Positions 1 through 64,000 of a stretch of DNA of 64,000 bases are shown here, piece after piece. Origin of the DNA: Bordetella genomosp. 1 (GTDB taxonomy: Bacteria; Pseudomonadota; Gammaproteobacteria; Burkholderiales; Burkholderiaceae_B); contig NZ_NEVL01000003.1 in assembly GCF_002261335.1 (NCBI RefSeq), positions 1,116,001-1,180,000 of the forward strand, in the 5' to 3' direction. A program made the translations under genes and the position numbers. The notes beneath the pieces were generated by a model that did not search any database, was not told where the DNA came from, and saw only the letters and a list, made by a program, of their open reading frames with translations. Every line of letters begins with the position of its first letter. Within the stretch, counting starts at the first letter, position 1.

Positions 1-1
1 C

Positions 2-406
2 GTGGGTGCGCTCAACTCGGCGGTGATCACGTTCACGCTGTTCGAGGCCGCGTACTTTTGCGAGATCATGCGCGCCGGCATCCAGTCGATTCCGCGCGGG
101 CAGGTGTCGGCCAGCCTGGCGATCGGGCTCACGCCGTGGCAGGGCATGCGCTACATCGTGCTGCCGCAGGCCCTGCGCAACATGGTGCCGGCGCTGCTCA
201 CGCGGGTCATCATCCTGTTCCAGGACACCTCGCTGGTCTACGTGCTGTCGCTCACCGACTTCCTCGGTGCGGCCTCCAAGATCGGCCAGCGCGACGGCCG
301 GCTGGTGGAACTCTATCTCTTCGTGGCGGTGGTGTATTTCGTGATCTGCTTCACGGCATCCCGTCTGGTGAAACGGCTGGAAAAGCGCACCCGCGTGCTG
401 CGCTGA
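2..406 (+). CDS. gltK: Amino-acid ABC transporter permease, GltK type (5' truncated)
   Basis: This is the C-terminal part (about 134 residues) of an inner-membrane permease of the polar amino-acid ABC family; the start lies before the window, so the GTG at its left edge is an internal valine. The EAA-type loop is visible ([14 protein letters not shown] followed by A..LG....Q....I.LPQALR), which is the contact site for the ATPase. Two hydrophobic segments follow (around [17 protein letters not shown] and [14 protein letters not shown]), and the chain ends in a basic tail. The ATPase gene starts 19 bp downstream, so the two form one operon. The family and order suggest glutamate/aspartate uptake, but the substrate is inferred. 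Confidence 0.85.
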
Positions 407-425
407 ACGCCGACCAGGAATTCTC

Positions 426-1178
426 ATGAATCAAACTTCCGCAATGATCGACATCCGCCAGGTCAGCAAGTGGTACGGCGACTTTCACGTGCTCGACGAC
501 TGCACCACCCAGGTGGCCCGCGGCGAGGTGGTGGTGGTGTGCGGCCCCTCGGGGTCGGGCAAGTCCACCCTGATCAAGACCGTGAATGCGCTCGAGCCCT
601 TCCAGAAAGGCGACATCGTGGTGAACGGCACCTCGCTGGCCGACCCGCGCACCAATCTGCCCAAGCTGCGCGCCGAGGCTGGCATGGTGTTCCAGCATTT
701 CGAGCTGTTCCCGCACCTCACCGTGACCGACAACCTGTGCCTGGGCCAGATGAAGGTGCTCAAGCGCGGCCGTGACGAGGCGCGCCAGCGCGCCCTCGCC
801 CTGCTCGACCGCGTCGGCCTGGCGGCCCACACCAACAAGCATCCGGGCGAGCTGTCGGGCGGCCAGCAGCAGCGCGTGGCGATCGCCCGGGCGCTGTCAA
901 TGGATCCGGTCGTGATGCTGTTTGACGAACCGACGTCCGCGCTCGATCCCGAGATGGTCAACGAGGTGCTCGACGTGATGACCGACCTCGCAGCCGAAGG
1001 CATGACGATGATGGTGGTGACCCACGAAATGGGCTTTGCCCGGCGCGTGGCGAATCGCGTCATCTTCATGGATGGCGGCCGCATCGTCGAAGACTGCCCG
1101 AAAGACGCCTTTTTTGGCGACGTCGAGGCGCGCGCGCCCCGCACCCGCCAGTTCCTCTCCAAGATCCTGCAGCACTGA
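426..1178 (+). CDS. gltL: Amino-acid ABC transporter ATP-binding protein, GltL type
   Basis: A 250-residue cytoplasmic ATPase that powers polar amino-acid import, of the usual length for GltL/GlnQ/HisP proteins. Visible motifs are Walker [10 protein letters not shown] (residues 40-48), the Q-loop in [11 protein letters not shown], the ABC signature [15 protein letters not shown], Walker [15 protein letters not shown] and the switch histidine in VVTHEMGFA. It follows the gltK-like permease by 19 bp and is followed 5 bp later by a threonine aldolase. Glutamate/aspartate is the best guess for substrate from similarity to GltL; glutamine or another polar amino acid cannot be excluded. Confidence 0.9.
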
Positions 1179-1183
1179 ACACC

Positions 1184-2239
1184 ATGTCGTCTCCCTCCGA
1201 ACTGCCGCGCCACCCCGTCGACCTGCGCAGCGACACCGTCACCCGGCCGACGCCGGCCATGTACGAACGCATGATGCATGCGCCCATCGGCGACGACGGC
1301 CTGGACGGCGACCCGAGCGTGCACGCGCTCGAGGCCGAGGTTGCGACGCGGCTGGGCAAGGACGCCGGGTTGTTCGTGCCGAGCTGCACCATGGCCAACC
1401 TGCTCGCCGTGCTGGCCCAGACGCAGCGCAACGAACAGGTGGTGCTGGAAGGCACCGCGCACATGTACACCTCGGAGCGCGGCGCCGCCACGTTCACCAA
1501 CCTCTTCTACCTGGGGGTGACGGGGGTCGACGGCGCCATGGACCTGGACCGGCTCGCGGACGCGCTGCAGGCGGGCGGCCACAAGCTGAAGACCTCCCTG
1601 GTCGCGATGGAGACGACCCACAACAATGCCGGCGGCACGGTGCTGCCGCTCGCGCACATGGCGGCGGTGCATGCGCTGGCGCGGGACCGCGGCGCGGCGG
1701 TCCACCTGGATGGCGCGAGGCTCTTCAACGCGGCGGTCGCGCTCGGCGTGGCGCCAGCCGAGATCACGCAGCACACCGATACGGTGTCGCTGTGTCTGTC
1801 CAAGGGCCTGAGCGCGCCGGTCGGCGCGGTGCTGGCCGGACCGCGGAAGCAGATCGACGTCGCGCGCACCCTGCGTCGCATGCTGGGCGGCACGCAACGC
1901 CAGTCCGGCATCATGGCCGCCGCGGCACTCGAAGGCGTGCAACACATGGGCGCACGCCTCGCCGAGGACCACACTCGCGCGCGCCGCCTGAGCGACGGCA
2001 TCAATGCGCTGGGCGGCCCGATCACCGCCACCGTGCCGCAGACCAATATCGTGCAGGTCGAGGTGGGCGCTACGGCGATGAGCAACAAGGAATGGGTCGC
2101 CGCGCTCGAGGCCGCGGGCCTGAAGATCCGGCCCTGGGCCAATACCCGTCTGCGCTGCGTCACGCACCGCCACACCACCGACGCCGACATCACAGCCGCC
2201 CTCGCCGCCTTTTCCCAGGTCCTCGCAGCGCCCCGCTGA
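1184..2239 (+). CDS. ltaE: Low-specificity L-threonine aldolase
   Basis: A 351-residue PLP enzyme that cleaves L-threonine and L-allo-threonine to glycine and acetaldehyde. The N-terminal DLRSDTVTRPT motif, the LDGARLFNAA motif that holds the PLP-pyridine aspartate, and the Schiff-base lysine in SLCLSKGLSAPVGA (K207) are all present. The length matches the family. It begins 5 bp after gltL and is probably cotranscribed, which would couple amino-acid uptake with hydroxy-amino-acid catabolism. Immediately after the stop codon begins an array of short repeats. Confidence 0.92.
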   Translation: MSSPSELPRHPVDLRSDTVTRPTPAMYERMMHAPIGDDGLDGDPSVHALEAEVATRLGKDAGLFVPSCTMANLLAVLAQTQRNEQVVLEGTAHMYTSERGAATFTNLFYLGVTGVDGAMDLDRLADALQAGGHKLKTSLVAMETTHNNAGGTVLPLAHMAAVHALARDRGAAVHLDGARLFNAAVALGVAPAEITQHTDTVSLCLSKGLSAPVGAVLAGPRKQIDVARTLRRMLGGTQRQSGIMAAAALEGVQHMGARLAEDHTRARRLSDGINALGGPITATVPQTNIVQVEVGATAMSNKEWVAALEAAGLKIRPWANTRLRCVTHRHTTDADITAALAAFSQVLAAPR

Positions 2240-2244
2240 AGAAC

Positions 2245-2586
2245 GGGAAAAGGAGTCAGACTGCAATTTCGTGCGCCGCCGCCCTCGAAACAATGGTGTC
2301 AGACTGCATTTTTCGTGTGGGACTCGGAAAAAACAAAGGTGTCAGACTGCATTTTCGCGAAAGCGAAATTGCAGTCTGACACCTTTTCCATTGCGGGCAG
2401 GATCGGCGCGCCTGCGGTGGCCGCGCTCGATAAATGCAGTCTGACACCTTATCCCGCGAAAGCCACCGCTGCAAAATTGCAGTCTGACACCTTTTCCGGT
2501 TTGTGCGCCGTCAGAGAAATTGCAGTCTGACACCTTTTCGGGGGTGGGTGGCGGCCGAGAAAAATGCAGTCTGACTCCTTTTTGAC
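2245..2586. repeat. Short-repeat array 1: eight 43-bp-spaced copies of GTCAGACTGCA
   Basis: This interval between the convergent ends of ltaE and the DUF1415 gene holds eight copies of the core GTCAGACTGCA or its complement. Forward cores begin at 2255, 2298 and 2341; reverse cores begin at 2370, 2435, 2478, 2521 and 2565. Neighbours in the same orientation are 43-44 bp apart, except for one 65-bp step. Each core sits in an extended unit of about 22 bp, AAAGGTGTCAGACTGCATTT, flanked by unique GC-rich DNA. The two outermost copies carry GAGTCAGAC instead of GTGTCAGAC. The palindromic GTCAGAC centre resembles REP-like sequences linked to RAYT (tyrosine) transposases, but no such gene is in the window. 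Confidence 0.9.
2335..2386. repeat. Long hairpin formed by two inverted repeat units
   Basis: The last forward and first reverse units of array 1 form 24-bp arms (2335-2358 and 2363-2386) with one mismatch, separated by a GAAA tetraloop. As RNA or single-stranded DNA this would fold into a very stable hairpin. It marks the turning point where repeat orientation flips. It lies between two convergent genes, so it could also stop transcription from either side, but it has no dedicated U-tract. Confidence 0.85.
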
Positions 2587-2604
2587 GCGCGCTCCTGCCG
2601 CGGG

Positions 2605-3168
2605 TCAGTTGGTCTTGCCGTCGATCACGCGCTGCCAGCCTTCGTGGCCGAGTTGTTGCAGGGTTTCGATGTTCTTTTCGTAGATCTCGGCGGCGTCGGG
2701 GAAGGCTTCGACGGCGCGGTCGATGCTGTCTTCGCGCAGCAGGTGCAGGATCGGATACGGCGAACGGTTGGTGTAGTTCTCGATGTCGTCCGGCTCGGTG
2801 TCGGCAAACTGGAACTGCGGATGGAAGGTCGCGACCTGCAGGTCACCGACCAGACGCATGCGCTTGAGCAGGCGCTCCGACAGATCCTCGAAATCGTTGA
2901 AGTCGTAGAAGTCGTGCAGCGCCTCGGGCAGGATCAGCAAGGTGGTGTCGATGGTCTGCGGATCCGCTTCGCTGATGAGCATCAGCTCGTCTTCGAGATC
3001 GGTGAGCACGCCCTCGGCGTCCTGGGCGTCGCTCACGGCGTAGCGCACCTGGCCCTTGATCTGCACCGCCTTGGCGAACGGACAGAGGTTCAGGCCGATC
3101 ACGGCGCGGTCGACCCAGGTACGTACCTCGTCGGCGACGGCGGTGGCGGCGGGAGTGGTGATGATCAT
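2605..3168 (-). CDS. DUF1415 family protein
   Basis: A 187-residue protein matching the DUF1415 family, recognisable by the N-terminal WVDRAVIGLNLCPFA segment with its conserved cysteine and by LLILPEAL.DF.DFNDF and HPQFQFADTEPDDIENYTNRSPYP. Function is unknown; the family is widespread in proteobacteria as a soluble cytoplasmic protein. The start is placed at the ATG at 3168 because the open frame upstream becomes arginine/cysteine-rich and overlaps a degenerate tandem repeat, which is not coding-like. It is convergent with ltaE across repeat array 1. Confidence 0.88.
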   Translation of the reverse strand: MIITTPAATAVADEVRTWVDRAVIGLNLCPFAKAVQIKGQVRYAVSDAQDAEGVLTDLEDELMLISEADPQTIDTTLLILPEALHDFYDFNDFEDLSERLLKRMRLVGDLQVATFHPQFQFADTEPDDIENYTNRSPYPILHLLREDSIDRAVEAFPDAAEIYEKNIETLQQLGHEGWQRVIDGKTN

Positions 3169-3283
3169 GTTGTTGCGGCCACAACGGCCGGAATGAAGAG
3201 AAACGAACCCCGCAGGATACGCCCACGGGTACTGGCCGACATGCACGGCGCATGCGGGCAAAAAAGCGCCGCAGCGGCGGAGC

Positions 3284-3485
3284 CTCGGCAACGCAGAGAC
3301 GGCGCGAACATCGAGACGGAGGCACCGGCACCGCAGGCGGCGCGAACACCACAGCAGCGGATGTCCCGCCAACGCAGACAGCGCGAGCATCACGGCGGCG
3401 GATGCCCGGTAACACTGACGGCGCAAGCAACACAGCAGCGGCGCCCCCGCAACCCAGGCGGTGAGAGCGCCACAGCGGCAAGCGC
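3284..3485. repeat. Degenerate 41-bp tandem repeat, five copies
   Basis: The 376-bp gap between the DUF1415 start (3168) and the M20 peptidase stop (3545) holds no gene. Most of it is a tandem repeat with period about 41 bp: copies run 3284-3322, 3323-3363, 3364-3404, 3405-3445 and 3446-3485. Shared elements are CAACGCAGAC, GGCGCGAACA and CACAGCAGCGGATG with substitutions. Because 41 is not a multiple of three, the repeat is not an in-frame protein repeat. The first 100 bp of the gap (3169-3283) show nothing recognisable beyond the expected DUF1415 promoter. Confidence 0.75.
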
Positions 3486-3544
3486 TCCCCGCGACCAAGC
3501 CGGCGCGAAGGCCGACCTGCCCTCCGCGCCGCCACGCGCCCGAC

Positions 3545-5017
3545 TTACTCTGCCGGCATCGCCGCCATGGTCTGCGCAACCGCGGCGGTGAGCTTCTTGC
3601 CATAGGGCACGTGCAGGAATTCGTTGGGGCCGTGCGCGTTCGACTTCGGGCCGAGCACGCCGCACACCATGAACTGGGCCTTGGGGAAGCCCTTCTGCAG
3701 CATGCTCATGAGCGGGATCGTGCCGCCCTGGCCGATGTAGCCGCAAGGCGCGCCGTAGTACTGCTGCGAGGCGGCGTCGAGCGCCTGCGACAGCCACGGC
3801 GCCGACGTCGGCGCGTTCCAGCCGGTGGCCGCGCCCTCGCGCGCATGGAACGTGACCTTGGCGTTGTAGGGCGCATCGGCCTCGAGCAACTCCTTGATCT
3901 CCTGCGACGCGGCACCCGCGTCGATCAGCGGCGGCAGGCGCAGCGACAGCTTGAACGCGGTGCGCGGACGCAGCACGTTGCCGGCGCTCGAGAGCGGCGG
4001 CAGGCCTTCGGCGCCCGTCACCGACAGCGTCGGGCGCCAGGTGCGGTTGAGCAGCGCCTCTTCGGGCGCGGTGGTCATCGGCAGCACGAAGCTGCCGTCG
4101 GCGCCGCAGCTCCAGGGGAACCGGCGCCAGACCTCGTCGCCCAGGATCTGGGCGGTGGCCTTGACCTGCTCGATGCGGTCGGCGGGGATTTCGCAATGCA
4201 GGCTTTGCGGCAGCAGGCGGCCGCTGCCGCTGTCTTCGAGGCGGTCGAGCAGATGGCGCAGGATGCGGAACGTCGAGGGCACCACGCCCGACGAGTCGCC
4301 CGAATGCACGCCTTCGTCGAGCACCTGCACCTCCAGCGTGCCCGACACCATGCCGCGCAGCGAGGTCGTCATCCAGAGCTGCTCGTAGTTGCCGGCCCCC
4401 GAATCCAGGCACACGACCAGGGCGACGTTGCCCATGCGCTCGCGCAGCGCATCGATGTAGGGCAGCAGGTCGTAGCTGCCCGACTCCTCACAGGTCTCGA
4501 CGATGCCGACGCAGCGCGGCCGCGGAATGCCCTGCTTGTCGAGCGCCATGATGGCGGTGAGCGAGGCGTAGACGGCATAACCGTCGTCGGCGCCGCCCCG
4601 GCCGTAGAGCTTGCCGTTCTCGAGCTTCGGCGTCCAGGGGCCGAGGTCGGAACGCCAGCCGGAGAACTCGGGCTGCTTGTCGAGGTGACCATAGAGCAGC
4701 ACGGTATCGCCGTTGTCGCTGCGCGTGGCCGGGGCCTCGAAGAAAATCACCGGCGTGCGGCCGGGCAGGCGCACCACTTCGAGCTTCAGGCCCGACACCT
4801 TCTGCGCCTCGACCCACTGGGCGGCGTCGCGCACCACGCGTTCGATGAACGCGTTCTTTTCCCAGTCGGCGTCGAAGGCCGGGCTCTTGGCGGGAATCGC
4901 GATGTAGTCGGTCAGCGCGGGGATGATTTCGTTGTCCCACTTCTCATCGACAAAGGCTTGCAGGGCCTTCGGATCGAGGGTGGGCGGCAGGGCGTCGTCG
5001 GGGATGCGCGCGTTCAT
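3545..5017 (-). CDS. M20 family zinc metallopeptidase
   Basis: A 490-residue dipeptidase/carboxypeptidase-like hydrolase of the M20 family. Metal-site motifs are visible in order: histidine in LLYGHLDKQPE, aspartate in GRGGADDGYA, the catalytic Glu pair in ETCEESGSYD, aspartate in VCLDSGAGN and the C-terminal histidine in KSNAHGPNEFL. The lid/dimerisation domain lies between about residues 200 and 330. There is no signal peptide, so it is probably cytoplasmic. The start at 5017 (MNARIPDD) is chosen because the frame upstream is low-quality. It is divergent from the GntR regulator at 5177 but does not look functionally linked to that operon. Confidence 0.9.
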   Translation of the reverse strand: MNARIPDDALPPTLDPKALQAFVDEKWDNEIIPALTDYIAIPAKSPAFDADWEKNAFIERVVRDAAQWVEAQKVSGLKLEVVRLPGRTPVIFFEAPATRSDNGDTVLLYGHLDKQPEFSGWRSDLGPWTPKLENGKLYGRGGADDGYAVYASLTAIMALDKQGIPRPRCVGIVETCEESGSYDLLPYIDALRERMGNVALVVCLDSGAGNYEQLWMTTSLRGMVSGTLEVQVLDEGVHSGDSSGVVPSTFRILRHLLDRLEDSGSGRLLPQSLHCEIPADRIEQVKATAQILGDEVWRRFPWSCGADGSFVLPMTTAPEEALLNRTWRPTLSVTGAEGLPPLSSAGNVLRPRTAFKLSLRLPPLIDAGAASQEIKELLEADAPYNAKVTFHAREGAATGWNAPTSAPWLSQALDAASQQYYGAPCGYIGQGGTIPLMSMLQKGFPKAQFMVCGVLGPKSNAHGPNEFLHVPYGKKLTAAVAQTMAAMPAE

Positions 5018-5136
5018 GGTGGGCGTCTCGGCTAGGAAGCGAAGCCGCCATTTTATGCCTGTGCCACGCGCCGTGCCGAGCGGCGCCGTTGCTTGCGCAA
5101 CAAACAAATAAACAGGTCCCTATTGGCAGCCCGAGT

Positions 5137-5160
5137 TTTTGTATGCAAAAATATACAAAA
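5137..5160. promoter_or_regulatory. Inverted repeat, likely GntR operator
   Basis: Perfect 8-bp arms TTTTGTAT (5137-5144) and ATACAAAA (5153-5160) are separated by 8 bp, in an AT-rich patch 17 bp before the GntR start codon. TTGTAT/ATACAA half-sites of this sort are typical of FCD-type GntR regulators. Autoregulation and control of the following operon is the natural inference; no binding data. Confidence 0.6.
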
Positions 5161-5176
5161 CACGGACGAGACACGC

Positions 5177-5809
5177 ATGCCCATCACCAAGGCCAATTCC
5201 CAGTCGTTTGCCGCCTACACCGAGATCAAGCGCCGCATCCTGGCCGGGCTGTTCACGCCCGAGGATCGCCTGCGCGAGGTGGAGGTGGCGAAGCTGCTCG
5301 AGATGGGCCGTACACCGGTGCGCGAGGCGCTCAAGCGGATTCAGGATGAAGGCCTGATCACGCACGAGCCCGGCCGCGGCCTGGTCGTCACCACGATGGA
5401 CCAGCGGGAGGTGGGCGAGCTCTACGCGATGCGCCAGTTCCTCGAAGGCGCCGCCGCCGCGCTGGCCGCGCGCCACGCCTCCGAGGCCGAGATCCTGCAC
5501 ATGCAGACCATTCTCGACGACGGCGACGCGGGCGACCCGGTCGAGCAGAATCTCGCCTTCCACGAAGCGATCTACGCGGCCGCACACAACCGCTACCTGA
5601 TCCGCTCGCTGCAATCCCTCACCGACACCACCTACCTGCTCGGCCGCAGCACGCTGAGCTCGCCCGAGCGCGTGGCGCAGTCGAACGAAGAGCACAACGC
5701 CATCGTGGCCGCGATCCGCGCCCGCGACCCCGTGCGCGCCGAAGCGGCCGCACAGCACCACATCAACCAGGCCCTGCTGGAAAGACTGAAGATGCTGCGC
5801 CAGGGATAA
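5177..5809 (+). CDS. GntR family transcriptional regulator (FCD subfamily)
   Basis: A 210-residue DNA-binding regulator. The N-terminal winged helix (about residues 10-75) shows the family signature around GRTPVREALKRIQDEGL, and the C-terminal all-helical FCD ligand domain (about 85-205) holds the metal/ligand residues in FHEAIYAAAHN and EEHNAIVAAI. The ATG at 5177 is preferred because upstream in-frame codons run through the AT-rich inverted repeat. The gene opens a same-strand block of two Bug receptors, a dehydrogenase and an amidohydrolase, so it likely senses an organic-acid substrate or intermediate of that pathway. Confidence 0.9.
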   Translation: MPITKANSQSFAAYTEIKRRILAGLFTPEDRLREVEVAKLLEMGRTPVREALKRIQDEGLITHEPGRGLVVTTMDQREVGELYAMRQFLEGAAAALAARHASEAEILHMQTILDDGDAGDPVEQNLAFHEAIYAAAHNRYLIRSLQSLTDTTYLLGRSTLSSPERVAQSNEEHNAIVAAIRARDPVRAEAAAQHHINQALLERLKMLRQG

Positions 5810-5833
5810 AGCCCGGCATCACGGAGACAAACC

Positions 5834-6808
5834 ATGTGGAAGTACCTGCGAGCCCGCCTGGCGGCGGGCCTGGGCCTCGTTTTGCCCGCGATTTGCGTCA
5901 CTGCCCAGGCCGCCGATGCCTTTCCGAGCCAGCCCATCACGCTGATCGTGCCGTTTGCCGCGGGCGGCGGCACCGACAGCATCGCGCGCGACATGGCGCG
6001 CACGCTCGGCGAACGGCTGGGCCAGCCGGTGGTCGTGGAGAACCGCGGCGGTGGCGGCGGTTCGATCGGCGCCACGGTGGTGGCCAACGCCAAGCCCGAC
6101 GGCCACACGCTGCTGTTCGCAACCTCGACCTTCGTGACCAACGCAGCCGCGGGCATCGCCACCACCTATGACGTGCAGCGCTCGTTCGCACCGGTCGCCA
6201 TGCTGGGCCGCGGCCCGCTGCTGGTCGTGAGCGCCAAGGACCTGGGCCTGAAGAACGTCGCGGACCTGCGCGCCCGCGCCGCGAAGGACAGCTTGAATTA
6301 CTGCTCGGCCGGCAATGGCAGCATCAACCACCTCACCGGCGAACTGTTCAACCAGCGCGCCCAGGTCGAGATGACGCACGTGCCCTACAAGGGCAGCGGC
6401 CCGGCCACCGTCGACCTGCTGGCCGGCCGCGTCCAGGTGTTCTTCGCCACCGTGCCGACCATGCTGTCGCAGGTGCAGGACAAGCGGGTGGACCTGCTCG
6501 CCGTCACCGGCAAGACGCGTTCGCCGCTGTTCCCCGACACCCCCACGCTGGACGAGGCCGGCCTGAGCGGCTTCGACATCACCACCTGGTGGGGCGTGCT
6601 CGCGCCGGCCGGCACCCCTGCCGACGTGGTGACCAAGCTCAACGGCGCCGTCAACGAGGCCGCGGCCGACCCGCGCGTGAAGGACCGTCTCACGCACGAG
6701 GGTGCACAGCTCCTGCGCGGCAGCCCGCAGGACTTCGGCCAGGCGCTCGGCGCCGAGCTGGCGATGTGGCGCGAGGTGGTGCAGAAGGCCGGCGTGAAGC
6801 TGGACTGA
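5834..6808 (+). CDS. Bug/TctC family periplasmic substrate-binding protein 1
   Basis: A 324-residue secreted solute receptor of the Bug (tripartite tricarboxylate receptor) family. A Sec signal peptide ends near AQA-ADAFP (about residue 27), followed by the family signature PI.LIVPFAAGGGTDSIAR and the P.GHTLL and VPYKGSGPA segments. GGAG lies a suitable distance before the ATG. No TctA/TctB membrane subunits are nearby, as is usual for the many orphan Bug proteins in Alcaligenaceae. Carboxylates are the known ligand class; the specific ligand is unknown. It sits 24 bp after the GntR gene. Confidence 0.92.
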   Translation: MWKYLRARLAAGLGLVLPAICVTAQAADAFPSQPITLIVPFAAGGGTDSIARDMARTLGERLGQPVVVENRGGGGGSIGATVVANAKPDGHTLLFATSTFVTNAAAGIATTYDVQRSFAPVAMLGRGPLLVVSAKDLGLKNVADLRARAAKDSLNYCSAGNGSINHLTGELFNQRAQVEMTHVPYKGSGPATVDLLAGRVQVFFATVPTMLSQVQDKRVDLLAVTGKTRSPLFPDTPTLDEAGLSGFDITTWWGVLAPAGTPADVVTKLNGAVNEAAADPRVKDRLTHEGAQLLRGSPQDFGQALGAELAMWREVVQKAGVKLD

Positions 6809-6839
6809 GCCACCCCGCCACGACAACAAGGAGACAGAC

Positions 6840-7829
6840 ATGAATCGCCATTTCCTCACGCGCCGCGAGCTGCTGCGCGCCGGCGCAGCGGGCGCCCTGC
6901 TCTCGCTCGCGCCGCGCGTCTTCGCGGCCGCCTATCCCGACAAGCCCGTCACGATGATCGTGCCCTACGCCCCCGGCGGCCAGGGCGACGTGTTCGCGCG
7001 CATCCTGTCGGAACAGCTCGGCAAGCATTATTCGCAGACCTTCGTGGTGGAGAACCGGCCCGGCGCCTCCGGCGCGCTCGGCGCAAGGCTGGTGCTGCGC
7101 GCACCGGCCGACGGGCACACGCTGCTGCTCGGTCAGACCGGCGAGATCGCCGTCAATCCTTACGCAATGAAGGCACCCGGCTACGATCCGCTGCGCGAGT
7201 TCGCCCCGGTGATCCTGGTGGGCGACTCGCCGCTGGTGCTGGCCGTGCCGCAGCAGTCGCCGTATGCCGATCTGAATGCGCTGATCCAGGCGGCGCGCGC
7301 CAAGCCGGAAAGCGTGGCCTACGCTTCCTCCGGCACCGCGACGCCCGGCCATCTGGCGGCCGCGGCGCTGGCCCTCGGTACGAAGACCCAGCTGCTGCAC
7401 GCGCCGTACAAGGGCGCGGGCCAGGCCATGTCCGACCTGCTCGGCGGCCACGTCGACTTCTTTTTCTCCAGCGCCTCGGCCGCCATGCCGCACGTACACG
7501 GCGGCCGCCTGCGCGTGCTGGCGGTCTCGTCGCAACAGCGACTGGCGATCCTGCCACAGGTGCCGACCGTGGCCGAGGCGGCGGTGCCCGGATTCCAGTT
7601 CAGCCTGTGGGGCGGCGTGTTTGCGCCGGCGGCCACGCCGGCCGCGGTGCTCGACGACCTCAATCGCAGCCTCAATGCCATACTGGCCGATCCGGCCATC
7701 AAGTCGCGCCTCGAGAACGACGGCGCCGCGGTGCGTCCCAACGACCGCGCCGACTTCACGCGCTTCGTGCAGAGCGAAGCGCAGAAATACCAGCGTCTGG
7801 TGCAGGCCGCCGGCGTCAAGATCGATTGA
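6840..7829 (+). CDS. Bug/TctC family periplasmic substrate-binding protein 2
   Basis: A 329-residue receptor of the same family as its upstream neighbour. Its leader carries a Tat-like twin-arginine motif (TRRELLRAGAAGAL) ending near RVFA-AAYPDKP. The mature part shows VTMIVPYAPGGQGDVFAR, ADGHTLLLGQTG and APYKGAGQAMSDLLGGHVDFFF. AAGGAGA precedes the ATG. Two receptors in one operon may bind alternative ligands, or one may act in signalling rather than transport. The sequences are clearly divergent from each other, so this is not a recent duplication. Confidence 0.92.
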   Translation: MNRHFLTRRELLRAGAAGALLSLAPRVFAAAYPDKPVTMIVPYAPGGQGDVFARILSEQLGKHYSQTFVVENRPGASGALGARLVLRAPADGHTLLLGQTGEIAVNPYAMKAPGYDPLREFAPVILVGDSPLVLAVPQQSPYADLNALIQAARAKPESVAYASSGTATPGHLAAAALALGTKTQLLHAPYKGAGQAMSDLLGGHVDFFFSSASAAMPHVHGGRLRVLAVSSQQRLAILPQVPTVAEAAVPGFQFSLWGGVFAPAATPAAVLDDLNRSLNAILADPAIKSRLENDGAAVRPNDRADFTRFVQSEAQKYQRLVQAAGVKID

Positions 7830-7860
7830 CCCCTTCCACACTTTCACGGGAACCCTCAAC

Positions 7861-8922
7861 ATGAAAATCGTAGTTCTGCCCGGTGATGGCATTGGCCCCG
7901 AAACCATGGCGGTGGCCGTGGACGTGCTGCAGACTGCCTCCGAACGCTTCGGCCTGGGCCTGCAGCTGGACTTCGACGTGGCCGGCCACGACAGCCTGAA
8001 GCAGCACGGCGCCACGGTCACGCCGGCGCTGCTCGAAAAGGTGAAGGCCGCCGACGGCCTGATGCTGGGCCCGATGGCCACCTTCGAGTTCAAGGACGCC
8101 TCGCGCGGCGAGATCAACCCGTCGATGTTCTTTCGCAAGAGCCTCGACCTGCACGCCAACATCCGCCCCGCCCGCACCTACCCCGGCATGAACGCGCGCC
8201 TGGGCGAGTTCGACCTGGTGGTGGTACGCGAGAACACCGAAGGCTTCTATGCCGACCGCAACGTCGAATCCGGCGGCAGCGAGATGCTGATCACGCCCGA
8301 CGTGGTGGTGTCGCTGCGCCGGATCACGCGCCAGTGCTGCGAGCGCATCGCGCGCTCCGCGTTCGAGCTGGCCATGACGCGCAACAAGCACGTCACCATC
8401 GTGCACAAGGCCAACGTGCTCAAGCTGGGCGACGGCATGTTCATCGACACCTGCCGCGAAGTCGGCCGCGAGTTCCCCGAGGTGGCGATCGACGACGTGA
8501 TCGTGGACGCCATGATGGCCCACGTGGTGCGCGCGCCGCAGCGCTACGACGTGATCGTGACCACGAATATGTTCGGCGACATCCTGTCCGACCTCACCGC
8601 CGAACTTTCCGGCAGCCTCGGTCTGGGCGGCTCGCTCAACGCGGGCCGCGATTACGCCATGGGCCAGGCCGCGCACGGCTCGGCGCCCGACATCGCCGGG
8701 CAGAACATCGCCAACCCGATCTCGCTGATCCTGTCGGGCGCGATGCTGCTCAACTGGCACGGCAACAAGCATGGCGACGCGCGCTTCCACCAGGCCGCGG
8801 CCGCGATCGAGGCCACCATCGCCGACACCATCGCCGCGCACGAGTGCACGCGCGACGTGGGCGGCACGCTCGGCACCCGCGAGGCCGGCGCCGCGTTCGT
8901 CAAGCGGCTGGCCGCGCGATGA
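7861..8922 (+). CDS. Isocitrate/isopropylmalate dehydrogenase family protein
   Basis: A 353-residue NAD(P)-dependent beta-decarboxylating dehydrogenase. Family marks are VVLPGDGIGPETM at the N-terminus, RENTEGFYADRN, KANVLKLGDGMF, MFGDILSDLTAEL and the nucleotide-loop AAHGSAPDIAGQNIANP. It sits in a catabolic operon rather than next to leuCD, so tartrate, malate or another 2-hydroxyacid is more likely as substrate than isopropylmalate. The ATG at 7861 is chosen over an upstream frame extension that would run into the preceding receptor gene. The stop overlaps the next start (ATGA). Confidence 0.88.
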   Translation: MKIVVLPGDGIGPETMAVAVDVLQTASERFGLGLQLDFDVAGHDSLKQHGATVTPALLEKVKAADGLMLGPMATFEFKDASRGEINPSMFFRKSLDLHANIRPARTYPGMNARLGEFDLVVVRENTEGFYADRNVESGGSEMLITPDVVVSLRRITRQCCERIARSAFELAMTRNKHVTIVHKANVLKLGDGMFIDTCREVGREFPEVAIDDVIVDAMMAHVVRAPQRYDVIVTTNMFGDILSDLTAELSGSLGLGGSLNAGRDYAMGQAAHGSAPDIAGQNIANPISLILSGAMLLNWHGNKHGDARFHQAAAAIEATIADTIAAHECTRDVGGTLGTREAGAAFVKRLAAR

Positions 8923-9770
8923 ACCCGGCCGCGCGCCTGCCGGCCGGGGCCTGCGATTGCCATGTGCATGTCGTGGGGCCGCAGGACAGCCACCCCATGC
9001 TGGCCGACCGGCACTACACGCCGCCGCCGGCCAGCCTGGAACAGTTGCGCGCGCACCTGGCCGCCCTGGGCGCGGCGCGCGCCGTGATCGTGCAGCCCAG
9101 CTTCTACGGCACCGACAACGGCCTGCTGTGCGACAGCCTCGAGGCGCTGGCCGGCGCGGGCCGGGGCGTGGCGGTGCTCGACCCGGGCATCGACGACGCC
9201 GCGCTCGCGCGGCTGCACGCGCTGGGCGTGCGCGGGCTGCGCGTCAATCTGGAGAGCGTCGGCGCGAGCAGCGCGGCCGGTGTGACCGCGGCGCTGCAGG
9301 CCTGGGCCGGCCGCCTGCGCGGCGGCGGCTGGCATCTCCAGGTCTATGCGTCGCACGGCGCCATCGCGCAGGCGGCGCCCGACCTGCGGCGGCTCGGCCT
9401 GCCCGTGGTGCTGGATCATTTCGCCATGATGCCGCCTGACCTGAGCGCGGCGGAAGCGGCGCCCATCCTCGATCTGGTCGGATCCGGGGCGGCCTACGTG
9501 AAGCTCTCGGCGGCGTACCGCATCGGCGGCGACGCGGCGGCCGTCACCGCGCTGGCGCGCCGCCTCGTGGCGTTGCGGCCCGATCGCATGCTGTGGGCAA
9601 GCGACTGGCCGCACACCAACCGCACGCCCGGCGCCGCCCCCACCGACGTCAGCCCGTATCGGGAAATCGCAGCCGGCAGCCTGCTGGCCCAGGCAACCGA
9701 CTGGCTGCCCGACCCGGCCACGCGCCGGCAGGTGCTGGTCGACAACCCGGCCGCGCTGTACGGCTTCTGA
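8919..9770 (+). CDS. TIM-barrel amidohydrolase (2-pyrone-4,6-dicarboxylate lactonase-like)
   Basis: A 283-residue hydrolase of the amidohydrolase-2 family. The metal-binding HxH is in CDCHVHVVGP near the N-terminus, followed by a histidine in VLDHFAMM and the late aspartate in LWASDWPHTNR. Proteins of this type hydrolyse lactones or decarboxylate aromatic/dicarboxylic acids. The start codon overlaps the stop of the dehydrogenase gene by four bases, indicating translational coupling. Together with the receptors and dehydrogenase it suggests a pathway for a hydroxylated di- or tricarboxylate; the actual substrate cannot be read from sequence. Confidence 0.85.
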   Translation: MNPAARLPAGACDCHVHVVGPQDSHPMLADRHYTPPPASLEQLRAHLAALGAARAVIVQPSFYGTDNGLLCDSLEALAGAGRGVAVLDPGIDDAALARLHALGVRGLRVNLESVGASSAAGVTAALQAWAGRLRGGGWHLQVYASHGAIAQAAPDLRRLGLPVVLDHFAMMPPDLSAAEAAPILDLVGSGAAYVKLSAAYRIGGDAAAVTALARRLVALRPDRMLWASDWPHTNRTPGAAPTDVSPYREIAAGSLLAQATDWLPDPATRRQVLVDNPAALYGF

Positions 9771-9795
9771 CCCGCGATTCGTTGCGCCCGAAACC

Positions 9796-9836
9796 AACGG
9801 GCCCGGCGCCCCCTTGCGGGGAACGCCGGGCCCGTT
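9796..9836. terminator. Bidirectional hairpin between convergent genes
   Basis: Thirteen-base perfect arms (9796-9808 and 9824-9836, AACGGGCCCGGCG and complement) enclose a second small stem CCCC-TTGC-GGGG. The hairpin sits midway between the amidohydrolase stop (9770) and the purL stop (9876). It has no U-tract on either side, so its role as terminator is inferred from position and stability. Confidence 0.6.
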
Positions 9837-9875
9837 GCCCTTGCGCGGTTCGCGATCAGCCTGGGCCGATCGGGA

Positions 9876-13925
<4,050 letters not shown>

Positions 13926-14276
13926 GATGCGGGCGCCGTTGGGAGGTGAAAGATCAAAACGTGATTTTACCTTCTTATGGGGTAAACCCCGGTGGTGAAC
14001 TGCCCATCGGATGCCCGGAGGCACGCCAACGTTACAAATTCGTGGCCGACGGGCCGGGACGGGTTGCTGCGACGCGACATCCGAGCCGGCACCCCACCCG
14101 CGCCGGGATGCACCCTTGCGGTGCAATGGAAGCGCCGCCCCGGGCCCTGTGCAGCACGGCCGCAGGCCGCCCCGATAGCGCCTTGCAGACGGTTTTGATG
14201 CTGCTTTGCAGCATGTTGCCAGGCGTCCGCATCCGCGGGAAAACACGAGCTATCGTCCGCTCGGGCCAGGGTTAGG
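13926..14276. other. Intergenic region between divergent purL and dctQ
   Basis: No gene is supported here. Near purL is a dyad TTTACC (13966-13971) / GGTAAA (13981-13986) overlapping the palindrome GGGGTAAACCCC (13979-13990), which may belong to the purL promoter. Near dctQ is a small stem, ATGCTGC-TTT-GCAGCAT (14198-14214). Both promoters must lie in this stretch but I cannot place them with confidence. Confidence 0.4.
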
Positions 14277-14852
14277 ATGCAGCGTCCCTTCTGTCCCCGG
14301 CCGTCCCACAAGCTGTTTGCCATGCAACGCCCCGACGCACCCGAAGAACCCGTCGAACCGATCATTGCCCCGGAACCCGACCCCACCGTCAAGGTGCCGC
14401 TCGCGCTGGAAGACTGGCTGGCCGTGATCCTGCTGGCGCTGCTGGCCCTGATCACGTTTGCCAACGTGCTGGTGCGCTACTTCACCGACCAGTCGTTCGC
14501 CTGGACCGAGGAAATCTCCATCTTCCTGCTGATCGTGCTGACCATGGCCGGCGGCAGCATGGCCTTCGTTCGCAATCACCACATCCGCATCGAGATCCTG
14601 GCCGACAACGGTTCGCCCCGGCGCCAGCGCATCCTGGCGCTGATCGCCAACGTCTGTGTGCTGCTGTTCTTCGTGATGCTGACCGTGCTGTCGGCGCGGC
14701 TGGTCTATGACGAGTTCCGCTACGAGGAAACCTCGCCCGCGATCGGCGTGCCGACCTGGTGGTATTCGGTATGGCTGCCGCTGATGGCGGCCCTCATCTC
14801 GGCGCGCGTGCTGGGCACGCTCATGCGCCTGGTGCGAGGGCAGGCCAAATGA
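14277..14852 (+). CDS. dctQ: TRAP transporter small permease (DctQ)
   Basis: A 191-residue four-helix inner-membrane protein: helices lie around WLAVILLALLALITFANVLV, EEISIFLLIVLTMAGGSMAF, ILALIANVCVLLFFVMLTVL and WWYSVWLPLMAALISARVL. The RYF.DQSF.WTEEIS and AF...HHIRI segments are typical of DctQ. AGGG before the ATG at 14277 supports this start; an in-frame ATG at 14322 would give a slightly shorter protein. The stop overlaps the dctM start (ATGA). Confidence 0.9.
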   Translation: MQRPFCPRPSHKLFAMQRPDAPEEPVEPIIAPEPDPTVKVPLALEDWLAVILLALLALITFANVLVRYFTDQSFAWTEEISIFLLIVLTMAGGSMAFVRNHHIRIEILADNGSPRRQRILALIANVCVLLFFVMLTVLSARLVYDEFRYEETSPAIGVPTWWYSVWLPLMAALISARVLGTLMRLVRGQAK

Positions 14853-16147
14853 TCGTCACCCTGCTCTTCGCGATCTTCATCGTGCTGATGGTGATCGGCG
14901 TGCCCGTGGGCGTGGCGCTCGGCCTGGCCGGCACCGTCGCCATCGCGCTGGCCAACCAGGACGTGCCCTGGTTCGGGCTGCTGGCGGTGCCGCAGAATTT
15001 CTACGCCGGGCTGGCCAAGTATCCGCTGCTGGCGATCCCGATGTTCGTGCTGGTGGGCTCGATCTTCGACCGCTCGGGCGTGGCCAAGCGCCTGGTGAAC
15101 TTCGCGATTTCCATCGTGGGCCGCGGCCCGGGCATGCTGCCGCTGGTGTCCATCATGGTGGCGATGTTCCTGGGCGGCATTTCCGGCTCGGGCCCGGCCT
15201 GCGCGGCCGCGGTCGGCGCGGTAATGATCGCGGCCATGTCGCGCGCCGGCTATCCCAAGCCTTATTCGGCATCGGTGGTGGCGGCCGGCGCGGCCACCGA
15301 CATCCTGATCCCGCCGTCGGTCGCCTTCATCATCTATTCGGTGCTGGTGCCGGAGGCCTCGGTGCCGGCGCTGTTCGCGGCCGGCATGGTGCCGGGCATC
15401 CTGGCCGGCCTCGCCCTGATCGTGCCCGCCGTGTGGCTGGCGCGTCGCCACGGCATGGGCAAGCTCGAGGCGCACCTGCCGCGCCCGCCCTTCTGGGCCA
15501 GCCTGCGCGAGGCCTCGTGGGGCCTGGCCGCGCCGGTGCTGATCCTGGGCGGCATGCGCATGGGCTGGTTCACGCCCACCGAGGCGGCCGTGGTGGCGGT
15601 GTTCTACGGCCTGTTCGTGGGCATGTGCATCCATCGCACGATCGGCGTGCGCGACCTGTTTCCGATCCTGCGCGAGGCGGCCGAGCTGTCGGCCGTGATC
15701 ATGCTGGTGGTGACGCTGGCCGGCATCTTCGCCTGGTCGCTCTCCACCCTCTCGGTGATCGACCCGATCACGCATGCCATCGTGAATTCCGGGCTGGGCG
15801 AATACGGCGTGCTGGCGCTGCTGATCGTGCTGCTCATGACCGTGGGCATGTTCCTCGACGGCATTTCGATTTTCCTGATTTTCGTGCCGTTGCTGCTGCC
15901 GATCGCCAATGCGTACGGCTGGGACCCGGTGTGGTTCGGCGTGGTGCTCACGCTCAAGGTCGCGCTGGGTCAGTTCACCCCGCCGCTGGCCGTGAACCTG
16001 ATGGTGTCGTGCCGCATTGCGCAGGTGCCGATGGAATCGACCGTGCGATATGTGGTGTGGCTGCTGGCCGGCATGTTCGTGGTGCTGCTGGCGGTGCTGG
16101 CGTTTCCGCAGCTCGCGCTCTGGCTGCCGCACCGGCTCGGTTATTGA
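14849..16147 (+). CDS. dctM: TRAP transporter large permease (DctM)
   Basis: A 432-residue polytopic protein of the DctM family forming the sodium- or proton-coupled channel of the TRAP transporter. About 12 hydrophobic segments are visible, with the family features SGSGPACAAAVGAVMIAAMSR, PYSASVVAAGAATDILIPPS and GMFLDGISIFLIFVPLLLP. It starts inside the end of dctQ and is followed 53 bp later by the cognate receptor gene. Confidence 0.93.
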   Translation: MIVTLLFAIFIVLMVIGVPVGVALGLAGTVAIALANQDVPWFGLLAVPQNFYAGLAKYPLLAIPMFVLVGSIFDRSGVAKRLVNFAISIVGRGPGMLPLVSIMVAMFLGGISGSGPACAAAVGAVMIAAMSRAGYPKPYSASVVAAGAATDILIPPSVAFIIYSVLVPEASVPALFAAGMVPGILAGLALIVPAVWLARRHGMGKLEAHLPRPPFWASLREASWGLAAPVLILGGMRMGWFTPTEAAVVAVFYGLFVGMCIHRTIGVRDLFPILREAAELSAVIMLVVTLAGIFAWSLSTLSVIDPITHAIVNSGLGEYGVLALLIVLLMTVGMFLDGISIFLIFVPLLLPIANAYGWDPVWFGVVLTLKVALGQFTPPLAVNLMVSCRIAQVPMESTVRYVVWLLAGMFVVLLAVLAFPQLALWLPHRLGY

Positions 16148-16200
16148 TGGACCATAAAACAGGCGCCGACGCGCGCCGCCATAAACAGGAGACCTGAAGC

Positions 16201-17226
16201 ATGAAGATCCGTCTGTTGCTCGCCGCCCTGACCTGCGGCGCCGCCGCGCTGGCCGCCCCGGCCCACGCGCAGAACTACAAGGCCGAGTACAAGCTGTCCA
16301 TCGTGGTCGGCACCTCGTTCCCCTGGGGCCAGGGCGCCGAGATCTGGTCCAAGCTGGTGCGCGAGCGCACCGATGGCCGCATCAACATCAAGGTCTACCC
16401 GGGCACCTCGCTGGTGCAGGGCGACCAGACCCGCGAATTCACGGCGATCCGCCAGGGCGTGATCGACATGGCTGTGGGCTCGACCATCAACTGGTCGCCG
16501 CAGGTCAAGCAGCTCAACCTCTTCTCCATGCCCTTCCTGATGCCCGACTATGCCGCCATCGACGCGCTGGTGCAGGGCGAGGTGGGCAAGGAGATGTTCA
16601 AGTACATCGAGAAGGCGGGCGTGGTGCCGCTGGCCTGGGGCGAGAACGGCTACCGCCAGTTGAGCAATTCCAAGCACGAGATCAAGTCGCCGGCCGACCT
16701 CAAGGGCCTGAAGCTGCGCGTGGTCGGCTCGCCGCTCTACATCGACACCTTCACCGCGCTGGGCGCCAATCCCACGCAGATGAGCTGGGCCGACGCGCAG
16801 CCGGCGCTGGCGAGCGGCGCCGTCGACGGCCAGGAGAACCCGCTGTCGATCTACACCGGCTCCAAGCTCTACACGGTGGGCCAGAAGTACCTGACGCTGT
16901 GGAACTACGTCGCCGATCCGCTGATCTTCGTGGTCAACCGCGAGGTGTGGAATTCGTGGAGCGAGAAGGACCGCGAGATCGTGCGCCAGGCCGCGCTCGA
17001 CGCGGGCAAGCAGGAGATCGTGATCGCACGCAAGGGCGTGACGCCGGAGGATCCGTCGCTGCTCAAGGAAATCGCCGGTCATGGCGTGACCGTGACTTCG
17101 CTGGACGCCGGTCAGCACGCCGCGTTCGTGGCGGCCACCAAGCCCGTCTACGACAAGTGGAAAAAGACCATAGGCGAAGACCTGGTCAACCTGGCCGAGA
17201 AGTCGATCGCCGCACGCAAGAAATAA
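16201..17226 (+). CDS. dctP: TRAP transporter substrate-binding protein (DctP)
   Basis: A 341-residue periplasmic receptor with a Sec signal peptide ending near AHA-QNYKAEY. The TRAP receptor core is visible: the REFTAIRQGVIDMAVGS segment, the conserved arginine in LKGLKLRVVGSPLY that binds the ligand carboxylate, and AQPALASGAVDGQENPLS. AGGAGA lies 8 bp before the ATG. The dctQMP order with the receptor last ends at a strong intrinsic terminator. A carboxylate ligand (dicarboxylate, keto acid or sugar acid) is expected from the conserved arginine. Confidence 0.93.
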   Translation: MKIRLLLAALTCGAAALAAPAHAQNYKAEYKLSIVVGTSFPWGQGAEIWSKLVRERTDGRINIKVYPGTSLVQGDQTREFTAIRQGVIDMAVGSTINWSPQVKQLNLFSMPFLMPDYAAIDALVQGEVGKEMFKYIEKAGVVPLAWGENGYRQLSNSKHEIKSPADLKGLKLRVVGSPLYIDTFTALGANPTQMSWADAQPALASGAVDGQENPLSIYTGSKLYTVGQKYLTLWNYVADPLIFVVNREVWNSWSEKDREIVRQAALDAGKQEIVIARKGVTPEDPSLLKEIAGHGVTVTSLDAGQHAAFVAATKPVYDKWKKTIGEDLVNLAEKSIAARKK

Positions 17227-17316
17227 GCAGCAGCCCAAGGGGAACGGCGGCCGGGGCGCATCGCGCGAGGACCGCCAACGCAAGGCAGGGGCGTCAATAA
17301 TCCCTTCCAACGCCGC

Positions 17317-17352
17317 GGGCGCCAGTCTTTCGACTGGCGCCCGTTTTTTTTT
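17317..17352 (+). terminator. Intrinsic terminator of the dctQMP operon
   Basis: An 11-bp perfect stem GGGCGCCAGTC (17317-17327) / GACTGGCGCCC (17332-17342) with a TTTC loop is followed by a run of nine T residues (17344-17352). It is a textbook rho-independent terminator for the plus strand, 90 bp after the dctP stop. Confidence 0.93.
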
Positions 17353-17421
17353 GCATGGCGGCGGGCGGAGCGCGGCGATGCGCCCGTTCCCTTCAGCCGG
17401 CCCGGGCCGGCGTGGGCAGAT

Positions 17422-17979
17422 TCAGGCCGGATCGGGGTAGCGGACCTCGAGAATGTCGAGTTCCTGCACGCCGCCGGGCGTGCGCAGCACGATGGTGTCG
17501 CCCTCGCGCGCCTTGATGAGTGCGCGCGCAACCGGTGAGATCCAGCTGATCTTGCCGGCGAGCGGCTCGGCCTCGTCGACGCCCACGATGGTGACGGTCT
17601 GTTCTTCGCCGGTCTGGTCGGCGTAGCGCACGGTGGCGCCGAAGAACACCTGGTCGCGATTGGGCTGGCTGGCCGCATCGACGACTTCGGCCACGTCGAG
17701 CCGCTTGGTGAGAAAGCGCATGCGCCGGTCGATCTCGCGCAGGCGCTTCTTGCCGTAGAGATAGTCGCCGTTTTCAGAGCGGTCTCCGTTGGAGGCCGCC
17801 CACGACACCACCTGCACCACGGCCGGACGCTCGACGTTCATCAGGTGCGCGAGCTCGTCGCGCAGCCGGTTGTAGCCCTCGGGCGTCATGTAGTTGCGCG
17901 TGCCCTTGGGCAGGGCCTGGGCCTCGGGCAGATCCTCGTCGTCGTCGTTGTCCGACTCTTTGACAAAAGCCTTGTTCAT
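17422..17979 (-). CDS. greB: Transcription elongation factor GreB
   Basis: A 185-residue RNA-polymerase secondary-channel factor that rescues backtracked complexes. The N-terminal coiled coil carries the tip motif SNGDRSENGDYLYGKKRLREIDRR, whose acidic residues position the catalytic magnesium, and the C-terminal FKBP-like domain ends with GISWISPVARAL-type sequence typical of GreB. Ahead of the coiled coil is an acidic extension (ESDNDDDEDLPE). The ATG at 17979 is preferred to an upstream in-frame ATG because MNKAFVKE matches the GreB start. Confidence 0.9.
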   Translation of the reverse strand: MNKAFVKESDNDDDEDLPEAQALPKGTRNYMTPEGYNRLRDELAHLMNVERPAVVQVVSWAASNGDRSENGDYLYGKKRLREIDRRMRFLTKRLDVAEVVDAASQPNRDQVFFGATVRYADQTGEEQTVTIVGVDEAEPLAGKISWISPVARALIKAREGDTIVLRTPGGVQELDILEVRYPDPA

Positions 17980-18058
17980 ACGCGTTGCAAACCAAAGTAG
18001 CGGGTCGAAGGCGGCCCGCAAGCCGCGTGCCGTCGTGGGGCGCGGGACGCGCGCCGGC

Positions 18059-18904
18059 TCAGAGCCAGTCGTGCCAGACCGGTTTGAGGTCGGCGGGGAG
18101 GTCGGGCAGGCTGCCGAGATCGGCCTTGCTTTCGCCCAGGCGATGGAAATCGGAGCCGCGCGACGCGAGAAAGCCGTAGCGGCGGGCGACGTCGGCGTAG
18201 CGGCGCGCTTCGTCGGCCGTGTGGCTGCCGGTGACCACCTCGATGCCCTCGCCGCCCAGCTGCAGGAACTCGTCGAACAGGCCGGCGAACTGCACCGGCG
18301 TGTATTTGTAGCGGCCCGGGTGGGCGATCACCGCGCGTCCGCCCGCGCCGCGGATCCAGCCCACCGCCTCGCTCAGCGTGGACCAGTGCATCGGCACGTG
18401 GCCCGGGCAGTCGTCGCCGAGGTATTTGTTGAAGACGGTCTGGACGTCGGGGCAGAAGCCCGCGTCGACCAGGAAGCGCGCGAAGTGCGTGCGGCTGATG
18501 AGCTCGGGGTTGCCGGCGTACGGCAGCGCGCCCTCGTAGGCGCCGGGCATGCCCATGGCGGCCAGACGCTCGCCGATCTGGCGCGCGCGGCCTGCGCGGC
18601 CGGCGCGCGTCTTGCGCAGGCCTTCGACCAGCGCGGTGTTGGTCTCGTCGAAATTGAGGCCGACCACGTGCACCGTGACGTGGGCCCAGGTGACCGAAAT
18701 CTCGGCGCCAGTGAAGTAGCGCAGGCCCAGGGCCTGTGCGGCTTCGCGCGCCTCGGCAATGCCGCCGACCTCGTCGTGGTCGGTCAGGGCCCAGACGTCC
18801 ACGCCGTTGGCGTGCGCGCGCCGGGCCACCTCGGCCGGCGGCAGCGCGCCGTCGGAAACCGTGGAATGGCAATGCAAATCGATGTTGAGGCGGGCTTGAG
18901 TCAT
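18059..18904 (-). CDS. rnm: PHP-domain phosphoesterase, RNase AM / 3',5'-nucleotide phosphatase type
   Basis: A 281-residue metal-dependent phosphoesterase of the PHP family corresponding to E. coli YciV/TrpH (Rnm), which trims 5' ends of RNAs and hydrolyses 3',5'-bisnucleotides. The metal motifs are complete: IDLHCHSTVSDG, ALTDHDEVGG, FTGAEISVTWAH, VIAHPGRYK, VVTGSH and RGSDFHRLGE. It lies 80 bp downstream of the greB start on the same strand as greB and the alpha/beta hydrolase. Gene symbol assigned by family; function not tested here. Confidence 0.85.
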   Translation of the reverse strand: MTQARLNIDLHCHSTVSDGALPPAEVARRAHANGVDVWALTDHDEVGGIAEAREAAQALGLRYFTGAEISVTWAHVTVHVVGLNFDETNTALVEGLRKTRAGRAGRARQIGERLAAMGMPGAYEGALPYAGNPELISRTHFARFLVDAGFCPDVQTVFNKYLGDDCPGHVPMHWSTLSEAVGWIRGAGGRAVIAHPGRYKYTPVQFAGLFDEFLQLGGEGIEVVTGSHTADEARRYADVARRYGFLASRGSDFHRLGESKADLGSLPDLPADLKPVWHDWL

Positions 18905-18970
18905 GCGCCTATTGTAGAAGCCCGCGGGGCGGCGCGCGAGGGGCGCGGCCCGCCCCGTCCCCCTGGACGC

Positions 18971-19906
18971 TCAGGCCAGCAGGAACTGGGCAACCGGGGC
19001 GATCTGCTCCGGCGTCATCAGGGTGGGCGCGTGGCCGGCGTCGGCAATTTCGTGCACGCTGGCGCGCGGGTTGCGGGCCAGCATGTCGGCGACGGTGGCC
19101 GGCAGTAGCAGATCCGAGTGCTCGCCGCGCAGGATCAGTATCGGGCAGTCGAGGGTGTCGTAGGCGTGCCAGAGCATGCGCTCGCCCTCTTCATAGACCT
19201 GCGGCGTGGAGGCCTGAACGCCCAGCGTGACGCCGATGTTGAGGTCGTAGTTCTTGACCCAGCGGCCTTCGGCATTGCGGACGTAGCCATGCTCGGCCAG
19301 TTCGCGCCAGTGCTCGTCGGAGTGCGGACCGTAGTTGGCGCAGGAGATGCGCGTGGCGGCGATGGCCTCGTCGAAGGTGGCATAGGCGCCGGAAGTGCCC
19401 ACGCCGGCGATGATGCGGTCGAGCGCGGGGATGGCGAGATGCGGGCCGACGTCGTTGAGCACCATGCGGTCGATGCGCAGGTCGCGATCGGGCGGCAAGG
19501 CGCCGGCGTGCGGGTGCGCGCGATGCGCGGCACGCGCGTAGGCCAGTGCGCCCGACAGCCCGAGGCCGATCAGCCCGCCCATCGAGGTGCCGACCCAGGC
19601 CAGCCGCGCCGGGTTCAGGCGCGCGATGAGCGTCATCATGTCGGAGACGTACTGCGGCACGTTGTAGAGCGCCGGATTGGCCAGCCAATCCGACTGGCCG
19701 CGGCCGGCGACGTCCGGGCACACGACCCGATAGCGCGGCGCCAGCTCGCGCGCCAGCCGGTCGAAATCGCGACCGTTGCGCGTGAGGCCGTGCACGCACA
19801 GCAGCACCTCACGGTTGTCCGGATCGCCCCACTCCCAATAGGCCATACGATGAAAGCCCAGCGGGCTCACGCAGGTGACGAAATCGAGGCGGGGTTGCAG
19901 CGACAT
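18971..19906 (-). CDS. Alpha/beta hydrolase
   Basis: A 311-residue alpha/beta-hydrolase fold protein. The oxyanion motif is in LLCVHGLTRNGRDF, the nucleophile elbow is GTSMGG (in LAWVGTSMGGLIGL) and the catalytic histidine is in IADAGHAPTLM. A histidine/alanine-rich insertion (YARAAHRAHPHAGALPP) follows the elbow and is unusual in the family. Substrate unknown. The region just upstream of its start is occupied by repeat array 2. Confidence 0.88.
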   Translation of the reverse strand: MSLQPRLDFVTCVSPLGFHRMAYWEWGDPDNREVLLCVHGLTRNGRDFDRLARELAPRYRVVCPDVAGRGQSDWLANPALYNVPQYVSDMMTLIARLNPARLAWVGTSMGGLIGLGLSGALAYARAAHRAHPHAGALPPDRDLRIDRMVLNDVGPHLAIPALDRIIAGVGTSGAYATFDEAIAATRISCANYGPHSDEHWRELAEHGYVRNAEGRWVKNYDLNIGVTLGVQASTPQVYEEGERMLWHAYDTLDCPILILRGEHSDLLLPATVADMLARNPRASVHEIADAGHAPTLMTPEQIAPVAQFLLA

Positions 19907-20052
19907 GACAGAGGGCTCCTGCGCCGCCCGCGCGGGGCGACATGTGCGTATGCGTCGGCGCCCATCTTACCGCCCCCGCCGCCAAGCCCTTCCCTGCCCG
20001 GCTGCCGGCCCGCTCCCGCCTGCCAAACGTTCGGCGACCCGTCCCGGGAGAA

Positions 20053-20462
20053 ACAATGGAGTCAGACTGCATTTTCCATGGTGCGCCCCCACCCAAACAA
20101 TGGTGTCAGACTGCATTTATCCGGCGCGGGAAAAGCCAAACAAAGGTGTCAGACTGCATTTTCCGCGGATCCCGCCGCACCGAGGGACGGTGTCAGACTG
20201 CATTTTTTCGCTTGGCGCCGATCCACGGCTGCGTGGAGCACCTCAAGGATTTCGCCAGCGTTCCCGGCAGTTGGGGAAGTCGTGATGCCCTGCCCCGCCG
20301 CGCGCGAAAAAATGCAGTCTGACTCCATTTCCGGGCGCGAGGCCATTTTCAAAAATGCAGTCTGACACCTTTGTTGGGACCTCTCAGGGGCAAGAAAAAT
20401 GCAGTCTGACACCTTTGTTGGGGATCGCGGGTGCGGGAAAAATGCAGTCTGACACCTTTGTT
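20053..20462. repeat. Short-repeat array 2: eight 43/44-bp-spaced copies of GTCAGACTGCA
   Basis: Eight copies of the same unit as array 1. Forward cores begin at 20061, 20105, 20148 and 20192; reverse cores (TGCAGTCTGAC) begin at 20313, 20356, 20400 and 20443. Spacing within each half is 43-44 bp, and a 110-bp unique centre separates the halves. Copies at 20061 and 20313 carry the GAGTCAGAC variant. The array fills the gap between the alpha/beta hydrolase start (19906) and the Bug receptor stop (20477); 19907-20052 holds only the hydrolase promoter region, with no recognisable feature. Confidence 0.9.
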
Positions 20463-20476
20463 TGGGGGTGCGGAGG

Positions 20477-21457
20477 TTATTGGGCCTTGATGCCTGCGCG
20501 TCTGGCGATCTGGGCGTAGCGAGGGGTTTCTTCGGCGATAACGTGGGCGACGGCGGCGCCGTCCAGGGGGGTGGCTTCGAAGCCTGTGGCTTGCATCTGG
20601 GTGCGGGTGTCGGGGTCGTTCAGCGCGGCGGTGAGGGCGCGGTTGAGTCGGGTGACGACGTCGGCGGGCGTCGCGCGCGGGGCGAAGATGCCGATCCAGG
20701 TGTCCATCGATACGTCGGGATAGTCAGCTTCGGCCATGGTCGGCACGTCGGGCAGGAAGGACGAACGCGTGGGCGTGGTCACGGCCAGCGGCTTGACCTT
20801 GCCCGACTTGATCTGCGGCAGGGCCGCGACCACGGTGTCGAACAGGATCGGAATCTGGCCGCCGATCAGGTCGGTCATGGCCGGCGAGCTGCCCTTGTAC
20901 GGGATGTGCGTCATGCGGGTGCCGGCCGCCTGCTGGAACATCTCGCCGGCAAAGTGCGACACGGTGCCGATGCCGAACGAGCCGTACGAAAACTTGTCGC
21001 CGGTTTTGTTTGCGGCCGCAACCAGTCCCTGCACGTCCGAATACGGTTGGCTCGGGTTGGCCACCAGGATCAGCGCCGCGCGCCCCACCATGCCGACCGG
21101 CTGGAAATCCTTGGCCGGGTCGTAGGGCAACTTGTCGTACACGGCCGGATTCACCGTGAAGGTGGTGCCCGAGCTGATCAGCAGCGTGTAGCCATCGGCA
21201 TGGGCCCGCGCCACGTACTGCGCGCCCAGGATGGTGCCCGCGCCCGCGCGATTCTCCACGATCACGGTCTGCCCCAACTCCTGGCCGAGGCGCTTGGCCA
21301 GGATGCGGCTCAACACGTCGCCCGCGCCGCCGGGCGGGTATGGCACCACCAGCTGGATCGGCCGGTCGGGATAGCCCGCCGCCTGCACGCCGGCGGCCGC
21401 CAGCGCCATGCCGAGCGCGGCGCCGGCCGCGAGAAACTTCCTGCGATGCTTGAACAT
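20477..21457 (-). CDS. Bug/TctC family periplasmic substrate-binding protein 3
   Basis: A 326-residue solute receptor with a leader MFKHRRKFLAAGAALGMALA ending near VQA-AGYPDRP; the HRRKFL stretch could make it a Tat or Sec substrate. Mature motifs are IQLVVPYPPGGAGDVLSR, ENRAGAGTILGAQYVAR and HIPYKGSSPAMTDLIGGQ. AAGGGG lies 8 bp before the chosen ATG (21457), which is why the longer frame is rejected. It follows the FAD oxidoreductase gene by 42 bp on the same strand, so the two may form an uptake-oxidation pair. Confidence 0.92.
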   Translation of the reverse strand: MFKHRRKFLAAGAALGMALAAAGVQAAGYPDRPIQLVVPYPPGGAGDVLSRILAKRLGQELGQTVIVENRAGAGTILGAQYVARAHADGYTLLISSGTTFTVNPAVYDKLPYDPAKDFQPVGMVGRAALILVANPSQPYSDVQGLVAAANKTGDKFSYGSFGIGTVSHFAGEMFQQAAGTRMTHIPYKGSSPAMTDLIGGQIPILFDTVVAALPQIKSGKVKPLAVTTPTRSSFLPDVPTMAEADYPDVSMDTWIGIFAPRATPADVVTRLNRALTAALNDPDTRTQMQATGFEATPLDGAAVAHVIAEETPRYAQIARRAGIKAQ

Positions 21458-21499
21458 GGTTGTCCCCTTGTCGTTCATGGATGCGGCAGAAAAACGCAT

Positions 21500-22642
21500 T
21501 CAGTCGGCGCGCAGCCGCGCCGGCGCAAGCGCGCCCGGGTCCACGCCCTCGCGCGCCAGCGCCGGAGGCAACGCCTCGCCCAGCAGCAGCGACGCCGCCA
21601 GCGCCGACACGCCGGCGGCCGACTGGATGCCGTAGCCCCCCTGGGCCGCCAGCCAGAAGAATCCCGGCTGCGCGTCGTCGAAGCCGATCACCAGGTCGCC
21701 ATCGGCCACGAACGAACGCAGCCCGGCCCAGACGTGCGAGGGACGCCGGATGGTGAGCGTGGTGGCCGTCTCGATGTGATAGATGCCGGTGGCCACGTCG
21801 AGCTCTTCGGCCACCACGTCGTGCGGCGCGACCGGGTCGGCGTTGGCCGGCGATCCGAGCAACTGGCCCGCGTCGGGCTTGAAATAGAAACTCTCGTCGA
21901 TGCCGACCACCGCGGGCCAGGCCGCGATGTCGGCGCCGTCGGGGGCCGGGAAGGTGAACGCGCTGCGGCGGCACGGCTGCAGGCCCACCGGCCGCGCGCC
22001 GCACAGGGTCGCGACTTCGTCGGCCCAGGCGCCCGCCGCGTCGACCAGCACGGCAGCGCGCAGGAACGTGCCGTCCGCGAGCGTGATCGCCCACGCCTCG
22101 CCCCGCCAGGCGGCCGCGGCCAGCGCGGCATTGCAGCGCAGCTCGGCACCCGCGCGGCGCGCGCCGGCCAGGAAGCCCTGGTGCAAGGCATGCACGTCAA
22201 GGTCCTGCGCCTCGGCCTCGTACATGGCGCCGGCCGCCACGGCCTCGTCGCGCAGGCACGGCACCATGGCATGGGCCTCGGCGGGCGTCAGGCGTTGCAC
22301 GTTGCCGGCCAGTCGGCTCGCCGCGGCGAAGGCGGCGTCGAGCTCGTCGCGCTGCGCCTCGCTGGCGATGTAGAGACAGCCGCGCGGATGCAGCAGCGCG
22401 GCATCGGTGAACCCCTGCGGCGGCTGCCGATAGAAGTCGCGGCTGGCCCGCGTGAGCGCCTGGATCTGCGGCGTGCCGTAGGTTTCCATGAACATCGCCG
22501 CGGAACGGCCCGTGGCGTGATAGCCCGGCTGGCTCTCGCGCTCCAGCATCAACACCCGCCGGCGGCCGGCGAGGCGGTAGGCCAGCGACGCCCCCGCAAT
22601 GCCCGCGCCCACGATCACCACATCGAATTCCTGCGTATCCAT
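21500..22642 (-). CDS. FAD-dependent amino-acid/amine oxidoreductase (DAO family)
   Basis: A 380-residue flavoenzyme of the D-amino-acid/glycine oxidase family. The N-terminal dinucleotide-binding motif VVIVGAGIAGASLAYRL is followed by ERESQPGYHATGRSAAMF, which fits the FAD pyrophosphate region, and the C-terminal FAD loop contains GGYGIQSAAGVS. Likely substrates are D-amino acids, sarcosine-like amines or hydroxy acids. The gene is divergent from the XRE-cupin regulator, with a palindromic operator candidate between them, and is followed by a Bug receptor. Confidence 0.88.
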   Translation of the reverse strand: MDTQEFDVVIVGAGIAGASLAYRLAGRRRVLMLERESQPGYHATGRSAAMFMETYGTPQIQALTRASRDFYRQPPQGFTDAALLHPRGCLYIASEAQRDELDAAFAAASRLAGNVQRLTPAEAHAMVPCLRDEAVAAGAMYEAEAQDLDVHALHQGFLAGARRAGAELRCNAALAAAAWRGEAWAITLADGTFLRAAVLVDAAGAWADEVATLCGARPVGLQPCRRSAFTFPAPDGADIAAWPAVVGIDESFYFKPDAGQLLGSPANADPVAPHDVVAEELDVATGIYHIETATTLTIRRPSHVWAGLRSFVADGDLVIGFDDAQPGFFWLAAQGGYGIQSAAGVSALAASLLLGEALPPALAREGVDPGALAPARLRAD

Positions 22643-22663
22643 AAGCCCGCATCCTGCCCTTAA

Positions 22664-22686
22664 AATTCTCGGATATGAGAATTCTC
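22664..22686. promoter_or_regulatory. Overlapping palindromes in divergent promoter
   Basis: AATTCTC (22664-22670) and GAGAATT (22677-22683) form a perfect 7-bp inverted repeat with a 6-bp spacer, and GAGAATTCTC (22677-22686) is itself a palindrome. The site lies 22 bp upstream of the FAD oxidase start and about 110 bp upstream of the XRE regulator start, so it is a good candidate operator for control of both. Confidence 0.6.
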
Positions 22687-22794
22687 AAATATGACAAATC
22701 CGCCGTCAACGGTCACAATGGCCAAACCGGCCGGCCAACGCCGGTTTTAAGGGAAAATCCCGAGACTTTGTCCCCGCCAGGCACGCCCTCCCCC

Positions 22795-23496
22795 ATGCCC
22801 GCCGCCCCCGCCGCCCCGCCCGCCGCCGATATCCTGGCCGACCGCAAGAGCCTGGGAATGCGACTGCGCGCGCTGCGCAAGGCCGGCGCGCTGACGTTGC
22901 GCGAGCTGTCCGACCGCACCGGCGTGGCGCTCTCGACCCTCTCCAAGATGGAGTTGGGCCAGGTGTCGATCAGCTACGAGAAGTTCGCCGCGGTGGCCCG
23001 CGCGCTCGAGGTGGACATCGGCCAATTGTTCGGCCCGGCGCCGCGCGGCGCCGGCACGCCCGGCCCGCTGCGCAGCACCCTGGCCGATGCACCCGGCTAT
23101 CACACAGGCCCCTACGACTACAAACTGCTGGCCGCGCAATATCCGGCGCGCAGCATGACGCCGATGTATGGCCGCATCCTCGCGCGCGACGCCGCCGAGT
23201 TCGACGGCTTCGTGCGCCATGCGGGCCAGGAGTTCCTGATGGTGTTGGCGGGCGAGGTCGAGATCCGCTACGAGACCGGCGAATCGCTGATCCTGGCGCG
23301 CAACGAAACCGCTTACTTCGACAGCGGCGTGGGCCACCTGTATCTCTCGCGCAGCGCGGCGCCCGCCGAGGTGCTGGTGGTGATGAGCGATGCCGGCGCA
23401 GCCGAGCATCGACTCGGCGGCGACGGCGCCGGCCTGCAGGCCGCGCTGGACCGCGCCCAGCCTGCCCGACGGCCCGCCTCCCGGCGCGGCCGCTGA
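22795..23496 (+). CDS. XRE family transcriptional regulator with C-terminal cupin
   Basis: A 233-residue regulator. After a Pro/Ala-rich N-terminus, the helix-turn-helix (about residues 20-75) reads LRALRKAGALTLRELSDRTGVALSTLSKMELGQ. A single-domain cupin fills about 140-215, with EFLMVLAGEVEIRYETGESLILARNETAYFDSGVGH. The ATG at 22795 is chosen because an earlier in-frame ATG (22675) lies inside the palindromic operator. Such proteins usually repress or activate a neighbouring catabolic gene in response to its substrate; here the divergent FAD oxidase is the obvious target. Confidence 0.87.
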   Translation: MPAAPAAPPAADILADRKSLGMRLRALRKAGALTLRELSDRTGVALSTLSKMELGQVSISYEKFAAVARALEVDIGQLFGPAPRGAGTPGPLRSTLADAPGYHTGPYDYKLLAAQYPARSMTPMYGRILARDAAEFDGFVRHAGQEFLMVLAGEVEIRYETGESLILARNETAYFDSGVGHLYLSRSAAPAEVLVVMSDAGAAEHRLGGDGAGLQAALDRAQPARRPASRRGR

Positions 23497-23518
23497 CCAG
23501 AACACGCGCGGCGCGCGA

Positions 23519-23881
23519 TCAGAAGCGCGTGATGAAGTAGACCTTCTTCACGCGCTCGTCCACTTCCCAGTGGCCGGTGTAACCCTCGGGCATGACGAAC
23601 GAGGTGCCCGGCGTGAGCGCGTGCACGGTGCCGTCCGGATCGACCAGTCGCGCCGACCCTTCCAGGATGTGGCCGAACTCCACGTAGCCCGTGGTGTTGG
23701 ACCGGAACGAGCCCGCAGAACTTTCCCAGATCCCCGATTCCACCTTGCCCTCACGCGCCGCGAACGCGGTCTGCGAAAGAAACGCGGCATCGCCCGTCAA
23801 CGGACGGCGCGGCTTGCCCGCTTCGGGGTGGCTCATGGCCGGGTCGATGAGAACGGCTTTGATGGAATCGTCTGCGCTCAT
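23519..23881 (-). CDS. Small cupin-domain protein (DUF861-like)
   Basis: A 120-residue single-domain cupin. The barrel segment contains YVEFGHILEGSARLVDPDG, TPGTSFVMPEGYTGHWEV and a final KKVYFI strand, resembling (S)-ureidoglycine aminohydrolase/EutQ-like small cupins. It may bind a metal or small ligand; enzyme activity is uncertain. The start at 23881 (MSADDSIK) is chosen because upstream residues are arginine/leucine-rich shadow coding. It is convergent with the XRE-cupin regulator, 22 bp away. Confidence 0.82.
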   Translation of the reverse strand: MSADDSIKAVLIDPAMSHPEAGKPRRPLTGDAAFLSQTAFAAREGKVESGIWESSAGSFRSNTTGYVEFGHILEGSARLVDPDGTVHALTPGTSFVMPEGYTGHWEVDERVKKVYFITRF

Positions 23882-23967
23882 GGCGTGGCTGCGTGCAAGT
23901 GGCGGAAGGCGCAAGTGTAGCCATTGCATTGCCTGCCGACGCAGGCCTGGCTTTTCCGCTATTAATG

Positions 23968-23983
23968 CTATGTTATAACATTG
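23968..23983 (+). promoter_or_regulatory. Zur-box-like palindrome upstream of L36
   Basis: The 12-bp perfect palindrome ATGTTATAACAT (23970-23981), extended by matching GC flanks after one mismatch, resembles proteobacterial Zur boxes, whose core is GTTATAAC. It lies 123 bp before the zinc-independent L36 gene, a classical Zur target. It stands out in an otherwise GC-rich region. Confidence 0.65.
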
Positions 23984-24104
23984 CGATTATTCTGGCCGAT
24001 TGCTGGCGCCGCAGAGGGCGTGGGGGCCCGCACCTGTCTGGCCCAACCCGTCGCGCCGAGCCCATGCCGCGAACCTGTTGATCCCACTGACTCAAGGAGT
24101 CCCC

Positions 24105-24251
24105 ATGAAGGTCCTCTCTTCCCTGAAAGACGCCAAGACGCGCCACCGCGACTGCCAGGTCGTGCGCCGTCGCGGCCGCATCTACGTGATCTGCAAATCG
24201 AATCCGCGCTTCAAGGCGCGTCAGGGCAACGCCAGGAATCGCAACGCATGA
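24105..24251 (+). CDS. rpmJ: 50S ribosomal protein L36, zinc-independent (YkgO-type) paralogue
   Basis: A 48-residue ribosomal protein beginning [14 protein letters not shown] and continuing [26 protein letters not shown], which matches the YkgO/RpmJ2 form rather than the zinc-ribbon form. Two of the four zinc ligands of the canonical L36 are missing (one N-terminal Cys and the C-terminal His). AAGGAG precedes the ATG. These C-minus paralogues replace zinc-binding L36 under zinc starvation and are normally repressed by Zur; a Zur-box-like palindrome is present upstream. Confidence 0.95.
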
Positions 24252-24273
24252 GCCCGCACGCCACGGCCGCCGA

Positions 24274-25158
24274 TCAGCGCGCCGTGGCGAAGCCGCCTTC
24301 GAAGCGCTGGATCTCCTGGCTTGCGCCCAGATAGACCTGCACCGCGGGCCGCCCGGCGCGCGGCACATGGCGGCCGGGCACGATCGTGAGCCGGCCGTCG
24401 CCGCCGGCCGGGGCCTGGCGTGCCGACGTCGATTGCGCCGACGTCGATTGCGCCGACGTTGATTGCGCCTGCGCTGACGGCGCGGGCGGTGCGGCGGCCG
24501 CGGCCAGCGGCTGGCCCAGCGTGCCCATCACCCGCGTCACGTAGGTCTGCGTCTCGTCGAACGGCGGGATACGGTTGCCGTAGCGCTTCACCGCGCCCTC
24601 CCCCGCGTTGTACGCCGCCACGGCCAGTGCCGTGTCGCCATCGAACAGATTGAGCAGGTCGCGCAGATAGCGCGTGCCGGCGTCGACGTTGACGTGCAAC
24701 TGCTGCAGGTTGGCGCGCAGCGCCTCGCCATCGGCGCCCGGAACGCCATAACGCCGGCCGGTGTCCGGCATGATCTGCATCAGGCCGATCGCGCCCTTGG
24801 GCGAGATCGCTGCCGTGTTGAAACCCGACTCCGCCCCCGCCACCGCATAGAGCAAGGCGTAGTCCACGCCGTGGCGTGCCGCCGCGGCGCGCAGGGCCTG
24901 CTCGACCTCGACGGCGGGCTCGCGCAGGCGCCCCGCGGCTGCCACCGGCGAGCGCAGGTCCTTGAACAGCAGGCGATAGCTGGCGTCGACGGCGCGCGGG
25001 GCGAAGCGCGCCACGCCCTCGGCGTCGTATGACACATACACATCGGCCGCGCGGGCCATGCCGGCCGCGGCGCCCAGGCACAGCACGGATACGGCCAGCG
25101 CCGCGGCCTGGCCACGGCGGCCGCGCGCCCGTCCGAGGCGCAGTGACAACATCAACAT
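24274..25158 (-). CDS. Lytic transglycosylase (SLT domain)
   Basis: A 294-residue secreted murein hydrolase. A hydrophobic leader (AALAVSVLCLGAAAGMARA) precedes a short region and then the SLT domain: catalytic glutamate in AVAGAESGFNTAAISPKGAIGLMQIMP, then GTRYLRDLLNLF and AVAAYNAGEGAVKRYG. A Ser/Thr/Gln/Ala linker with three AQSTS repeats leads to a C-terminal tail. The start at 25158 has GGAAGC 7 bp upstream. It is divergent from the two-component/Tad block; a dedicated transglycosylase could open peptidoglycan for pilus assembly, but this is inferred from position. Confidence 0.88.
   Translation of the reverse strand: MLMLSLRLGRARGRRGQAAALAVSVLCLGAAAGMARAADVYVSYDAEGVARFAPRAVDASYRLLFKDLRSPVAAAGRLREPAVEVEQALRAAAARHGVDYALLYAVAGAESGFNTAAISPKGAIGLMQIMPDTGRRYGVPGADGEALRANLQQLHVNVDAGTRYLRDLLNLFDGDTALAVAAYNAGEGAVKRYGNRIPPFDETQTYVTRVMGTLGQPLAAAAAPPAPSAQAQSTSAQSTSAQSTSARQAPAGGDGRLTIVPGRHVPRAGRPAVQVYLGASQEIQRFEGGFATAR
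24422..24466. repeat. 15-bp tandem repeat inside the transglycosylase gene
   Basis: Three head-to-tail copies of GCCGACGTCGATTGC (24422-24436, 24437-24451, 24452-24466, the last with one change) encode AQSTS repeats in the linker after the SLT domain. Being in frame, copy-number change would only lengthen or shorten the linker. Confidence 0.9.
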
Positions 25159-25231
25159 GGAGCTTCCAAAGGGGCGGCGCACGGGTGAAACACGGGGTTT
25201 CGGGCCGCTCGGATACATGTTGCCATTGTAT

Positions 25232-25250
25232 AGTAATGAAAACTATTTCT
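25232..25250. promoter_or_regulatory. Weak Fur-box-like element
   Basis: AGTAATGAAAACTATTTCT matches the classical 19-bp Fur consensus at about 11 positions and shares TAATGAAAAC with the element before the heme oxygenase gene. It lies between the divergent transglycosylase and response-regulator genes. Alone it is marginal. Confidence 0.35.
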
Positions 25251-25263
25251 ATTTAGAGTATCA

Positions 25264-25283
25264 TTAAGTTTGCTTAAGTTTGC
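25264..25283 (+). promoter_or_regulatory. Direct repeat TTAAGTTTGC x2, response-regulator box
   Basis: A perfect tandem duplication of TTAAGTTTGC gives TTAAG-N5-TTAAG spacing, the arrangement bound by OmpR/PmrA-type winged-helix regulators. It sits in the 258-bp AT-rich divergent region between the transglycosylase (start 25158) and the response regulator (start 25417). A near-identical box precedes the heme oxygenase gene at 56435. Autoregulation by the adjacent regulator is inferred. Confidence 0.6.
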
Positions 25284-25416
25284 CGAACAACATGAAACCG
25301 CGGATTAGGATGATGCAGAAAGCGCTGGCCCCAATCCGATCGTCTGACGGCACGGGACGCAGTCCGGGTCTATGCCCGTCCTGTCAGGCAACGCTACAGT
25401 TCGGCGAGGAAATAGC

Positions 25417-26085
25417 ATGCGAATTCTGCTGGTCGAAGACGACAGCAAGGTCAGTTACTGGCTGACCCACAAGTTCCAATCGAGCGGGCACCATTGCTCG
25501 CCGGTGGACTGCGGCGAGGATGCGCTGAGCCTGCTCAACAGCGAGGCCTTCGACATCATCGTGCTGGATCGCATGCTGCCCGGCATCGACGGCCTGGAGG
25601 TGCTGCGCCGGCTCAGCGGCCGCCCCCACCCGCCCATCATCATCCTGTCCGCGGTCGACCAGGCCTCGCAGCGCGTCGAAGGCCTGCGCGCCGGCGCCCA
25701 GGACTATCTCGGCAAGCCCTTCGACTTCCACGAGCTGCTGGTGCGCATGGAGCTGCTGATCCGCCGCAGCGACGACGCCCAGCATGGCGGCACCCAGCTC
25801 TGCGTGGATGACCTGCAGATCGACCTGGTGCGGCGCAAGGTCACGCGCTCGGGCCGGCCCATCACGCTCACCGACAAGGAATTCCTGCTGCTCAGCACGC
25901 TGGCCGAGCACGCCGGCCAGACGGTGCCGCGCGACATGCTGCTCGAAAAGGTGTGGGGCCTGCAGTTCGACCCGCGCACCAATCTGATCGACGTGCACGT
26001 CTCCAAGCTGCGTTCCAAGATCGACAAAGACTTCACCCGGCCGCTGTTGAAGACCGTACGGGCAGCGGGCTACGTATTGGGTTGA
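25417..26085 (+). CDS. OmpR-family response regulator
   Basis: A 222-residue two-component regulator. The receiver domain (1-118) starts MRILLVEDD, has the phospho-acceptor Asp51 in IIVLDRMLPGIDG and the conserved Lys in YLGKPFDFHELL. The C-terminal winged helix (about 128-220) shows LTDKEFLLLSTLAEHAG, RDMLLEKVWG and IDVHVSKLRSKID. AGGA precedes the ATG. The kinase gene begins 10 bp later, and the Tad pilus operon follows, so pilus and exporter genes are likely targets. Confidence 0.92.
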   Translation: MRILLVEDDSKVSYWLTHKFQSSGHHCSPVDCGEDALSLLNSEAFDIIVLDRMLPGIDGLEVLRRLSGRPHPPIIILSAVDQASQRVEGLRAGAQDYLGKPFDFHELLVRMELLIRRSDDAQHGGTQLCVDDLQIDLVRRKVTRSGRPITLTDKEFLLLSTLAEHAGQTVPRDMLLEKVWGLQFDPRTNLIDVHVSKLRSKIDKDFTRPLLKTVRAAGYVLG

Positions 26086-26095
26086 AGGCCGGATC

Positions 26096-27637
26096 ATGAA
26101 TTTGAGCATTGCCACCGCCGGCCTGCGCCGGCGCTTGCCGCGCGCCGCCAGCGCCTGGGCGTCGTTCTGGCGCGGCGAGCGCGCACACAGCGCGGCCGCG
26201 CAGGCCGACAGCCCCGCCGCGCTCTACAACAGCCATTTCCGCCAGGCCTCGTGCGTGGCGTTCATCTTCCTGCTGGTCACGCTCACCTCGATCGGCTGGG
26301 GCCAGAATCTGCTCGAGCAGGTGATGATCCGCCACGTGAAGGACATGATCACGGCCGAAATCCGCGCCCGCCAGGCGCCCGGCGGCCGCGACGCCGTGCA
26401 GCAGCTGGCCCTGCAACTGGGGCACCTCGAAGTGACGACGCCGCGCCGCGAGCGCGCCGTGGCGGTCGAGGCCCCCGACGGCGCGCTGGTCTATGGGCTG
26501 GACGAACTGCTGTCGCCCGACCTGTGCCCCGCGCCGGGGCGCGCCTGCAACGGCTGGCTGCGCAGCGCGCGCAACGGGGTTGACGGCATGCGCGAGTGGC
26601 TGGGCTACGCCTATCCGCTGCCGCAGGGCGGCCGCTACATCGTGGCCTACGACATCCTGCCCATGCTCAACCGCATCTACCCCGTGCCGCTGGTGGTGGG
26701 GCTGAGCGTGTTCACCGCCCTGCTGCTGAGTCTCGGCGTGGGCATGTATTCCAGCTTCGACGCGACCAAGCGCATCAATCGCATCCGCCAGGCCATGGCA
26801 CGCTTCGCGCGTGGCGAGACCGAGACCCGCGTCACGCTGCTGGGCCGGCACGACGAATTCGACCAGCTCGGCAAGGACGTGAACGCCGCGCTCGAGCGCA
26901 TCGACTTCCTGATGGAGGAGGTGCGCAACGCCGCCAACCACATCGCCCACGAGCTGCGCACGCCGCTCACGCGGCTGCAGCAGCGGCTCTCCAACGTGGC
27001 CGACATGGCGCTGGGCAACGCCGCGCTGAGCGAGGAAGTGGAGCGGGCCGAGGAAGAGATCCGGCACATCCAGTACCTGTTCCGCACGGTGATGCGGATC
27101 AGCGAGATCGAGACCGGGCGCTGCCATCACGAGTGCGACCTGATCGACGCCCGCCGGCTGTTCGACGACATGCAGGACTACTACAGCGTGCTGGCCGACG
27201 AACGGCAGCTGCGCATCGAGACCCTCGCCGATCCAGCGCTGCGCCTGTCGGGCGATCGCGCGCTGCTGTTCCAGGCGCTCATCAATCTGCTCGACAACGC
27301 CATCAAGTACGCGCCCGCCGGCAGCACCATCACGCTGCTCGCGCGCCCTCACGCCGCGGGCGTGGAACTGGGCGTGGCCGACGAGGGCCCGGGGATCGAG
27401 ACCGACCAGCGCGGCCAGGCGGTGCAGCGCTTTCGCCGCCTCACGCGAGACCGCAGCATCACGGGCCATGGGTTGGGCCTGCCGCTGGTGCAGGCCGTGG
27501 CGGCGCTGCACGACGGCACGCTGGTGCTCACCGACAACGATCTCGCCGGCCCCGCGCAGCCGCGCGCACGCGGCCTGATGGCGGTGCTGCGCCTGCCGCA
27601 GCAAGCCGCGCACAGCACGCCGCCGACCTGTTCCTGA
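26096..27637 (+). CDS. Sensor histidine kinase
   Basis: A 513-residue membrane kinase partnered with the upstream regulator. Two transmembrane segments (about residues 53-72 and 199-221) bracket a periplasmic sensor of about 125 residues containing two cysteines in DLCPAPGRACNGW. HAMP and dimerisation regions follow, with the phospho-histidine H285 in HIAHELRTPLTRL, then the N-box LINLLDNAIKYAP, DEGPGIE and GHGLGLPLVQ. The periplasmic sensor is not one I recognise. It ends 127 bp before the Flp pilin gene. Confidence 0.92.
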   Translation: MNLSIATAGLRRRLPRAASAWASFWRGERAHSAAAQADSPAALYNSHFRQASCVAFIFLLVTLTSIGWGQNLLEQVMIRHVKDMITAEIRARQAPGGRDAVQQLALQLGHLEVTTPRRERAVAVEAPDGALVYGLDELLSPDLCPAPGRACNGWLRSARNGVDGMREWLGYAYPLPQGGRYIVAYDILPMLNRIYPVPLVVGLSVFTALLLSLGVGMYSSFDATKRINRIRQAMARFARGETETRVTLLGRHDEFDQLGKDVNAALERIDFLMEEVRNAANHIAHELRTPLTRLQQRLSNVADMALGNAALSEEVERAEEEIRHIQYLFRTVMRISEIETGRCHHECDLIDARRLFDDMQDYYSVLADERQLRIETLADPALRLSGDRALLFQALINLLDNAIKYAPAGSTITLLARPHAAGVELGVADEGPGIETDQRGQAVQRFRRLTRDRSITGHGLGLPLVQAVAALHDGTLVLTDNDLAGPAQPRARGLMAVLRLPQQAAHSTPPTCS

Positions 27638-27764
27638 ACAAACCTTAATGATCCAGCTGTTGCCCGAGTGTATGCAAATGAGTCCTAATACCGCCTGTGC
27701 GGATGCTGGCCCGTTTCGCTTGCGCCGCGCCATGCGCCGATCCTCCTTTTTTGCAGATAGCCAC

Positions 27765-27968
27765 ATGACTTCCCGAATCCGACAATTCCTTCGCGACGAA
27801 AGCGGCGTGACCGCCATTGAATACGGCATCCTCGCCGCCGCCATGGCTGCGGCCGTTGGCGTGATCTTCGGCTCCGACGGCGCCTTCATCACCGCCCTGC
27901 GCAACAAGTTCGACGCAATCGCTTCCGACATCACCGAAGCCGGCACCGACACCAAGACGGGCGGCTGA
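27765..27968 (+). CDS. flp: Flp family type IVb pilin
   Basis: A 67-residue major-pilin candidate. The short leader MTSRIRQFLRDESG ends at the prepilin-peptidase site G/VTAIEYG, with the conserved Glu at +5 of the mature protein, followed by the hydrophobic helix ILAAAMAAAVGVIFG. The ATG at 27765 is chosen over a much earlier in-frame ATG because it gives the usual Flp length. It is the first gene of a complete tad locus and is followed 11 bp later by the prepilin peptidase. Confidence 0.92.
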   Translation: MTSRIRQFLRDESGVTAIEYGILAAAMAAAVGVIFGSDGAFITALRNKFDAIASDITEAGTDTKTGG

Positions 27969-27979
27969 GCGAACGCGTC

Positions 27980-28513
27980 ATGGGCCTGTCTTTGCCCGCA
28001 CTCATCGTGCTGCCCGTCCTGGCCTGGCTGGCCGTCTCCGACCTGCTCTATCGCCGCATCAGCAATCGCTGGGTGCTGGCGCTGTTGCTGGCCTGGGCGG
28101 CCTACGCCGGCTGGACGCTGCTGCAGGGCGCTGACGCGGACGTGCGCGCCTCGATGCTGACCGGCGTGCTCGCCGCGGCGGGCGTGATGGTCATCGGCTT
28201 CTTCCTGTTCAGCATGGGCTGGATGGGCGCCGGCGACGTCAAGCTCATGGCGGTGCTCTCGCTCTGGCTGGGCGACCAGACCTTCGTGTTCCTGGTCGTG
28301 ACCTCGCTGGCGGGCGGCGTGCTCGCCCTCGTGCTGCCCTGGCTGCGCATGGTGGAACGCGGTCTCGGCCTCGGGCTGCTGCAGCTCAACACGCTGCTGC
28401 CGGCCCCCCTCTTCCCTGTGCCGCATGCGCTCCAGGCGCAGCCGGTGCAAGGCATTCCCTACGGGCTCGCGATCGCCTGCGGCGGCGCCTTCGCCCTCTG
28501 GAGCCACATCTAA
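27980..28513 (+). CDS. cpaA: Prepilin peptidase CpaA/TadV
   Basis: A 177-residue inner-membrane aspartyl protease that cleaves Flp prepilin and TadE/F-type pseudopilins. The two catalytic aspartates are visible in LAVSDLLYRRISNRW and in the GxGD motif GAGDVKLMAVLSLW. Several hydrophobic helices span the rest. It lacks the N-terminal methylase domain of PilD, as expected for TadV. Confidence 0.92.
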   Translation: MGLSLPALIVLPVLAWLAVSDLLYRRISNRWVLALLLAWAAYAGWTLLQGADADVRASMLTGVLAAAGVMVIGFFLFSMGWMGAGDVKLMAVLSLWLGDQTFVFLVVTSLAGGVLALVLPWLRMVERGLGLGLLQLNTLLPAPLFPVPHALQAQPVQGIPYGLAIACGGAFALWSHI

Positions 28514-28595
28514 GGTCTGACCCGTCACGCAGGTGGCCCGCGCGGGCCGGTCTTGCTCCAGTCGTAAATAAAAGTGCAAATCAATCCTATTTGAT

Positions 28596-29561
28596 ATGAA
28601 AACGCGTTCCTTGATTCTGCTCGCCTCGGCGATCACGCTGGCCGCGGGCGCCGCGCTCGTCGGCCGCGCCCTGATGCGCCCGCCCCCTCCCGTGACGATC
28701 GTCAAGGAAGTGCCCGTCGAAGTCCCCGCGCAGAAGGCGCCGGTCCGCTATGTGCTGACGGCCCAGGCGCCGCTCGAGGCGGGCCAGTTCATCAAGAGCG
28801 AAACGTTCAAGGTCCTGACCTGGAAGGAAGTGCCGGGCGACGACGTGCGCGCCGATGACTACTCCGCGGCCAACGACGCGGGCCGCCGCGCCATCGAGCG
28901 CGACGTGTACGGCGCCGCCGTGCGCCAGCCGCTCGAGAACGGCCAGAACCTGACCCGCGCCGCGCTGGTGTACCCGGGCGAGCCCGGCTTCCTGGCCGCG
29001 GTGATCACGCCGGGCAAGCGCGCCGTGTCGATCCCGATCAACGTGGTGTCGAGCAACTCGGGCCTGGTCAATGCGGGCGACCGCGTCGACGTGATCCTGA
29101 GCCTGGACCGGATCGACCTGGATCCGCCGATGGAACGCGTACCCAACAGCGTGTACACCGCGCTCGCCTCGCAGACCATCGTGCGCGACGTGCGCGTGCT
29201 GGCCATGAACAACAACGCTTCGTCGGCGGCGCCGCTGACCGACATGGAAGCGCCCACCGACGCGGTGGCGCGGCGCAACCAGGCGTCGCGCGGCCAGCCC
29301 TCGCCCAAGACCCTGTACTACGGCAGCATCACGCTGGAGGTCAGCACCGAGGACGCCGAGCGCCTGGCGCTGGCGCGCCAGGTCGGCACGATGCAGGTGG
29401 CGCTGCTGAGCCTGCACGACGAAGACGCGCCCAAGACCGCGACGCGCGACGTGACCCGCCTGAAGGACGCCACCGCCGTGTTCGACAACACGGCGCCGCA
29501 GATCGTCAATGTGTTCCAGGGCACCAACCAGACGGTGCAGACGTACCGCAGCCGTCCGTGA
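28596..29561 (+). CDS. cpaB: Flp pilus assembly protein CpaB/RcpC
   Basis: A 321-residue periplasmic protein anchored by an N-terminal hydrophobic segment (SLILLASAITLAAGAALVG). The SAF-like domain (YVLTAQAPLEAGQFIKSETFKVLTWKEVPGD) and the RcpC core ITPGKRAVSIPINVVSSNSGLVNAGDRVDVILS are present. It is thought to work with the secretin. The 82-bp gap upstream contains the 14-bp palindrome GGCCCGCGCGGGCC (28535-28548). Confidence 0.9.
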   Translation: MKTRSLILLASAITLAAGAALVGRALMRPPPPVTIVKEVPVEVPAQKAPVRYVLTAQAPLEAGQFIKSETFKVLTWKEVPGDDVRADDYSAANDAGRRAIERDVYGAAVRQPLENGQNLTRAALVYPGEPGFLAAVITPGKRAVSIPINVVSSNSGLVNAGDRVDVILSLDRIDLDPPMERVPNSVYTALASQTIVRDVRVLAMNNNASSAAPLTDMEAPTDAVARRNQASRGQPSPKTLYYGSITLEVSTEDAERLALARQVGTMQVALLSLHDEDAPKTATRDVTRLKDATAVFDNTAPQIVNVFQGTNQTVQTYRSRP

Positions 29562-29566
29562 CCGCC

Positions 29567-31135
29567 ATGCGCCTCTCTCGCTCCAGCGCGGCCCAGCCCG
29601 CGCCCATTCCGGCCCGCTCCTCCGATTTCTCCATGACCCACTCTCTGACCCGACCGGGCGCGGACGCGACGCTCGCCCGCCTGTGCCTCGCCACCGCCCT
29701 CTGCGTGGCCGGCGCGGCCCACGCCGCCCCGCCGGCGCCCGCGGCCAAGTCCGCGGCGCCCGCGCCCGCCGCCCTGCAACAGGTGCAGCCCACCGGCGTG
29801 ATCACGCTGAACGTGCGCGAAGGCCATCTGCTCAAGCTCAAGCGCGACGCCGCCAAGGTGCTGGTGGCGGACCCGCGCATCGCCAGCTTCCAGGTGCCCT
29901 CGCCCAACAACATCTTCGTGTTCGCGCAGGCCGTGGGCACCACCACGCTCTATGCGCTGGACGCGCAGGACAATGTGATCGCCGCCATCAAGGTGGTGGC
30001 CGAGCATGACCTGAGCGCGCTGCGCGAACAGATCCTGCGCGCGGTGCCCGGCGCCGACATCACGCTCGAGCCGTCGATGAACAACCGCATCATCGTGCGC
30101 GGCAAGGTGCGCACGCCGATCGAGTCGCGCCAGGTGGTGGACCAGGTGCAGTCGTACCTCGACGGCCTGGCGGCCTCGCCGGCCGGCCAGGGCGGCGGCG
30201 GCGGCGGGGGTGGCGGCGGCGCCAACAATCGCGACGCCGTCATCAACCAGCTGAAGGTCGAACTCTCGTCGCAGATCAACATCCAGGTGCGCGTGGTGGA
30301 AGTTTCGCGCACCCTGTCGCACGAACTCGGCTTCGACTGGGCCGCCACGCTCAACTCGGGCAGCGGCGCGTTCGGCGTGGTGACCGGCGCGGCCGGCGGC
30401 GCCTTCGCCCCGGTGAGCGGCACGGTCAACGCCTCGCTGTTCGACTCGCTCACGGGCCGCAACTTCTCGCAGCTGATCCCCGGCCGCACCACCGCCCGCC
30501 TGGGCGTGGGCGGCATGGTCACGCGCGGGCGTTTCACCATGGGCGGCCTGATCTCGGCCCTGTCGTCGGAAGGCTTCGCCACCGTGCTGGCCGAGCCCAA
30601 CCTCACGGCCATGTCGGGCGAAAGCGCGGCCTTCGCCGCGGGCGGCGAGGTGCCGATCGTCATCATCACCAACAACAACGTGCAGATCGACTTCAAGTCG
30701 TACGGCGTGATCCTGCGCATGACGCCGACCCTGCTGTCGGCCAACCGCATCAGCCTGCACATCGCCCCCGAAGTGAGCGAACTCACCGAGGACGGCGCCG
30801 TCACGCTGGAAGGCATCTCGATCCCCGCGCTGAAGGTGCGCCGCGCCGACACCACGGTCGAGCTGGCGAGCGGCCAGAGCTTCGCGCTGGCCGGCATGCT
30901 GCGCTCGACCCAGGCCCAGACCATGTCGGGCGTGCCGGGCCTGAGCAGCATTCCCCTGATCGGCCGCCTGTTCGAACACGAGGTGTCGGCCAAGGACGAG
31001 ACCGAGCTGGTGATCCTGGTGTCGGCCAACGTGGTCGATCCCGTCTCGGCCGGCGAACTGCAGGTGCCCGGCCAGGACCTGCCCGGCATCAAGGAGCTGC
31101 TGCCCCAGCAGGCCTCCATCGGCTACCTGTACTGA
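29567..31135 (+). CDS. cpaC: Tad secretin CpaC/RcpA
   Basis: An outer-membrane secretin of about 522 residues for the Flp pilus. A signal peptide (ARLCLATALCVAGAAHA) precedes the pilus N-domain (ITLNVREGHLLKLKRDAAKVLVADPRIASFQVPSPNNIFVFA), a BON-like domain (EQILRAVPGADI), a poly-glycine stretch of ten residues and the secretin core (VPIVIITNNNVQIDFKSYG, ILRMTPTLL, ISLHIAPEVSEL). Start is uncertain: GTG at 29558, ATG at 29567 or ATG at 29633 are possible; the last gives the most typical signal peptide. Confidence 0.9.
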   Translation: MRLSRSSAAQPAPIPARSSDFSMTHSLTRPGADATLARLCLATALCVAGAAHAAPPAPAAKSAAPAPAALQQVQPTGVITLNVREGHLLKLKRDAAKVLVADPRIASFQVPSPNNIFVFAQAVGTTTLYALDAQDNVIAAIKVVAEHDLSALREQILRAVPGADITLEPSMNNRIIVRGKVRTPIESRQVVDQVQSYLDGLAASPAGQGGGGGGGGGGANNRDAVINQLKVELSSQINIQVRVVEVSRTLSHELGFDWAATLNSGSGAFGVVTGAAGGAFAPVSGTVNASLFDSLTGRNFSQLIPGRTTARLGVGGMVTRGRFTMGGLISALSSEGFATVLAEPNLTAMSGESAAFAAGGEVPIVIITNNNVQIDFKSYGVILRMTPTLLSANRISLHIAPEVSELTEDGAVTLEGISIPALKVRRADTTVELASGQSFALAGMLRSTQAQTMSGVPGLSSIPLIGRLFEHEVSAKDETELVILVSANVVDPVSAGELQVPGQDLPGIKELLPQQASIGYLY

Positions 31136-31155
31136 ACGCCGCCCAGGAAGAACTC

Positions 31156-31848
31156 ATGCAACACGCAACGAACCGTATTCCGTTCCGCCCGGCGCTCAAG
31201 TGCCTGCTCCCCCTGGCCCTGATCGTGGTGCTGGCCGGCTGCGACACGCCCATCAACGCCGTGCGCGCCAAGCGCTTCGGCGACAACCGCATCCCGCAGG
31301 CCGCGCAGGCCCAGCCCAGCGCGGTCGCGCTGGCCATGCAGGTCACGCCCGACGGCCAGGGCCTCACGCCCGAATCGATGCGCCAGGCCAACGCGCTGCT
31401 GACGCGGCAGGGCCGCATCGAAGACCAGGTCATCACGCTCACGCCCTTCAACGCCGATGGCGCCGCCGTGGCGCAACGCGTGGCGCAGGCCCTGGGCCGC
31501 GCCGGCGCGCGCGAGCCGCGCGTGATGCCGCTGCCGCTGGACGCCGAACGCATGGCCGAGGCCGCCGACGCCGGCTGGGACCTGGAGCTGCAATCCGAAT
31601 CGCTCGCGCTGGACCTGGCCCACTGCGGCCTGGCCCGGCCGCACCAGGTCACGGTGCATCCGTACTACGGCGTGGGCCAGTTGGGCTGCGCCAACCGCGC
31701 CAACCTGGCGCGCATGACCACCGACCCGCGCGACCTGTCGCGCCCGCGCACGCTGGAAGGCGCGGACGGCAAGGCCGCGGCCGGCGCCGTGGAACGCTAT
31801 CAGACCGGCGAGATCCGCGATCTGATCGATATCGACTTCGACAATTGA
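31156..31848 (+). CDS. cpaD: Tad pilus lipoprotein CpaD
   Basis: A 230-residue outer-membrane lipoprotein; the lipobox LAGC is in LALIVVLAGCDTPINAVRAKRFGDN. The C-terminal part has the CpaD-type GCANRANLARMTTDPRDLSRPR segment. CpaD family proteins assist secretin assembly. Start at the ATG preceded by GGAAGAA. Confidence 0.87.
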   Translation: MQHATNRIPFRPALKCLLPLALIVVLAGCDTPINAVRAKRFGDNRIPQAAQAQPSAVALAMQVTPDGQGLTPESMRQANALLTRQGRIEDQVITLTPFNADGAAVAQRVAQALGRAGAREPRVMPLPLDAERMAEAADAGWDLELQSESLALDLAHCGLARPHQVTVHPYYGVGQLGCANRANLARMTTDPRDLSRPRTLEGADGKAAAGAVERYQTGEIRDLIDIDFDN

Positions 31849-31853
31849 CGGCC

Positions 31854-33125
31854 ATGAGCGACACGCAATCCTCCACCACCGACTTCTCGCTCGCGGGCCC
31901 GGCCGTGTTCGCCGCCCCCGCCGATCTCAAGATCATCGGCGAACAGCTCGAACGCCTGCGCCGCGCGCCTTCCGTGCTGCAGGCCGGCGGGCCCGCCGAG
32001 GCCATGCAATGGTGCGCCCGCAACACGCCGCCGTCGATTCTGCTGATCGACATCGGCGGCCATGCCCATCCGCTGTCGGCCCTGCTGGAGCTGGCCGCGC
32101 AGGCCGGCCCGGCCTGCCGCATCGTGGCGCTGGGCCAGGCGCAGGACGTGGACCTCTACCGCCAGTTGCTGCAGGCCGGCATCTTCGACTATCTCACCAC
32201 GCCGCCGCGGCTCGACCTGCTGGCCGGCACGCTCGCGCGCGCCGATGATGACGCACCGCTGGGCCATGGCGGCGCGGCCCGCGCCGGCCGCACCGTGGCC
32301 TTCACCGGCTCGGCCGGCGGCGTCGGCGTGAGCACGCTGACCGCCGCGCTGGGCGGGTGGCTGGCGCAGTCGCGCCAGACCCCGACCGTGATGGTGGACT
32401 TCGATCGGCGCAAGGGCGACCTGCCGCTGCTGCTCGGCCTGCAGGCCGACGCCGGCCTGGCGAGCCTGCTGGCCGCGCCCGAGATCGATCCGCGTCTGCT
32501 GCAACGCACGCTGCTCGCGCTGAAGGTGGAAGACACCGACGTGCCCACCCGCCTGCATCTGCTGGCCCAGCAGCCCGGCGCCGAGACGCCCGTGGAGGCC
32601 GAACGCGTGCTGGAGCTGGGCGCCGTGCTGTGCCAGCTGTTCTCGCTGTCGCTGTGGGACCTGCCCTCGCACCGCCCCAACGGCGCGGACGAGGTGCTGG
32701 CCCATGCGGACATCCGCGTGGTGCTGACCGAGCTCACCGTGCAGGGCGCGCGCAACACGCATCGCCTGCTCAGGCAGCTGGGCGATGAGAGCGGCGGCCA
32801 GCGCCTGTTGCTGGTGGCGAGCGGGGCGCGCGACGCCGGCCGGCCGGACATGGAATTCGCCCAGTTCGAAGACTTCGTAGGCCGCGCCATCGACCTGCAC
32901 CTGCCGTATGCCGGCAACGCGCTGTCGCAGAGCCTGCTGCAGGGCCCGCTCGCCGTGGCGCCGGGCTCGGCCTATGGCCAGGCCGTGGCGCGGCTCGGCG
33001 CGCGCGTGCTGGGCCTGCCGGAAAGCACGGGCGAGGCCGCGCCGGAAGGCGTGGCGCAACGCCTGCGCGCCTGGCTCTCGCGCCCCGCCCCTGCCGCCCG
33101 CCCGCGCGCCTCCGCGCGTGCCTGA
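31854..33125 (+). CDS. cpaE: CpaE/TadZ-like polar localisation protein
   Basis: A 423-residue protein with an N-terminal receiver-like domain (about 15-130, no obvious phosphorylation) and a MinD/ParA-like domain. The deviant Walker A reads GSAGGVGVST (152-161), with Val159 where an active ATPase would have the signature lysine, followed by VMVDFDRRKGDLPLLLG. TadZ/CpaE proteins direct the secretion platform to its site in the cell. The start follows the cpaD stop by 5 bp; the long upstream extension of the frame overlaps cpaD and is rejected. Confidence 0.88.
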   Translation: MSDTQSSTTDFSLAGPAVFAAPADLKIIGEQLERLRRAPSVLQAGGPAEAMQWCARNTPPSILLIDIGGHAHPLSALLELAAQAGPACRIVALGQAQDVDLYRQLLQAGIFDYLTTPPRLDLLAGTLARADDDAPLGHGGAARAGRTVAFTGSAGGVGVSTLTAALGGWLAQSRQTPTVMVDFDRRKGDLPLLLGLQADAGLASLLAAPEIDPRLLQRTLLALKVEDTDVPTRLHLLAQQPGAETPVEAERVLELGAVLCQLFSLSLWDLPSHRPNGADEVLAHADIRVVLTELTVQGARNTHRLLRQLGDESGGQRLLLVASGARDAGRPDMEFAQFEDFVGRAIDLHLPYAGNALSQSLLQGPLAVAPGSAYGQAVARLGARVLGLPESTGEAAPEGVAQRLRAWLSRPAPAARPRASARA

Positions 33126-33149
33126 GGCCTCCGATCCCCGAGCCCCGAC

Positions 33150-34601
<1,452 letters not shown>

Positions 34602-34620
34602 TCCGCCGACCCGACCCGAC

Positions 34621-35601
34621 ATGCTCGATCTCTTCACCCTGATCATTTTCATGCTCGTGCTGGTGGTGTTCTACACCGCACGCGCCACCAGCCGCCGCCA
34701 GCGCCGCGCCGACGCCATGGCGCTGCGCCTGGCCGGCCTGCGCGAGCAGGTCGAGCGCGAGAGCGGCGTCGCCGCGGCCGCGTTGAACCCGGATTCGATC
34801 TCGCTGCCGGGCCAGGCCCCGATGTTCGCCCGCTGGCCCAGGCTGAGCGGCCACGCCGAACGCCTGCGCGACGGCGTGCGGGCCCTGGGCTGGACCAAGA
34901 CCCTGCGCAAACGCCTGCTGGCGGCCGCCGCGATCGCGCTGGTCGGCGCCCTGGCGCTGGCACGCATGACCGGCACGCCGGCCTCGCTGATCCTGCTGTC
35001 GGCGCCGCTGCTGTGGGTGCTGCTGTGCACCCTGGCCTACCAGCGCGCCATGAGCGCCCACCTGGAACTGCTGACCCGCTCGCTGCCCGAGGCGATCGAC
35101 GCCATCACCCGCATCTGCCGCTCCGGCGTGCCGCTGCAGAGCGCGTTCGGCATCGCCGCCGATCACCTGCACGGCCCGCTCGCGCCGGAACTGCGCGAGA
35201 TCGAAAACTGGCTCAAGCTGGGCGTGCCGCTCAAGGCGGCGATGCAGAGCTCGGCGGCGCGCATTCCGCTGCAGGAATACCGCTTCTTCGCCGTGATCCT
35301 GATCATCAGCCAGGAATCGGGCGGCCGCCTGGGCGACACGCTGGAACGGCTGTCGGCCACGCTGCGCGCCCGCGCCGAACTTGGCATGAAGGTCAAGGCC
35401 AAGACCTCCGAGGCCCGCGCCTCGGCCAAGATCGTGGCCCTGCTGGTGCCGGGCGTGCTGCTCTACATGTATCTCAACTCGCCCGAGGATTTCCGCTTCA
35501 TGTTCAACGACAGCGTCGGCATCAAGGTGATGCTGTACGCCGCCGCCAGCGTGGGGCTGGGCCTGCTGATCACCCACCTCATGGTCAAGCGCATCCGCTG
35601 A
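34621..35601 (+). CDS. tadB: Tad inner-membrane platform protein TadB
   Basis: A 326-residue polytopic protein with a T2SS-F domain (LTRSLPEAIDAITRICRSGVPLQSAF ... LIISQESGGRLGDTLERLS). An N-terminal helix (LFTLIIFMLVLVVFYTA), a mid-protein pair and a C-terminal helix form the membrane part. It begins 19 bp after cpaF and pairs with TadC. Confidence 0.92.
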   Translation: MLDLFTLIIFMLVLVVFYTARATSRRQRRADAMALRLAGLREQVERESGVAAAALNPDSISLPGQAPMFARWPRLSGHAERLRDGVRALGWTKTLRKRLLAAAAIALVGALALARMTGTPASLILLSAPLLWVLLCTLAYQRAMSAHLELLTRSLPEAIDAITRICRSGVPLQSAFGIAADHLHGPLAPELREIENWLKLGVPLKAAMQSSAARIPLQEYRFFAVILIISQESGGRLGDTLERLSATLRARAELGMKVKAKTSEARASAKIVALLVPGVLLYMYLNSPEDFRFMFNDSVGIKVMLYAAASVGLGLLITHLMVKRIR

Positions 35602-35609
35602 ACGCCGCT

Positions 35610-36548
35610 ATGTTTTCCGATCCCCTGGCTCCCCTGCTGTTCCTGATCTTCCTGGCCGGACTCGCGCTGCTGCTGTGGCTGCTGCGCGCCCAGGCCCGCC
35701 GCAATCCCCTGCACGAACGGCTCGACACCACCGAGGCCGCCGAGGCGCCCGAGGCCGCGGTGTCGATCGCGCTGGATGACCGCACGCCGCTGCCGGGCGT
35801 GTGGCAGGCCGTGGCCGAGTTCGGCGACAAGCTGGCCGGCACGGCGCAGGACCGCAGCGCCAACGAGCGGCTGCTCACCCGCGCCGGCTGGCGCCGGCGC
35901 GAGGCCCTGGGCCTGCTGATGGCGGCCAAGTACGCCAGCGGCGTGCTGTTCGTCGCGCTCGGCATCGCGCTGTTCACCAGCCCCCAGACCCGCTTCGGCA
36001 TGACCGGCCTGGCCGTCGGGCTGGTCGCCCTGTTCGTGGGCACCACCTTCCCGGAGCTGCTGGTGAAGTCGCGCGCCGCTCGCCGTCTCGAAGCGCTGTC
36101 GCGCAGCATGCCCGACGCGCTCGACCTGATGGTGATCTGCGCCGAGGCCGGCCTGCCGTTCCCGCGCATCCTGAAGGTGGTGTCGCGCGAGCTGGCGTTC
36201 AGCGCGCCGGTGATGGCCGACGAGCTGGCCTACACCAGCGCCGAACTGCAGTTGCTGCCCGACCGCGCCGCCGCGCTGCGGCACCTGGCCGAGCGCACCC
36301 GCGTGCCCTCGATCGAAAGCATGGTGGGGTCGCTGGTGCAGGCCGAGCGCTACGGCACCCCGCTGGCCCAGGCCTTGCGCACCATCGCCGAAGAAAGCCG
36401 CAGCCGCCTCATCCTCGAGCTGGAAGAGAAGGCCGGCAAGCTGCCGGCCCAGCTCAGCGTGCCGCTCATGACCCTGATCCTGCCCCCCGTGGTCGCCATC
36501 GTCGCCACCCCCGCGCTGATGCGCGTCGTCCGGACCCTGATGCAATGA
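35610..36548 (+). CDS. tadC: Tad inner-membrane platform protein TadC
   Basis: A 312-residue paralogue of TadB with the T2SS-F domain near the C-terminus (SMPDALDLMVICAEAGLPFPRIL ... GSLVQAERYGTPLAQALRTIAEESR). It is 8 bp after tadB, and its stop overlaps the tadD start (ATGA). Together TadB and TadC form the inner-membrane base on which the CpaF ATPase acts. Confidence 0.92.
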   Translation: MFSDPLAPLLFLIFLAGLALLLWLLRAQARRNPLHERLDTTEAAEAPEAAVSIALDDRTPLPGVWQAVAEFGDKLAGTAQDRSANERLLTRAGWRRREALGLLMAAKYASGVLFVALGIALFTSPQTRFGMTGLAVGLVALFVGTTFPELLVKSRAARRLEALSRSMPDALDLMVICAEAGLPFPRILKVVSRELAFSAPVMADELAYTSAELQLLPDRAAALRHLAERTRVPSIESMVGSLVQAERYGTPLAQALRTIAEESRSRLILELEEKAGKLPAQLSVPLMTLILPPVVAIVATPALMRVVRTLMQ

Positions 36549-37507
36549 CATTCGAAATCGCCCTCCCCGTCCACGCCCTGGCCCGGCGGCTGGCCGCGTG
36601 CCTGATGCTGACCACGCTGTCGGCCTGCGGCGGCATCACGATCAAGGCCGATTCGGGCCCCGGCACCGGCACCCGCAACCTGCCCGCCACGCCCACCGGC
36701 CAGGGCGCGCCAGCGCCCAAGCCGCCCGCCGACCAGGCCGAGGTGGCCGCCGAGGGCATGAAGCTGGCGCGCCTGTTGCGCGACCAGGGCCGCTTCGAAG
36801 GGGCGGCCGGCATCTACGCGCAGCTGGAACAGCGCGGCAGCCTCAAGCCGCTGGAGATGCTGGAGTACGCCAGCGTGGCCGCCCAGGTGCAGACGCCCGC
36901 CGACAGCCTGGCATTGTTCGGCCGCGCGCGCCGCGCCATCACGGAGAGTGGCACCTCGCTCAGCGCGCCCGCCACCGCCACGCTGTGCAACGGCCTGGGC
37001 CGGGCCCGCATGGCGCTGGCCCAGACCGACGCGGCGCTCGCCGACTTCGACTGCACGCTCCGCGCCGACCCGAACAACATCGCGGCGCTCAACGCCAAGG
37101 GCGTGCTGCTCGACGCGCGCGGCCAGCACGACGAGGCGCGCAAGCTGCTGTCGCAGGCGCTCGAGCTCGATCCCGCCAACAACCGCGTGCTCAACAACCT
37201 GGCGCTGTCGCACCTGGCCAGCGGCGACACCGCCCAGGCCGTGCGCCTGCTGTCGCAGACCGACGCGGCCCAGCTGCCCACGCTCAAGCTGAACCTCGCC
37301 TTCGCCCAGGCCATGCAGGGCGACGAGGCCGGCGCGCGCAAGACACTGGCCTCGTTCATGGGCGAGGAACAGACCGCGCAGGCGCTCGCCGCCTTCGGCC
37401 AGCATCGTCAACGCATCCGCGACGGCGCCTCGGTGGCCGAAGAACTGCTGGCCGCCAGCCGCCAGCTGCTGCCGCTGCGCGCCCAGGAGAAGGAACAACG
37501 TGGCTAA
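36545..37507 (+). CDS. tadD: Tad pilus lipoprotein TadD with TPR repeats
   Basis: A 320-residue predicted lipoprotein (lipobox LSAC in LMLTTLSACGG) carrying TPR motifs, for example AKGVLLDARGQHDEARKLLSQALELDPANNRVLNNLALSHL. TadD acts like a pilotin for the secretin. Start overlaps the tadC stop, and its end overlaps the GTG start of tadE by eight bases. Confidence 0.9.
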   Translation: MTFEIALPVHALARRLAACLMLTTLSACGGITIKADSGPGTGTRNLPATPTGQGAPAPKPPADQAEVAAEGMKLARLLRDQGRFEGAAGIYAQLEQRGSLKPLEMLEYASVAAQVQTPADSLALFGRARRAITESGTSLSAPATATLCNGLGRARMALAQTDAALADFDCTLRADPNNIAALNAKGVLLDARGQHDEARKLLSQALELDPANNRVLNNLALSHLASGDTAQAVRLLSQTDAAQLPTLKLNLAFAQAMQGDEAGARKTLASFMGEEQTAQALAAFGQHRQRIRDGASVAEELLAASRQLLPLRAQEKEQRG

Positions 37508-38018
37508 GCGTCTGCTCCCGTCCGCGCGGCGCCAGCGCGGCGTGCTGTCGGTGGAGGCGGCCTATGTGCTGCCGGTCATCATCGCGGCCGCCATGATGTT
37601 CATGGAACTCGCCAACATCGGCCTCACGATCAACGTGGGCGCCGGCGCGCTCGACCGCGCCATCCAGCAGTTCCGCCAGGACAGCATCAACGGCTCGCTG
37701 CAGGGCGACGCCATGGAAAGCCAGCTGCGCAAGCGCATGGTGGCCGCCTCGCACAACTACCTGGACGACACCGACATCGCCACCGTGGAGATCGAGCGTT
37801 TCACCTCGCTCGACGCGCTGGGCGGCGGCAACGCGGCCAATGAAGAGAACGCCCCGGCCGCGACCTCGACCCAGCCGGCCTGGCGCGTGTCGGTGGACAT
37901 CCGCAAGAACTTCATCACGCCGCTGCCGCGCCTGCTCGGCGTGGACAGCAGCGCGTTCCGCTATCGCTACGAGCAGGTGCTGGCCTATCTGCCGCAGGCC
38001 ACCGGAGCGCAGCAATGA
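37500..38018 (+). CDS. tadE: TadE-like pseudopilin
   Basis: A 172-residue protein with a TadE-type N-terminus: RRQRGVLSVEAAYVLPVIIAAAMMFMELANIG, where the glycine-leucine junction and following Glu resemble a prepilin site. It initiates at GTG within the end of tadD. The C-terminal part is periplasmic. Probable substrate of the CpaA peptidase. Confidence 0.85.
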   Translation: MAKRLLPSARRQRGVLSVEAAYVLPVIIAAAMMFMELANIGLTINVGAGALDRAIQQFRQDSINGSLQGDAMESQLRKRMVAASHNYLDDTDIATVEIERFTSLDALGGGNAANEENAPAATSTQPAWRVSVDIRKNFITPLPRLLGVDSSAFRYRYEQVLAYLPQATGAQQ

Positions 38019-38614
38019 AGCGCGCCACCGCGCGGGCAGGCCGGCAGGCGCGCCAACGCGGCGCCTTCGCCGTGGAGGCCGCGCTGGTGCTGCCGATCCT
38101 GCTGGGCGTGGGCCTGCTGGGCGCCGACATCCAGCGCATCCACACCGAACGCATCCGCCTCGAAAACACCGCGGGTACGCTGGCCGTGAACCTGGCAGCG
38201 CAGCGCGAGCTGACCGGCGCCGGGCTGGACGCGCTGGCCAAGGTCGCGATGCAGGGCCACGAGGCCGACCAGCAGATCTACGTGCTGAACGTGCAGGTCG
38301 ACGGCAGCGTGAGCTGGGGCCTGATCCGCGGCGGCGCCGAGAACCTCTGCGAAGCGCCGGCCGTGGGCGGCATCTACGAGGGCACGCTGCCCGACGACAG
38401 CCGCCGCGACGACACGACCGCCGCGCCCGGCATGGTGATGGTGCGCTCATGCCGCCGCACCGACGAGGTCGCGCTGTTCTCCGGCCTGGGCATACCCGAC
38501 GTGCTCAAGACCGACGCCATCTTCCCGTCCTCCCACCGCACCATCAAGCTGGACACCGAGCTGCAGGGCGAAAGCGACGCCAACGGCCTGGCCGCCGGCG
38601 CCTCCGACACATGA
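38015..38614 (+). CDS. tadF: TadF-like pseudopilin
   Basis: A 199-residue protein starting with RQRGAFAVEAALVLPILLGVGLLGADIQRI, the same membrane/prepilin layout as TadE but a different periplasmic part (with cysteines at CEA and RSCRRT). The start overlaps the tadE stop by four bases, and its end overlaps the tadG start. TadF assignment rests on position and the conserved N-terminus. Confidence 0.82.
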   Translation: MKRATARAGRQARQRGAFAVEAALVLPILLGVGLLGADIQRIHTERIRLENTAGTLAVNLAAQRELTGAGLDALAKVAMQGHEADQQIYVLNVQVDGSVSWGLIRGGAENLCEAPAVGGIYEGTLPDDSRRDDTTAAPGMVMVRSCRRTDEVALFSGLGIPDVLKTDAIFPSSHRTIKLDTELQGESDANGLAAGASDT

Positions 38615-40164
38615 AACACCGATTCCCCGTATTCCGACCCGAGCGCCAGCGCGGCGCCGCCGCCGTGGTCCTGCTGCTCCTGATCGGCGGCGTCATGACG
38701 CTGGCCGCCCTGTCCTCGGACATCGTGCGCATGGTGGCCGACTCCGGGCAGCTCAAGCGCGCCACGGATGCCGCGGCGCTGGCCGCATCGATGGCGCGCG
38801 CCGGCAACCGCGAGGCCGACATCCAGGCGATCGCCGAGCGCTACGTGGCCAGCAACCTGGGCATGGACCACGAACAGCTGCGGCGCGAGCTCGAGATCAC
38901 GACCGAGGCGATCCAGCGCGACTCGACCCCGGGCGCGCGCATCACCGCGCGCTACAAGGCCACGTCCATGCTCGGCAGCGTGCTGGCCCGCGCCGTGTCG
39001 GTGCGCTCGGCCGCCATCTCGCGCGACCTGACGCTGGAAGTGGCGCTCACGCTGCCCAACACGCTGAGCGAGGACGCCCGCAACCTGGCGGCCCTGCGCC
39101 GCCTCGGGAAGGCCTTCACCGCCGACCTGCTCAAGGACACCGAGACCACCTGGATCTCGCTGGTGCCGTACAGCCAGTCGGTCAATGTGTTCGACCCGGC
39201 GCAGCCGGGCCGGCTGCGCAACTGGGCCGCGGCCGGCGCGCTCAATCCGGTGGAGCTGACCTCGCTGTTCCGCTCGGGCTACGGCAGCCTGGCCGATCCG
39301 CGCATCCCCGACCGCCGCGCGCAGCTGCTGTGCATGTATCGCGGCCTGGCGCGCAACCAGAACTACTTCTGGGACCAGGCGCCCACCAGCCAGTTCAAGG
39401 TGTATTACCGCCATGACCTGCCCGACAACGGCAGCCCGGGCGCGCCGCCCATCAGCTGGGTCGGCCCCAACCCGGACTTCGGCCAGGCCACCGGCGTGAA
39501 CGACACGCGCTGGATGACCGCCGACCGCGGCTGCCCGAGCGCGGCCCTGCTGCCGCTCACCAACGACCAGGCCAAGCTCGACCGCCGCCTCGACGAGATG
39601 TCGACGCGCTTCAACGTGAACTACGCCATCGCCATGGGCTGGAGCGCGATGTCGCTCGCCCCGGCGTTTCGGGGCGGCTCGGGCTGGGCCCTGCCCGACG
39701 AGCTGCCCAAGGACTTCGACGAAGGCGCGGGCGACCACATCAAGGCGATCGTGATGCTGGTCAATTCCACCGGCCAGCGCTGGTTCGACTCAGACGCCTA
39801 CAACGGCGAGGTCGGCAGCCCCACCGATGGTTGCGACAGCAACGGCACGGCCTGCGACGACGCCCCGCTGATCACGCGCCGCTTCGCCAGCCTGTGCAAC
39901 AGCTTCCGCGCCCGCGGCCTGCGCTTCTACCTGATCGTGACCGGCAGCGACGAGGACAGCGACGAGGACGGCCAGATCCGCAGCGCCTCGGAATTCCGCA
40001 AGATCGCCGGCCCCGGCCTGGCGATGTGCGCCGTCAACGGTTCGGACCTCACCTGGTTGCCGGGCCGCGATTTCGTGGCCAGCGAAGGCCGCATCCAGGA
40101 CCGCCTCGACGAGATCGTCGAGGAACTGCGCCAGCTGGCCTCCATGACCACGCTGATCGAGTAA
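38611..40164 (+). CDS. tadG: TadG-like pilus-associated protein
   Basis: A 517-residue protein with the TadG/Tad-domain N-terminal anchor RQRGAAAVVLLLLIGGVMTLAALSSDIVRM followed by ATDAAALAASMARAG. The long periplasmic region (about 130-517) is Asp-rich and VWA-like in places (IVMLVNSTGQRWFDSDAYNG ... LRFYLIVTGSDEDSDEDG), similar to TadG proteins. It is the last recognisable tad gene. Only 27 bp separate it from the giant LEPR-XLL gene, so the two are likely on one transcript. Confidence 0.85.
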   Translation: MKHRFPVFRPERQRGAAAVVLLLLIGGVMTLAALSSDIVRMVADSGQLKRATDAAALAASMARAGNREADIQAIAERYVASNLGMDHEQLRRELEITTEAIQRDSTPGARITARYKATSMLGSVLARAVSVRSAAISRDLTLEVALTLPNTLSEDARNLAALRRLGKAFTADLLKDTETTWISLVPYSQSVNVFDPAQPGRLRNWAAAGALNPVELTSLFRSGYGSLADPRIPDRRAQLLCMYRGLARNQNYFWDQAPTSQFKVYYRHDLPDNGSPGAPPISWVGPNPDFGQATGVNDTRWMTADRGCPSAALLPLTNDQAKLDRRLDEMSTRFNVNYAIAMGWSAMSLAPAFRGGSGWALPDELPKDFDEGAGDHIKAIVMLVNSTGQRWFDSDAYNGEVGSPTDGCDSNGTACDDAPLITRRFASLCNSFRARGLRFYLIVTGSDEDSDEDGQIRSASEFRKIAGPGLAMCAVNGSDLTWLPGRDFVASEGRIQDRLDEIVEELRQLASMTTLIE

Positions 40165-40191
40165 GCCCACTTTTCATTCTGCCCATCCGCC

Positions 40192-43100
40192 ATGACTGCA
40201 CGCCGCTCCCCCTCGCTACGCCGCCAGGCCCTGGCCCTGGAACCCCGCTTCCTGCTCGACGCCGCCATCGCCGCCACCGCGGCCACGGTGGTCGACGCCA
40301 CCGACTCCAAGCCGGGTGCCAGCGCCGAAGGCGCCGCCGCCCACGTCGACATCAGCGAGTCCTCCACCACCCACCAGGTGGACCTGTTCAGCGGCGTCGC
40401 GGTCGCCACCGACAACGGCGGCGAGGCGCTCGACAAGCTGGTCGTGACCGTCGACCGCAGCGGCGCCAACCAGGCGCTCGTGATCGACGGCACCGAGATC
40501 AGCCTGACCGCCGGCAACGGCATCACGCAGGACAACAACTACGTCTACAGCGTGCAGGTCGGCGGCGACGGCACGACCACCATCACGCTCACCCTGGCCT
40601 CGTCGGACACGGCCAGCGGCCCGGCCGGCGCGGCCGCGCTGATCGACGGCATGGCCTACCGCAGCCTCGACAACAGCGTGGAAAGCGGCAAGGTCACGGT
40701 CACGCTCAAGAGCCTGAGCGACCTGGGCGGCGACACCACCGAGCTGGGCATCAGCGCCACGGTGGACGTGAACAACAGCATCAACGTGGCGCCGGTGCTG
40801 TCCGACGGCGGCCACCTCGATCCGCGCGAATCGCTGTCGCTGGGCGACCTGGGCAACGCCACCGAAGTCGTTTATTCCGCCGACGGCAAGTTTGCCTATG
40901 CGGCCGGCAATGACGGCATCCAGGTGTATTCGGTGGACAGCGCCGGGGCGCTGACCGCCGTGCAGACCTTCAAGCACGCCGACCTGAACACGGTCAGCCA
41001 CATGCTGATCAGCGCCGACGGCAAGTCGATCTACACCGTCTCGAGCAACAACGACAGCTACGTGGTGCAGCTGAACGTGGCCGCCGACGGCACCCTCAGC
41101 TACGCCGCGTCGGTGACGTCCAGCAACGGCACGATCAACGGCGGCATGGCCCTGACCGACGACGGCAAATACCTCTATGTGGGCACGCAGTACAACGGCG
41201 TGGTCATCTACGAGCGCGATGCCGCCACGGGCGACCTCAACCTGATCGGCCGCCTCAATGGCTCCAGCGGCCGCAGCGGCATGATCGCCACCTCGGGCGA
41301 CTACCTCTACATGCTCGAGATCGGCATGCCGCACACGCTGTTCGTGTACGAGCGCGGCGCCGACGGCCAGCTCAACCAGATCGACACGATCTCGGTGGCC
41401 GACGTGGGCAGCGGCTACAGCGCCGTCGACTACGCACTGACCACCTCGGCCGACGGCAAGACGCTCTACATCGGCAACCCGGTGAAGGGCGCGATCCACG
41501 TCTACCAGGTCGACGGCGGCGCGCTCAACCTGATCGGCAGCGAAACCCAGGCGGGCGTGCGCGGCATCGCGCTCAGCCCCGACGGCAACACCCTCTACGC
41601 AGCCTCGTCCGATGGGTCGGTGTCGGTCTACACCGTGGCGGCCAACGGCGCGCTCGCGCTGGCCGGCAAGATCGCGGGCAGCGGCAACGGCGCCGACATG
41701 GCCGTGTCGGCCGACGGCCACTCCATCCTGGTGGCGGGCGGCGGCGTGGTCCGCTACAGCGGCGTGCAGACGCTGGACCGCGCCGGCGAGCTGGCGTTCG
41801 CCGATGGCGTGAACTTCTCAGACAGCAACTTCGACGCGCTCAACGGCGGCGCGGGCAACTACAACGGCGCCAGCATCACGATCCAGGCCAGCGTGGCCGA
41901 CGGCAGCTTCGGCTTTGCCGCCGGTGACGGCCTGAGCCTGTCGGGCAACGACATCGTTCTCGACGGCGCGGTGATCGGCAGCTTCGTGCGCGCGGGCGAC
42001 ACGCTCACCATCACGTTCAGCGCCGACACCAGCAAGGCCGTGGCGAACCAGGTGCTGCACCAGGTCACCTACCGCAATGCCAACGCCAGCCGCGACGCCC
42101 TCATTCTGCTCGCGATCCGGGGCGGCGACGGCGCGCTCGACAGCAACACGATCGAGGTCGCGCTGCAGGCCAACAGCGCGCCGCAGCTCGACGACACGGG
42201 CTACGGCCTGGACGGCGGCCAGACCGAGACGGACTACAGCGTGACGCTGCCGGCGGGCCTGTTCAAGGATGTCGATGGCGACGCGCTGACGTGGACCGTC
42301 TCCGGCCTGCCGGCCGGCCTGAGCTTCGACCCCGCCACGCGCACCATCTCGGGCACCGTGGATGCCACCGGCACCTACAGCGTCAAGGTCACGGTGACGG
42401 ACATCCACGGCGGCACCGCGTCCACGACGCTGAGCCTGGTGATGGACCAGATCGACAACCGCGCGCCCACGGTCAACCCCGCCGCGCCCGCGGCCCTCGA
42501 CGCGGCCACCGCCGGCCAGACCTACACGGTCAAGCTGGACCCCGCGCTCTTCAGCGACGCCGACAGCCGCTACGGCGACACGCTGACCTGGCGCGTGGAC
42601 GACCTGCCGACCGGCCTGAGCTTCGACGCCGCGACGCTGACCATCACCGGCACCGCCTCCGCGCTCGGCAGCTTCCAGATCCGGATCACCGCCACCGACG
42701 CGAGCGGCGCCACGGCCACGCACACCGCCACGCTGCGCGTGATCTCGCAGGCCGAGGCCGGCAACACGGCGCCCACGGTGGGCGCCGACGCCGACAAGCT
42801 GGTGTACGGCAGCGACGGCACGCTTTCGGGCTACAACTACTACGTCAACAGCATCACCACCTCGGCCGACGGCAGCCTGGTGATCATCGCCGGCAGCACC
42901 GGCGTGAGCGCAGTGGGCGGCGCGAGCAGCCAGGGCGACAACTTCCTCAGCATCTACCAGCGCGACAGCAAGACCGGCGAGCTGAAGCTGCTGCAGACCT
43001 GGCGCCAGGGCACGGCCGACGACGGCAACGCGGCCAACGGCATCGAGGTCGACGGCCTCGGCGGCATCACCTCGGTGACGCTGTCCAAGGACGGCAAGTT

Positions 43101-46100
43101 CGTCTACGTGGCGGGCTACGGCGCCGAGGGCAGCGCCAGCAAATACGCGGTGTCGATCTTCTCGGTGAATGCCGACGGCACCCTGGCCAGCGTGGGCAAG
43201 ACCGCCTACGTGGACCAGAAGATCGTCGAAATCGCGCTGTCGAGCGATGGCGAACAACTGATCGTGCTGTCGACCAACACGCTGTACTCCTACACGGTGG
43301 GCGACGACGGCACGCTGGTGCAGAAGCAGGCGCTGGTGCCGCTGTTCGACAAGGGCTTCAACTCGGTGACGCGCGACCTGGACATCGACGCGAACGGCAC
43401 GGTGTACGCGATGAGCAATGGCCGCATGGCCATCTACACCTACGACAGCGCCACCAACATGCTGACCTTCCGCGGCCTGCTGCAGAACAGCGGCGGCGTG
43501 GTGTTCCATGAGTACGCGGCCGACGGCACGTTCGTGAAGTCCACCACCATCGCGAGCTCGGGCGCGTTCAGCACCGCCTACGCGCTGGCCGCCTCGGGCG
43601 ACGGCAACTTCTACATCACCACCTACAGCAACTTCGCGGTGATGGCGTTCCACTATGACGCCGCCACCAACAGCGTGACGTTCACCCAGCAGCTGAGCTT
43701 CGCCAACCCGAACTACCCGACCAGCGTCGAGACCTCCGCCGATGGCAGCACGCTGTACGTGGGCTTCGGCTTCTCGGGCACGCTGAACGCCTACCGCATC
43801 GGCGACGACGGCCAGCTCACGCTGGTGCAGAACATCGCCACCGGTGTGAACCGGGTCTATCGCATCCTGGCGACCGAAACCGGCGAGCTCTACGTCGGCA
43901 ACTTCGTCAACGGCGGCGGCACCGGGCTCGGCCTGGCCTCGCCCACCGGCGAAGTACGCGGCAGCTACCTCGAAGGCGCCACCATCCGCCCGGCCGACGG
44001 CTTCACGCTGGCCGATACCGAACTCGATGCGCGCAACGGCGGCAACGGCAACTACCAGGACGCCACGATCACCGTGGCGCGCGCCGGCGGCGCCAACGGC
44101 GACGACAGCTTCGGCTTCGCCGACGGCAACGGCGTCACGCTGGTCGACGGCAAGATCTACCTGAACGGCAGCGCCATCGCCAGCGTCGACGACAGCGGCA
44201 ACGCGCTGTCCATCGTCTTCACCGGCGAGACCAGCAGCGCGGTCGCCACGGCCGTGCTGCGCCAGATCACCTACACCAACCGCAACGGCGCACCCGGCGA
44301 CAGCATCAAGCTCTCGCTGGCGGTCAAGGACGAGTACACCGCCACCACGCTCACCCTGGCGCTGGCCGTGACCGAGGTCAACGACGCGCCCACTGCCATC
44401 GCCACGCCCAGGGACGGCGCGCATTCGCCGGGCGACGCGGCCACCGATCTGTTCGATGACGTGGAGATCTCCCCGGTCGAGGCCGGCCAGACCATCAGCG
44501 CCATCACCCTCACCGTCGGCGGTCTGCGCGACGGCGCGAGCGAATCGCTGCTGATCGACGGCGAACAGGTGGCGCTCGTGGCCGGCAGCGGCACCACGGC
44601 CGGCGGCTACGGCTATGTGATCACGGTGAGCGGCAGCACCGCCACCGTCACGCTCACCCACGGCACCGGCATGAACGGCGCGGCCGCGTCGGCGCTGGTC
44701 GATGGCCTCGGCTACGCCAACAGCAATCCCGATGCCACCGCCGGCGAACGCACCATCACGCTGAGCGCGATCAGGGACAGCGGCGGCACCGCCAATGGCG
44801 GCGACGACACGGCCACGCCGGACCTCACCGCCCGCATCACGGTGCAGGCCGAGGCGCCCACGCTGGGCGCCGACACCGGCTCGCTCACGTTCGAGGAAAT
44901 CATCAACGCCATCGCCGACGACGGCTTCACCAATCTGTACGAAGGCATCCAGGGCGTGGCGGTGTCGGGCGACTACGTCTACGTGGTGCGCACCGCCAGC
45001 GTCTGGGACAGCTCGACCATCAGCGACGTGGAAGTGAGCAGCCTGTATGTGTTGCAACGCGGCGCCGACGGCAAGCTCACGCTGGTCGAGTCGTTCGAGA
45101 GCAAGAACGTGGCCGCGCTCGGCGGCGCCGCCGGCGTGCAGGTCTCAGCCGATGGCAACAGCGTGTTCGTGGTCGGCAACAACGGCGTGGTGGTGTTCGA
45201 CCGCGAGGCGGGCGGCGCACTGGCGCTGGCCGGCACGCTCGGCGCCGAGCTGATCGCCGAACACGGCCTGATCCGCGACGTGCAATCCGGCCCGAACGGC
45301 ACGCTGTACGTCACGGCGGGCGACAGCCTGCTGGTCTACAGCCGCGGCCAGGACGGCAGCCTGAGCGTGGCGCAGACGCTGACCGACGCCGGCACCACCG
45401 GCATGCAACTCGACGGCGCCGGCCCGATCTCGCTGTCGCCGGATGGCCGCTTTGTGTTCGTCGGCACCTCGGGCGGCGCCACGCTGGCCAGCGTGTTCCG
45501 CGTCGAGGCCGATGGCTCGCTGAGCTTCCTGATGGCCGCGCAGGGCGAGTCGCCCGCCGCCGATCCGATGTACTTCACCCAGTCGCTCACGCTCTCACCC
45601 GACGGCACCACGCTCTACGCCATCGACAACGACGGCAGCGACTACCGCCTCTACACCCTGACCATCGGCGCCGACGGCACCCTCACCGCACAGGCCGACA
45701 CCGTGCTCGACGGCGAGGCGAATGCGCTGGTGGTGTCGCAGGACGGCGCGCTGCTGATCGTGGTGGGCCCCGACCAGATTTCGCTCTACACCCGTGGCGC
45801 GGACGGCGTGCCGACCGCGGCCGGCACGCTCACCAGCCTGGGCGGCAAGGACATCGGCGAACTGCGCGGCGCCACCCTGAGCGCGGACAGCAAGCAGCTG
45901 TACCTGTCGGGCACGGTCGACTGGAACGATGGCCTGCTGGTGCTCAACCTGAGCCCCGCGTCCTCGACCTACACCGAGGGCGGCGACGCCGTGGCCCTGC
46001 TGCCCGGCGGCAATCTGTCGGATCCGCAGCTCGACGCGCTCGACAACGGCTCGGGCGACTACCAGGGCGCCAGCATCGTGGTGGAGCGCGACGGCGGCGC

Positions 46101-49100
46101 CAATGCCGACGACACCTACACCCTGGTGGCCGGCGACGGCTACACGCTCGACACGGCCAACGGCCGGATCCTGCTCGATGGCACCGCCATCGCCAGCTTC
46201 ACCCAGGCCGGTGGCAAGCTGACCGTGGTGTTCACCGCCACGGTGAGCCAGGCCGAGGCGCAGCAGGTGCTGCGCCGCATCGCCTACGAGAACGGCAGCA
46301 GCGACCCGACCCGCGACGGCAGCCGGGCCCGCTTCGCCGTCACGCTCAACGACGGCGACGGCCACAGCGCCACCATGAACGCCGACGTGGACCTGATCGG
46401 CGTGAACGACCCGCCCGTCATCGACACCACGCCGCTCGCGCCCACCTATCCGGCAGAGGGCGAGCCCGTGAAGCTGTTCGACGGCACCACGATCGACACG
46501 GTGGAGGCCGGCCAGAACGTGTGGCAGGTGATCGTCACGGTCACGCCCGCCGGCAGCCAGGACATCCTGGGCGCCGACGGCGGCCGGATCCCGCTCGGCA
46601 GCGCCACCAGCGGCGTGCAACGCACGGCGACCGGCCTGGAGTACAGCGTCCAGATCGCCAACGGCGTGACCACCGTGGTGCTGTACCTGAACAACTCGCC
46701 CGAACGCGCCGCGCAGGTGATCGACAGCCTGACCTACTCGCACACCGGAGACAGCGGCAGCGGCTCGGTCAGCATCGGCGTGAACGTGCGCGAGAACGCC
46801 GACAGCAACGCGCTGTCGGCCCACACCGGCACCGCGGTGGTGACCCTGGCCGGCGCCAGCGCCGCCAATACCGCGCCCGTGCTGGGCGGCGGCACGACGG
46901 CGGGCTACACCGAACAGGCCGATCCCACCGCCATCGCCCCCGGCGCCACCGTGGCCGACGCCCAGATGGACGGCTTCAACAACGGCCTGGGCAACTACAA
47001 CGGCAGCACGCTGACCGTGGCGCTCGGCGCCGGCGCGAGCGCGGCCGACAGCCTGGGCTTTGCCGACGGCAACGGCCTCACCCGGGTCGGCGACCAGCTG
47101 CTGAAGGACGGCAAGCCGATCGGCCGTTTCAGCGTGGCCGACGGCACGCTCACGATCCAGTTCACCGACGAGGCCGGCGCGATCCCGACCCAGGCCGACG
47201 TGCAGAACGCGCTGCGCCAGGTGACCTATGCCAACGGCAGCGACGTGCCGGCCGAGCGCGTGGCGGTGCGCGTCACGCTGTCCGACCAGCGCGGCCTGGA
47301 ATCCGCCGCGATGGCGTTCGACATCGACATCACCGCGGTCAATGACCTGCCGGTGGTCGAGGCCGACCCGGTGCTGTCGCTCGGCGAACTGGCCGCGGTG
47401 CAGCACCTGACCGACCTGGCCGGCATGTCGGCGCTGACCGCCTCCGCCGCCTCGGCCGACGGCCTCACCGTGTACGTGGCCGACGGCAACGGCGCGATCG
47501 CGCTGTTCTCGCGCGACGCCGGCAGCGGCGAACTGACGCTGGTGCGCGTGCTCTCGGGCACCAGCGGCCTGGACGGCGTCAAGGCCCTGCAGCTGTCGGC
47601 CGACGGCACCAGCCTGTATGCGCTGCACGAGAACGGCAACGCCATCGTGTGGTTCAGCGTGGACGGCGACGGCGGCCTGACCCGCGCCGGCGCGATCAGC
47701 AGCGACTACGCGGTGGACGGCGGCAATCTGTTCGACATGCGCGACATCGCCCTGTCGGCCGACGGCAAGAATCTCTACCTCACCAACGCCTACAACGTCG
47801 TCATCCTGGCGCGCGACGGCGGCTCCGGCGCGCTGAGCTACGTCGGCGCGATCGAGGGCGGCATGTGGAGCGCCCCGTATCTGTGGGCACCGACCGAGGT
47901 GGTGACGCGCGGCGACCTGGTGTTCGTCGTGACCAATACCTCGTCTGGCTCCTCGCTGATCGTGTATCAGCGCGATGCGGACGGCGCCCTGACCCTGCTC
48001 GGCAACGCCAGCAACAACGGCACCGACGCGGCGGGCCAGCCGGTGTCGCTCGACGGCCTGGAGCAACTGGCCGTGAGTGCCGACGGCCGCACGATCTTCG
48101 TGGCCAACGGCGCGCAGATCGACGCGTTCGCACTCGATCCCGCCACCGGCGCCCTCACCCACAAGGGGGTGTTCGCGAGCAACCTCGCCATCACCGACCT
48201 GGCGTTGACGGCCGACGGCCGCGCGCTGTTCGCCACGCTGGCCGACGGCAGCGTCAACTATTACGCCACCGCCAACGGCGCGCTGGTCGGCAGCCACGGC
48301 GGCATGCCGGGCGCCGGTCAGGTGGTGTTGCTGCCCGACGGTGGCCTCGTCGTGATCGGCGACGGCGTGGACGTGCTCACGGCACCGCCCGGGACGGCCC
48401 CGGTGGCGGTCATCGGCGGCGACCCCGTCGCGGTGGCCCCGGCCGTGAAGCTCAGCGACGCCGAACTCGACGCCGCCGCCGCTGGCGCCGGCAACTACCA
48501 AGGCGCGAGCGTTACATTCACCGGCAACGCGGGCGACAGCTTCTCGTTCCTGGTGGGCGACGGCTACACGCTGGGCAGCGACGGCATCACGATCCTGCTC
48601 GACGGCACGGCCATCGCCACGCTGGTTCAGACCGACGGTGCCGCCACCCTGGCGTTCACCGGCGCCGTCACCACGGCGCAGGCCAACGCGCTGGTGCACC
48701 GCGTGGGCTACTCGGCCGGCGGCGACACCGCGGGCACGCGCAGCGTCAGCGTGCGCATGAACGACGGCGCCGACGAGAGCGCGGCACACCTCATCGAGGT
48801 GATCGCGGCCGAGCCGAATCATGCGCCCGAGGTCGGCGCTGCCGACTACACGCCCGCGCCGGTCGCGCAAGGCCGGCCCTACGAGGTCGTGCTGCCCGAC
48901 ACGCTGTTCAGCGACCCGGACGGCGACACCCTGACCTGGCAGGTGAGCGGCCTGCCGCCGGGCCTGAGCTTCGACGCCGCCACCCGCACCATCTCCGGCA
49001 CCACCACGGCCGCGCTGGCCGATTACCCGGTGCAGGTAAAGGTGAGCGACCCGAGCGGCGCCACGGCCACGCGGACGCTCACGCTGGAAGTGGCCGAGGC

Positions 49101-50280
49101 GCCCAACACCGAGCCGGTCGACAGCGGCATCAGCCTCGCGCCGGGCCAGCCCGAAGTGGGCGCGCCGTACCGCTACACGATCCCGGCCGGCCTCTTCACC
49201 GATGCCGACGGCGACACGTTGACGTGGACGGTGACCGGCCTGCCCGAGGGCCTGAGCTTCGACGCCGCCACCCGCACCATCTCCGGTGTCGCCACCGAGG
49301 CCGGCCAGTACGTGCTGACGATCGCCGCCAGCGACCCCGCCGGCGCGCAGGTTTCGCGCAGCCTGGGGCTCGACGTGGTGGTCGCGGCCAGCCCCCCCGC
49401 GCCGCAGCCGGCCGGCGATGCACCGCCGCCCCTGCCGCAGGTCCAGGCCTGGAACGTGCCGGACGACACCGCGCGCGACCCGGCCGAAGACCCTGCGCTC
49501 GCGGCCAGCGTGGCGCGCCCGATCGATGCGCCCGCAACAGATGCGGCCGGCATGGGCGGTGCCATCGCGCCGTTCGGCACGCCGGCAGGCGGCTCGGCCG
49601 TGCTGCTCGATGGCCTGCTGCGCAGTTCGCTGGAACGCGACGACCGCTGGACGCGTGGCCTGAACGGCGTGGAAACCGCCGACGGCAAGCCGACCCGTCT
49701 GGTGGCGCTCGCCAGCCCCGACGCGCCCGAACTGGCCGGCCCCGGCCGGCCGGTGACGGCGGCCTGGCACTACGACCGCGACAACAATCGCCAGGTCGTG
49801 ACCCTGCCGGCGGGCCTGGTGCGCAGCAGCAGCGCGATCGCCGCGCTCGAGCTGCGCATGGCCGATGGCGGCGCCCTGCCGGCGGGCGTGCGGCTCGACG
49901 CCGCGCGCGGCCTGATCACTGCCCCCGGCCTGAACGGCGGCCAGCCGCTGTCGCTGCAGCTGCTGGTGCGCACCGTCGACGGCCAGCGCCTGGCGGTGCC
50001 CATCCTCATCACGGGCGAACGGCAGGCCGCGGCCGCGCCGGCCGCCCCCCACGCTGCGCACGCCGCTGCGCACGCCGCCGCGCACGAGGGCGACCTCGCG
50101 GCCGCCAGCAAGCTGGCGCTCAGCGTGCAGCTGCGCCAGAGCGCGGCGCAGGACATCCTGGCCCAGGCGCAGCAACTGCTGGCCGCCCTGGGCGAGGACC
50201 CGGCGCCCGCGCTGCCGGCCGCCGTCAACGAACCACACGCCGGCCACCGCCAGGCGTCTTCCCTCTCCGTACAAAGCTGA
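40192..50280 (+). CDS. Giant LEPR-XLL multi-domain surface protein (3362 aa)
   Basis: A very large probable secreted or surface protein. The N-terminus has no Sec leader but carries the LEPR-XLL motif (LALEPRFLLDAAIAA, residues 14-28). Four beta-propeller blocks of lactonase/YVTN style lie at about 221-525, 880-1260, 1563-1920 and 2385-2730, recognisable by repeated SADGKxxYVxxxxxGxVxVY strands. Five copies of a module with NYxGASI...GDGxTL...LDGTAIAxF...LRxIxYxN lie after each propeller (about 537, 1265, 1937, 2238, 2747). Paired putative-Ig domains (DGDTLTWxVxGLPxGLSFDAATRTISG) occur at about 663-859 and 2877-3067. The C-terminal 295 residues are Ala/Pro-rich. There are no RTX nonapeptides and no autotransporter barrel. 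An exporter-like cassette follows directly; an adhesin role is inferred. Confidence 0.88.
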   Translation: MTARRSPSLRRQALALEPRFLLDAAIAATAATVVDATDSKPGASAEGAAAHVDISESSTTHQVDLFSGVAVATDNGGEALDKLVVTVDRSGANQALVIDGTEISLTAGNGITQDNNYVYSVQVGGDGTTTITLTLASSDTASGPAGAAALIDGMAYRSLDNSVESGKVTVTLKSLSDLGGDTTELGISATVDVNNSINVAPVLSDGGHLDPRESLSLGDLGNATEVVYSADGKFAYAAGNDGIQVYSVDSAGALTAVQTFKHADLNTVSHMLISADGKSIYTVSSNNDSYVVQLNVAADGTLSYAASVTSSNGTINGGMALTDDGKYLYVGTQYNGVVIYERDAATGDLNLIGRLNGSSGRSGMIATSGDYLYMLEIGMPHTLFVYERGADGQLNQIDTISVADVGSGYSAVDYALTTSADGKTLYIGNPVKGAIHVYQVDGGALNLIGSETQAGVRGIALSPDGNTLYAASSDGSVSVYTVAANGALALAGKIAGSGNGADMAVSADGHSILVAGGGVVRYSGVQTLDRAGELAFADGVNFSDSNFDALNGGAGNYNGASITIQASVADGSFGFAAGDGLSLSGNDIVLDGAVIGSFVRAGDTLTITFSADTSKAVANQVLHQVTYRNANASRDALILLAIRGGDGALDSNTIEVALQANSAPQLDDTGYGLDGGQTETDYSVTLPAGLFKDVDGDALTWTVSGLPAGLSFDPATRTISGTVDATGTYSVKVTVTDIHGGTASTTLSLVMDQIDNRAPTVNPAAPAALDAATAGQTYTVKLDPALFSDADSRYGDTLTWRVDDLPTGLSFDAATLTITGTASALGSFQIRITATDASGATATHTATLRVISQAEAGNTAPTVGADADKLVYGSDGTLSGYNYYVNSITTSADGSLVIIAGSTGVSAVGGASSQGDNFLSIYQRDSKTGELKLLQTWRQGTADDGNAANGIEVDGLGGITSVTLSKDGKFVYVAGYGAEGSASKYAVSIFSVNADGTLASVGKTAYVDQKIVEIALSSDGEQLIVLSTNTLYSYTVGDDGTLVQKQALVPLFDKGFNSVTRDLDIDANGTVYAMSNGRMAIYTYDSATNMLTFRGLLQNSGGVVFHEYAADGTFVKSTTIASSGAFSTAYALAASGDGNFYITTYSNFAVMAFHYDAATNSVTFTQQLSFANPNYPTSVETSADGSTLYVGFGFSGTLNAYRIGDDGQLTLVQNIATGVNRVYRILATETGELYVGNFVNGGGTGLGLASPTGEVRGSYLEGATIRPADGFTLADTELDARNGGNGNYQDATITVARAGGANGDDSFGFADGNGVTLVDGKIYLNGSAIASVDDSGNALSIVFTGETSSAVATAVLRQITYTNRNGAPGDSIKLSLAVKDEYTATTLTLALAVTEVNDAPTAIATPRDGAHSPGDAATDLFDDVEISPVEAGQTISAITLTVGGLRDGASESLLIDGEQVALVAGSGTTAGGYGYVITVSGSTATVTLTHGTGMNGAAASALVDGLGYANSNPDATAGERTITLSAIRDSGGTANGGDDTATPDLTARITVQAEAPTLGADTGSLTFEEIINAIADDGFTNLYEGIQGVAVSGDYVYVVRTASVWDSSTISDVEVSSLYVLQRGADGKLTLVESFESKNVAALGGAAGVQVSADGNSVFVVGNNGVVVFDREAGGALALAGTLGAELIAEHGLIRDVQSGPNGTLYVTAGDSLLVYSRGQDGSLSVAQTLTDAGTTGMQLDGAGPISLSPDGRFVFVGTSGGATLASVFRVEADGSLSFLMAAQGESPAADPMYFTQSLTLSPDGTTLYAIDNDGSDYRLYTLTIGADGTLTAQADTVLDGEANALVVSQDGALLIVVGPDQISLYTRGADGVPTAAGTLTSLGGKDIGELRGATLSADSKQLYLSGTVDWNDGLLVLNLSPASSTYTEGGDAVALLPGGNLSDPQLDALDNGSGDYQGASIVVERDGGANADDTYTLVAGDGYTLDTANGRILLDGTAIASFTQAGGKLTVVFTATVSQAEAQQVLRRIAYENGSSDPTRDGSRARFAVTLNDGDGHSATMNADVDLIGVNDPPVIDTTPLAPTYPAEGEPVKLFDGTTIDTVEAGQNVWQVIVTVTPAGSQDILGADGGRIPLGSATSGVQRTATGLEYSVQIANGVTTVVLYLNNSPERAAQVIDSLTYSHTGDSGSGSVSIGVNVRENADSNALSAHTGTAVVTLAGASAANTAPVLGGGTTAGYTEQADPTAIAPGATVADAQMDGFNNGLGNYNGSTLTVALGAGASAADSLGFADGNGLTRVGDQLLKDGKPIGRFSVADGTLTIQFTDEAGAIPTQADVQNALRQVTYANGSDVPAERVAVRVTLSDQRGLESAAMAFDIDITAVNDLPVVEADPVLSLGELAAVQHLTDLAGMSALTASAASADGLTVYVADGNGAIALFSRDAGSGELTLVRVLSGTSGLDGVKALQLSADGTSLYALHENGNAIVWFSVDGDGGLTRAGAISSDYAVDGGNLFDMRDIALSADGKNLYLTNAYNVVILARDGGSGALSYVGAIEGGMWSAPYLWAPTEVVTRGDLVFVVTNTSSGSSLIVYQRDADGALTLLGNASNNGTDAAGQPVSLDGLEQLAVSADGRTIFVANGAQIDAFALDPATGALTHKGVFASNLAITDLALTADGRALFATLADGSVNYYATANGALVGSHGGMPGAGQVVLLPDGGLVVIGDGVDVLTAPPGTAPVAVIGGDPVAVAPAVKLSDAELDAAAAGAGNYQGASVTFTGNAGDSFSFLVGDGYTLGSDGITILLDGTAIATLVQTDGAATLAFTGAVTTAQANALVHRVGYSAGGDTAGTRSVSVRMNDGADESAAHLIEVIAAEPNHAPEVGAADYTPAPVAQGRPYEVVLPDTLFSDPDGDTLTWQVSGLPPGLSFDAATRTISGTTTAALADYPVQVKVSDPSGATATRTLTLEVAEAPNTEPVDSGISLAPGQPEVGAPYRYTIPAGLFTDADGDTLTWTVTGLPEGLSFDAATRTISGVATEAGQYVLTIAASDPAGAQVSRSLGLDVVVAASPPAPQPAGDAPPPLPQVQAWNVPDDTARDPAEDPALAASVARPIDAPATDAAGMGGAIAPFGTPAGGSAVLLDGLLRSSLERDDRWTRGLNGVETADGKPTRLVALASPDAPELAGPGRPVTAAWHYDRDNNRQVVTLPAGLVRSSSAIAALELRMADGGALPAGVRLDAARGLITAPGLNGGQPLSLQLLVRTVDGQRLAVPILITGERQAAAAPAAPHAAHAAAHAAAHEGDLAAASKLALSVQLRQSAAQDILAQAQQLLAALGEDPAPALPAAVNEPHAGHRQASSLSVQS

Positions 50281-52028
50281 TGTTCGACATGACCTCCTCC
50301 GATCTTTCCGTGAAGCCCTCGACGCGCCGTCCGCTGCGCCTGGCCCTGACCGTGGTCGCCGCCGCCGTGCTGGCGGGTTGCACGGTCGCGCCGCCGGAGC
50401 GGCTCAGCACGCAGGACCTGCTGCAACAGGACCTTGCCGACCGCGGCAGCATGTTTGCCGCCCAGGAGCCCGTGACCGGCCCCATCACGCTGGACGAAGC
50501 CATCGCCCGCGCCGTGAAGTACAACCTGCAGCAGCGTCTGGCCCTGATGGAACGCGCGCTCGAAGACAATCTGGTGGACGTGCAGAAGCAAGGCATGCTG
50601 CCCAAGCTCACGGCGCGCGCCGGCCTGCGCGGCCGCAACAACGACTACGGCTCGTCGAGCGAGTCGCTCGATACCGGCACCCAGTCGCTGGTGCCGTCGA
50701 CCAGCCAGGAGCGCGACGGCAAGACCGCCGACCTGCAACTGAGCTGGAACGTGCTGGACTTCGGCCTGAGCTACTTCGGCGCCAAGGCCCAGGGCAACAA
50801 GGCGCTGGCCGCGGAAGAACGGCGCCGCCGCGTGGTGGCCGACATCATCCGCCAGACCCGCACCGCCTACTGGAACGCCGTGACGGCCGAGCGCCTGAAG
50901 GGCCAGGTGAGCAGCACGCTGGCCGAGGCGCGCCAGACGCTCGAATACGCCCGCCAGACCGAGCAGAAGCGCCTGGTCGCGCCGATCGTGGCGCTGCGCT
51001 ACCAGCGCGACCTGCTCAACATGGTGCGCCAGACCGAGGCGCTGGACAACGAGCTGGCGCAGGCCAAAGCCAAGCTGGCCACCCTGATGAACCTGCCGCC
51101 CGCCACCGACTTCACGCTGGCCGCGCCCGACGCCGGCGGCATGGCCGCGCCCAACCTGGCCTACGAGCTGACCGACCTGGAAGCGCTGGCGATGGTGCAC
51201 CGCCCCGAGCTGCGCGAAGAGACCTACCTCGCGCGCAACGCCGTGCTCGAGACCCGCATGTCGCTGCTGCGCCTGTTCCCGAACGCCTCGCTGTTCGGCG
51301 GCCTGAACTACGACAGCAACAAGTACCTGGTCAACAACGAATGGGCCGACGCCGGCGTGCAGGTCAGCTGGAATCTGCTGAGCGTGCTGTCGCTGCCGTC
51401 GATCAACCGCGCCGGCGAGGCGCGCAAGGAAGTGGCGCAGCTGCGCCGCCAGGCCCTGCGCATGAGCGTGCTGAGCCAGGTCCACATCGCCTGGCTCGAG
51501 CGCCAGCGTGCCGAGGCCGCGTTCCAGCGCGCCAGCGAGCTGTCGCGCCTGCAGGACGCGATCCAGGTGCAGACCGAGAACGCGGCCCGCAGCAACGCCG
51601 AAACGCACCTGGAGCTGGTGCGCGCCAAGGTCGAGACGCTGCTGGCCACCCGCGCGCGCGACCTGAGCTACGCGGAGCTGGTGAACGCGCAGAACACCGT
51701 GTACCAGGCGGCCGGCATCGACCCGCTGCCCGAGAAGATCACCGACGACACGCTCGCCAGCCTGGCGCGCGACATCGCCGAGACCAACCGCAAGATCGAG
51801 CAGGGCCACATGGAGGTGCCGCGCCTGCTCGCCGAGGCGGGCGCCGGCGCCGGGCTCGATCCGGCTGCGGCGACCGCGCCGGTGACCGTGGCGGTGGCCG
51901 AACCCGCGCCCGCCCCCAAGCCGGCGGCGCTACGCAAGGTGAGTGGCAGCCCCTGGAGCAGCCTGGGCTCCTTGTCGGGCACCGACACGCCGGCGCCGGC
52001 CATCCAATCCCTTCCGGTCACGCGTTGA
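50280..52028 (+). CDS. TolC-family outer-membrane lipoprotein
   Basis: A 582-residue outer-membrane efflux protein. The lipobox LAGC in VVAAAVLAGCTVAPPE indicates lipidation. The long alpha-helical hairpins of the TolC fold are evident (VVADIIRQTRTAYWNAVTAERLKG ... EARQTLEYARQTEQKRLVAP ... LELVRAKVETLLATRARDLSYAELVNAQN). Its ATG overlaps the last base of the giant gene's stop codon (TGATG), so translation is probably coupled. An Ala/Pro-rich C-terminal tail is unusual. It is the likely outer-membrane channel for export of the giant protein. Confidence 0.9.
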   Translation: MFDMTSSDLSVKPSTRRPLRLALTVVAAAVLAGCTVAPPERLSTQDLLQQDLADRGSMFAAQEPVTGPITLDEAIARAVKYNLQQRLALMERALEDNLVDVQKQGMLPKLTARAGLRGRNNDYGSSSESLDTGTQSLVPSTSQERDGKTADLQLSWNVLDFGLSYFGAKAQGNKALAAEERRRRVVADIIRQTRTAYWNAVTAERLKGQVSSTLAEARQTLEYARQTEQKRLVAPIVALRYQRDLLNMVRQTEALDNELAQAKAKLATLMNLPPATDFTLAAPDAGGMAAPNLAYELTDLEALAMVHRPELREETYLARNAVLETRMSLLRLFPNASLFGGLNYDSNKYLVNNEWADAGVQVSWNLLSVLSLPSINRAGEARKEVAQLRRQALRMSVLSQVHIAWLERQRAEAAFQRASELSRLQDAIQVQTENAARSNAETHLELVRAKVETLLATRARDLSYAELVNAQNTVYQAAGIDPLPEKITDDTLASLARDIAETNRKIEQGHMEVPRLLAEAGAGAGLDPAAATAPVTVAVAEPAPAPKPAALRKVSGSPWSSLGSLSGTDTPAPAIQSLPVTR

Positions 52029-52039
52029 GTCGCCGCATC

Positions 52040-52810
52040 ATGTTCCAGCGCAAGACCCGTGGCGCCCTGCTGCTCGCCATCCTGGCGGGCACGCCCGCCG
52101 CCACCCAGGCCCAGGGCCTGCCGCCGTCCGCTCCCGAAGCGGGCGGGACCCGCGCCCAGCTCGTCGCGAGCCAGCGCGCCGTGATCTCGAGCGAACTGGC
52201 CGGCAAGATCGCCAGCGTGCCGTTTCGCGACGGCCAGTCGTTCAAGAAGGGCGACACGCTGATCGCGTACGACTGCGCGCTCAACCGCGCCCGCCTCGAA
52301 CGCGCCGTCCAGGCCGAGGGCGCGGCCGTGAAGAAGCTGGCCGTGGCCGACCAGCTCGACAAGCTGTCGTCGATCAGCCGCTCGGACGTGGAGCAGGCGC
52401 GCGCCGCCGTTGCGGTGGCCCGCGCCGAATCCGGCGTGGAACGCGTGATGGTGAATCGCTGCACCGTCATCGCGCCCTATGCCGGCCGCGTCGGCGAGGC
52501 CTTCGTGCGACCGCTCGAGAGCGTGGGCGAAGGCAAGGAGCTGCTGAGCATCTACGACGACAGCGCCTTCGAGCTCGAGACCATCGTGCCCTCGCGCTGG
52601 CTGGCCTGGCTCAAGACCGGCTATCCGATGCACATCACCGTGGACGAGACCGGCCTGAGCTACGAGGCCGTGGTGGCCCGCATCGCGGGCGCCGTGGACC
52701 CGGTGAGCCAGTCGGTCAAGGTCATCGGCCGGCTCGACGGCAAGACCGGCGCGGGGCTGCTGCCCGGCATGAGCGGCAGCGTGCGCATCGACCCGCCCGC
52801 GCAGCCCTGA
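52040..52810 (+). CDS. Soluble periplasmic adaptor (HlyD/RND-MFP type)
   Basis: A 256-residue adaptor with a Sec signal peptide (ALLLAILAGTPAATQAQ). A lipoyl half-motif (VISSELAGKIASVPFRDGQSFKKGDTLIAYDC), a short hairpin and the second half (VIAPYAGRVGEAFVRPLESVGEGKELLSIYD) are followed by a beta-barrel. It is shorter than typical RND adaptors (around 370). No inner-membrane RND pump is encoded nearby. It follows the TolC-like gene by 11 bp. Confidence 0.87.
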   Translation: MFQRKTRGALLLAILAGTPAATQAQGLPPSAPEAGGTRAQLVASQRAVISSELAGKIASVPFRDGQSFKKGDTLIAYDCALNRARLERAVQAEGAAVKKLAVADQLDKLSSISRSDVEQARAAVAVARAESGVERVMVNRCTVIAPYAGRVGEAFVRPLESVGEGKELLSIYDDSAFELETIVPSRWLAWLKTGYPMHITVDETGLSYEAVVARIAGAVDPVSQSVKVIGRLDGKTGAGLLPGMSGSVRIDPPAQP

Positions 52811-52829
52811 ACCGCGGCGCCGCACCACG

Positions 52830-54200
52830 ATGAGTACCGCAACCCGCGAGACCCTGCTCGCCACGCTGCTGCAACTGGAGCAGCGCGCCCGCGCCTGCAC
52901 CTCGCCGCAGGATCTGGCCTTTCTGATGGTCAACGACAGCCACGCGCTGGCACCCTATCGCCAGGCCGCGCTCTGGCGCGCGGGCGACGGCGGCGACGGC
53001 ACGATCGAGGCGCTATCCGGTCTGGCCGTGCCCGAGCGCAACGCGCCGTTCAACGTCTGGCTGTCCGCCCTGCTGGCGCGCCGGCTGCGCGATGGCGCGG
53101 GTCTTGCGGCCGGGCCGCTGCAACCGGCGGCCGAGGATGCGGCCATGTGGGTCGAGCACCTGCCGCCGCACGCATGGCTGCTGCCGCTGGCGCTGGGCGA
53201 CGCGCAACGGCCGGACGCCGCGTTGCTGCTGGCGCGCGACACGCCCTGGGACAAGCGCGAAACCACGCTGCTCGGCCTGCTGGCCGACGCCTACGCCCAT
53301 GCCTGGCGCGCGCTGCGACCCGCGACCCGGCAGCGGCGCGGGCCGGCGCAATGGTGGTCGGGCCTGCGCCATGGCGCGCACCGGCGCCGCTGGTGGCTGG
53401 GGCTCGCGCTGGCCGTCACGGCCCTGCTGTTCGTGCCGGTGCGGCAATCGGTGCTGGCGCCGGCCGAGATCGTGGCGCGCGCGCCGATGGCCGTGCGCGC
53501 GCCGCTGGCCGGCGTGGTCGACAGCATCGCCGTCACGCCCAACCAGGCGGTCCAGCAGGGCCGGTTGCTCGCGACCCTGGATGCGCGCGAGGTGAACGGC
53601 AAGCTCGAAAGCGCGCGCCAGGCGCTGGCCGTGGCCGACGCCGAGCTGCGCCAGACCCAGCAGCAGGCGCTCTACGACGAACGCAGCAAGGCCGCGCTGG
53701 CGCTGGCACGCGGCAAGCGCGCCCAGGCGCAGAACGACGTGGCGTACTACCAGGAGGCGCTTGCCCGCACGCAGCTGCGCGCCGAGCGCGACGGCATCGC
53801 GCTGTTCGATGACGTGTCCGACTGGATCGGCCGGCCGGTGGCGCTCGGCGAGCGCATCATGATGGTGGCCGATCCCAAGGACGCCGAGCTCGAGGTGCAG
53901 TTGCCGGTGGCCGACGCGATCAGGCTGCCCGAGGCCGCCGAATTACGGCTGTTCCTGAACGCCGCCCCCACCTCGCCGCTGCCCGCCTCGCTGCTGCGCG
54001 TGGGCTACCGCGCCGCCCCCACGCCCGACGGCACGCTGGCCTATCGGGTGCGCGCGCAACTGCATCCCGCCGATGGGCAGGAGACGCTGCCGCGCATCGG
54101 GCTCAAGGGCACCGCCAAGCTGTACGGCGAGCGCACGCCGCTGTTTGCCTACCTGCTGCGCCGGCCGCTGGCCAGCCTGCGCGTGTGGCTCGGGCTATGA
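52830..54200 (+). CDS. Inner-membrane HlyD-type adaptor with GAF-like cytosolic domain
   Basis: A 456-residue protein. Residues 1-165 are cytosolic and GAF-like (LLQLEQRARACTSPQDLAFLMVNDSHALAPYRQAALW ... LLPLALGDAQRPDAALLLARD). A basic stretch and one transmembrane helix (WWLGLALAVTALLFVPV, about 190-206) lead to a periplasmic lipoyl/hairpin adaptor (APMAVRAPLAGVVDSIAVTPNQAVQQGRLLATLDAREV). A cytosolic sensory-type head on a HlyD protein is unusual. The stop overlaps the next start (ATGA), so its product is likely made in step with the M50 protein. Confidence 0.82.
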   Translation: MSTATRETLLATLLQLEQRARACTSPQDLAFLMVNDSHALAPYRQAALWRAGDGGDGTIEALSGLAVPERNAPFNVWLSALLARRLRDGAGLAAGPLQPAAEDAAMWVEHLPPHAWLLPLALGDAQRPDAALLLARDTPWDKRETTLLGLLADAYAHAWRALRPATRQRRGPAQWWSGLRHGAHRRRWWLGLALAVTALLFVPVRQSVLAPAEIVARAPMAVRAPLAGVVDSIAVTPNQAVQQGRLLATLDAREVNGKLESARQALAVADAELRQTQQQALYDERSKAALALARGKRAQAQNDVAYYQEALARTQLRAERDGIALFDDVSDWIGRPVALGERIMMVADPKDAELEVQLPVADAIRLPEAAELRLFLNAAPTSPLPASLLRVGYRAAPTPDGTLAYRVRAQLHPADGQETLPRIGLKGTAKLYGERTPLFAYLLRRPLASLRVWLGL

Positions 54201-56422
54201 CGGCCACGTCCGCCACGCCCGGCGCGGCACTGCCGGCGCCCACCTCCCGCGCGCCGGACGCGCCCGCGCAGGCGCTCGCGCCTTTGCGCGAGGAGCTGCT
54301 GCTGCACGAAGCGCCGCGCAACCACGACGGCTCGCCCGCCTGGACACTGGAGGATCCCGGCCGCGCGCAGTTCTACCAGATCGGCTGGGCCGAGGCCGAG
54401 ATGCTGGCGCGCTGGCACCTCGCCGACGCCGCGGCGATCGCCGCCGCGATCGGCGCCGACACGCCGCTGCACCTGCACGCGGACGACGTCACCGACTTCG
54501 CCCAGTTCCTGCAGCACAACAGCCTGCTGCAGGCGCGCGGCCCGCAGGCCATCGCGCGCTATCGCCGCGAGGCGCAGGCGCGGGCGCGCGGCCACTGGCT
54601 CAAGGGCCTGATCCATCACTATCTGTTTTTCCGCATCCCGCTCGTGCGCCCCGACGCGTTCCTGAGCCGCACCCTGCCCTGGGTGCGGCGCCATTTCTAC
54701 GCGCGCGGCTTCCTGCTGCTGACGCTGGCCGCGGGCCTGCTGGGCCTGTTTCTCGCGGCCCGCCAATGGGATGAGTTCCTCCACACCTTCCTGCACTTCT
54801 TCACGCTGGAAGGCGCGCTGACGGCGGGGCTGGCGCTGGGCGTGACCAAGATCCTGCACGAGCTGGGCCACGCCTACACCGCCAAGTATCACGGCTGCCG
54901 CGTCGCCACCATGGGCGTGGCCTTCATGGTGATGTGGCCGGTGCTCTACACCGACACCTCGGGCGCCTGGCGCCTGAAGAGCCGGCGCCGCCGCATGTCG
55001 ATCGGCGCCGCCGGCATGATGGCCGAGACCGTGCTCGCGGCCTGGGCCACGCTGGCCTGGAGCTTCCTGCCCGACGGCATGCTGCGCAGCGCCGCCTTCA
55101 CGCTCGCCACCACCACCTGGCTGCTGACCCTGGCCGTCAACCTCAACCCGCTGATGCGCTTCGACGGCTACTTCCTGCTGTCGGATGCGCTCAACGTGCC
55201 GAACCTGCAGAACCGCGCCTTCGCGCTCGCGCGCTGGCGCCTGCGCGAGTGGCTGTTCGACCTGGGCGATGCGCGGCCGGAGGTGTTCGCGCCCTGGCGC
55301 GAACGGGCCCTGCTGGTCTACGCCTTCAGCGTCTGGGTCTATCGCTTCTTCCTGTTCCTGGGTATCGCCGTGCTGGTCTACCACATGGCCTTCAAGCTAT
55401 TGGGCATTCTCTTGTTCGCCATCGAAATCGTGGCCTTCGTGCTGCGCCCCATCTATACCGAACTCGTGGCCTGGCGCGAACGCCTGTCGAGCCAGCGCAA
55501 GACCGGCTGGAACCGGCGCAGCCGCCTCACCTCCCTGATCGTCCTGCTGGGCCTGATCGCGGCGGTCGTGCCGTGGCGCAGCCGGGTCGAGGCGCCGGCG
55601 CTGCTGCGCGCGGCCGAGCAGGCCCGCCTGGTGGCCCCGGCCGGCGCGCGCATCGAACGCATCGGCGTGCGGGCAGGACAGCCGGTGGCCGCGGGCGAGG
55701 CGCTCTACGTGCTGCGCGCGCCCGATCTCGAATACGAGCGCGACGCGCTGGCCCAGCGCATCGGCGTGCTGCAATGGCAGCAGAGCTTTCACGCGATGCG
55801 CCAGGACAGCGGCGCCGCGGTGCCGGTGGCGCAGCGCGAGCTGCAGGCCGCGCGCGAACGCCTGGAGGTGCTCACGCGCCAGCTCGAGCAGCTCACGATC
55901 CGCGCGCCGTTCGCCGGCACGATGGCCGAGCTGGCCGAGCCGCTCGCGGCCGGCGAGTGGGTGGGCGAAGGCGAATGGCTGGGCACGCTGGTCGCGCCGC
56001 AACGGCTGGTGGTGGAGGGCTACGCCGCCGAGGAAGACGTGCGGCGGCTGCGCGCCGGCGACGCCGCGCGCTTCCTGCCCGAAGATCCGGGGCTGGCCGC
56101 CGTACCGCTCACCGTGACGGCCATCAACGCCACCGCCACGCGCCGCCTGAGCGCGGCGCCGGAGCTGGCCTCGGTGCATGGCGGCCATCTGGCCGCGGTG
56201 CGCGCGCCGGCCGCAAGCCATCGCGCCGACGCCGACGCGCAGGACCTGGCGCCCGAGCAGGCGGTGTATCGTGTGATGCTGGATCCCGCGCCCGAAGCGG
56301 CGGCGCTGCCACGCCTGCAGGTGCTGCGCGGCACGGCCGTGATCGAGGGCGCGAATGAAAGCCTGCTGATGCGCGCCTGGCGCCGCGCGGCCGCCGTGCT
56401 GCTGCGCGAATCGGGTTTCTGA
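54197..56422 (+). CDS. M50 site-2-type metalloprotease fused to HlyD-type adaptor
   Basis: A 741-residue polytopic protein. An N-terminal cytosolic domain (about 30-150; AWTLEDPGRAQFYQIGWAEAEML, weakly PqqD/winged-helix-like) is followed by M50 peptidase helices: HELGH at 221-225 in KILHELGHAYTAKYHG, and the second metal motif in NPLMRFDGYFLLSD (Asp323). After further membrane helices (to about 460) comes a periplasmic lipoyl/hairpin adaptor (AEQARLVAPAGARIERIGVRAGQPVAAGEALYVL ... LTIRAPFAGTMAEL). The combined fold suggests a membrane unit that both handles or cleaves a substrate and docks to TolC. The catalytic residues look intact. Confidence 0.87.
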   Translation: MTATSATPGAALPAPTSRAPDAPAQALAPLREELLLHEAPRNHDGSPAWTLEDPGRAQFYQIGWAEAEMLARWHLADAAAIAAAIGADTPLHLHADDVTDFAQFLQHNSLLQARGPQAIARYRREAQARARGHWLKGLIHHYLFFRIPLVRPDAFLSRTLPWVRRHFYARGFLLLTLAAGLLGLFLAARQWDEFLHTFLHFFTLEGALTAGLALGVTKILHELGHAYTAKYHGCRVATMGVAFMVMWPVLYTDTSGAWRLKSRRRRMSIGAAGMMAETVLAAWATLAWSFLPDGMLRSAAFTLATTTWLLTLAVNLNPLMRFDGYFLLSDALNVPNLQNRAFALARWRLREWLFDLGDARPEVFAPWRERALLVYAFSVWVYRFFLFLGIAVLVYHMAFKLLGILLFAIEIVAFVLRPIYTELVAWRERLSSQRKTGWNRRSRLTSLIVLLGLIAAVVPWRSRVEAPALLRAAEQARLVAPAGARIERIGVRAGQPVAAGEALYVLRAPDLEYERDALAQRIGVLQWQQSFHAMRQDSGAAVPVAQRELQAARERLEVLTRQLEQLTIRAPFAGTMAELAEPLAAGEWVGEGEWLGTLVAPQRLVVEGYAAEEDVRRLRAGDAARFLPEDPGLAAVPLTVTAINATATRRLSAAPELASVHGGHLAAVRAPAASHRADADAQDLAPEQAVYRVMLDPAPEAAALPRLQVLRGTAVIEGANESLLMRAWRRAAAVLLRESGF

Positions 56423-56434
56423 TTCACGTCGATC

Positions 56435-56449
56435 CTTAAGCAAGCTTAA
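56435..56449. promoter_or_regulatory. TTAAG-N5-TTAAG box upstream of heme oxygenase
   Basis: CTTAAGCAAGCTTAA on the plus strand reads TTAAG-CTTGC-TTAAG on the minus strand, matching 14 of 15 bases of the box before the response-regulator gene (25264-25278). It lies 85 bp upstream of the heme oxygenase start and 13 bp after the M50 gene stop. Confidence 0.6.
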
Positions 56450-56473
56450 CGTGTCAATTGCGGGGGCCTGCGG

Positions 56474-56492
56474 AATAATGAAAACCATTCCG
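56474..56492 (+). promoter_or_regulatory. Fur-box-like element upstream of heme oxygenase
   Basis: AATAATGAAAACCATTCCG matches the classical Fur consensus at about 13 of 19 positions and contains the inverted repeat CGGAAT / ATTCCG (56471-56476, 56487-56492). Heme oxygenases are commonly iron-repressed, so Fur control is plausible. Confidence 0.55.
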
Positions 56493-56533
56493 AATTTGGC
56501 GCTGCCGGCGCCGCCCTCACCGTACCCATCATC

Positions 56534-57127
56534 ATGACCACTGAAATCCTCGAACGCCCGGCCCTGTCGCAACGCCTGAAGCACGAAACCGCCGCGCAGC
56601 ACGAGCGCATGCACCAGCTGATGGAGCGCGGCGCGCCGTTCAGCAGCCGCGAGGCCTACGCCGCCTTCGTCACGGCGCAATACCTGTTCCAGCGCGACGT
56701 CGAACACCTGTTCAAGGACGCCGAGCTGCAGGCCGCGGTGCCCGACCTGGCCGTGCGCGGCCGCGAAGACGCGGCGCTCGACGACCTGCGCGACCTCGGC
56801 GCGCCGCTGCCCGCCGACGCGATCGCCAGCCGCGGCGTGACCATGCCCGAAGGCCTGGGCTGGCTCTACGTGTCCGAAGGCTCGACGCTGGGCGCCGCCT
56901 TTCTGTTCAAGGAAGTGCAGGCCAAGCTGGGCCTGACGGCCGAGTTCGGCGCGCGCAACCTGGCCGCCTATCCGGAAGGCCGCGCCATCGTGTGGCGCCG
57001 CTTCGTCGCCGCCCTCGACAGCGAGCAGATCGGTGAAGGCCAGCACGACGCCGTCATCGCCGGCGCCAACGCCGCCTACGACCGTTTCGGCGAGCTGCTG
57101 GTGCGCCACTTCAATCTGAGCCAATGA
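56534..57127 (+). CDS. Biliverdin-producing heme oxygenase
   Basis: A 197-residue bacterial heme oxygenase. The N-terminal LKHETAAQHERMHQLM carries the likely proximal histidine (His23), and the central GLGWLYVSEGSTLGAAFLFK motif provides the distal glycine-rich helix. It degrades heme to biliverdin, iron and CO, either to free iron or to make a bilin chromophore; no phytochrome gene is visible here. It overlaps the following DUF454 gene by four bases. Confidence 0.9.
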   Translation: MTTEILERPALSQRLKHETAAQHERMHQLMERGAPFSSREAYAAFVTAQYLFQRDVEHLFKDAELQAAVPDLAVRGREDAALDDLRDLGAPLPADAIASRGVTMPEGLGWLYVSEGSTLGAAFLFKEVQAKLGLTAEFGARNLAAYPEGRAIVWRRFVAALDSEQIGEGQHDAVIAGANAAYDRFGELLVRHFNLSQ

Positions 57128-57567
57128 ACCAGGCAACGTCCAACACCCCGGCGGCGCCCGCCGCCGCCGGGGCGCTGAACCAATGGAAGCGCGCGCTGCT
57201 GATGGGGCTGGCCGTGCTCAGCCTCGGCCTCGCCATCGTGGGCGTGTTCGTGCCGGGCCTGCCCAGCACCGAGTTCGTGTTGCTGGCGGCGTGGGCCTCG
57301 GCCCGCAGCTCGCCCCGGTTGCACGCCTGGCTGCACCGCCACAGGCTGTTCGGCCCGATGCTGCACAACTGGAAAAACGGCCGCTGCGTGGCGCGCGCCA
57401 ACAAGATCGCCGCCACCATCTCCATGTCGCTGTGCGTGGTGCTGATGCACTACACCGTGCCGCATCCGTGGTTCGTGTGGTCGGCCGCCGCCTGTATGGC
57501 GCTGGTGCTGATGTGGATCTGGTCGCGCCCCGAGCGCGCGGCCACGCCCGCGCCCGAGGCCGCCTGA
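57124..57567 (+). CDS. YbaN/DUF454 family inner-membrane protein
   Basis: A 147-residue membrane protein of the DUF454 family. Visible are GLAVLSLGLAIVGVFVPGLPSTEFVLLAAWASARSSPRLHAWLHRH and the later LHNWKNGR, both characteristic. Three or four hydrophobic helices are expected. Function unknown; heme oxygenase plus DUF454 linkage suggests an iron-related role, but this is inference from position. Confidence 0.88.
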   Translation: MNQATSNTPAAPAAAGALNQWKRALLMGLAVLSLGLAIVGVFVPGLPSTEFVLLAAWASARSSPRLHAWLHRHRLFGPMLHNWKNGRCVARANKIAATISMSLCVVLMHYTVPHPWFVWSAAACMALVLMWIWSRPERAATPAPEAA

Positions 57568-57571
57568 GGTT

Positions 57572-58267
57572 TCAGGCGCAGGCCGGCAGCGGCGTCCAGG
57601 TTTCGCTGAGGCTGTCCGCATCCACCGCACGCGCGTGCGGATCGCCCGCCTTGAACAGGCCGGTGTAGGCGAGATCGTTGATCGCGCCGGTGAATCCCCC
57701 GAACGCAGCGCGGCCCCACGGCCGCCGCTGATACACGGCGAGCGGGCTGCGCGATGCGCGCGCGATCCGCTGCATGGCCGCCCGCAAGGCGGCCCTGGTG
57801 TCTGCGGGCGCGTGCACCGTGAGCGCCACCAGCAACTTGCCGCCAAAACGCACCGGCTTGTCCGTCATGCCGGATGCCGGTGTCGACAGCGCCACGAAGC
57901 AGTCCGGCGCCGCGTTGTCCTTCTCGCACTGCGTCCAGGCGGGCGCCCAGGCTTCGGCGCCCAGGAATATCCACGGCGCGCCGTCCGCCTGCGCGCCGCC
58001 GTGCGTCCATTTGCGGTGCGAGGCCTCGTTCCAGGCGAGGCGGCCGAAGCTGGCCTTCTTGCGCGTGGCGCGGTCGAGCTGCGTGCAGCGCACCGCCGCC
58101 TTGCCGCGCGGCGACGCGACGAAGGGCGCGAGCATCTCGGCCAGCGGCAGCCAGGCCGCCGTGGTCCAGGGGCTGGGGGCATCGGCGCCGGTCAGCACCA
58201 GGTAGACATCGTACTCACCGGTATGAAACGCCACGCCTGCTCCCTGCCAGAATCGAAGAGGCGCCAT
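57572..58267 (-). CDS. Hypothetical protein
   Basis: A 231-residue protein I do not recognise. It has no signal peptide and no transmembrane segment. Visible features are a Trp-rich N-terminal half (SPWTTAAWLPLAEMLAPF, NEASHRKWTHGG, PWIFLGAEAWAPAWTQC) and a Gly/Phe stretch WGRAAFGGFTGAINDLAYTG in the C-terminal half. It is convergent with the DUF454 gene (4 bp between stops) and divergent from the SMI1/KNR4-like gene. Codon use and the absence of a better frame support that it is real. Confidence 0.65.
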   Translation of the reverse strand: MAPLRFWQGAGVAFHTGEYDVYLVLTGADAPSPWTTAAWLPLAEMLAPFVASPRGKAAVRCTQLDRATRKKASFGRLAWNEASHRKWTHGGAQADGAPWIFLGAEAWAPAWTQCEKDNAAPDCFVALSTPASGMTDKPVRFGGKLLVALTVHAPADTRAALRAAMQRIARASRSPLAVYQRRPWGRAAFGGFTGAINDLAYTGLFKAGDPHARAVDADSLSETWTPLPACA

Positions 58268-58362
58268 CTTAACCTCGCCGCGGCTTGCGGGGATGCGGGC
58301 GTTTTGTGGACAATGCCCGGCGGCGTGCGTCGGCGCGCCCCGTCATCCAGGAGTTCATCACC

Positions 58363-58413
58363 ATGCCGCAATGCGCCCATCAGCCCACCCACCGTCACGG
58401 GTTGCCCTCATGA
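58363..58413 (+). CDS. Possible 16-residue leader peptide
   Basis: A tiny frame MPQCAHQPTHRHGLPS is preceded by AGGAG at ideal spacing, whereas the downstream SMI1/KNR4-like gene has no ribosome-binding site of its own. Its TGA overlaps the downstream ATG (ATGA). This looks like translational coupling through a His-rich leader; whether the peptide has a role is unknown. Confidence 0.45.
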   Translation: MPQCAHQPTHRHGLPS

Positions 58414-58997
58414 CGCCGTGGTCCACGCTGCGTGCGTCGTTCGCGCGCTTCGGCGAGTTGCGCGCGCAGGGCGCCGAGGCCTGGCAGGGCGAGATCGAAC
58501 TGCCCGCCGCGCTGGCGGCGTTCTATCGAGAGATCGGCCCCTGGGGCAAGACGTATCACGAGAACGTCGGCCCGACCGGCATCACGCTCTCGGAAACCAA
58601 CATCAACTTCCCGCCGCTGCATCGGCTGTGGTCGCTGCAGGCCGGCTATCGCTGGGATGCCTCCGACGACACGCGCGTCGAAGACTGGGCCGAGCACTGG
58701 CTCGTGATCGCCGACCAGAATGCCGACCCGATCATCTTCGACACGCACAGCGGCGAGATCCTGTTCGCCCGCCACGGCATGGGCCGCTGGGACGCCGACG
58801 TGCTGGTGCCCGACCTCGCCACCCTGCTGGCGGCACTGACCACGATCGCCGACATCTACGAAGACGCCGGCGACGACCTGCGCGACGACGACTGGGCACT
58901 GCGGCCCGAGCATCGCGAACACGCGATTGCGCGGCTGGTGCCGATCCTGGGCAACCGGATCGAGGCCGAAACCTTCTTCGAAGTTTTCGAAGGCTGA
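58410..58997 (+). CDS. SMI1/KNR4 (SUKH)-like protein
   Basis: A 195-residue soluble protein. The N-terminal LPAALAAFYREIGPWG and the central WLVIADQNADPIIFDTHSGEILFARHGMGRWD resemble SUKH/SMI1-KNR4 domains, many of which are immunity proteins to secreted toxins but others housekeeping. No toxin gene is recognisable beside it. It probably depends on the preceding short frame for translation. Confidence 0.7.
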   Translation: MTPWSTLRASFARFGELRAQGAEAWQGEIELPAALAAFYREIGPWGKTYHENVGPTGITLSETNINFPPLHRLWSLQAGYRWDASDDTRVEDWAEHWLVIADQNADPIIFDTHSGEILFARHGMGRWDADVLVPDLATLLAALTTIADIYEDAGDDLRDDDWALRPEHREHAIARLVPILGNRIEAETFFEVFEG

Positions 58998-59007
58998 GTG
59001 GCGCACG

Positions 59008-59033
59008 GCGCGGGCCCCGTTGCGGGCCCGCGC
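59008..59033 (+). terminator. GC-rich hairpin after SMI1/KNR4-like gene
   Basis: Ten-base perfect arms GCGCGGGCCC (59008-59017) and GGGCCCGCGC (59024-59033), 11 bp after the stop codon. No U-tract follows, so termination is only probable. Confidence 0.5.
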
Positions 59034-59040
59034 AAGCGTC

Positions 59041-59084
59041 CTAGGGAAATCCCGGGGCTAGTCCACGCCCTGCCCTTCCCCTAG
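59041..59084 (+). promoter_or_regulatory. CTAG-rich dyad upstream of Urt-type operon
   Basis: CTAGGG (59041-59046) and CCCTAG (59079-59084) form an inverted repeat with a third CTAG in the middle (59058-59061). Three CTAG words within 44 bp stand out. The element lies about 240 bp before the receptor gene; the rest of 59085-59321 shows only an AAGGGG ribosome-binding site near its end. Confidence 0.4.
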
Positions 59085-59321
59085 AATTTCACCTGTCCTC
59101 GGTCCATGAGGACCGGCCCGGCAAGTTCCAAAGGCGCAACTGCCAGCAAGGCCGCTCGGTTTTTTCTCGTCGACAACGGCGTCGACATCCAGCCGGTTTC
59201 TCGGCACATCCAAACACCTACTCACGTCTACGCGACTTTCGGCGTCGGCCCCTGCTCGTCCCTGCGTTTTGCGCCGGGCGCCAGGCCGTGCGCGCCGCAA
59301 GCGCTCAAGGGGCCTACCAAC

Positions 59322-60563
59322 ATGAGCATGAACCGCCGTCAGTTCCTGTCGTCCACCGCCGCCACCGCCGCCTCCGCCACCCTGATGGGCCTGGCCGGCA
59401 CGCGTGCCTTCGCGGCCGGCGAAGAAAAAATCAACGTCGCCGCCATCTACGATCTGTCGGGCGGCCTGGACATCTACGGCAAGCCCGTGATGGACGCGCT
59501 GCGGTTCGCAGCCGAAGAGGTCAATGCCCGCGGCGGCCTGCTGGGCAAACAGCTCAACTTCATCGCCTACGACGCCCAGTCGAACATGCAGCTCTACGCG
59601 CAGTTTGCGCAGCAGGCCGCGCTGCGCGACAAGGCCGCCGTGGTGCACGCCGGCATCACCTCGGCCTCGCGCGAGGTCGTGCGCCCGGTGCTCAACCGCT
59701 ATCGCACGCTCTACTTCTACGACAACCAGTACGAGGGCGGTGTGTGCGACCGCAACTACTTCGCCGCCGGCGTCACGCCCGCGCAGACCGTGCAGAAGCT
59801 TGCGCCCTATGCCGTGAAGAAGTGGGGCAAGAAGGTCTACATCGTGGCCGCCGACTACAACTACGGCCAGATCGTCTCGAACTGGGTGCGCAAGTATGCC
59901 GCCGACGCGGGCGGCACGACGGTGGCCACCGAGTTCTTCCCGCTGGACGTGACCGACTTCGGCGCCGCGATCTCCAAGATCCAGGCGGCGTCGCCGGACT
60001 TCATCTGGTCGGCGCTGGTGGGCGGCGCGCACATGTCGTTCTACCGCCAGTGGAAGGCCACCGGCATGACGGGCAAGATTCCGCTCGCCTCGACCACCTT
60101 CGCCGGCGGCAACGAGCACATCGTGCTGTCGCCCGAGGAGTGCAACGGCTTCCTGGTCTGCCAGAACTACCTGCAGGAGCTGCCGGGCGCGGCCAACGCC
60201 GACTTCGTCAAGCGCTTCCATGCCCGCTACGGCGCCAACTATCCCTACATCACCGAGCTGGCGATGGGCGCCTACCAGGGCTTCATGCTGTGGGCCGAGG
60301 GCGTGCGCAAGGCGGGCTCGGTCGACCGCATGAAGGTCATCGAGGCGCTGGAATCCGGCATCGCCATCGATGCGCCCAGCGGCCGCGTGACGCTGGATCC
60401 GGCCACCCACCACTGCACGCTGGACGTGCACATCGCCGAGGTGCGCGACCGCAAGCTCAACCTGGTCGAAAGCTATCCGCAGCAGCAGCCCGGCGACACC
60501 GCCGCGGTTTGCGACCTGATCAAGAACCCGGCGGACAACCGCCAGTACGCCATCAAGTTCTGA
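59322..60563 (+). CDS. Urea/short-chain amide-type ABC transporter substrate-binding protein
   Basis: A 413-residue periplasmic receptor of the UrtA/AmiC/FmdD type. A Tat-like leader (MNRRQFLSSTAATAASATLMG ending near RAFA) precedes the ligand domain. INVAAIYDLSGGLDIYG, VVHAGITSASREVVRPVL and LYFYDNQYEGG are typical of this branch of the branched-chain amino-acid receptor superfamily. AAGGGG is 10 bp before the ATG. With the UrtD/UrtE-like ATPases and a probable amidase gene downstream, an amide or urea-like ligand is likely. Confidence 0.85.
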   Translation: MSMNRRQFLSSTAATAASATLMGLAGTRAFAAGEEKINVAAIYDLSGGLDIYGKPVMDALRFAAEEVNARGGLLGKQLNFIAYDAQSNMQLYAQFAQQAALRDKAAVVHAGITSASREVVRPVLNRYRTLYFYDNQYEGGVCDRNYFAAGVTPAQTVQKLAPYAVKKWGKKVYIVAADYNYGQIVSNWVRKYAADAGGTTVATEFFPLDVTDFGAAISKIQAASPDFIWSALVGGAHMSFYRQWKATGMTGKIPLASTTFAGGNEHIVLSPEECNGFLVCQNYLQELPGAANADFVKRFHARYGANYPYITELAMGAYQGFMLWAEGVRKAGSVDRMKVIEALESGIAIDAPSGRVTLDPATHHCTLDVHIAEVRDRKLNLVESYPQQQPGDTAAVCDLIKNPADNRQYAIKF

Positions 60564-60570
60564 GCGGCCC

Positions 60571-61440
60571 ATGGATCTCGTTGCCATTTATGCCATCGAT
60601 ATCCTGGGTGCGATCGCCATCCTGGCGCTGTTGAGCGTCGGGCTGGCGGTGGTATTCGGGATGATGAAGATCATCAACCTCGCCCACGGCGAGTTCATGA
60701 TGCTGGGCGGCTACGTCGCCATCCTCGCCACCAACCAATGGGGCGTGCCGATCTGGATCTCCATGCTGGTGCTGGCGCCGCTGGCCGTGGGCGTCTTCGG
60801 CGTGCTGGTCGAACACCTGCTGGTGCGGCATCTCTACGGCCGCATGATCGACACCATGCTGGCCACCTGGGGCCTGTCGCTGGCCGTCATCGGCCTGGCC
60901 ACCATGGTCTTCGGCAACACCACCGTCGGCATCTCCTCGCCGCTGGGCGGCATCACCATCGGCGCGCGCCAGGCCAGCGGCTACACGCTGTTCCTGATCG
61001 CGCTCGCGGCCGGCGTGATGCTGGCGCTGTGGTGCCTGCTGCGCTTCACCGACTTCGGCCTGCGGGCGCGCGCCTGCATGCAGAACGCCGCCATGGCCAG
61101 CGCGCTCGGCATGAATCCCAACGGCGTCTACAAGCTCACCTTCGGCCTGGGCGCGGCACTTTCCGGCCTGGCGGGCGCGGTGCTCGCGCCGCTGACCGGC
61201 GTGATTCCGACCATCGGCGCGGCCTACATCGCCAAGGCGTTCATCACCGTGATCAGCGGCGGCAGCGCCGTCATCGCCGGCACGGTCAGCGCCTCGGGCT
61301 TCTTCGGCGCCATCAGCCAGGGCGTGACCTTCATCGCCACGCCGGTCTACGGCCAGGTGGCCCTGCTGCTGGCCGCCATCGTGCTGATCCGACTGCTGCC
61401 GCAAGGCATCACCGGGCGATTCTTCAAGCGAGCGATCTGA
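60571..61440 (+). CDS. ABC transporter permease (UrtB/LivH type)
   Basis: A 289-residue inner-membrane permease with about eight helices. LALLSVGLAVVFGMMKIINLAHGEFMMLGGYVA and LRARACMQNAAMASALGMNPNGVY are family features (LivH/UrtB). It starts 7 bp after the receptor gene, and its stop overlaps the next start. Confidence 0.9.
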   Translation: MDLVAIYAIDILGAIAILALLSVGLAVVFGMMKIINLAHGEFMMLGGYVAILATNQWGVPIWISMLVLAPLAVGVFGVLVEHLLVRHLYGRMIDTMLATWGLSLAVIGLATMVFGNTTVGISSPLGGITIGARQASGYTLFLIALAAGVMLALWCLLRFTDFGLRARACMQNAAMASALGMNPNGVYKLTFGLGAALSGLAGAVLAPLTGVIPTIGAAYIAKAFITVISGGSAVIAGTVSASGFFGAISQGVTFIATPVYGQVALLLAAIVLIRLLPQGITGRFFKRAI

Positions 61441-62432
61441 TGCGTGTACCTGCGATTTCCCTGACGCTGGGCGCCGTGGCCGTGGCGGCCGCGGTGTTCC
61501 TGCCCACCGTCGTCGACATGTTCAGCCTGCTGTCCATGACGGTCTATCTGGTCATGGCCCTGCTGGCCCTGAGCCTGGCCTTTGTCTGGGGCCACGGCGG
61601 CATCCTGTGCTTCGGCCAGGCCGCCTTCTTCGGCCTGGGCGCCTATGCCTGGGCGATCGGCGCCTTCAACTTCGGCCCCGGCCTGGGCGCGATGGCGCTG
61701 GCCATCGCCGTGCCCGCGGCCTTTGCCGCGCTGCTTGGCTACTTCATGTTCTACGGCAAGATCAGCGACGTGTATCTGGGCGTCATCACGCTGGCCGTGA
61801 CCCTGATCCTGTTCAACCTGATGAACTCCACCTCGGGCGACAGCTATCGCATCGGCGAGGCGCTGCTGGGCGGCTTCAACGGCATTCCGTCGATCCCGCC
61901 GCTGACCTTGCCTGGCGCGGCCGAGCCGCTGTCGCCGGAGGGCACGTTCACGCTGGCCGCGCTGATCCTGATCGGCGCCTACTTCGGCCTGCGCGCCGTC
62001 ATGGCCTCGCGCTTCGGCCGCGTGGTCGCGGCGGTGCGCGAGAACGAACAGCGCGCCCAGCTGCTGGGCTACAACGCCAGCCTGTACAAGCTGGCCGCGT
62101 TCACGCTGGGCGGCGCGCTGGCCGGCCTGGCCGGCATGCTCTACGCCAACTGGGGCGCCTTCGTCAGCCCCGGCGTCTTCGGCCTGTCGCAGTCGGCGCA
62201 GATCATCATCTGGGTGATCGTCGGCGGCCGCGGCACGCTGATCGGCCCCATCATCGCCTGCGTGGCGCTGCAGGCCATGGTCACGCAACTGGGCGCGCAG
62301 CACAGCGTCGACACCGGCCTCGTGCTGGGCGTCATCCTGATTCTCTTCGTGCTCCTGATCCCGCGCGGCCTGGCGCCGACGGTGGTCGATGCCGCACGCC
62401 GTCTGTTTCGTTCGTCCAAGGAGCCGGCATGA
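61440..62432 (+). CDS. ABC transporter permease (UrtC/LivM type)
   Basis: A 330-residue second permease. LSLAFVWGHGGILCFGQAAFFGLGAYAWA, VVAAVRENEQRAQLLGYN and LAGMLYANWGAFVSPGVFGLSQSAQIIIWVIVGGRGTLIGP are characteristic of UrtC/LivM. Its ATG shares a base with the upstream TGA (TGATG), and its end overlaps the first ATPase gene. Confidence 0.9.
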   Translation: MRVPAISLTLGAVAVAAAVFLPTVVDMFSLLSMTVYLVMALLALSLAFVWGHGGILCFGQAAFFGLGAYAWAIGAFNFGPGLGAMALAIAVPAAFAALLGYFMFYGKISDVYLGVITLAVTLILFNLMNSTSGDSYRIGEALLGGFNGIPSIPPLTLPGAAEPLSPEGTFTLAALILIGAYFGLRAVMASRFGRVVAAVRENEQRAQLLGYNASLYKLAAFTLGGALAGLAGMLYANWGAFVSPGVFGLSQSAQIIIWVIVGGRGTLIGPIIACVALQAMVTQLGAQHSVDTGLVLGVILILFVLLIPRGLAPTVVDAARRLFRSSKEPA

Positions 62433-63163
62433 GCGAGCTGTTGTTGGAAACCCAGGGCCTGGGCGTGAGTTTCGGCGGCGTGCACGCCGTGCGGGCGGTC
62501 GATTTCCGGCTGGACCGCGGCGAGGTGCGCTGCCTGATCGGCCCCAACGGCGCCGGCAAGAGCACGTTCTTCAAGATGCTGTCGGGCCAGTTGCGGCCGA
62601 CGCGCGGCGAGATCCGCTTCAAGGGCCAGCCGCTGCGGGGCCTGGCCACGCACGAGGTGGCGCGCCTGGGCATCGGCATCAAGACCCAGGTGCCCAGCGT
62701 CTTCGAAGGGCTGGACGTGCTCGAGAACCTGCGGCTGGCGGCGGCACGCCGCGCCGAGGGCGTCGCGAGCGAGATCGCCGCGCAGGTGCTGGCCGAGACC
62801 GGGCTGGAGGCGGTGGCCCGCACGCCCGTCAATGCGCTGGCCCACGGCCAGCGCCAGTGGGTGGAGCTCGGCATGATCCTGGCCTCGCGGCCCGAGCTGG
62901 TGCTGCTCGACGAGCCCGCCGCCGGCATGACGCACCAGGAGGTGCGCAAGACCGCCGAGCTGATCGCCGCCATCAATCGCCACAGCACCGTGGTGGTGGT
63001 CGAGCACGACATGGCGTTCATCCGCCTGATCGCCGGCCGCATCACCGTTTTCAACCAGGGCGAAGTGCTCGCCGAAGGCAGCTTCGACGACATCATGGCG
63101 CACGCCGACGTGCGCGCCGCCTATCTGGGCAAGCAAGGAGAGACACATGCTCCAGGCGCATGA
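62429..63163 (+). CDS. ABC transporter ATP-binding protein (UrtD type)
   Basis: A 244-residue ATPase: Walker A GPNGAGKST, Q-loop IGIKTQVPSVFEGL, the altered signature LAHGQRQWVELGMILA, Walker B LVLLDEPAAGMT and VVVVEHDM. The HGQ-QW-E-GM form of the signature is what distinguishes UrtD-like from LivG proteins. Its last 17 bases overlap the next gene. Confidence 0.9.
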   Translation: MSELLLETQGLGVSFGGVHAVRAVDFRLDRGEVRCLIGPNGAGKSTFFKMLSGQLRPTRGEIRFKGQPLRGLATHEVARLGIGIKTQVPSVFEGLDVLENLRLAAARRAEGVASEIAAQVLAETGLEAVARTPVNALAHGQRQWVELGMILASRPELVLLDEPAAGMTHQEVRKTAELIAAINRHSTVVVVEHDMAFIRLIAGRITVFNQGEVLAEGSFDDIMAHADVRAAYLGKQGETHAPGA

Positions 63164-63851
63164 GCTGAAGGCCGGCTACGGCCGCATTCCCGTGCTGCAC
63201 GGCGTGAGCTTCAGCATGGCCGCCGGCGAGTTCACCGGCATCCTTGGCCGCAACGGCATGGGCAAGACCACGCTGCTGCGCGCGCTGATGGGCGAACTGC
63301 CGCTCACCGGCGGCGAGCTGACGCTGGCCGACCGCCGGATCGGCACGCTGGCCCCGCATGCACGCGCACGCCAGGGCATCGGCTTCGTGCCGCAGGGCCG
63401 CCAGATCTTCCCGGCGCTGAGCGTGGCCGAGAACCTGCGCATGGGCTGCGTGAAGAACCTGCGCGAGGCCGACGCGCGCATCGCGTCGGTGCTGCAGGTG
63501 TTTCCGCGCCTGCAGAAGCTGCTGGACCGGCCCGGCGGCAGCCTGTCGGGCGGCGAACAGCAGTTGCTGGCGCTGGCCCGCTGCCTGTGCGGCGAACCGC
63601 GGCTCATGCTGCTGGACGAACCCACCGAGGGCATCCAGCCCTCGATCTGCGACGAGATCGTCGAAGCGCTGCAGACCCTGCGCGCCTCGCACGGGATCGC
63701 CATCCTGCTGGTCGAACAGGACATCGACTTCCTGTGCGCGCTGTCCGACCGCATCCTGGTGCTGGAGAAAGGCGAACTGATCGCCGACGTCGCCACCGCC
63801 AGCACGACACCCCAAGAGATCGCCCGGCGTTACGGCGGTCTGCAATCCTGA
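63147..63851 (+). CDS. ABC transporter ATP-binding protein (UrtE/LivF type)
   Basis: A 234-residue ATPase with Walker A GRNGMGKTT, GIGFVPQGRQIFPALSVAENLRMG, signature LSGGEQQLLALARCL and Walker B LMLLDEPTEGIQPSI. The PQGRQIFP and EGIQPS segments are typical of UrtE. AAGGAGA lies before the ATG inside the end of the preceding gene. Confidence 0.9.
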   Translation: MLQAHELKAGYGRIPVLHGVSFSMAAGEFTGILGRNGMGKTTLLRALMGELPLTGGELTLADRRIGTLAPHARARQGIGFVPQGRQIFPALSVAENLRMGCVKNLREADARIASVLQVFPRLQKLLDRPGGSLSGGEQQLLALARCLCGEPRLMLLDEPTEGIQPSICDEIVEALQTLRASHGIAILLVEQDIDFLCALSDRILVLEKGELIADVATASTTPQEIARRYGGLQS

Positions 63852-63864
63852 TACGGAATCCGAG

Positions 63865-64000
63865 ATGTCCCTTCCCCGTCCCACTCTGGAAGCGCTGGAC
63901 CAGGCCGCACGCCGCATCGGCCTGACCCTGGACGACGCCACGCTGCGCGCCTACGACAGCATTCTGGAGGCCACCTTTGCCGAGTACGACCAGGTCGACG
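63865..64000 (+). CDS. Probable amidase, N-terminus only
   Basis: The first 45 residues of a gene running off the window: MSLPRPTLEALDQAARRIGL continuing with LDDATLRAYDSILEATFAEYDQVD. This N-terminal helix pattern resembles enantioselective amidases of the amidase-signature family. It begins 13 bp after the Urt-type ATPase, in keeping with amide import followed by hydrolysis. The catalytic Ser-Ser-Lys region is outside the window. Confidence 0.5.
   Translation, partial: MSLPRPTLEALDQAARRIGLTLDDATLRAYDSILEATFAEYDQVD

Follow-up and report, generated by a model that had tools for sequence, protein, structure and literature searches.

A conserved M50-HlyD/TolC cassette tied to giant LEPR-XLL proteins points to a probable dedicated export and processing machine

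LapA is a giant adhesin of type I secretion, a multirepeat adhesin is known from Pectobacterium, and accessory SecA systems are characterized by SecA2, a second SecA encoded in the genome. SiiE is likewise described as a giant adhesin of type I secretion in a previous report (PMC8277102), and another describes a LEPR-XLL protein of about 8000 aa from a Vibrio, which carries RTX domains (PMC10868602). Open PMC papers yielded no published description of the cassette analysed here or of the export of LEPR-XLL giants. The set is conserved across many bacteria and has a membrane protease in the place where a transport pump is usual, and it may thus represent a hitherto undescribed export route for proteins of very large size.

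The window, i.e. the whole stretch of 64,000 nt that was analysed, harbors the cassette on its forward strand (40192..56422). All five genes were confirmed, and their tight coupling is in agreement with the close packing noted in the preliminary description. The features are as follows:

40192..50280, + strand: giant LEPR-XLL protein of 3362 aa, the presumed substrate, with lactonase-like β-propeller and Ig-like (He_PIG) stretches
40234..40287, + strand: N-terminal LEPR-XLL motif ALEPRFLLDAA, a candidate leader (NF012209 above cut-off; alignment A2)
50110..50190, + strand: C-terminal motif KLALSVQLRQSAAQDILAQAQQLLAAL of the giant, read by eye, a candidate second signal or anchor
50280..52028, + strand: TolC-type outer membrane lipoprotein of 582 aa (Pfam OEP 8.3e-33; LAGC present)
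52040..52810, + strand: periplasmic HlyD/RND-type adaptor of 256 aa with a Sec-like leader (TIGR01730 above cut-off)
52830..54200, + strand: GAF-HlyD adaptor of 456 aa (GAF at about residues 1–167, one hydrophobic segment at about 186–212, then the adaptor part)
54197..56422, + strand: PqqD-M50-HlyD fusion of 741 aa
54266..54544, + strand: PqqD/RRE-like N-terminal domain of M50-HlyD, residues 24–116 (hhalign, E 5.1e-8)
54857..54871, + strand: M50 zinc motif HELGH, residues 221–225
55157..55171, + strand: second M50 motif RFDGY, residues 321–325, invariant in 73/73 sequences
55556..56368, + strand: adaptor (MacA/MexA-like) part of M50-HlyD

Pfam HlyD_3 is recognized in three of the cassette proteins and OEP in one. 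In addition, a GAF fold was found in the GAF-HlyD adaptor, the membrane sidedness assigned to the segments of this protein being putative. Among the five proteins, searches with Pfam and NCBIfam detected no inner membrane pump of RND, MFS or MacB type, and by Pfam no ABC exporter is encoded in the cassette. The giant itself reaches 21.6 bits against the LEPR-XLL model NF012209 near its N-terminus (cut-off 17), displays no RTX family match, and is probably an adhesin-like, surface-bound protein. Among the genomes examined, giant open frames reach 17,576 aa. The favoured reading, with rather better than even confidence, is that the cassette forms a machine devoted to a single adhesin-like LEPR-XLL giant, which it would both process and export.

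Conservation of the gene set beside LEPR-XLL genes elsewhere, on which the preliminary description had staked its reading, was borne out by loci chosen by their M50 protein only (the best 80 of at least 594 confirmed). Of 74 testable loci, 72 have GAF-HlyD immediately upstream of M50-HlyD, with L108 and L118 as exceptions, and 50 of 70 possess TolC as well as the soluble adaptor. The giant's place varies by lineage, being upstream, downstream or inside the cassette; at some cassettes, e.g. L054, L056 and L115, no giant is in view, and on a plasmid of M. gryphiswaldense the cassette's neighbour comprises only 492 aa and lacks the motif. Cassettes were also seen on Azospirillum and E. coli plasmids, that of Azospirillum brasilense being situated on p2, and one locus (L119) is situated on a viral contig.

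The LEPR N-terminus was described by model A2, built from giants picked by an L-E-x-R pattern near M50 loci (20 of 22 stretches plus the window; L117 and a second frame of L086 were excluded). Of 50 held-out genomes, which had no part in building A2, 48 show an A2-type N-terminus (E 0.01). Due to the selection of giants near M50 loci, any association based on A2 is biased, and NF012209 served as an independent test. This model matches 35 of 369 class genomes, 31 of which carry M50-HlyD, as against 60 of 369 overall (Fisher p 3.4e-24, with genomes counted as independent regardless of kinship). For the union of NF012209 and A2, 40 of 45 genomes possess M50-HlyD (p 5.7e-33) and five do not, and M50-HlyD is found without a LEPR match in 20 of 60 genomes.

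At the other end of the giant, a strict C-terminal pattern, chosen by eye, is present in 15/43 cases and in 3/711 other windows. Because of this choice by eye a split test was run, in which the family motif was matched in 13 of 21 held-out giants, with related species on both sides of the split and the giant of the window outside the test. The eight giants that failed include the nearest relative, L040.

M50 (site-2) proteases combine an HExxH motif with a second metal ligand in NxxPxxxxDG. Both elements are invariant in 73 M50-HlyD sequences, with His221, Glu222, His225, Asn315, Pro318 and Asp323 found in 73/73, and the protein of the window scores 32.3 bits against Pfam M50 (cut-off 27.2). 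PqqD/RRE domains are of the kind that binds leader peptides, e.g. those of RiPPs. For the N-terminus of M50-HlyD a PqqD-like domain is suggested by profile-profile comparison (hhalign probability 94.8%, negative control also run). Single sequences give weak matches (Pfam 1/44 at 0.052; NCBIfam 3/44, best 0.0014), PqqD exceeding its Pfam threshold in G004 and G052, two M50 relatives, and staying below it for the window's protein alone. Sequence comparison of this domain with solved structures gave chance matches only (E 0.38 or worse), and among the 50 matches listed for the whole M50-HlyD model in structure searches only adaptor and biotinyl-type folds appear, an outcome neutral as to PqqD.

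The preliminary description had proposed tripartite export in which the M50 unit replaces the inner membrane pump. Of this reading, a dedicated, conserved set tied to LEPR-XLL giants and without a recurrent pump is supported; the M50 unit as pump is not. Invariant protease residues, together with the lack of any match to a nucleotide-binding domain in M50-HlyD (Pfam, NCBIfam), argue against it as the motor, and since, moreover, relatives adjoin a SecA-type ATPase, the M50 unit looks like a recognition and clipping unit.

These relatives form a sister branch, in which LEPR giants occur together with a shortened SecA; in 20 genomes this SecA is encoded no more than 2.5 kb from M50. The sister-branch SecA comprises about 660 aa and retains the motifs DEAD, TNMAGRGTD and GEGKT. 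The wing/scaffold is the part of known SecA that touches SecYEG, and three accessory SecA proteins scanned with Pfam gave no match to it. No accessory SecA was found near M50 in the 80 loci of the window's branch, and the single SecA match in the window's genome is of housekeeping length. Because a SecA-derived ATPase often stands beside M50 in the sister branch, the motor of the cassette is most likely to be sought among SecA-type ATPases.

The mechanism proposed for the favoured export machine starts with the PqqD-like domain of M50-HlyD, which would capture the giant via its LEPR leader in the manner of PqqD/RRE domains and RiPP leaders, whereupon the M50 active site would clip the leader within the membrane. 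The soluble adaptor and the adaptor parts of GAF-HlyD and M50-HlyD would together bridge the periplasm as a conduit that ends at the TolC lipoprotein, while the GAF domain would sense from the cytosol whether export is to be on or off. The polypeptide would be pushed by a motor encoded outside the cassette; in the window's branch this would have to be housekeeping SecA, unless energy comes from another source. The C-terminal motif may serve to retain the giant, either within the conduit or at the cell surface. More tentatively, and with somewhat less than even confidence, LEPR-XLL cassettes are a separate secretion system made up of a PqqD leader reader, an M50-adaptor fusion, TolC and a second adaptor gated by GAF. 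The motor of the ancestral system would be a stripped-down SecA without wing/scaffold that acts on the M50 unit rather than on SecYEG and was lost in the window's branch, which would move proteins of thousands of residues without a dedicated ATPase. If the cassette exports giants, LEPR-XLL gains a role as leader, and a secretion route emerges in which a leader is recognized, cut within the membrane and followed by passage through a TolC conduit; the sister branch would then have put SecA to a new use.

Alternatively, the giant might cross the inner membrane by ordinary Sec (SecA/SecYEG), the cassette receiving it in the periplasm, clipping it and passing it through TolC in a second step. The housekeeping SecA of the window's genome, the SecA relative in the sister branch and a moderately hydrophobic stretch in the N-terminus of the window's giant (12-aa hydropathy 1.79) are consistent with such a route. 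However, the best 12-aa stretch reaches a hydropathy of 2.0 in only 1 of 22 giant N-termini, compared to 40 of 46 TolC proteins and 38 of 48 adaptors, and LEPR N-termini contain charged residues, namely Glu and Arg of the selection pattern and an Asp that is invariant in the A2 alignment without having been selected. By sequence the LEPR region is not Sec-like, and in combination with the missing wing/scaffold matches this makes the Sec route unlikely.

That a classical type I ABC exporter, encoded at another genomic site, drives the cassette in trans appears decidedly improbable. Two such exporters are present in the window's genome; the preliminary statement that any pump ATPase is lacking therefore holds at the locus, but not for the genome. 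The window's type of cassette occurs in 62 genomes, of which 48, the window's included, possess an LssB- or PrtD-like exporter, and in Serratia (L045) an ABC exporter lies about 2 kb from the cassette on the opposite strand. Both types are, however, absent at the thresholds used, among the best 15–18 candidates per genome, from the remaining 14, among which are G224, a complete genome on a single contig, and 9 of 12 class genomes; none of these has HlyB above cut-off, G412 having a full-length match below it. No pump recurs beside the cassette among the 80 loci, a rough scan finding ABC motifs in seven, of which only L045 was recognized as an exporter. A 620-aa ABC protein following M50 in L136 and L137 is ruled out as a pump by its ABC-F-like make-up (two ATPase stretches, ABC_tran_Xtn and no membrane domain by Pfam).

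That the four-gene set exports a small, RiPP-like leader-type peptide with the giant as passenger or regulator is very improbable: M50 plus PqqD does resemble RiPP maturation (146.8 bits for the M50 part against the daptide metalloprotease model NF041824, below its cut-off of 300), but what recurs beside the set, in several arrangements of the genes, is a giant whose N-terminus is conserved, and no recurrent small gene was noticed among frames of at least 100 aa.

Comparison with known systems places the cassette close to type I secretion of giant adhesins, with which it shares a giant repeat protein, an HlyD-type adaptor and a TolC-type outer membrane factor. In contrast to type I, it lacks an ABC exporter, comprises three adaptors instead of one, and features an M50 protease with a PqqD-like domain as well as a giant with a conserved N-terminal motif and no RTX family match. 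The motif conserved at the C-terminus of 13 of the 21 held-out giants may play a part like that of the C-terminal substrate signal of type I. Adaptor fold and TolC family are also common to the tripartite efflux pumps MacAB-TolC, AcrAB-TolC and EmrAB-TolC, whereas the cassette has no RND, MFS or MacB-type inner membrane pump. As in accessory SecA systems, an extra SecA stands beside the cassette in the sister branch; this protein, however, has only about 660 aa, is linked to M50-HlyD, shows no wing/scaffold match in the three scanned and does not occur in the window's branch. Finally, leader handling of RiPPs (daptide, NF041824; YydH/LiaK, NF058609) likewise combines a PqqD-like domain with M50, but here both reside in one membrane protein, M50 is fused to an HlyD adaptor, and the adjoining gene encodes a product thousands of residues long instead of a short peptide.

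The gene set that accompanies M50-HlyD was compared in the loci of the best 80 of at least 594 confirmed matches to the M50 protein, which was the sole criterion of choice. GAF-HlyD lies immediately 5' of M50-HlyD in 72 of the 74 loci with at least 1.5 kb of upstream sequence, the two others being L108 and L118. When at least 4.8 kb is available upstream (70 loci), the adaptor is found anywhere in the locus in 57 cases, TolC in 51 and both in 50. An upstream frame of more than 900 aa, followed directly by TolC or GAF-HlyD, is present in 43/80 loci. In Nitrospira (L093, L107, L117) the giant follows the cassette, and in L074, L091 and L095 it sits between adaptor and GAF-HlyD; L076 resembles the latter, with the GAF part in one reading frame with M50. 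Retention of the giant as partner while gene order varies speaks for function. Next to some cassettes, for example L054, L056, L084, L108, L109 and L115, no giant was seen. Among the matches listed, the nearest named relative of the window is Bordetella ansorpii (84%), which makes a Bordetella or a close relative the probable host. An M50-HlyD relative with 41% identity occurs on a contig labelled viral (L119, IMG/VR IMGVR_UViG_3300022658_000180), which may be host DNA.

The giant of the window and the neighbours of its cassette are:

35013-36548, T2SSF-type gene upstream of the cassette (Pfam)
within 37840-40164, TadG-like frame just upstream of the cassette (by eye)
40192-50280, giant with stretches of lactonase-like seven-bladed beta-propeller (Pfam counts four) and Ig-like domains
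56534-57127, haem oxygenase family gene immediately 3' of the cassette (Pfam 7.6e-22)

The first two probably belong to a Flp/Tad pilus cluster that ends here.

The tie between LEPR and M50-HlyD was assessed with NCBI's LEPR model, which was made independently of this analysis. It matches 35 of 369 class genomes (E 0.01), 31 of which are among the 60 with M50-HlyD (E 1e-10; p 3.4e-24 with related genomes counted as independent); the others are G076, G120, G213 and G237. Our model A2, built from giants near M50 loci, matches 16 of the 369 (E 0.001), 15 with M50-HlyD and only G245 without a match at E 1e-10; the LEPR-type protein of this genome is L138. Taken together, the two models match 45 genomes, 40 of which have M50-HlyD, kinship uncorrected, and 20 of the 60 M50-HlyD genomes match neither model. 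Among 50 further cassette genomes held out of A2, 48 show a match at E 0.01, those of L051 and L110 showing none. By coordinates alone, we read the giant as lying on the same strand, 0.4-8 kb from M50, in 25 of these 50, and near M50 in 29 under a looser rule.

The longest LEPR open frame comprises 17,576 aa and lies beside a cassette in Limnohabitans (L092, genome G404); it begins with a LEPR-type motif, matched at 1130729-1130806 of contig C2. Another, in G279, reaches 10,477 aa. L, E and R of the motif were part of the pattern used to select giants; the following D, not part of this pattern, is invariant in 21 alignment rows. A 12-aa hydropathy of at least 2.0 is attained by 1/22 LEPR N-termini versus 40/46 TolC and 38/48 adaptor proteins, and judged by its sequence the LEPR stretch is not Sec-like. 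A C-terminal motif, approximately K-P-x-L/F-S/T-x-Q-L, was learned from 17 giants; of 21 others, 13 carry it C-terminally, with no comparable score elsewhere in them. It scores E 0.43 in L040, the nearest relative of the window, whose own copy was read by eye.

The window's genome encodes two type I exporters, both outside the locus. In 62 genomes with its type of M50-HlyD, the best 15-18 exporter candidates per genome were scored, giving LssB matches (E 1e-120) in 40 and PrtD matches (E 1e-100) in 43. At these thresholds, 14 genomes, 9 of them from the 12 class genomes in this set, had neither among the candidates scored, and none of the 14 had HlyB above cut-off; an ABC exporter is thus not a constant partner. 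When the 80 loci were scanned roughly for motifs, 7 showed candidate ABC proteins; in Serratia (L045) a type I ABC exporter is encoded on the opposite strand at a distance of about 2 kb, and an RND-like pump was recognised by eye in L055.

Sister-branch relatives of M50-HlyD (about 25-33% identity) occur with GAF-HlyD and often an adaptor. Among the regions fetched, L128, L132 and L134 have an adjoining giant with a LEPRLLLSAD-, LEDRILFSAD- or LEPRILLSAD-type N-terminus. Of the 20 regions, the following nine encode a SecA-derived protein (about 650-730 aa), which was seen in no locus among the 80 of the window's type (type A):

SecA-derived ATPase adjoining M50-HlyD: L124, L125, L129, L130, L131, L132, L133, L135, L142

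Three of these proteins, scanned with Pfam, contain SecA_DEAD, preprotein-binding and P-loop domains as well as DEAD, GEGKT and TNMAGRGTD motifs, with no match to the wing/scaffold domain. By our sorting, 24 of 61 genomes searched carry a SecA-derived copy, 20 of them at most 2.5 kb from M50. With six intermediate genomes excluded, it was found in one of 15 genomes counted as type A (G303, not adjacent), while 16 of the 39 counted as neither type lack it. An unrooted tree calculated from 46 M50 proteins puts all 24 rows labelled type A on the same side of a branch (100/100) and the nine SecA rows in the other group, of 15 (100/100). Six rows of this group have no recognised SecA gene nearby, two of which (G081, G354) possess a copy elsewhere in the genome. 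Given these separate branches, SecA was either gained by the sister branch or lost by that of the window. An intermediate variant (L136, L137, L143), ordered TolC, giant (LE[EQK]R-V/I-VLD), M50-HlyD, forms its own branch. The shortened SecA lineage deserves a separate study.

M50-HlyD matches were also obtained in 54 plasmid records, including 18 from Escherichia, 13 from Azospirillum and 8 from Citrobacter, and four of the records were inspected. The giants of the E. coli and Kosakonia plasmids begin with the LEPR motif; the E. coli IncHI1B plasmid NZ_CP060066.1 (L120) carries a complete cassette with a giant of 3668 aa near lac and fec genes. On the Azospirillum brasilense plasmid (L122, locus 1171-13715) the motif opens a 798-aa frame directly 5' of a 3383-aa frame; the two are separate genes with a four-base overlap, representing either one split giant or two substrates. 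In M. gryphiswaldense, the cassette neighbour has 492 aa and no LEPR motif.

Dedication of the cassette to LEPR giants is strongly supported, and the giant is likely to be exported by it. Plausibly, the predicted PqqD-like domain reads the leader and the M50 domain clips it. No motor gene was recognised in the cassette of the window's branch. Its combination of parts has no counterpart among known kinds of system in the literature searched. The cassette would work in the manner of a tripartite exporter, yet it is not a type I system, since it lacks the ABC exporter that defines such systems.
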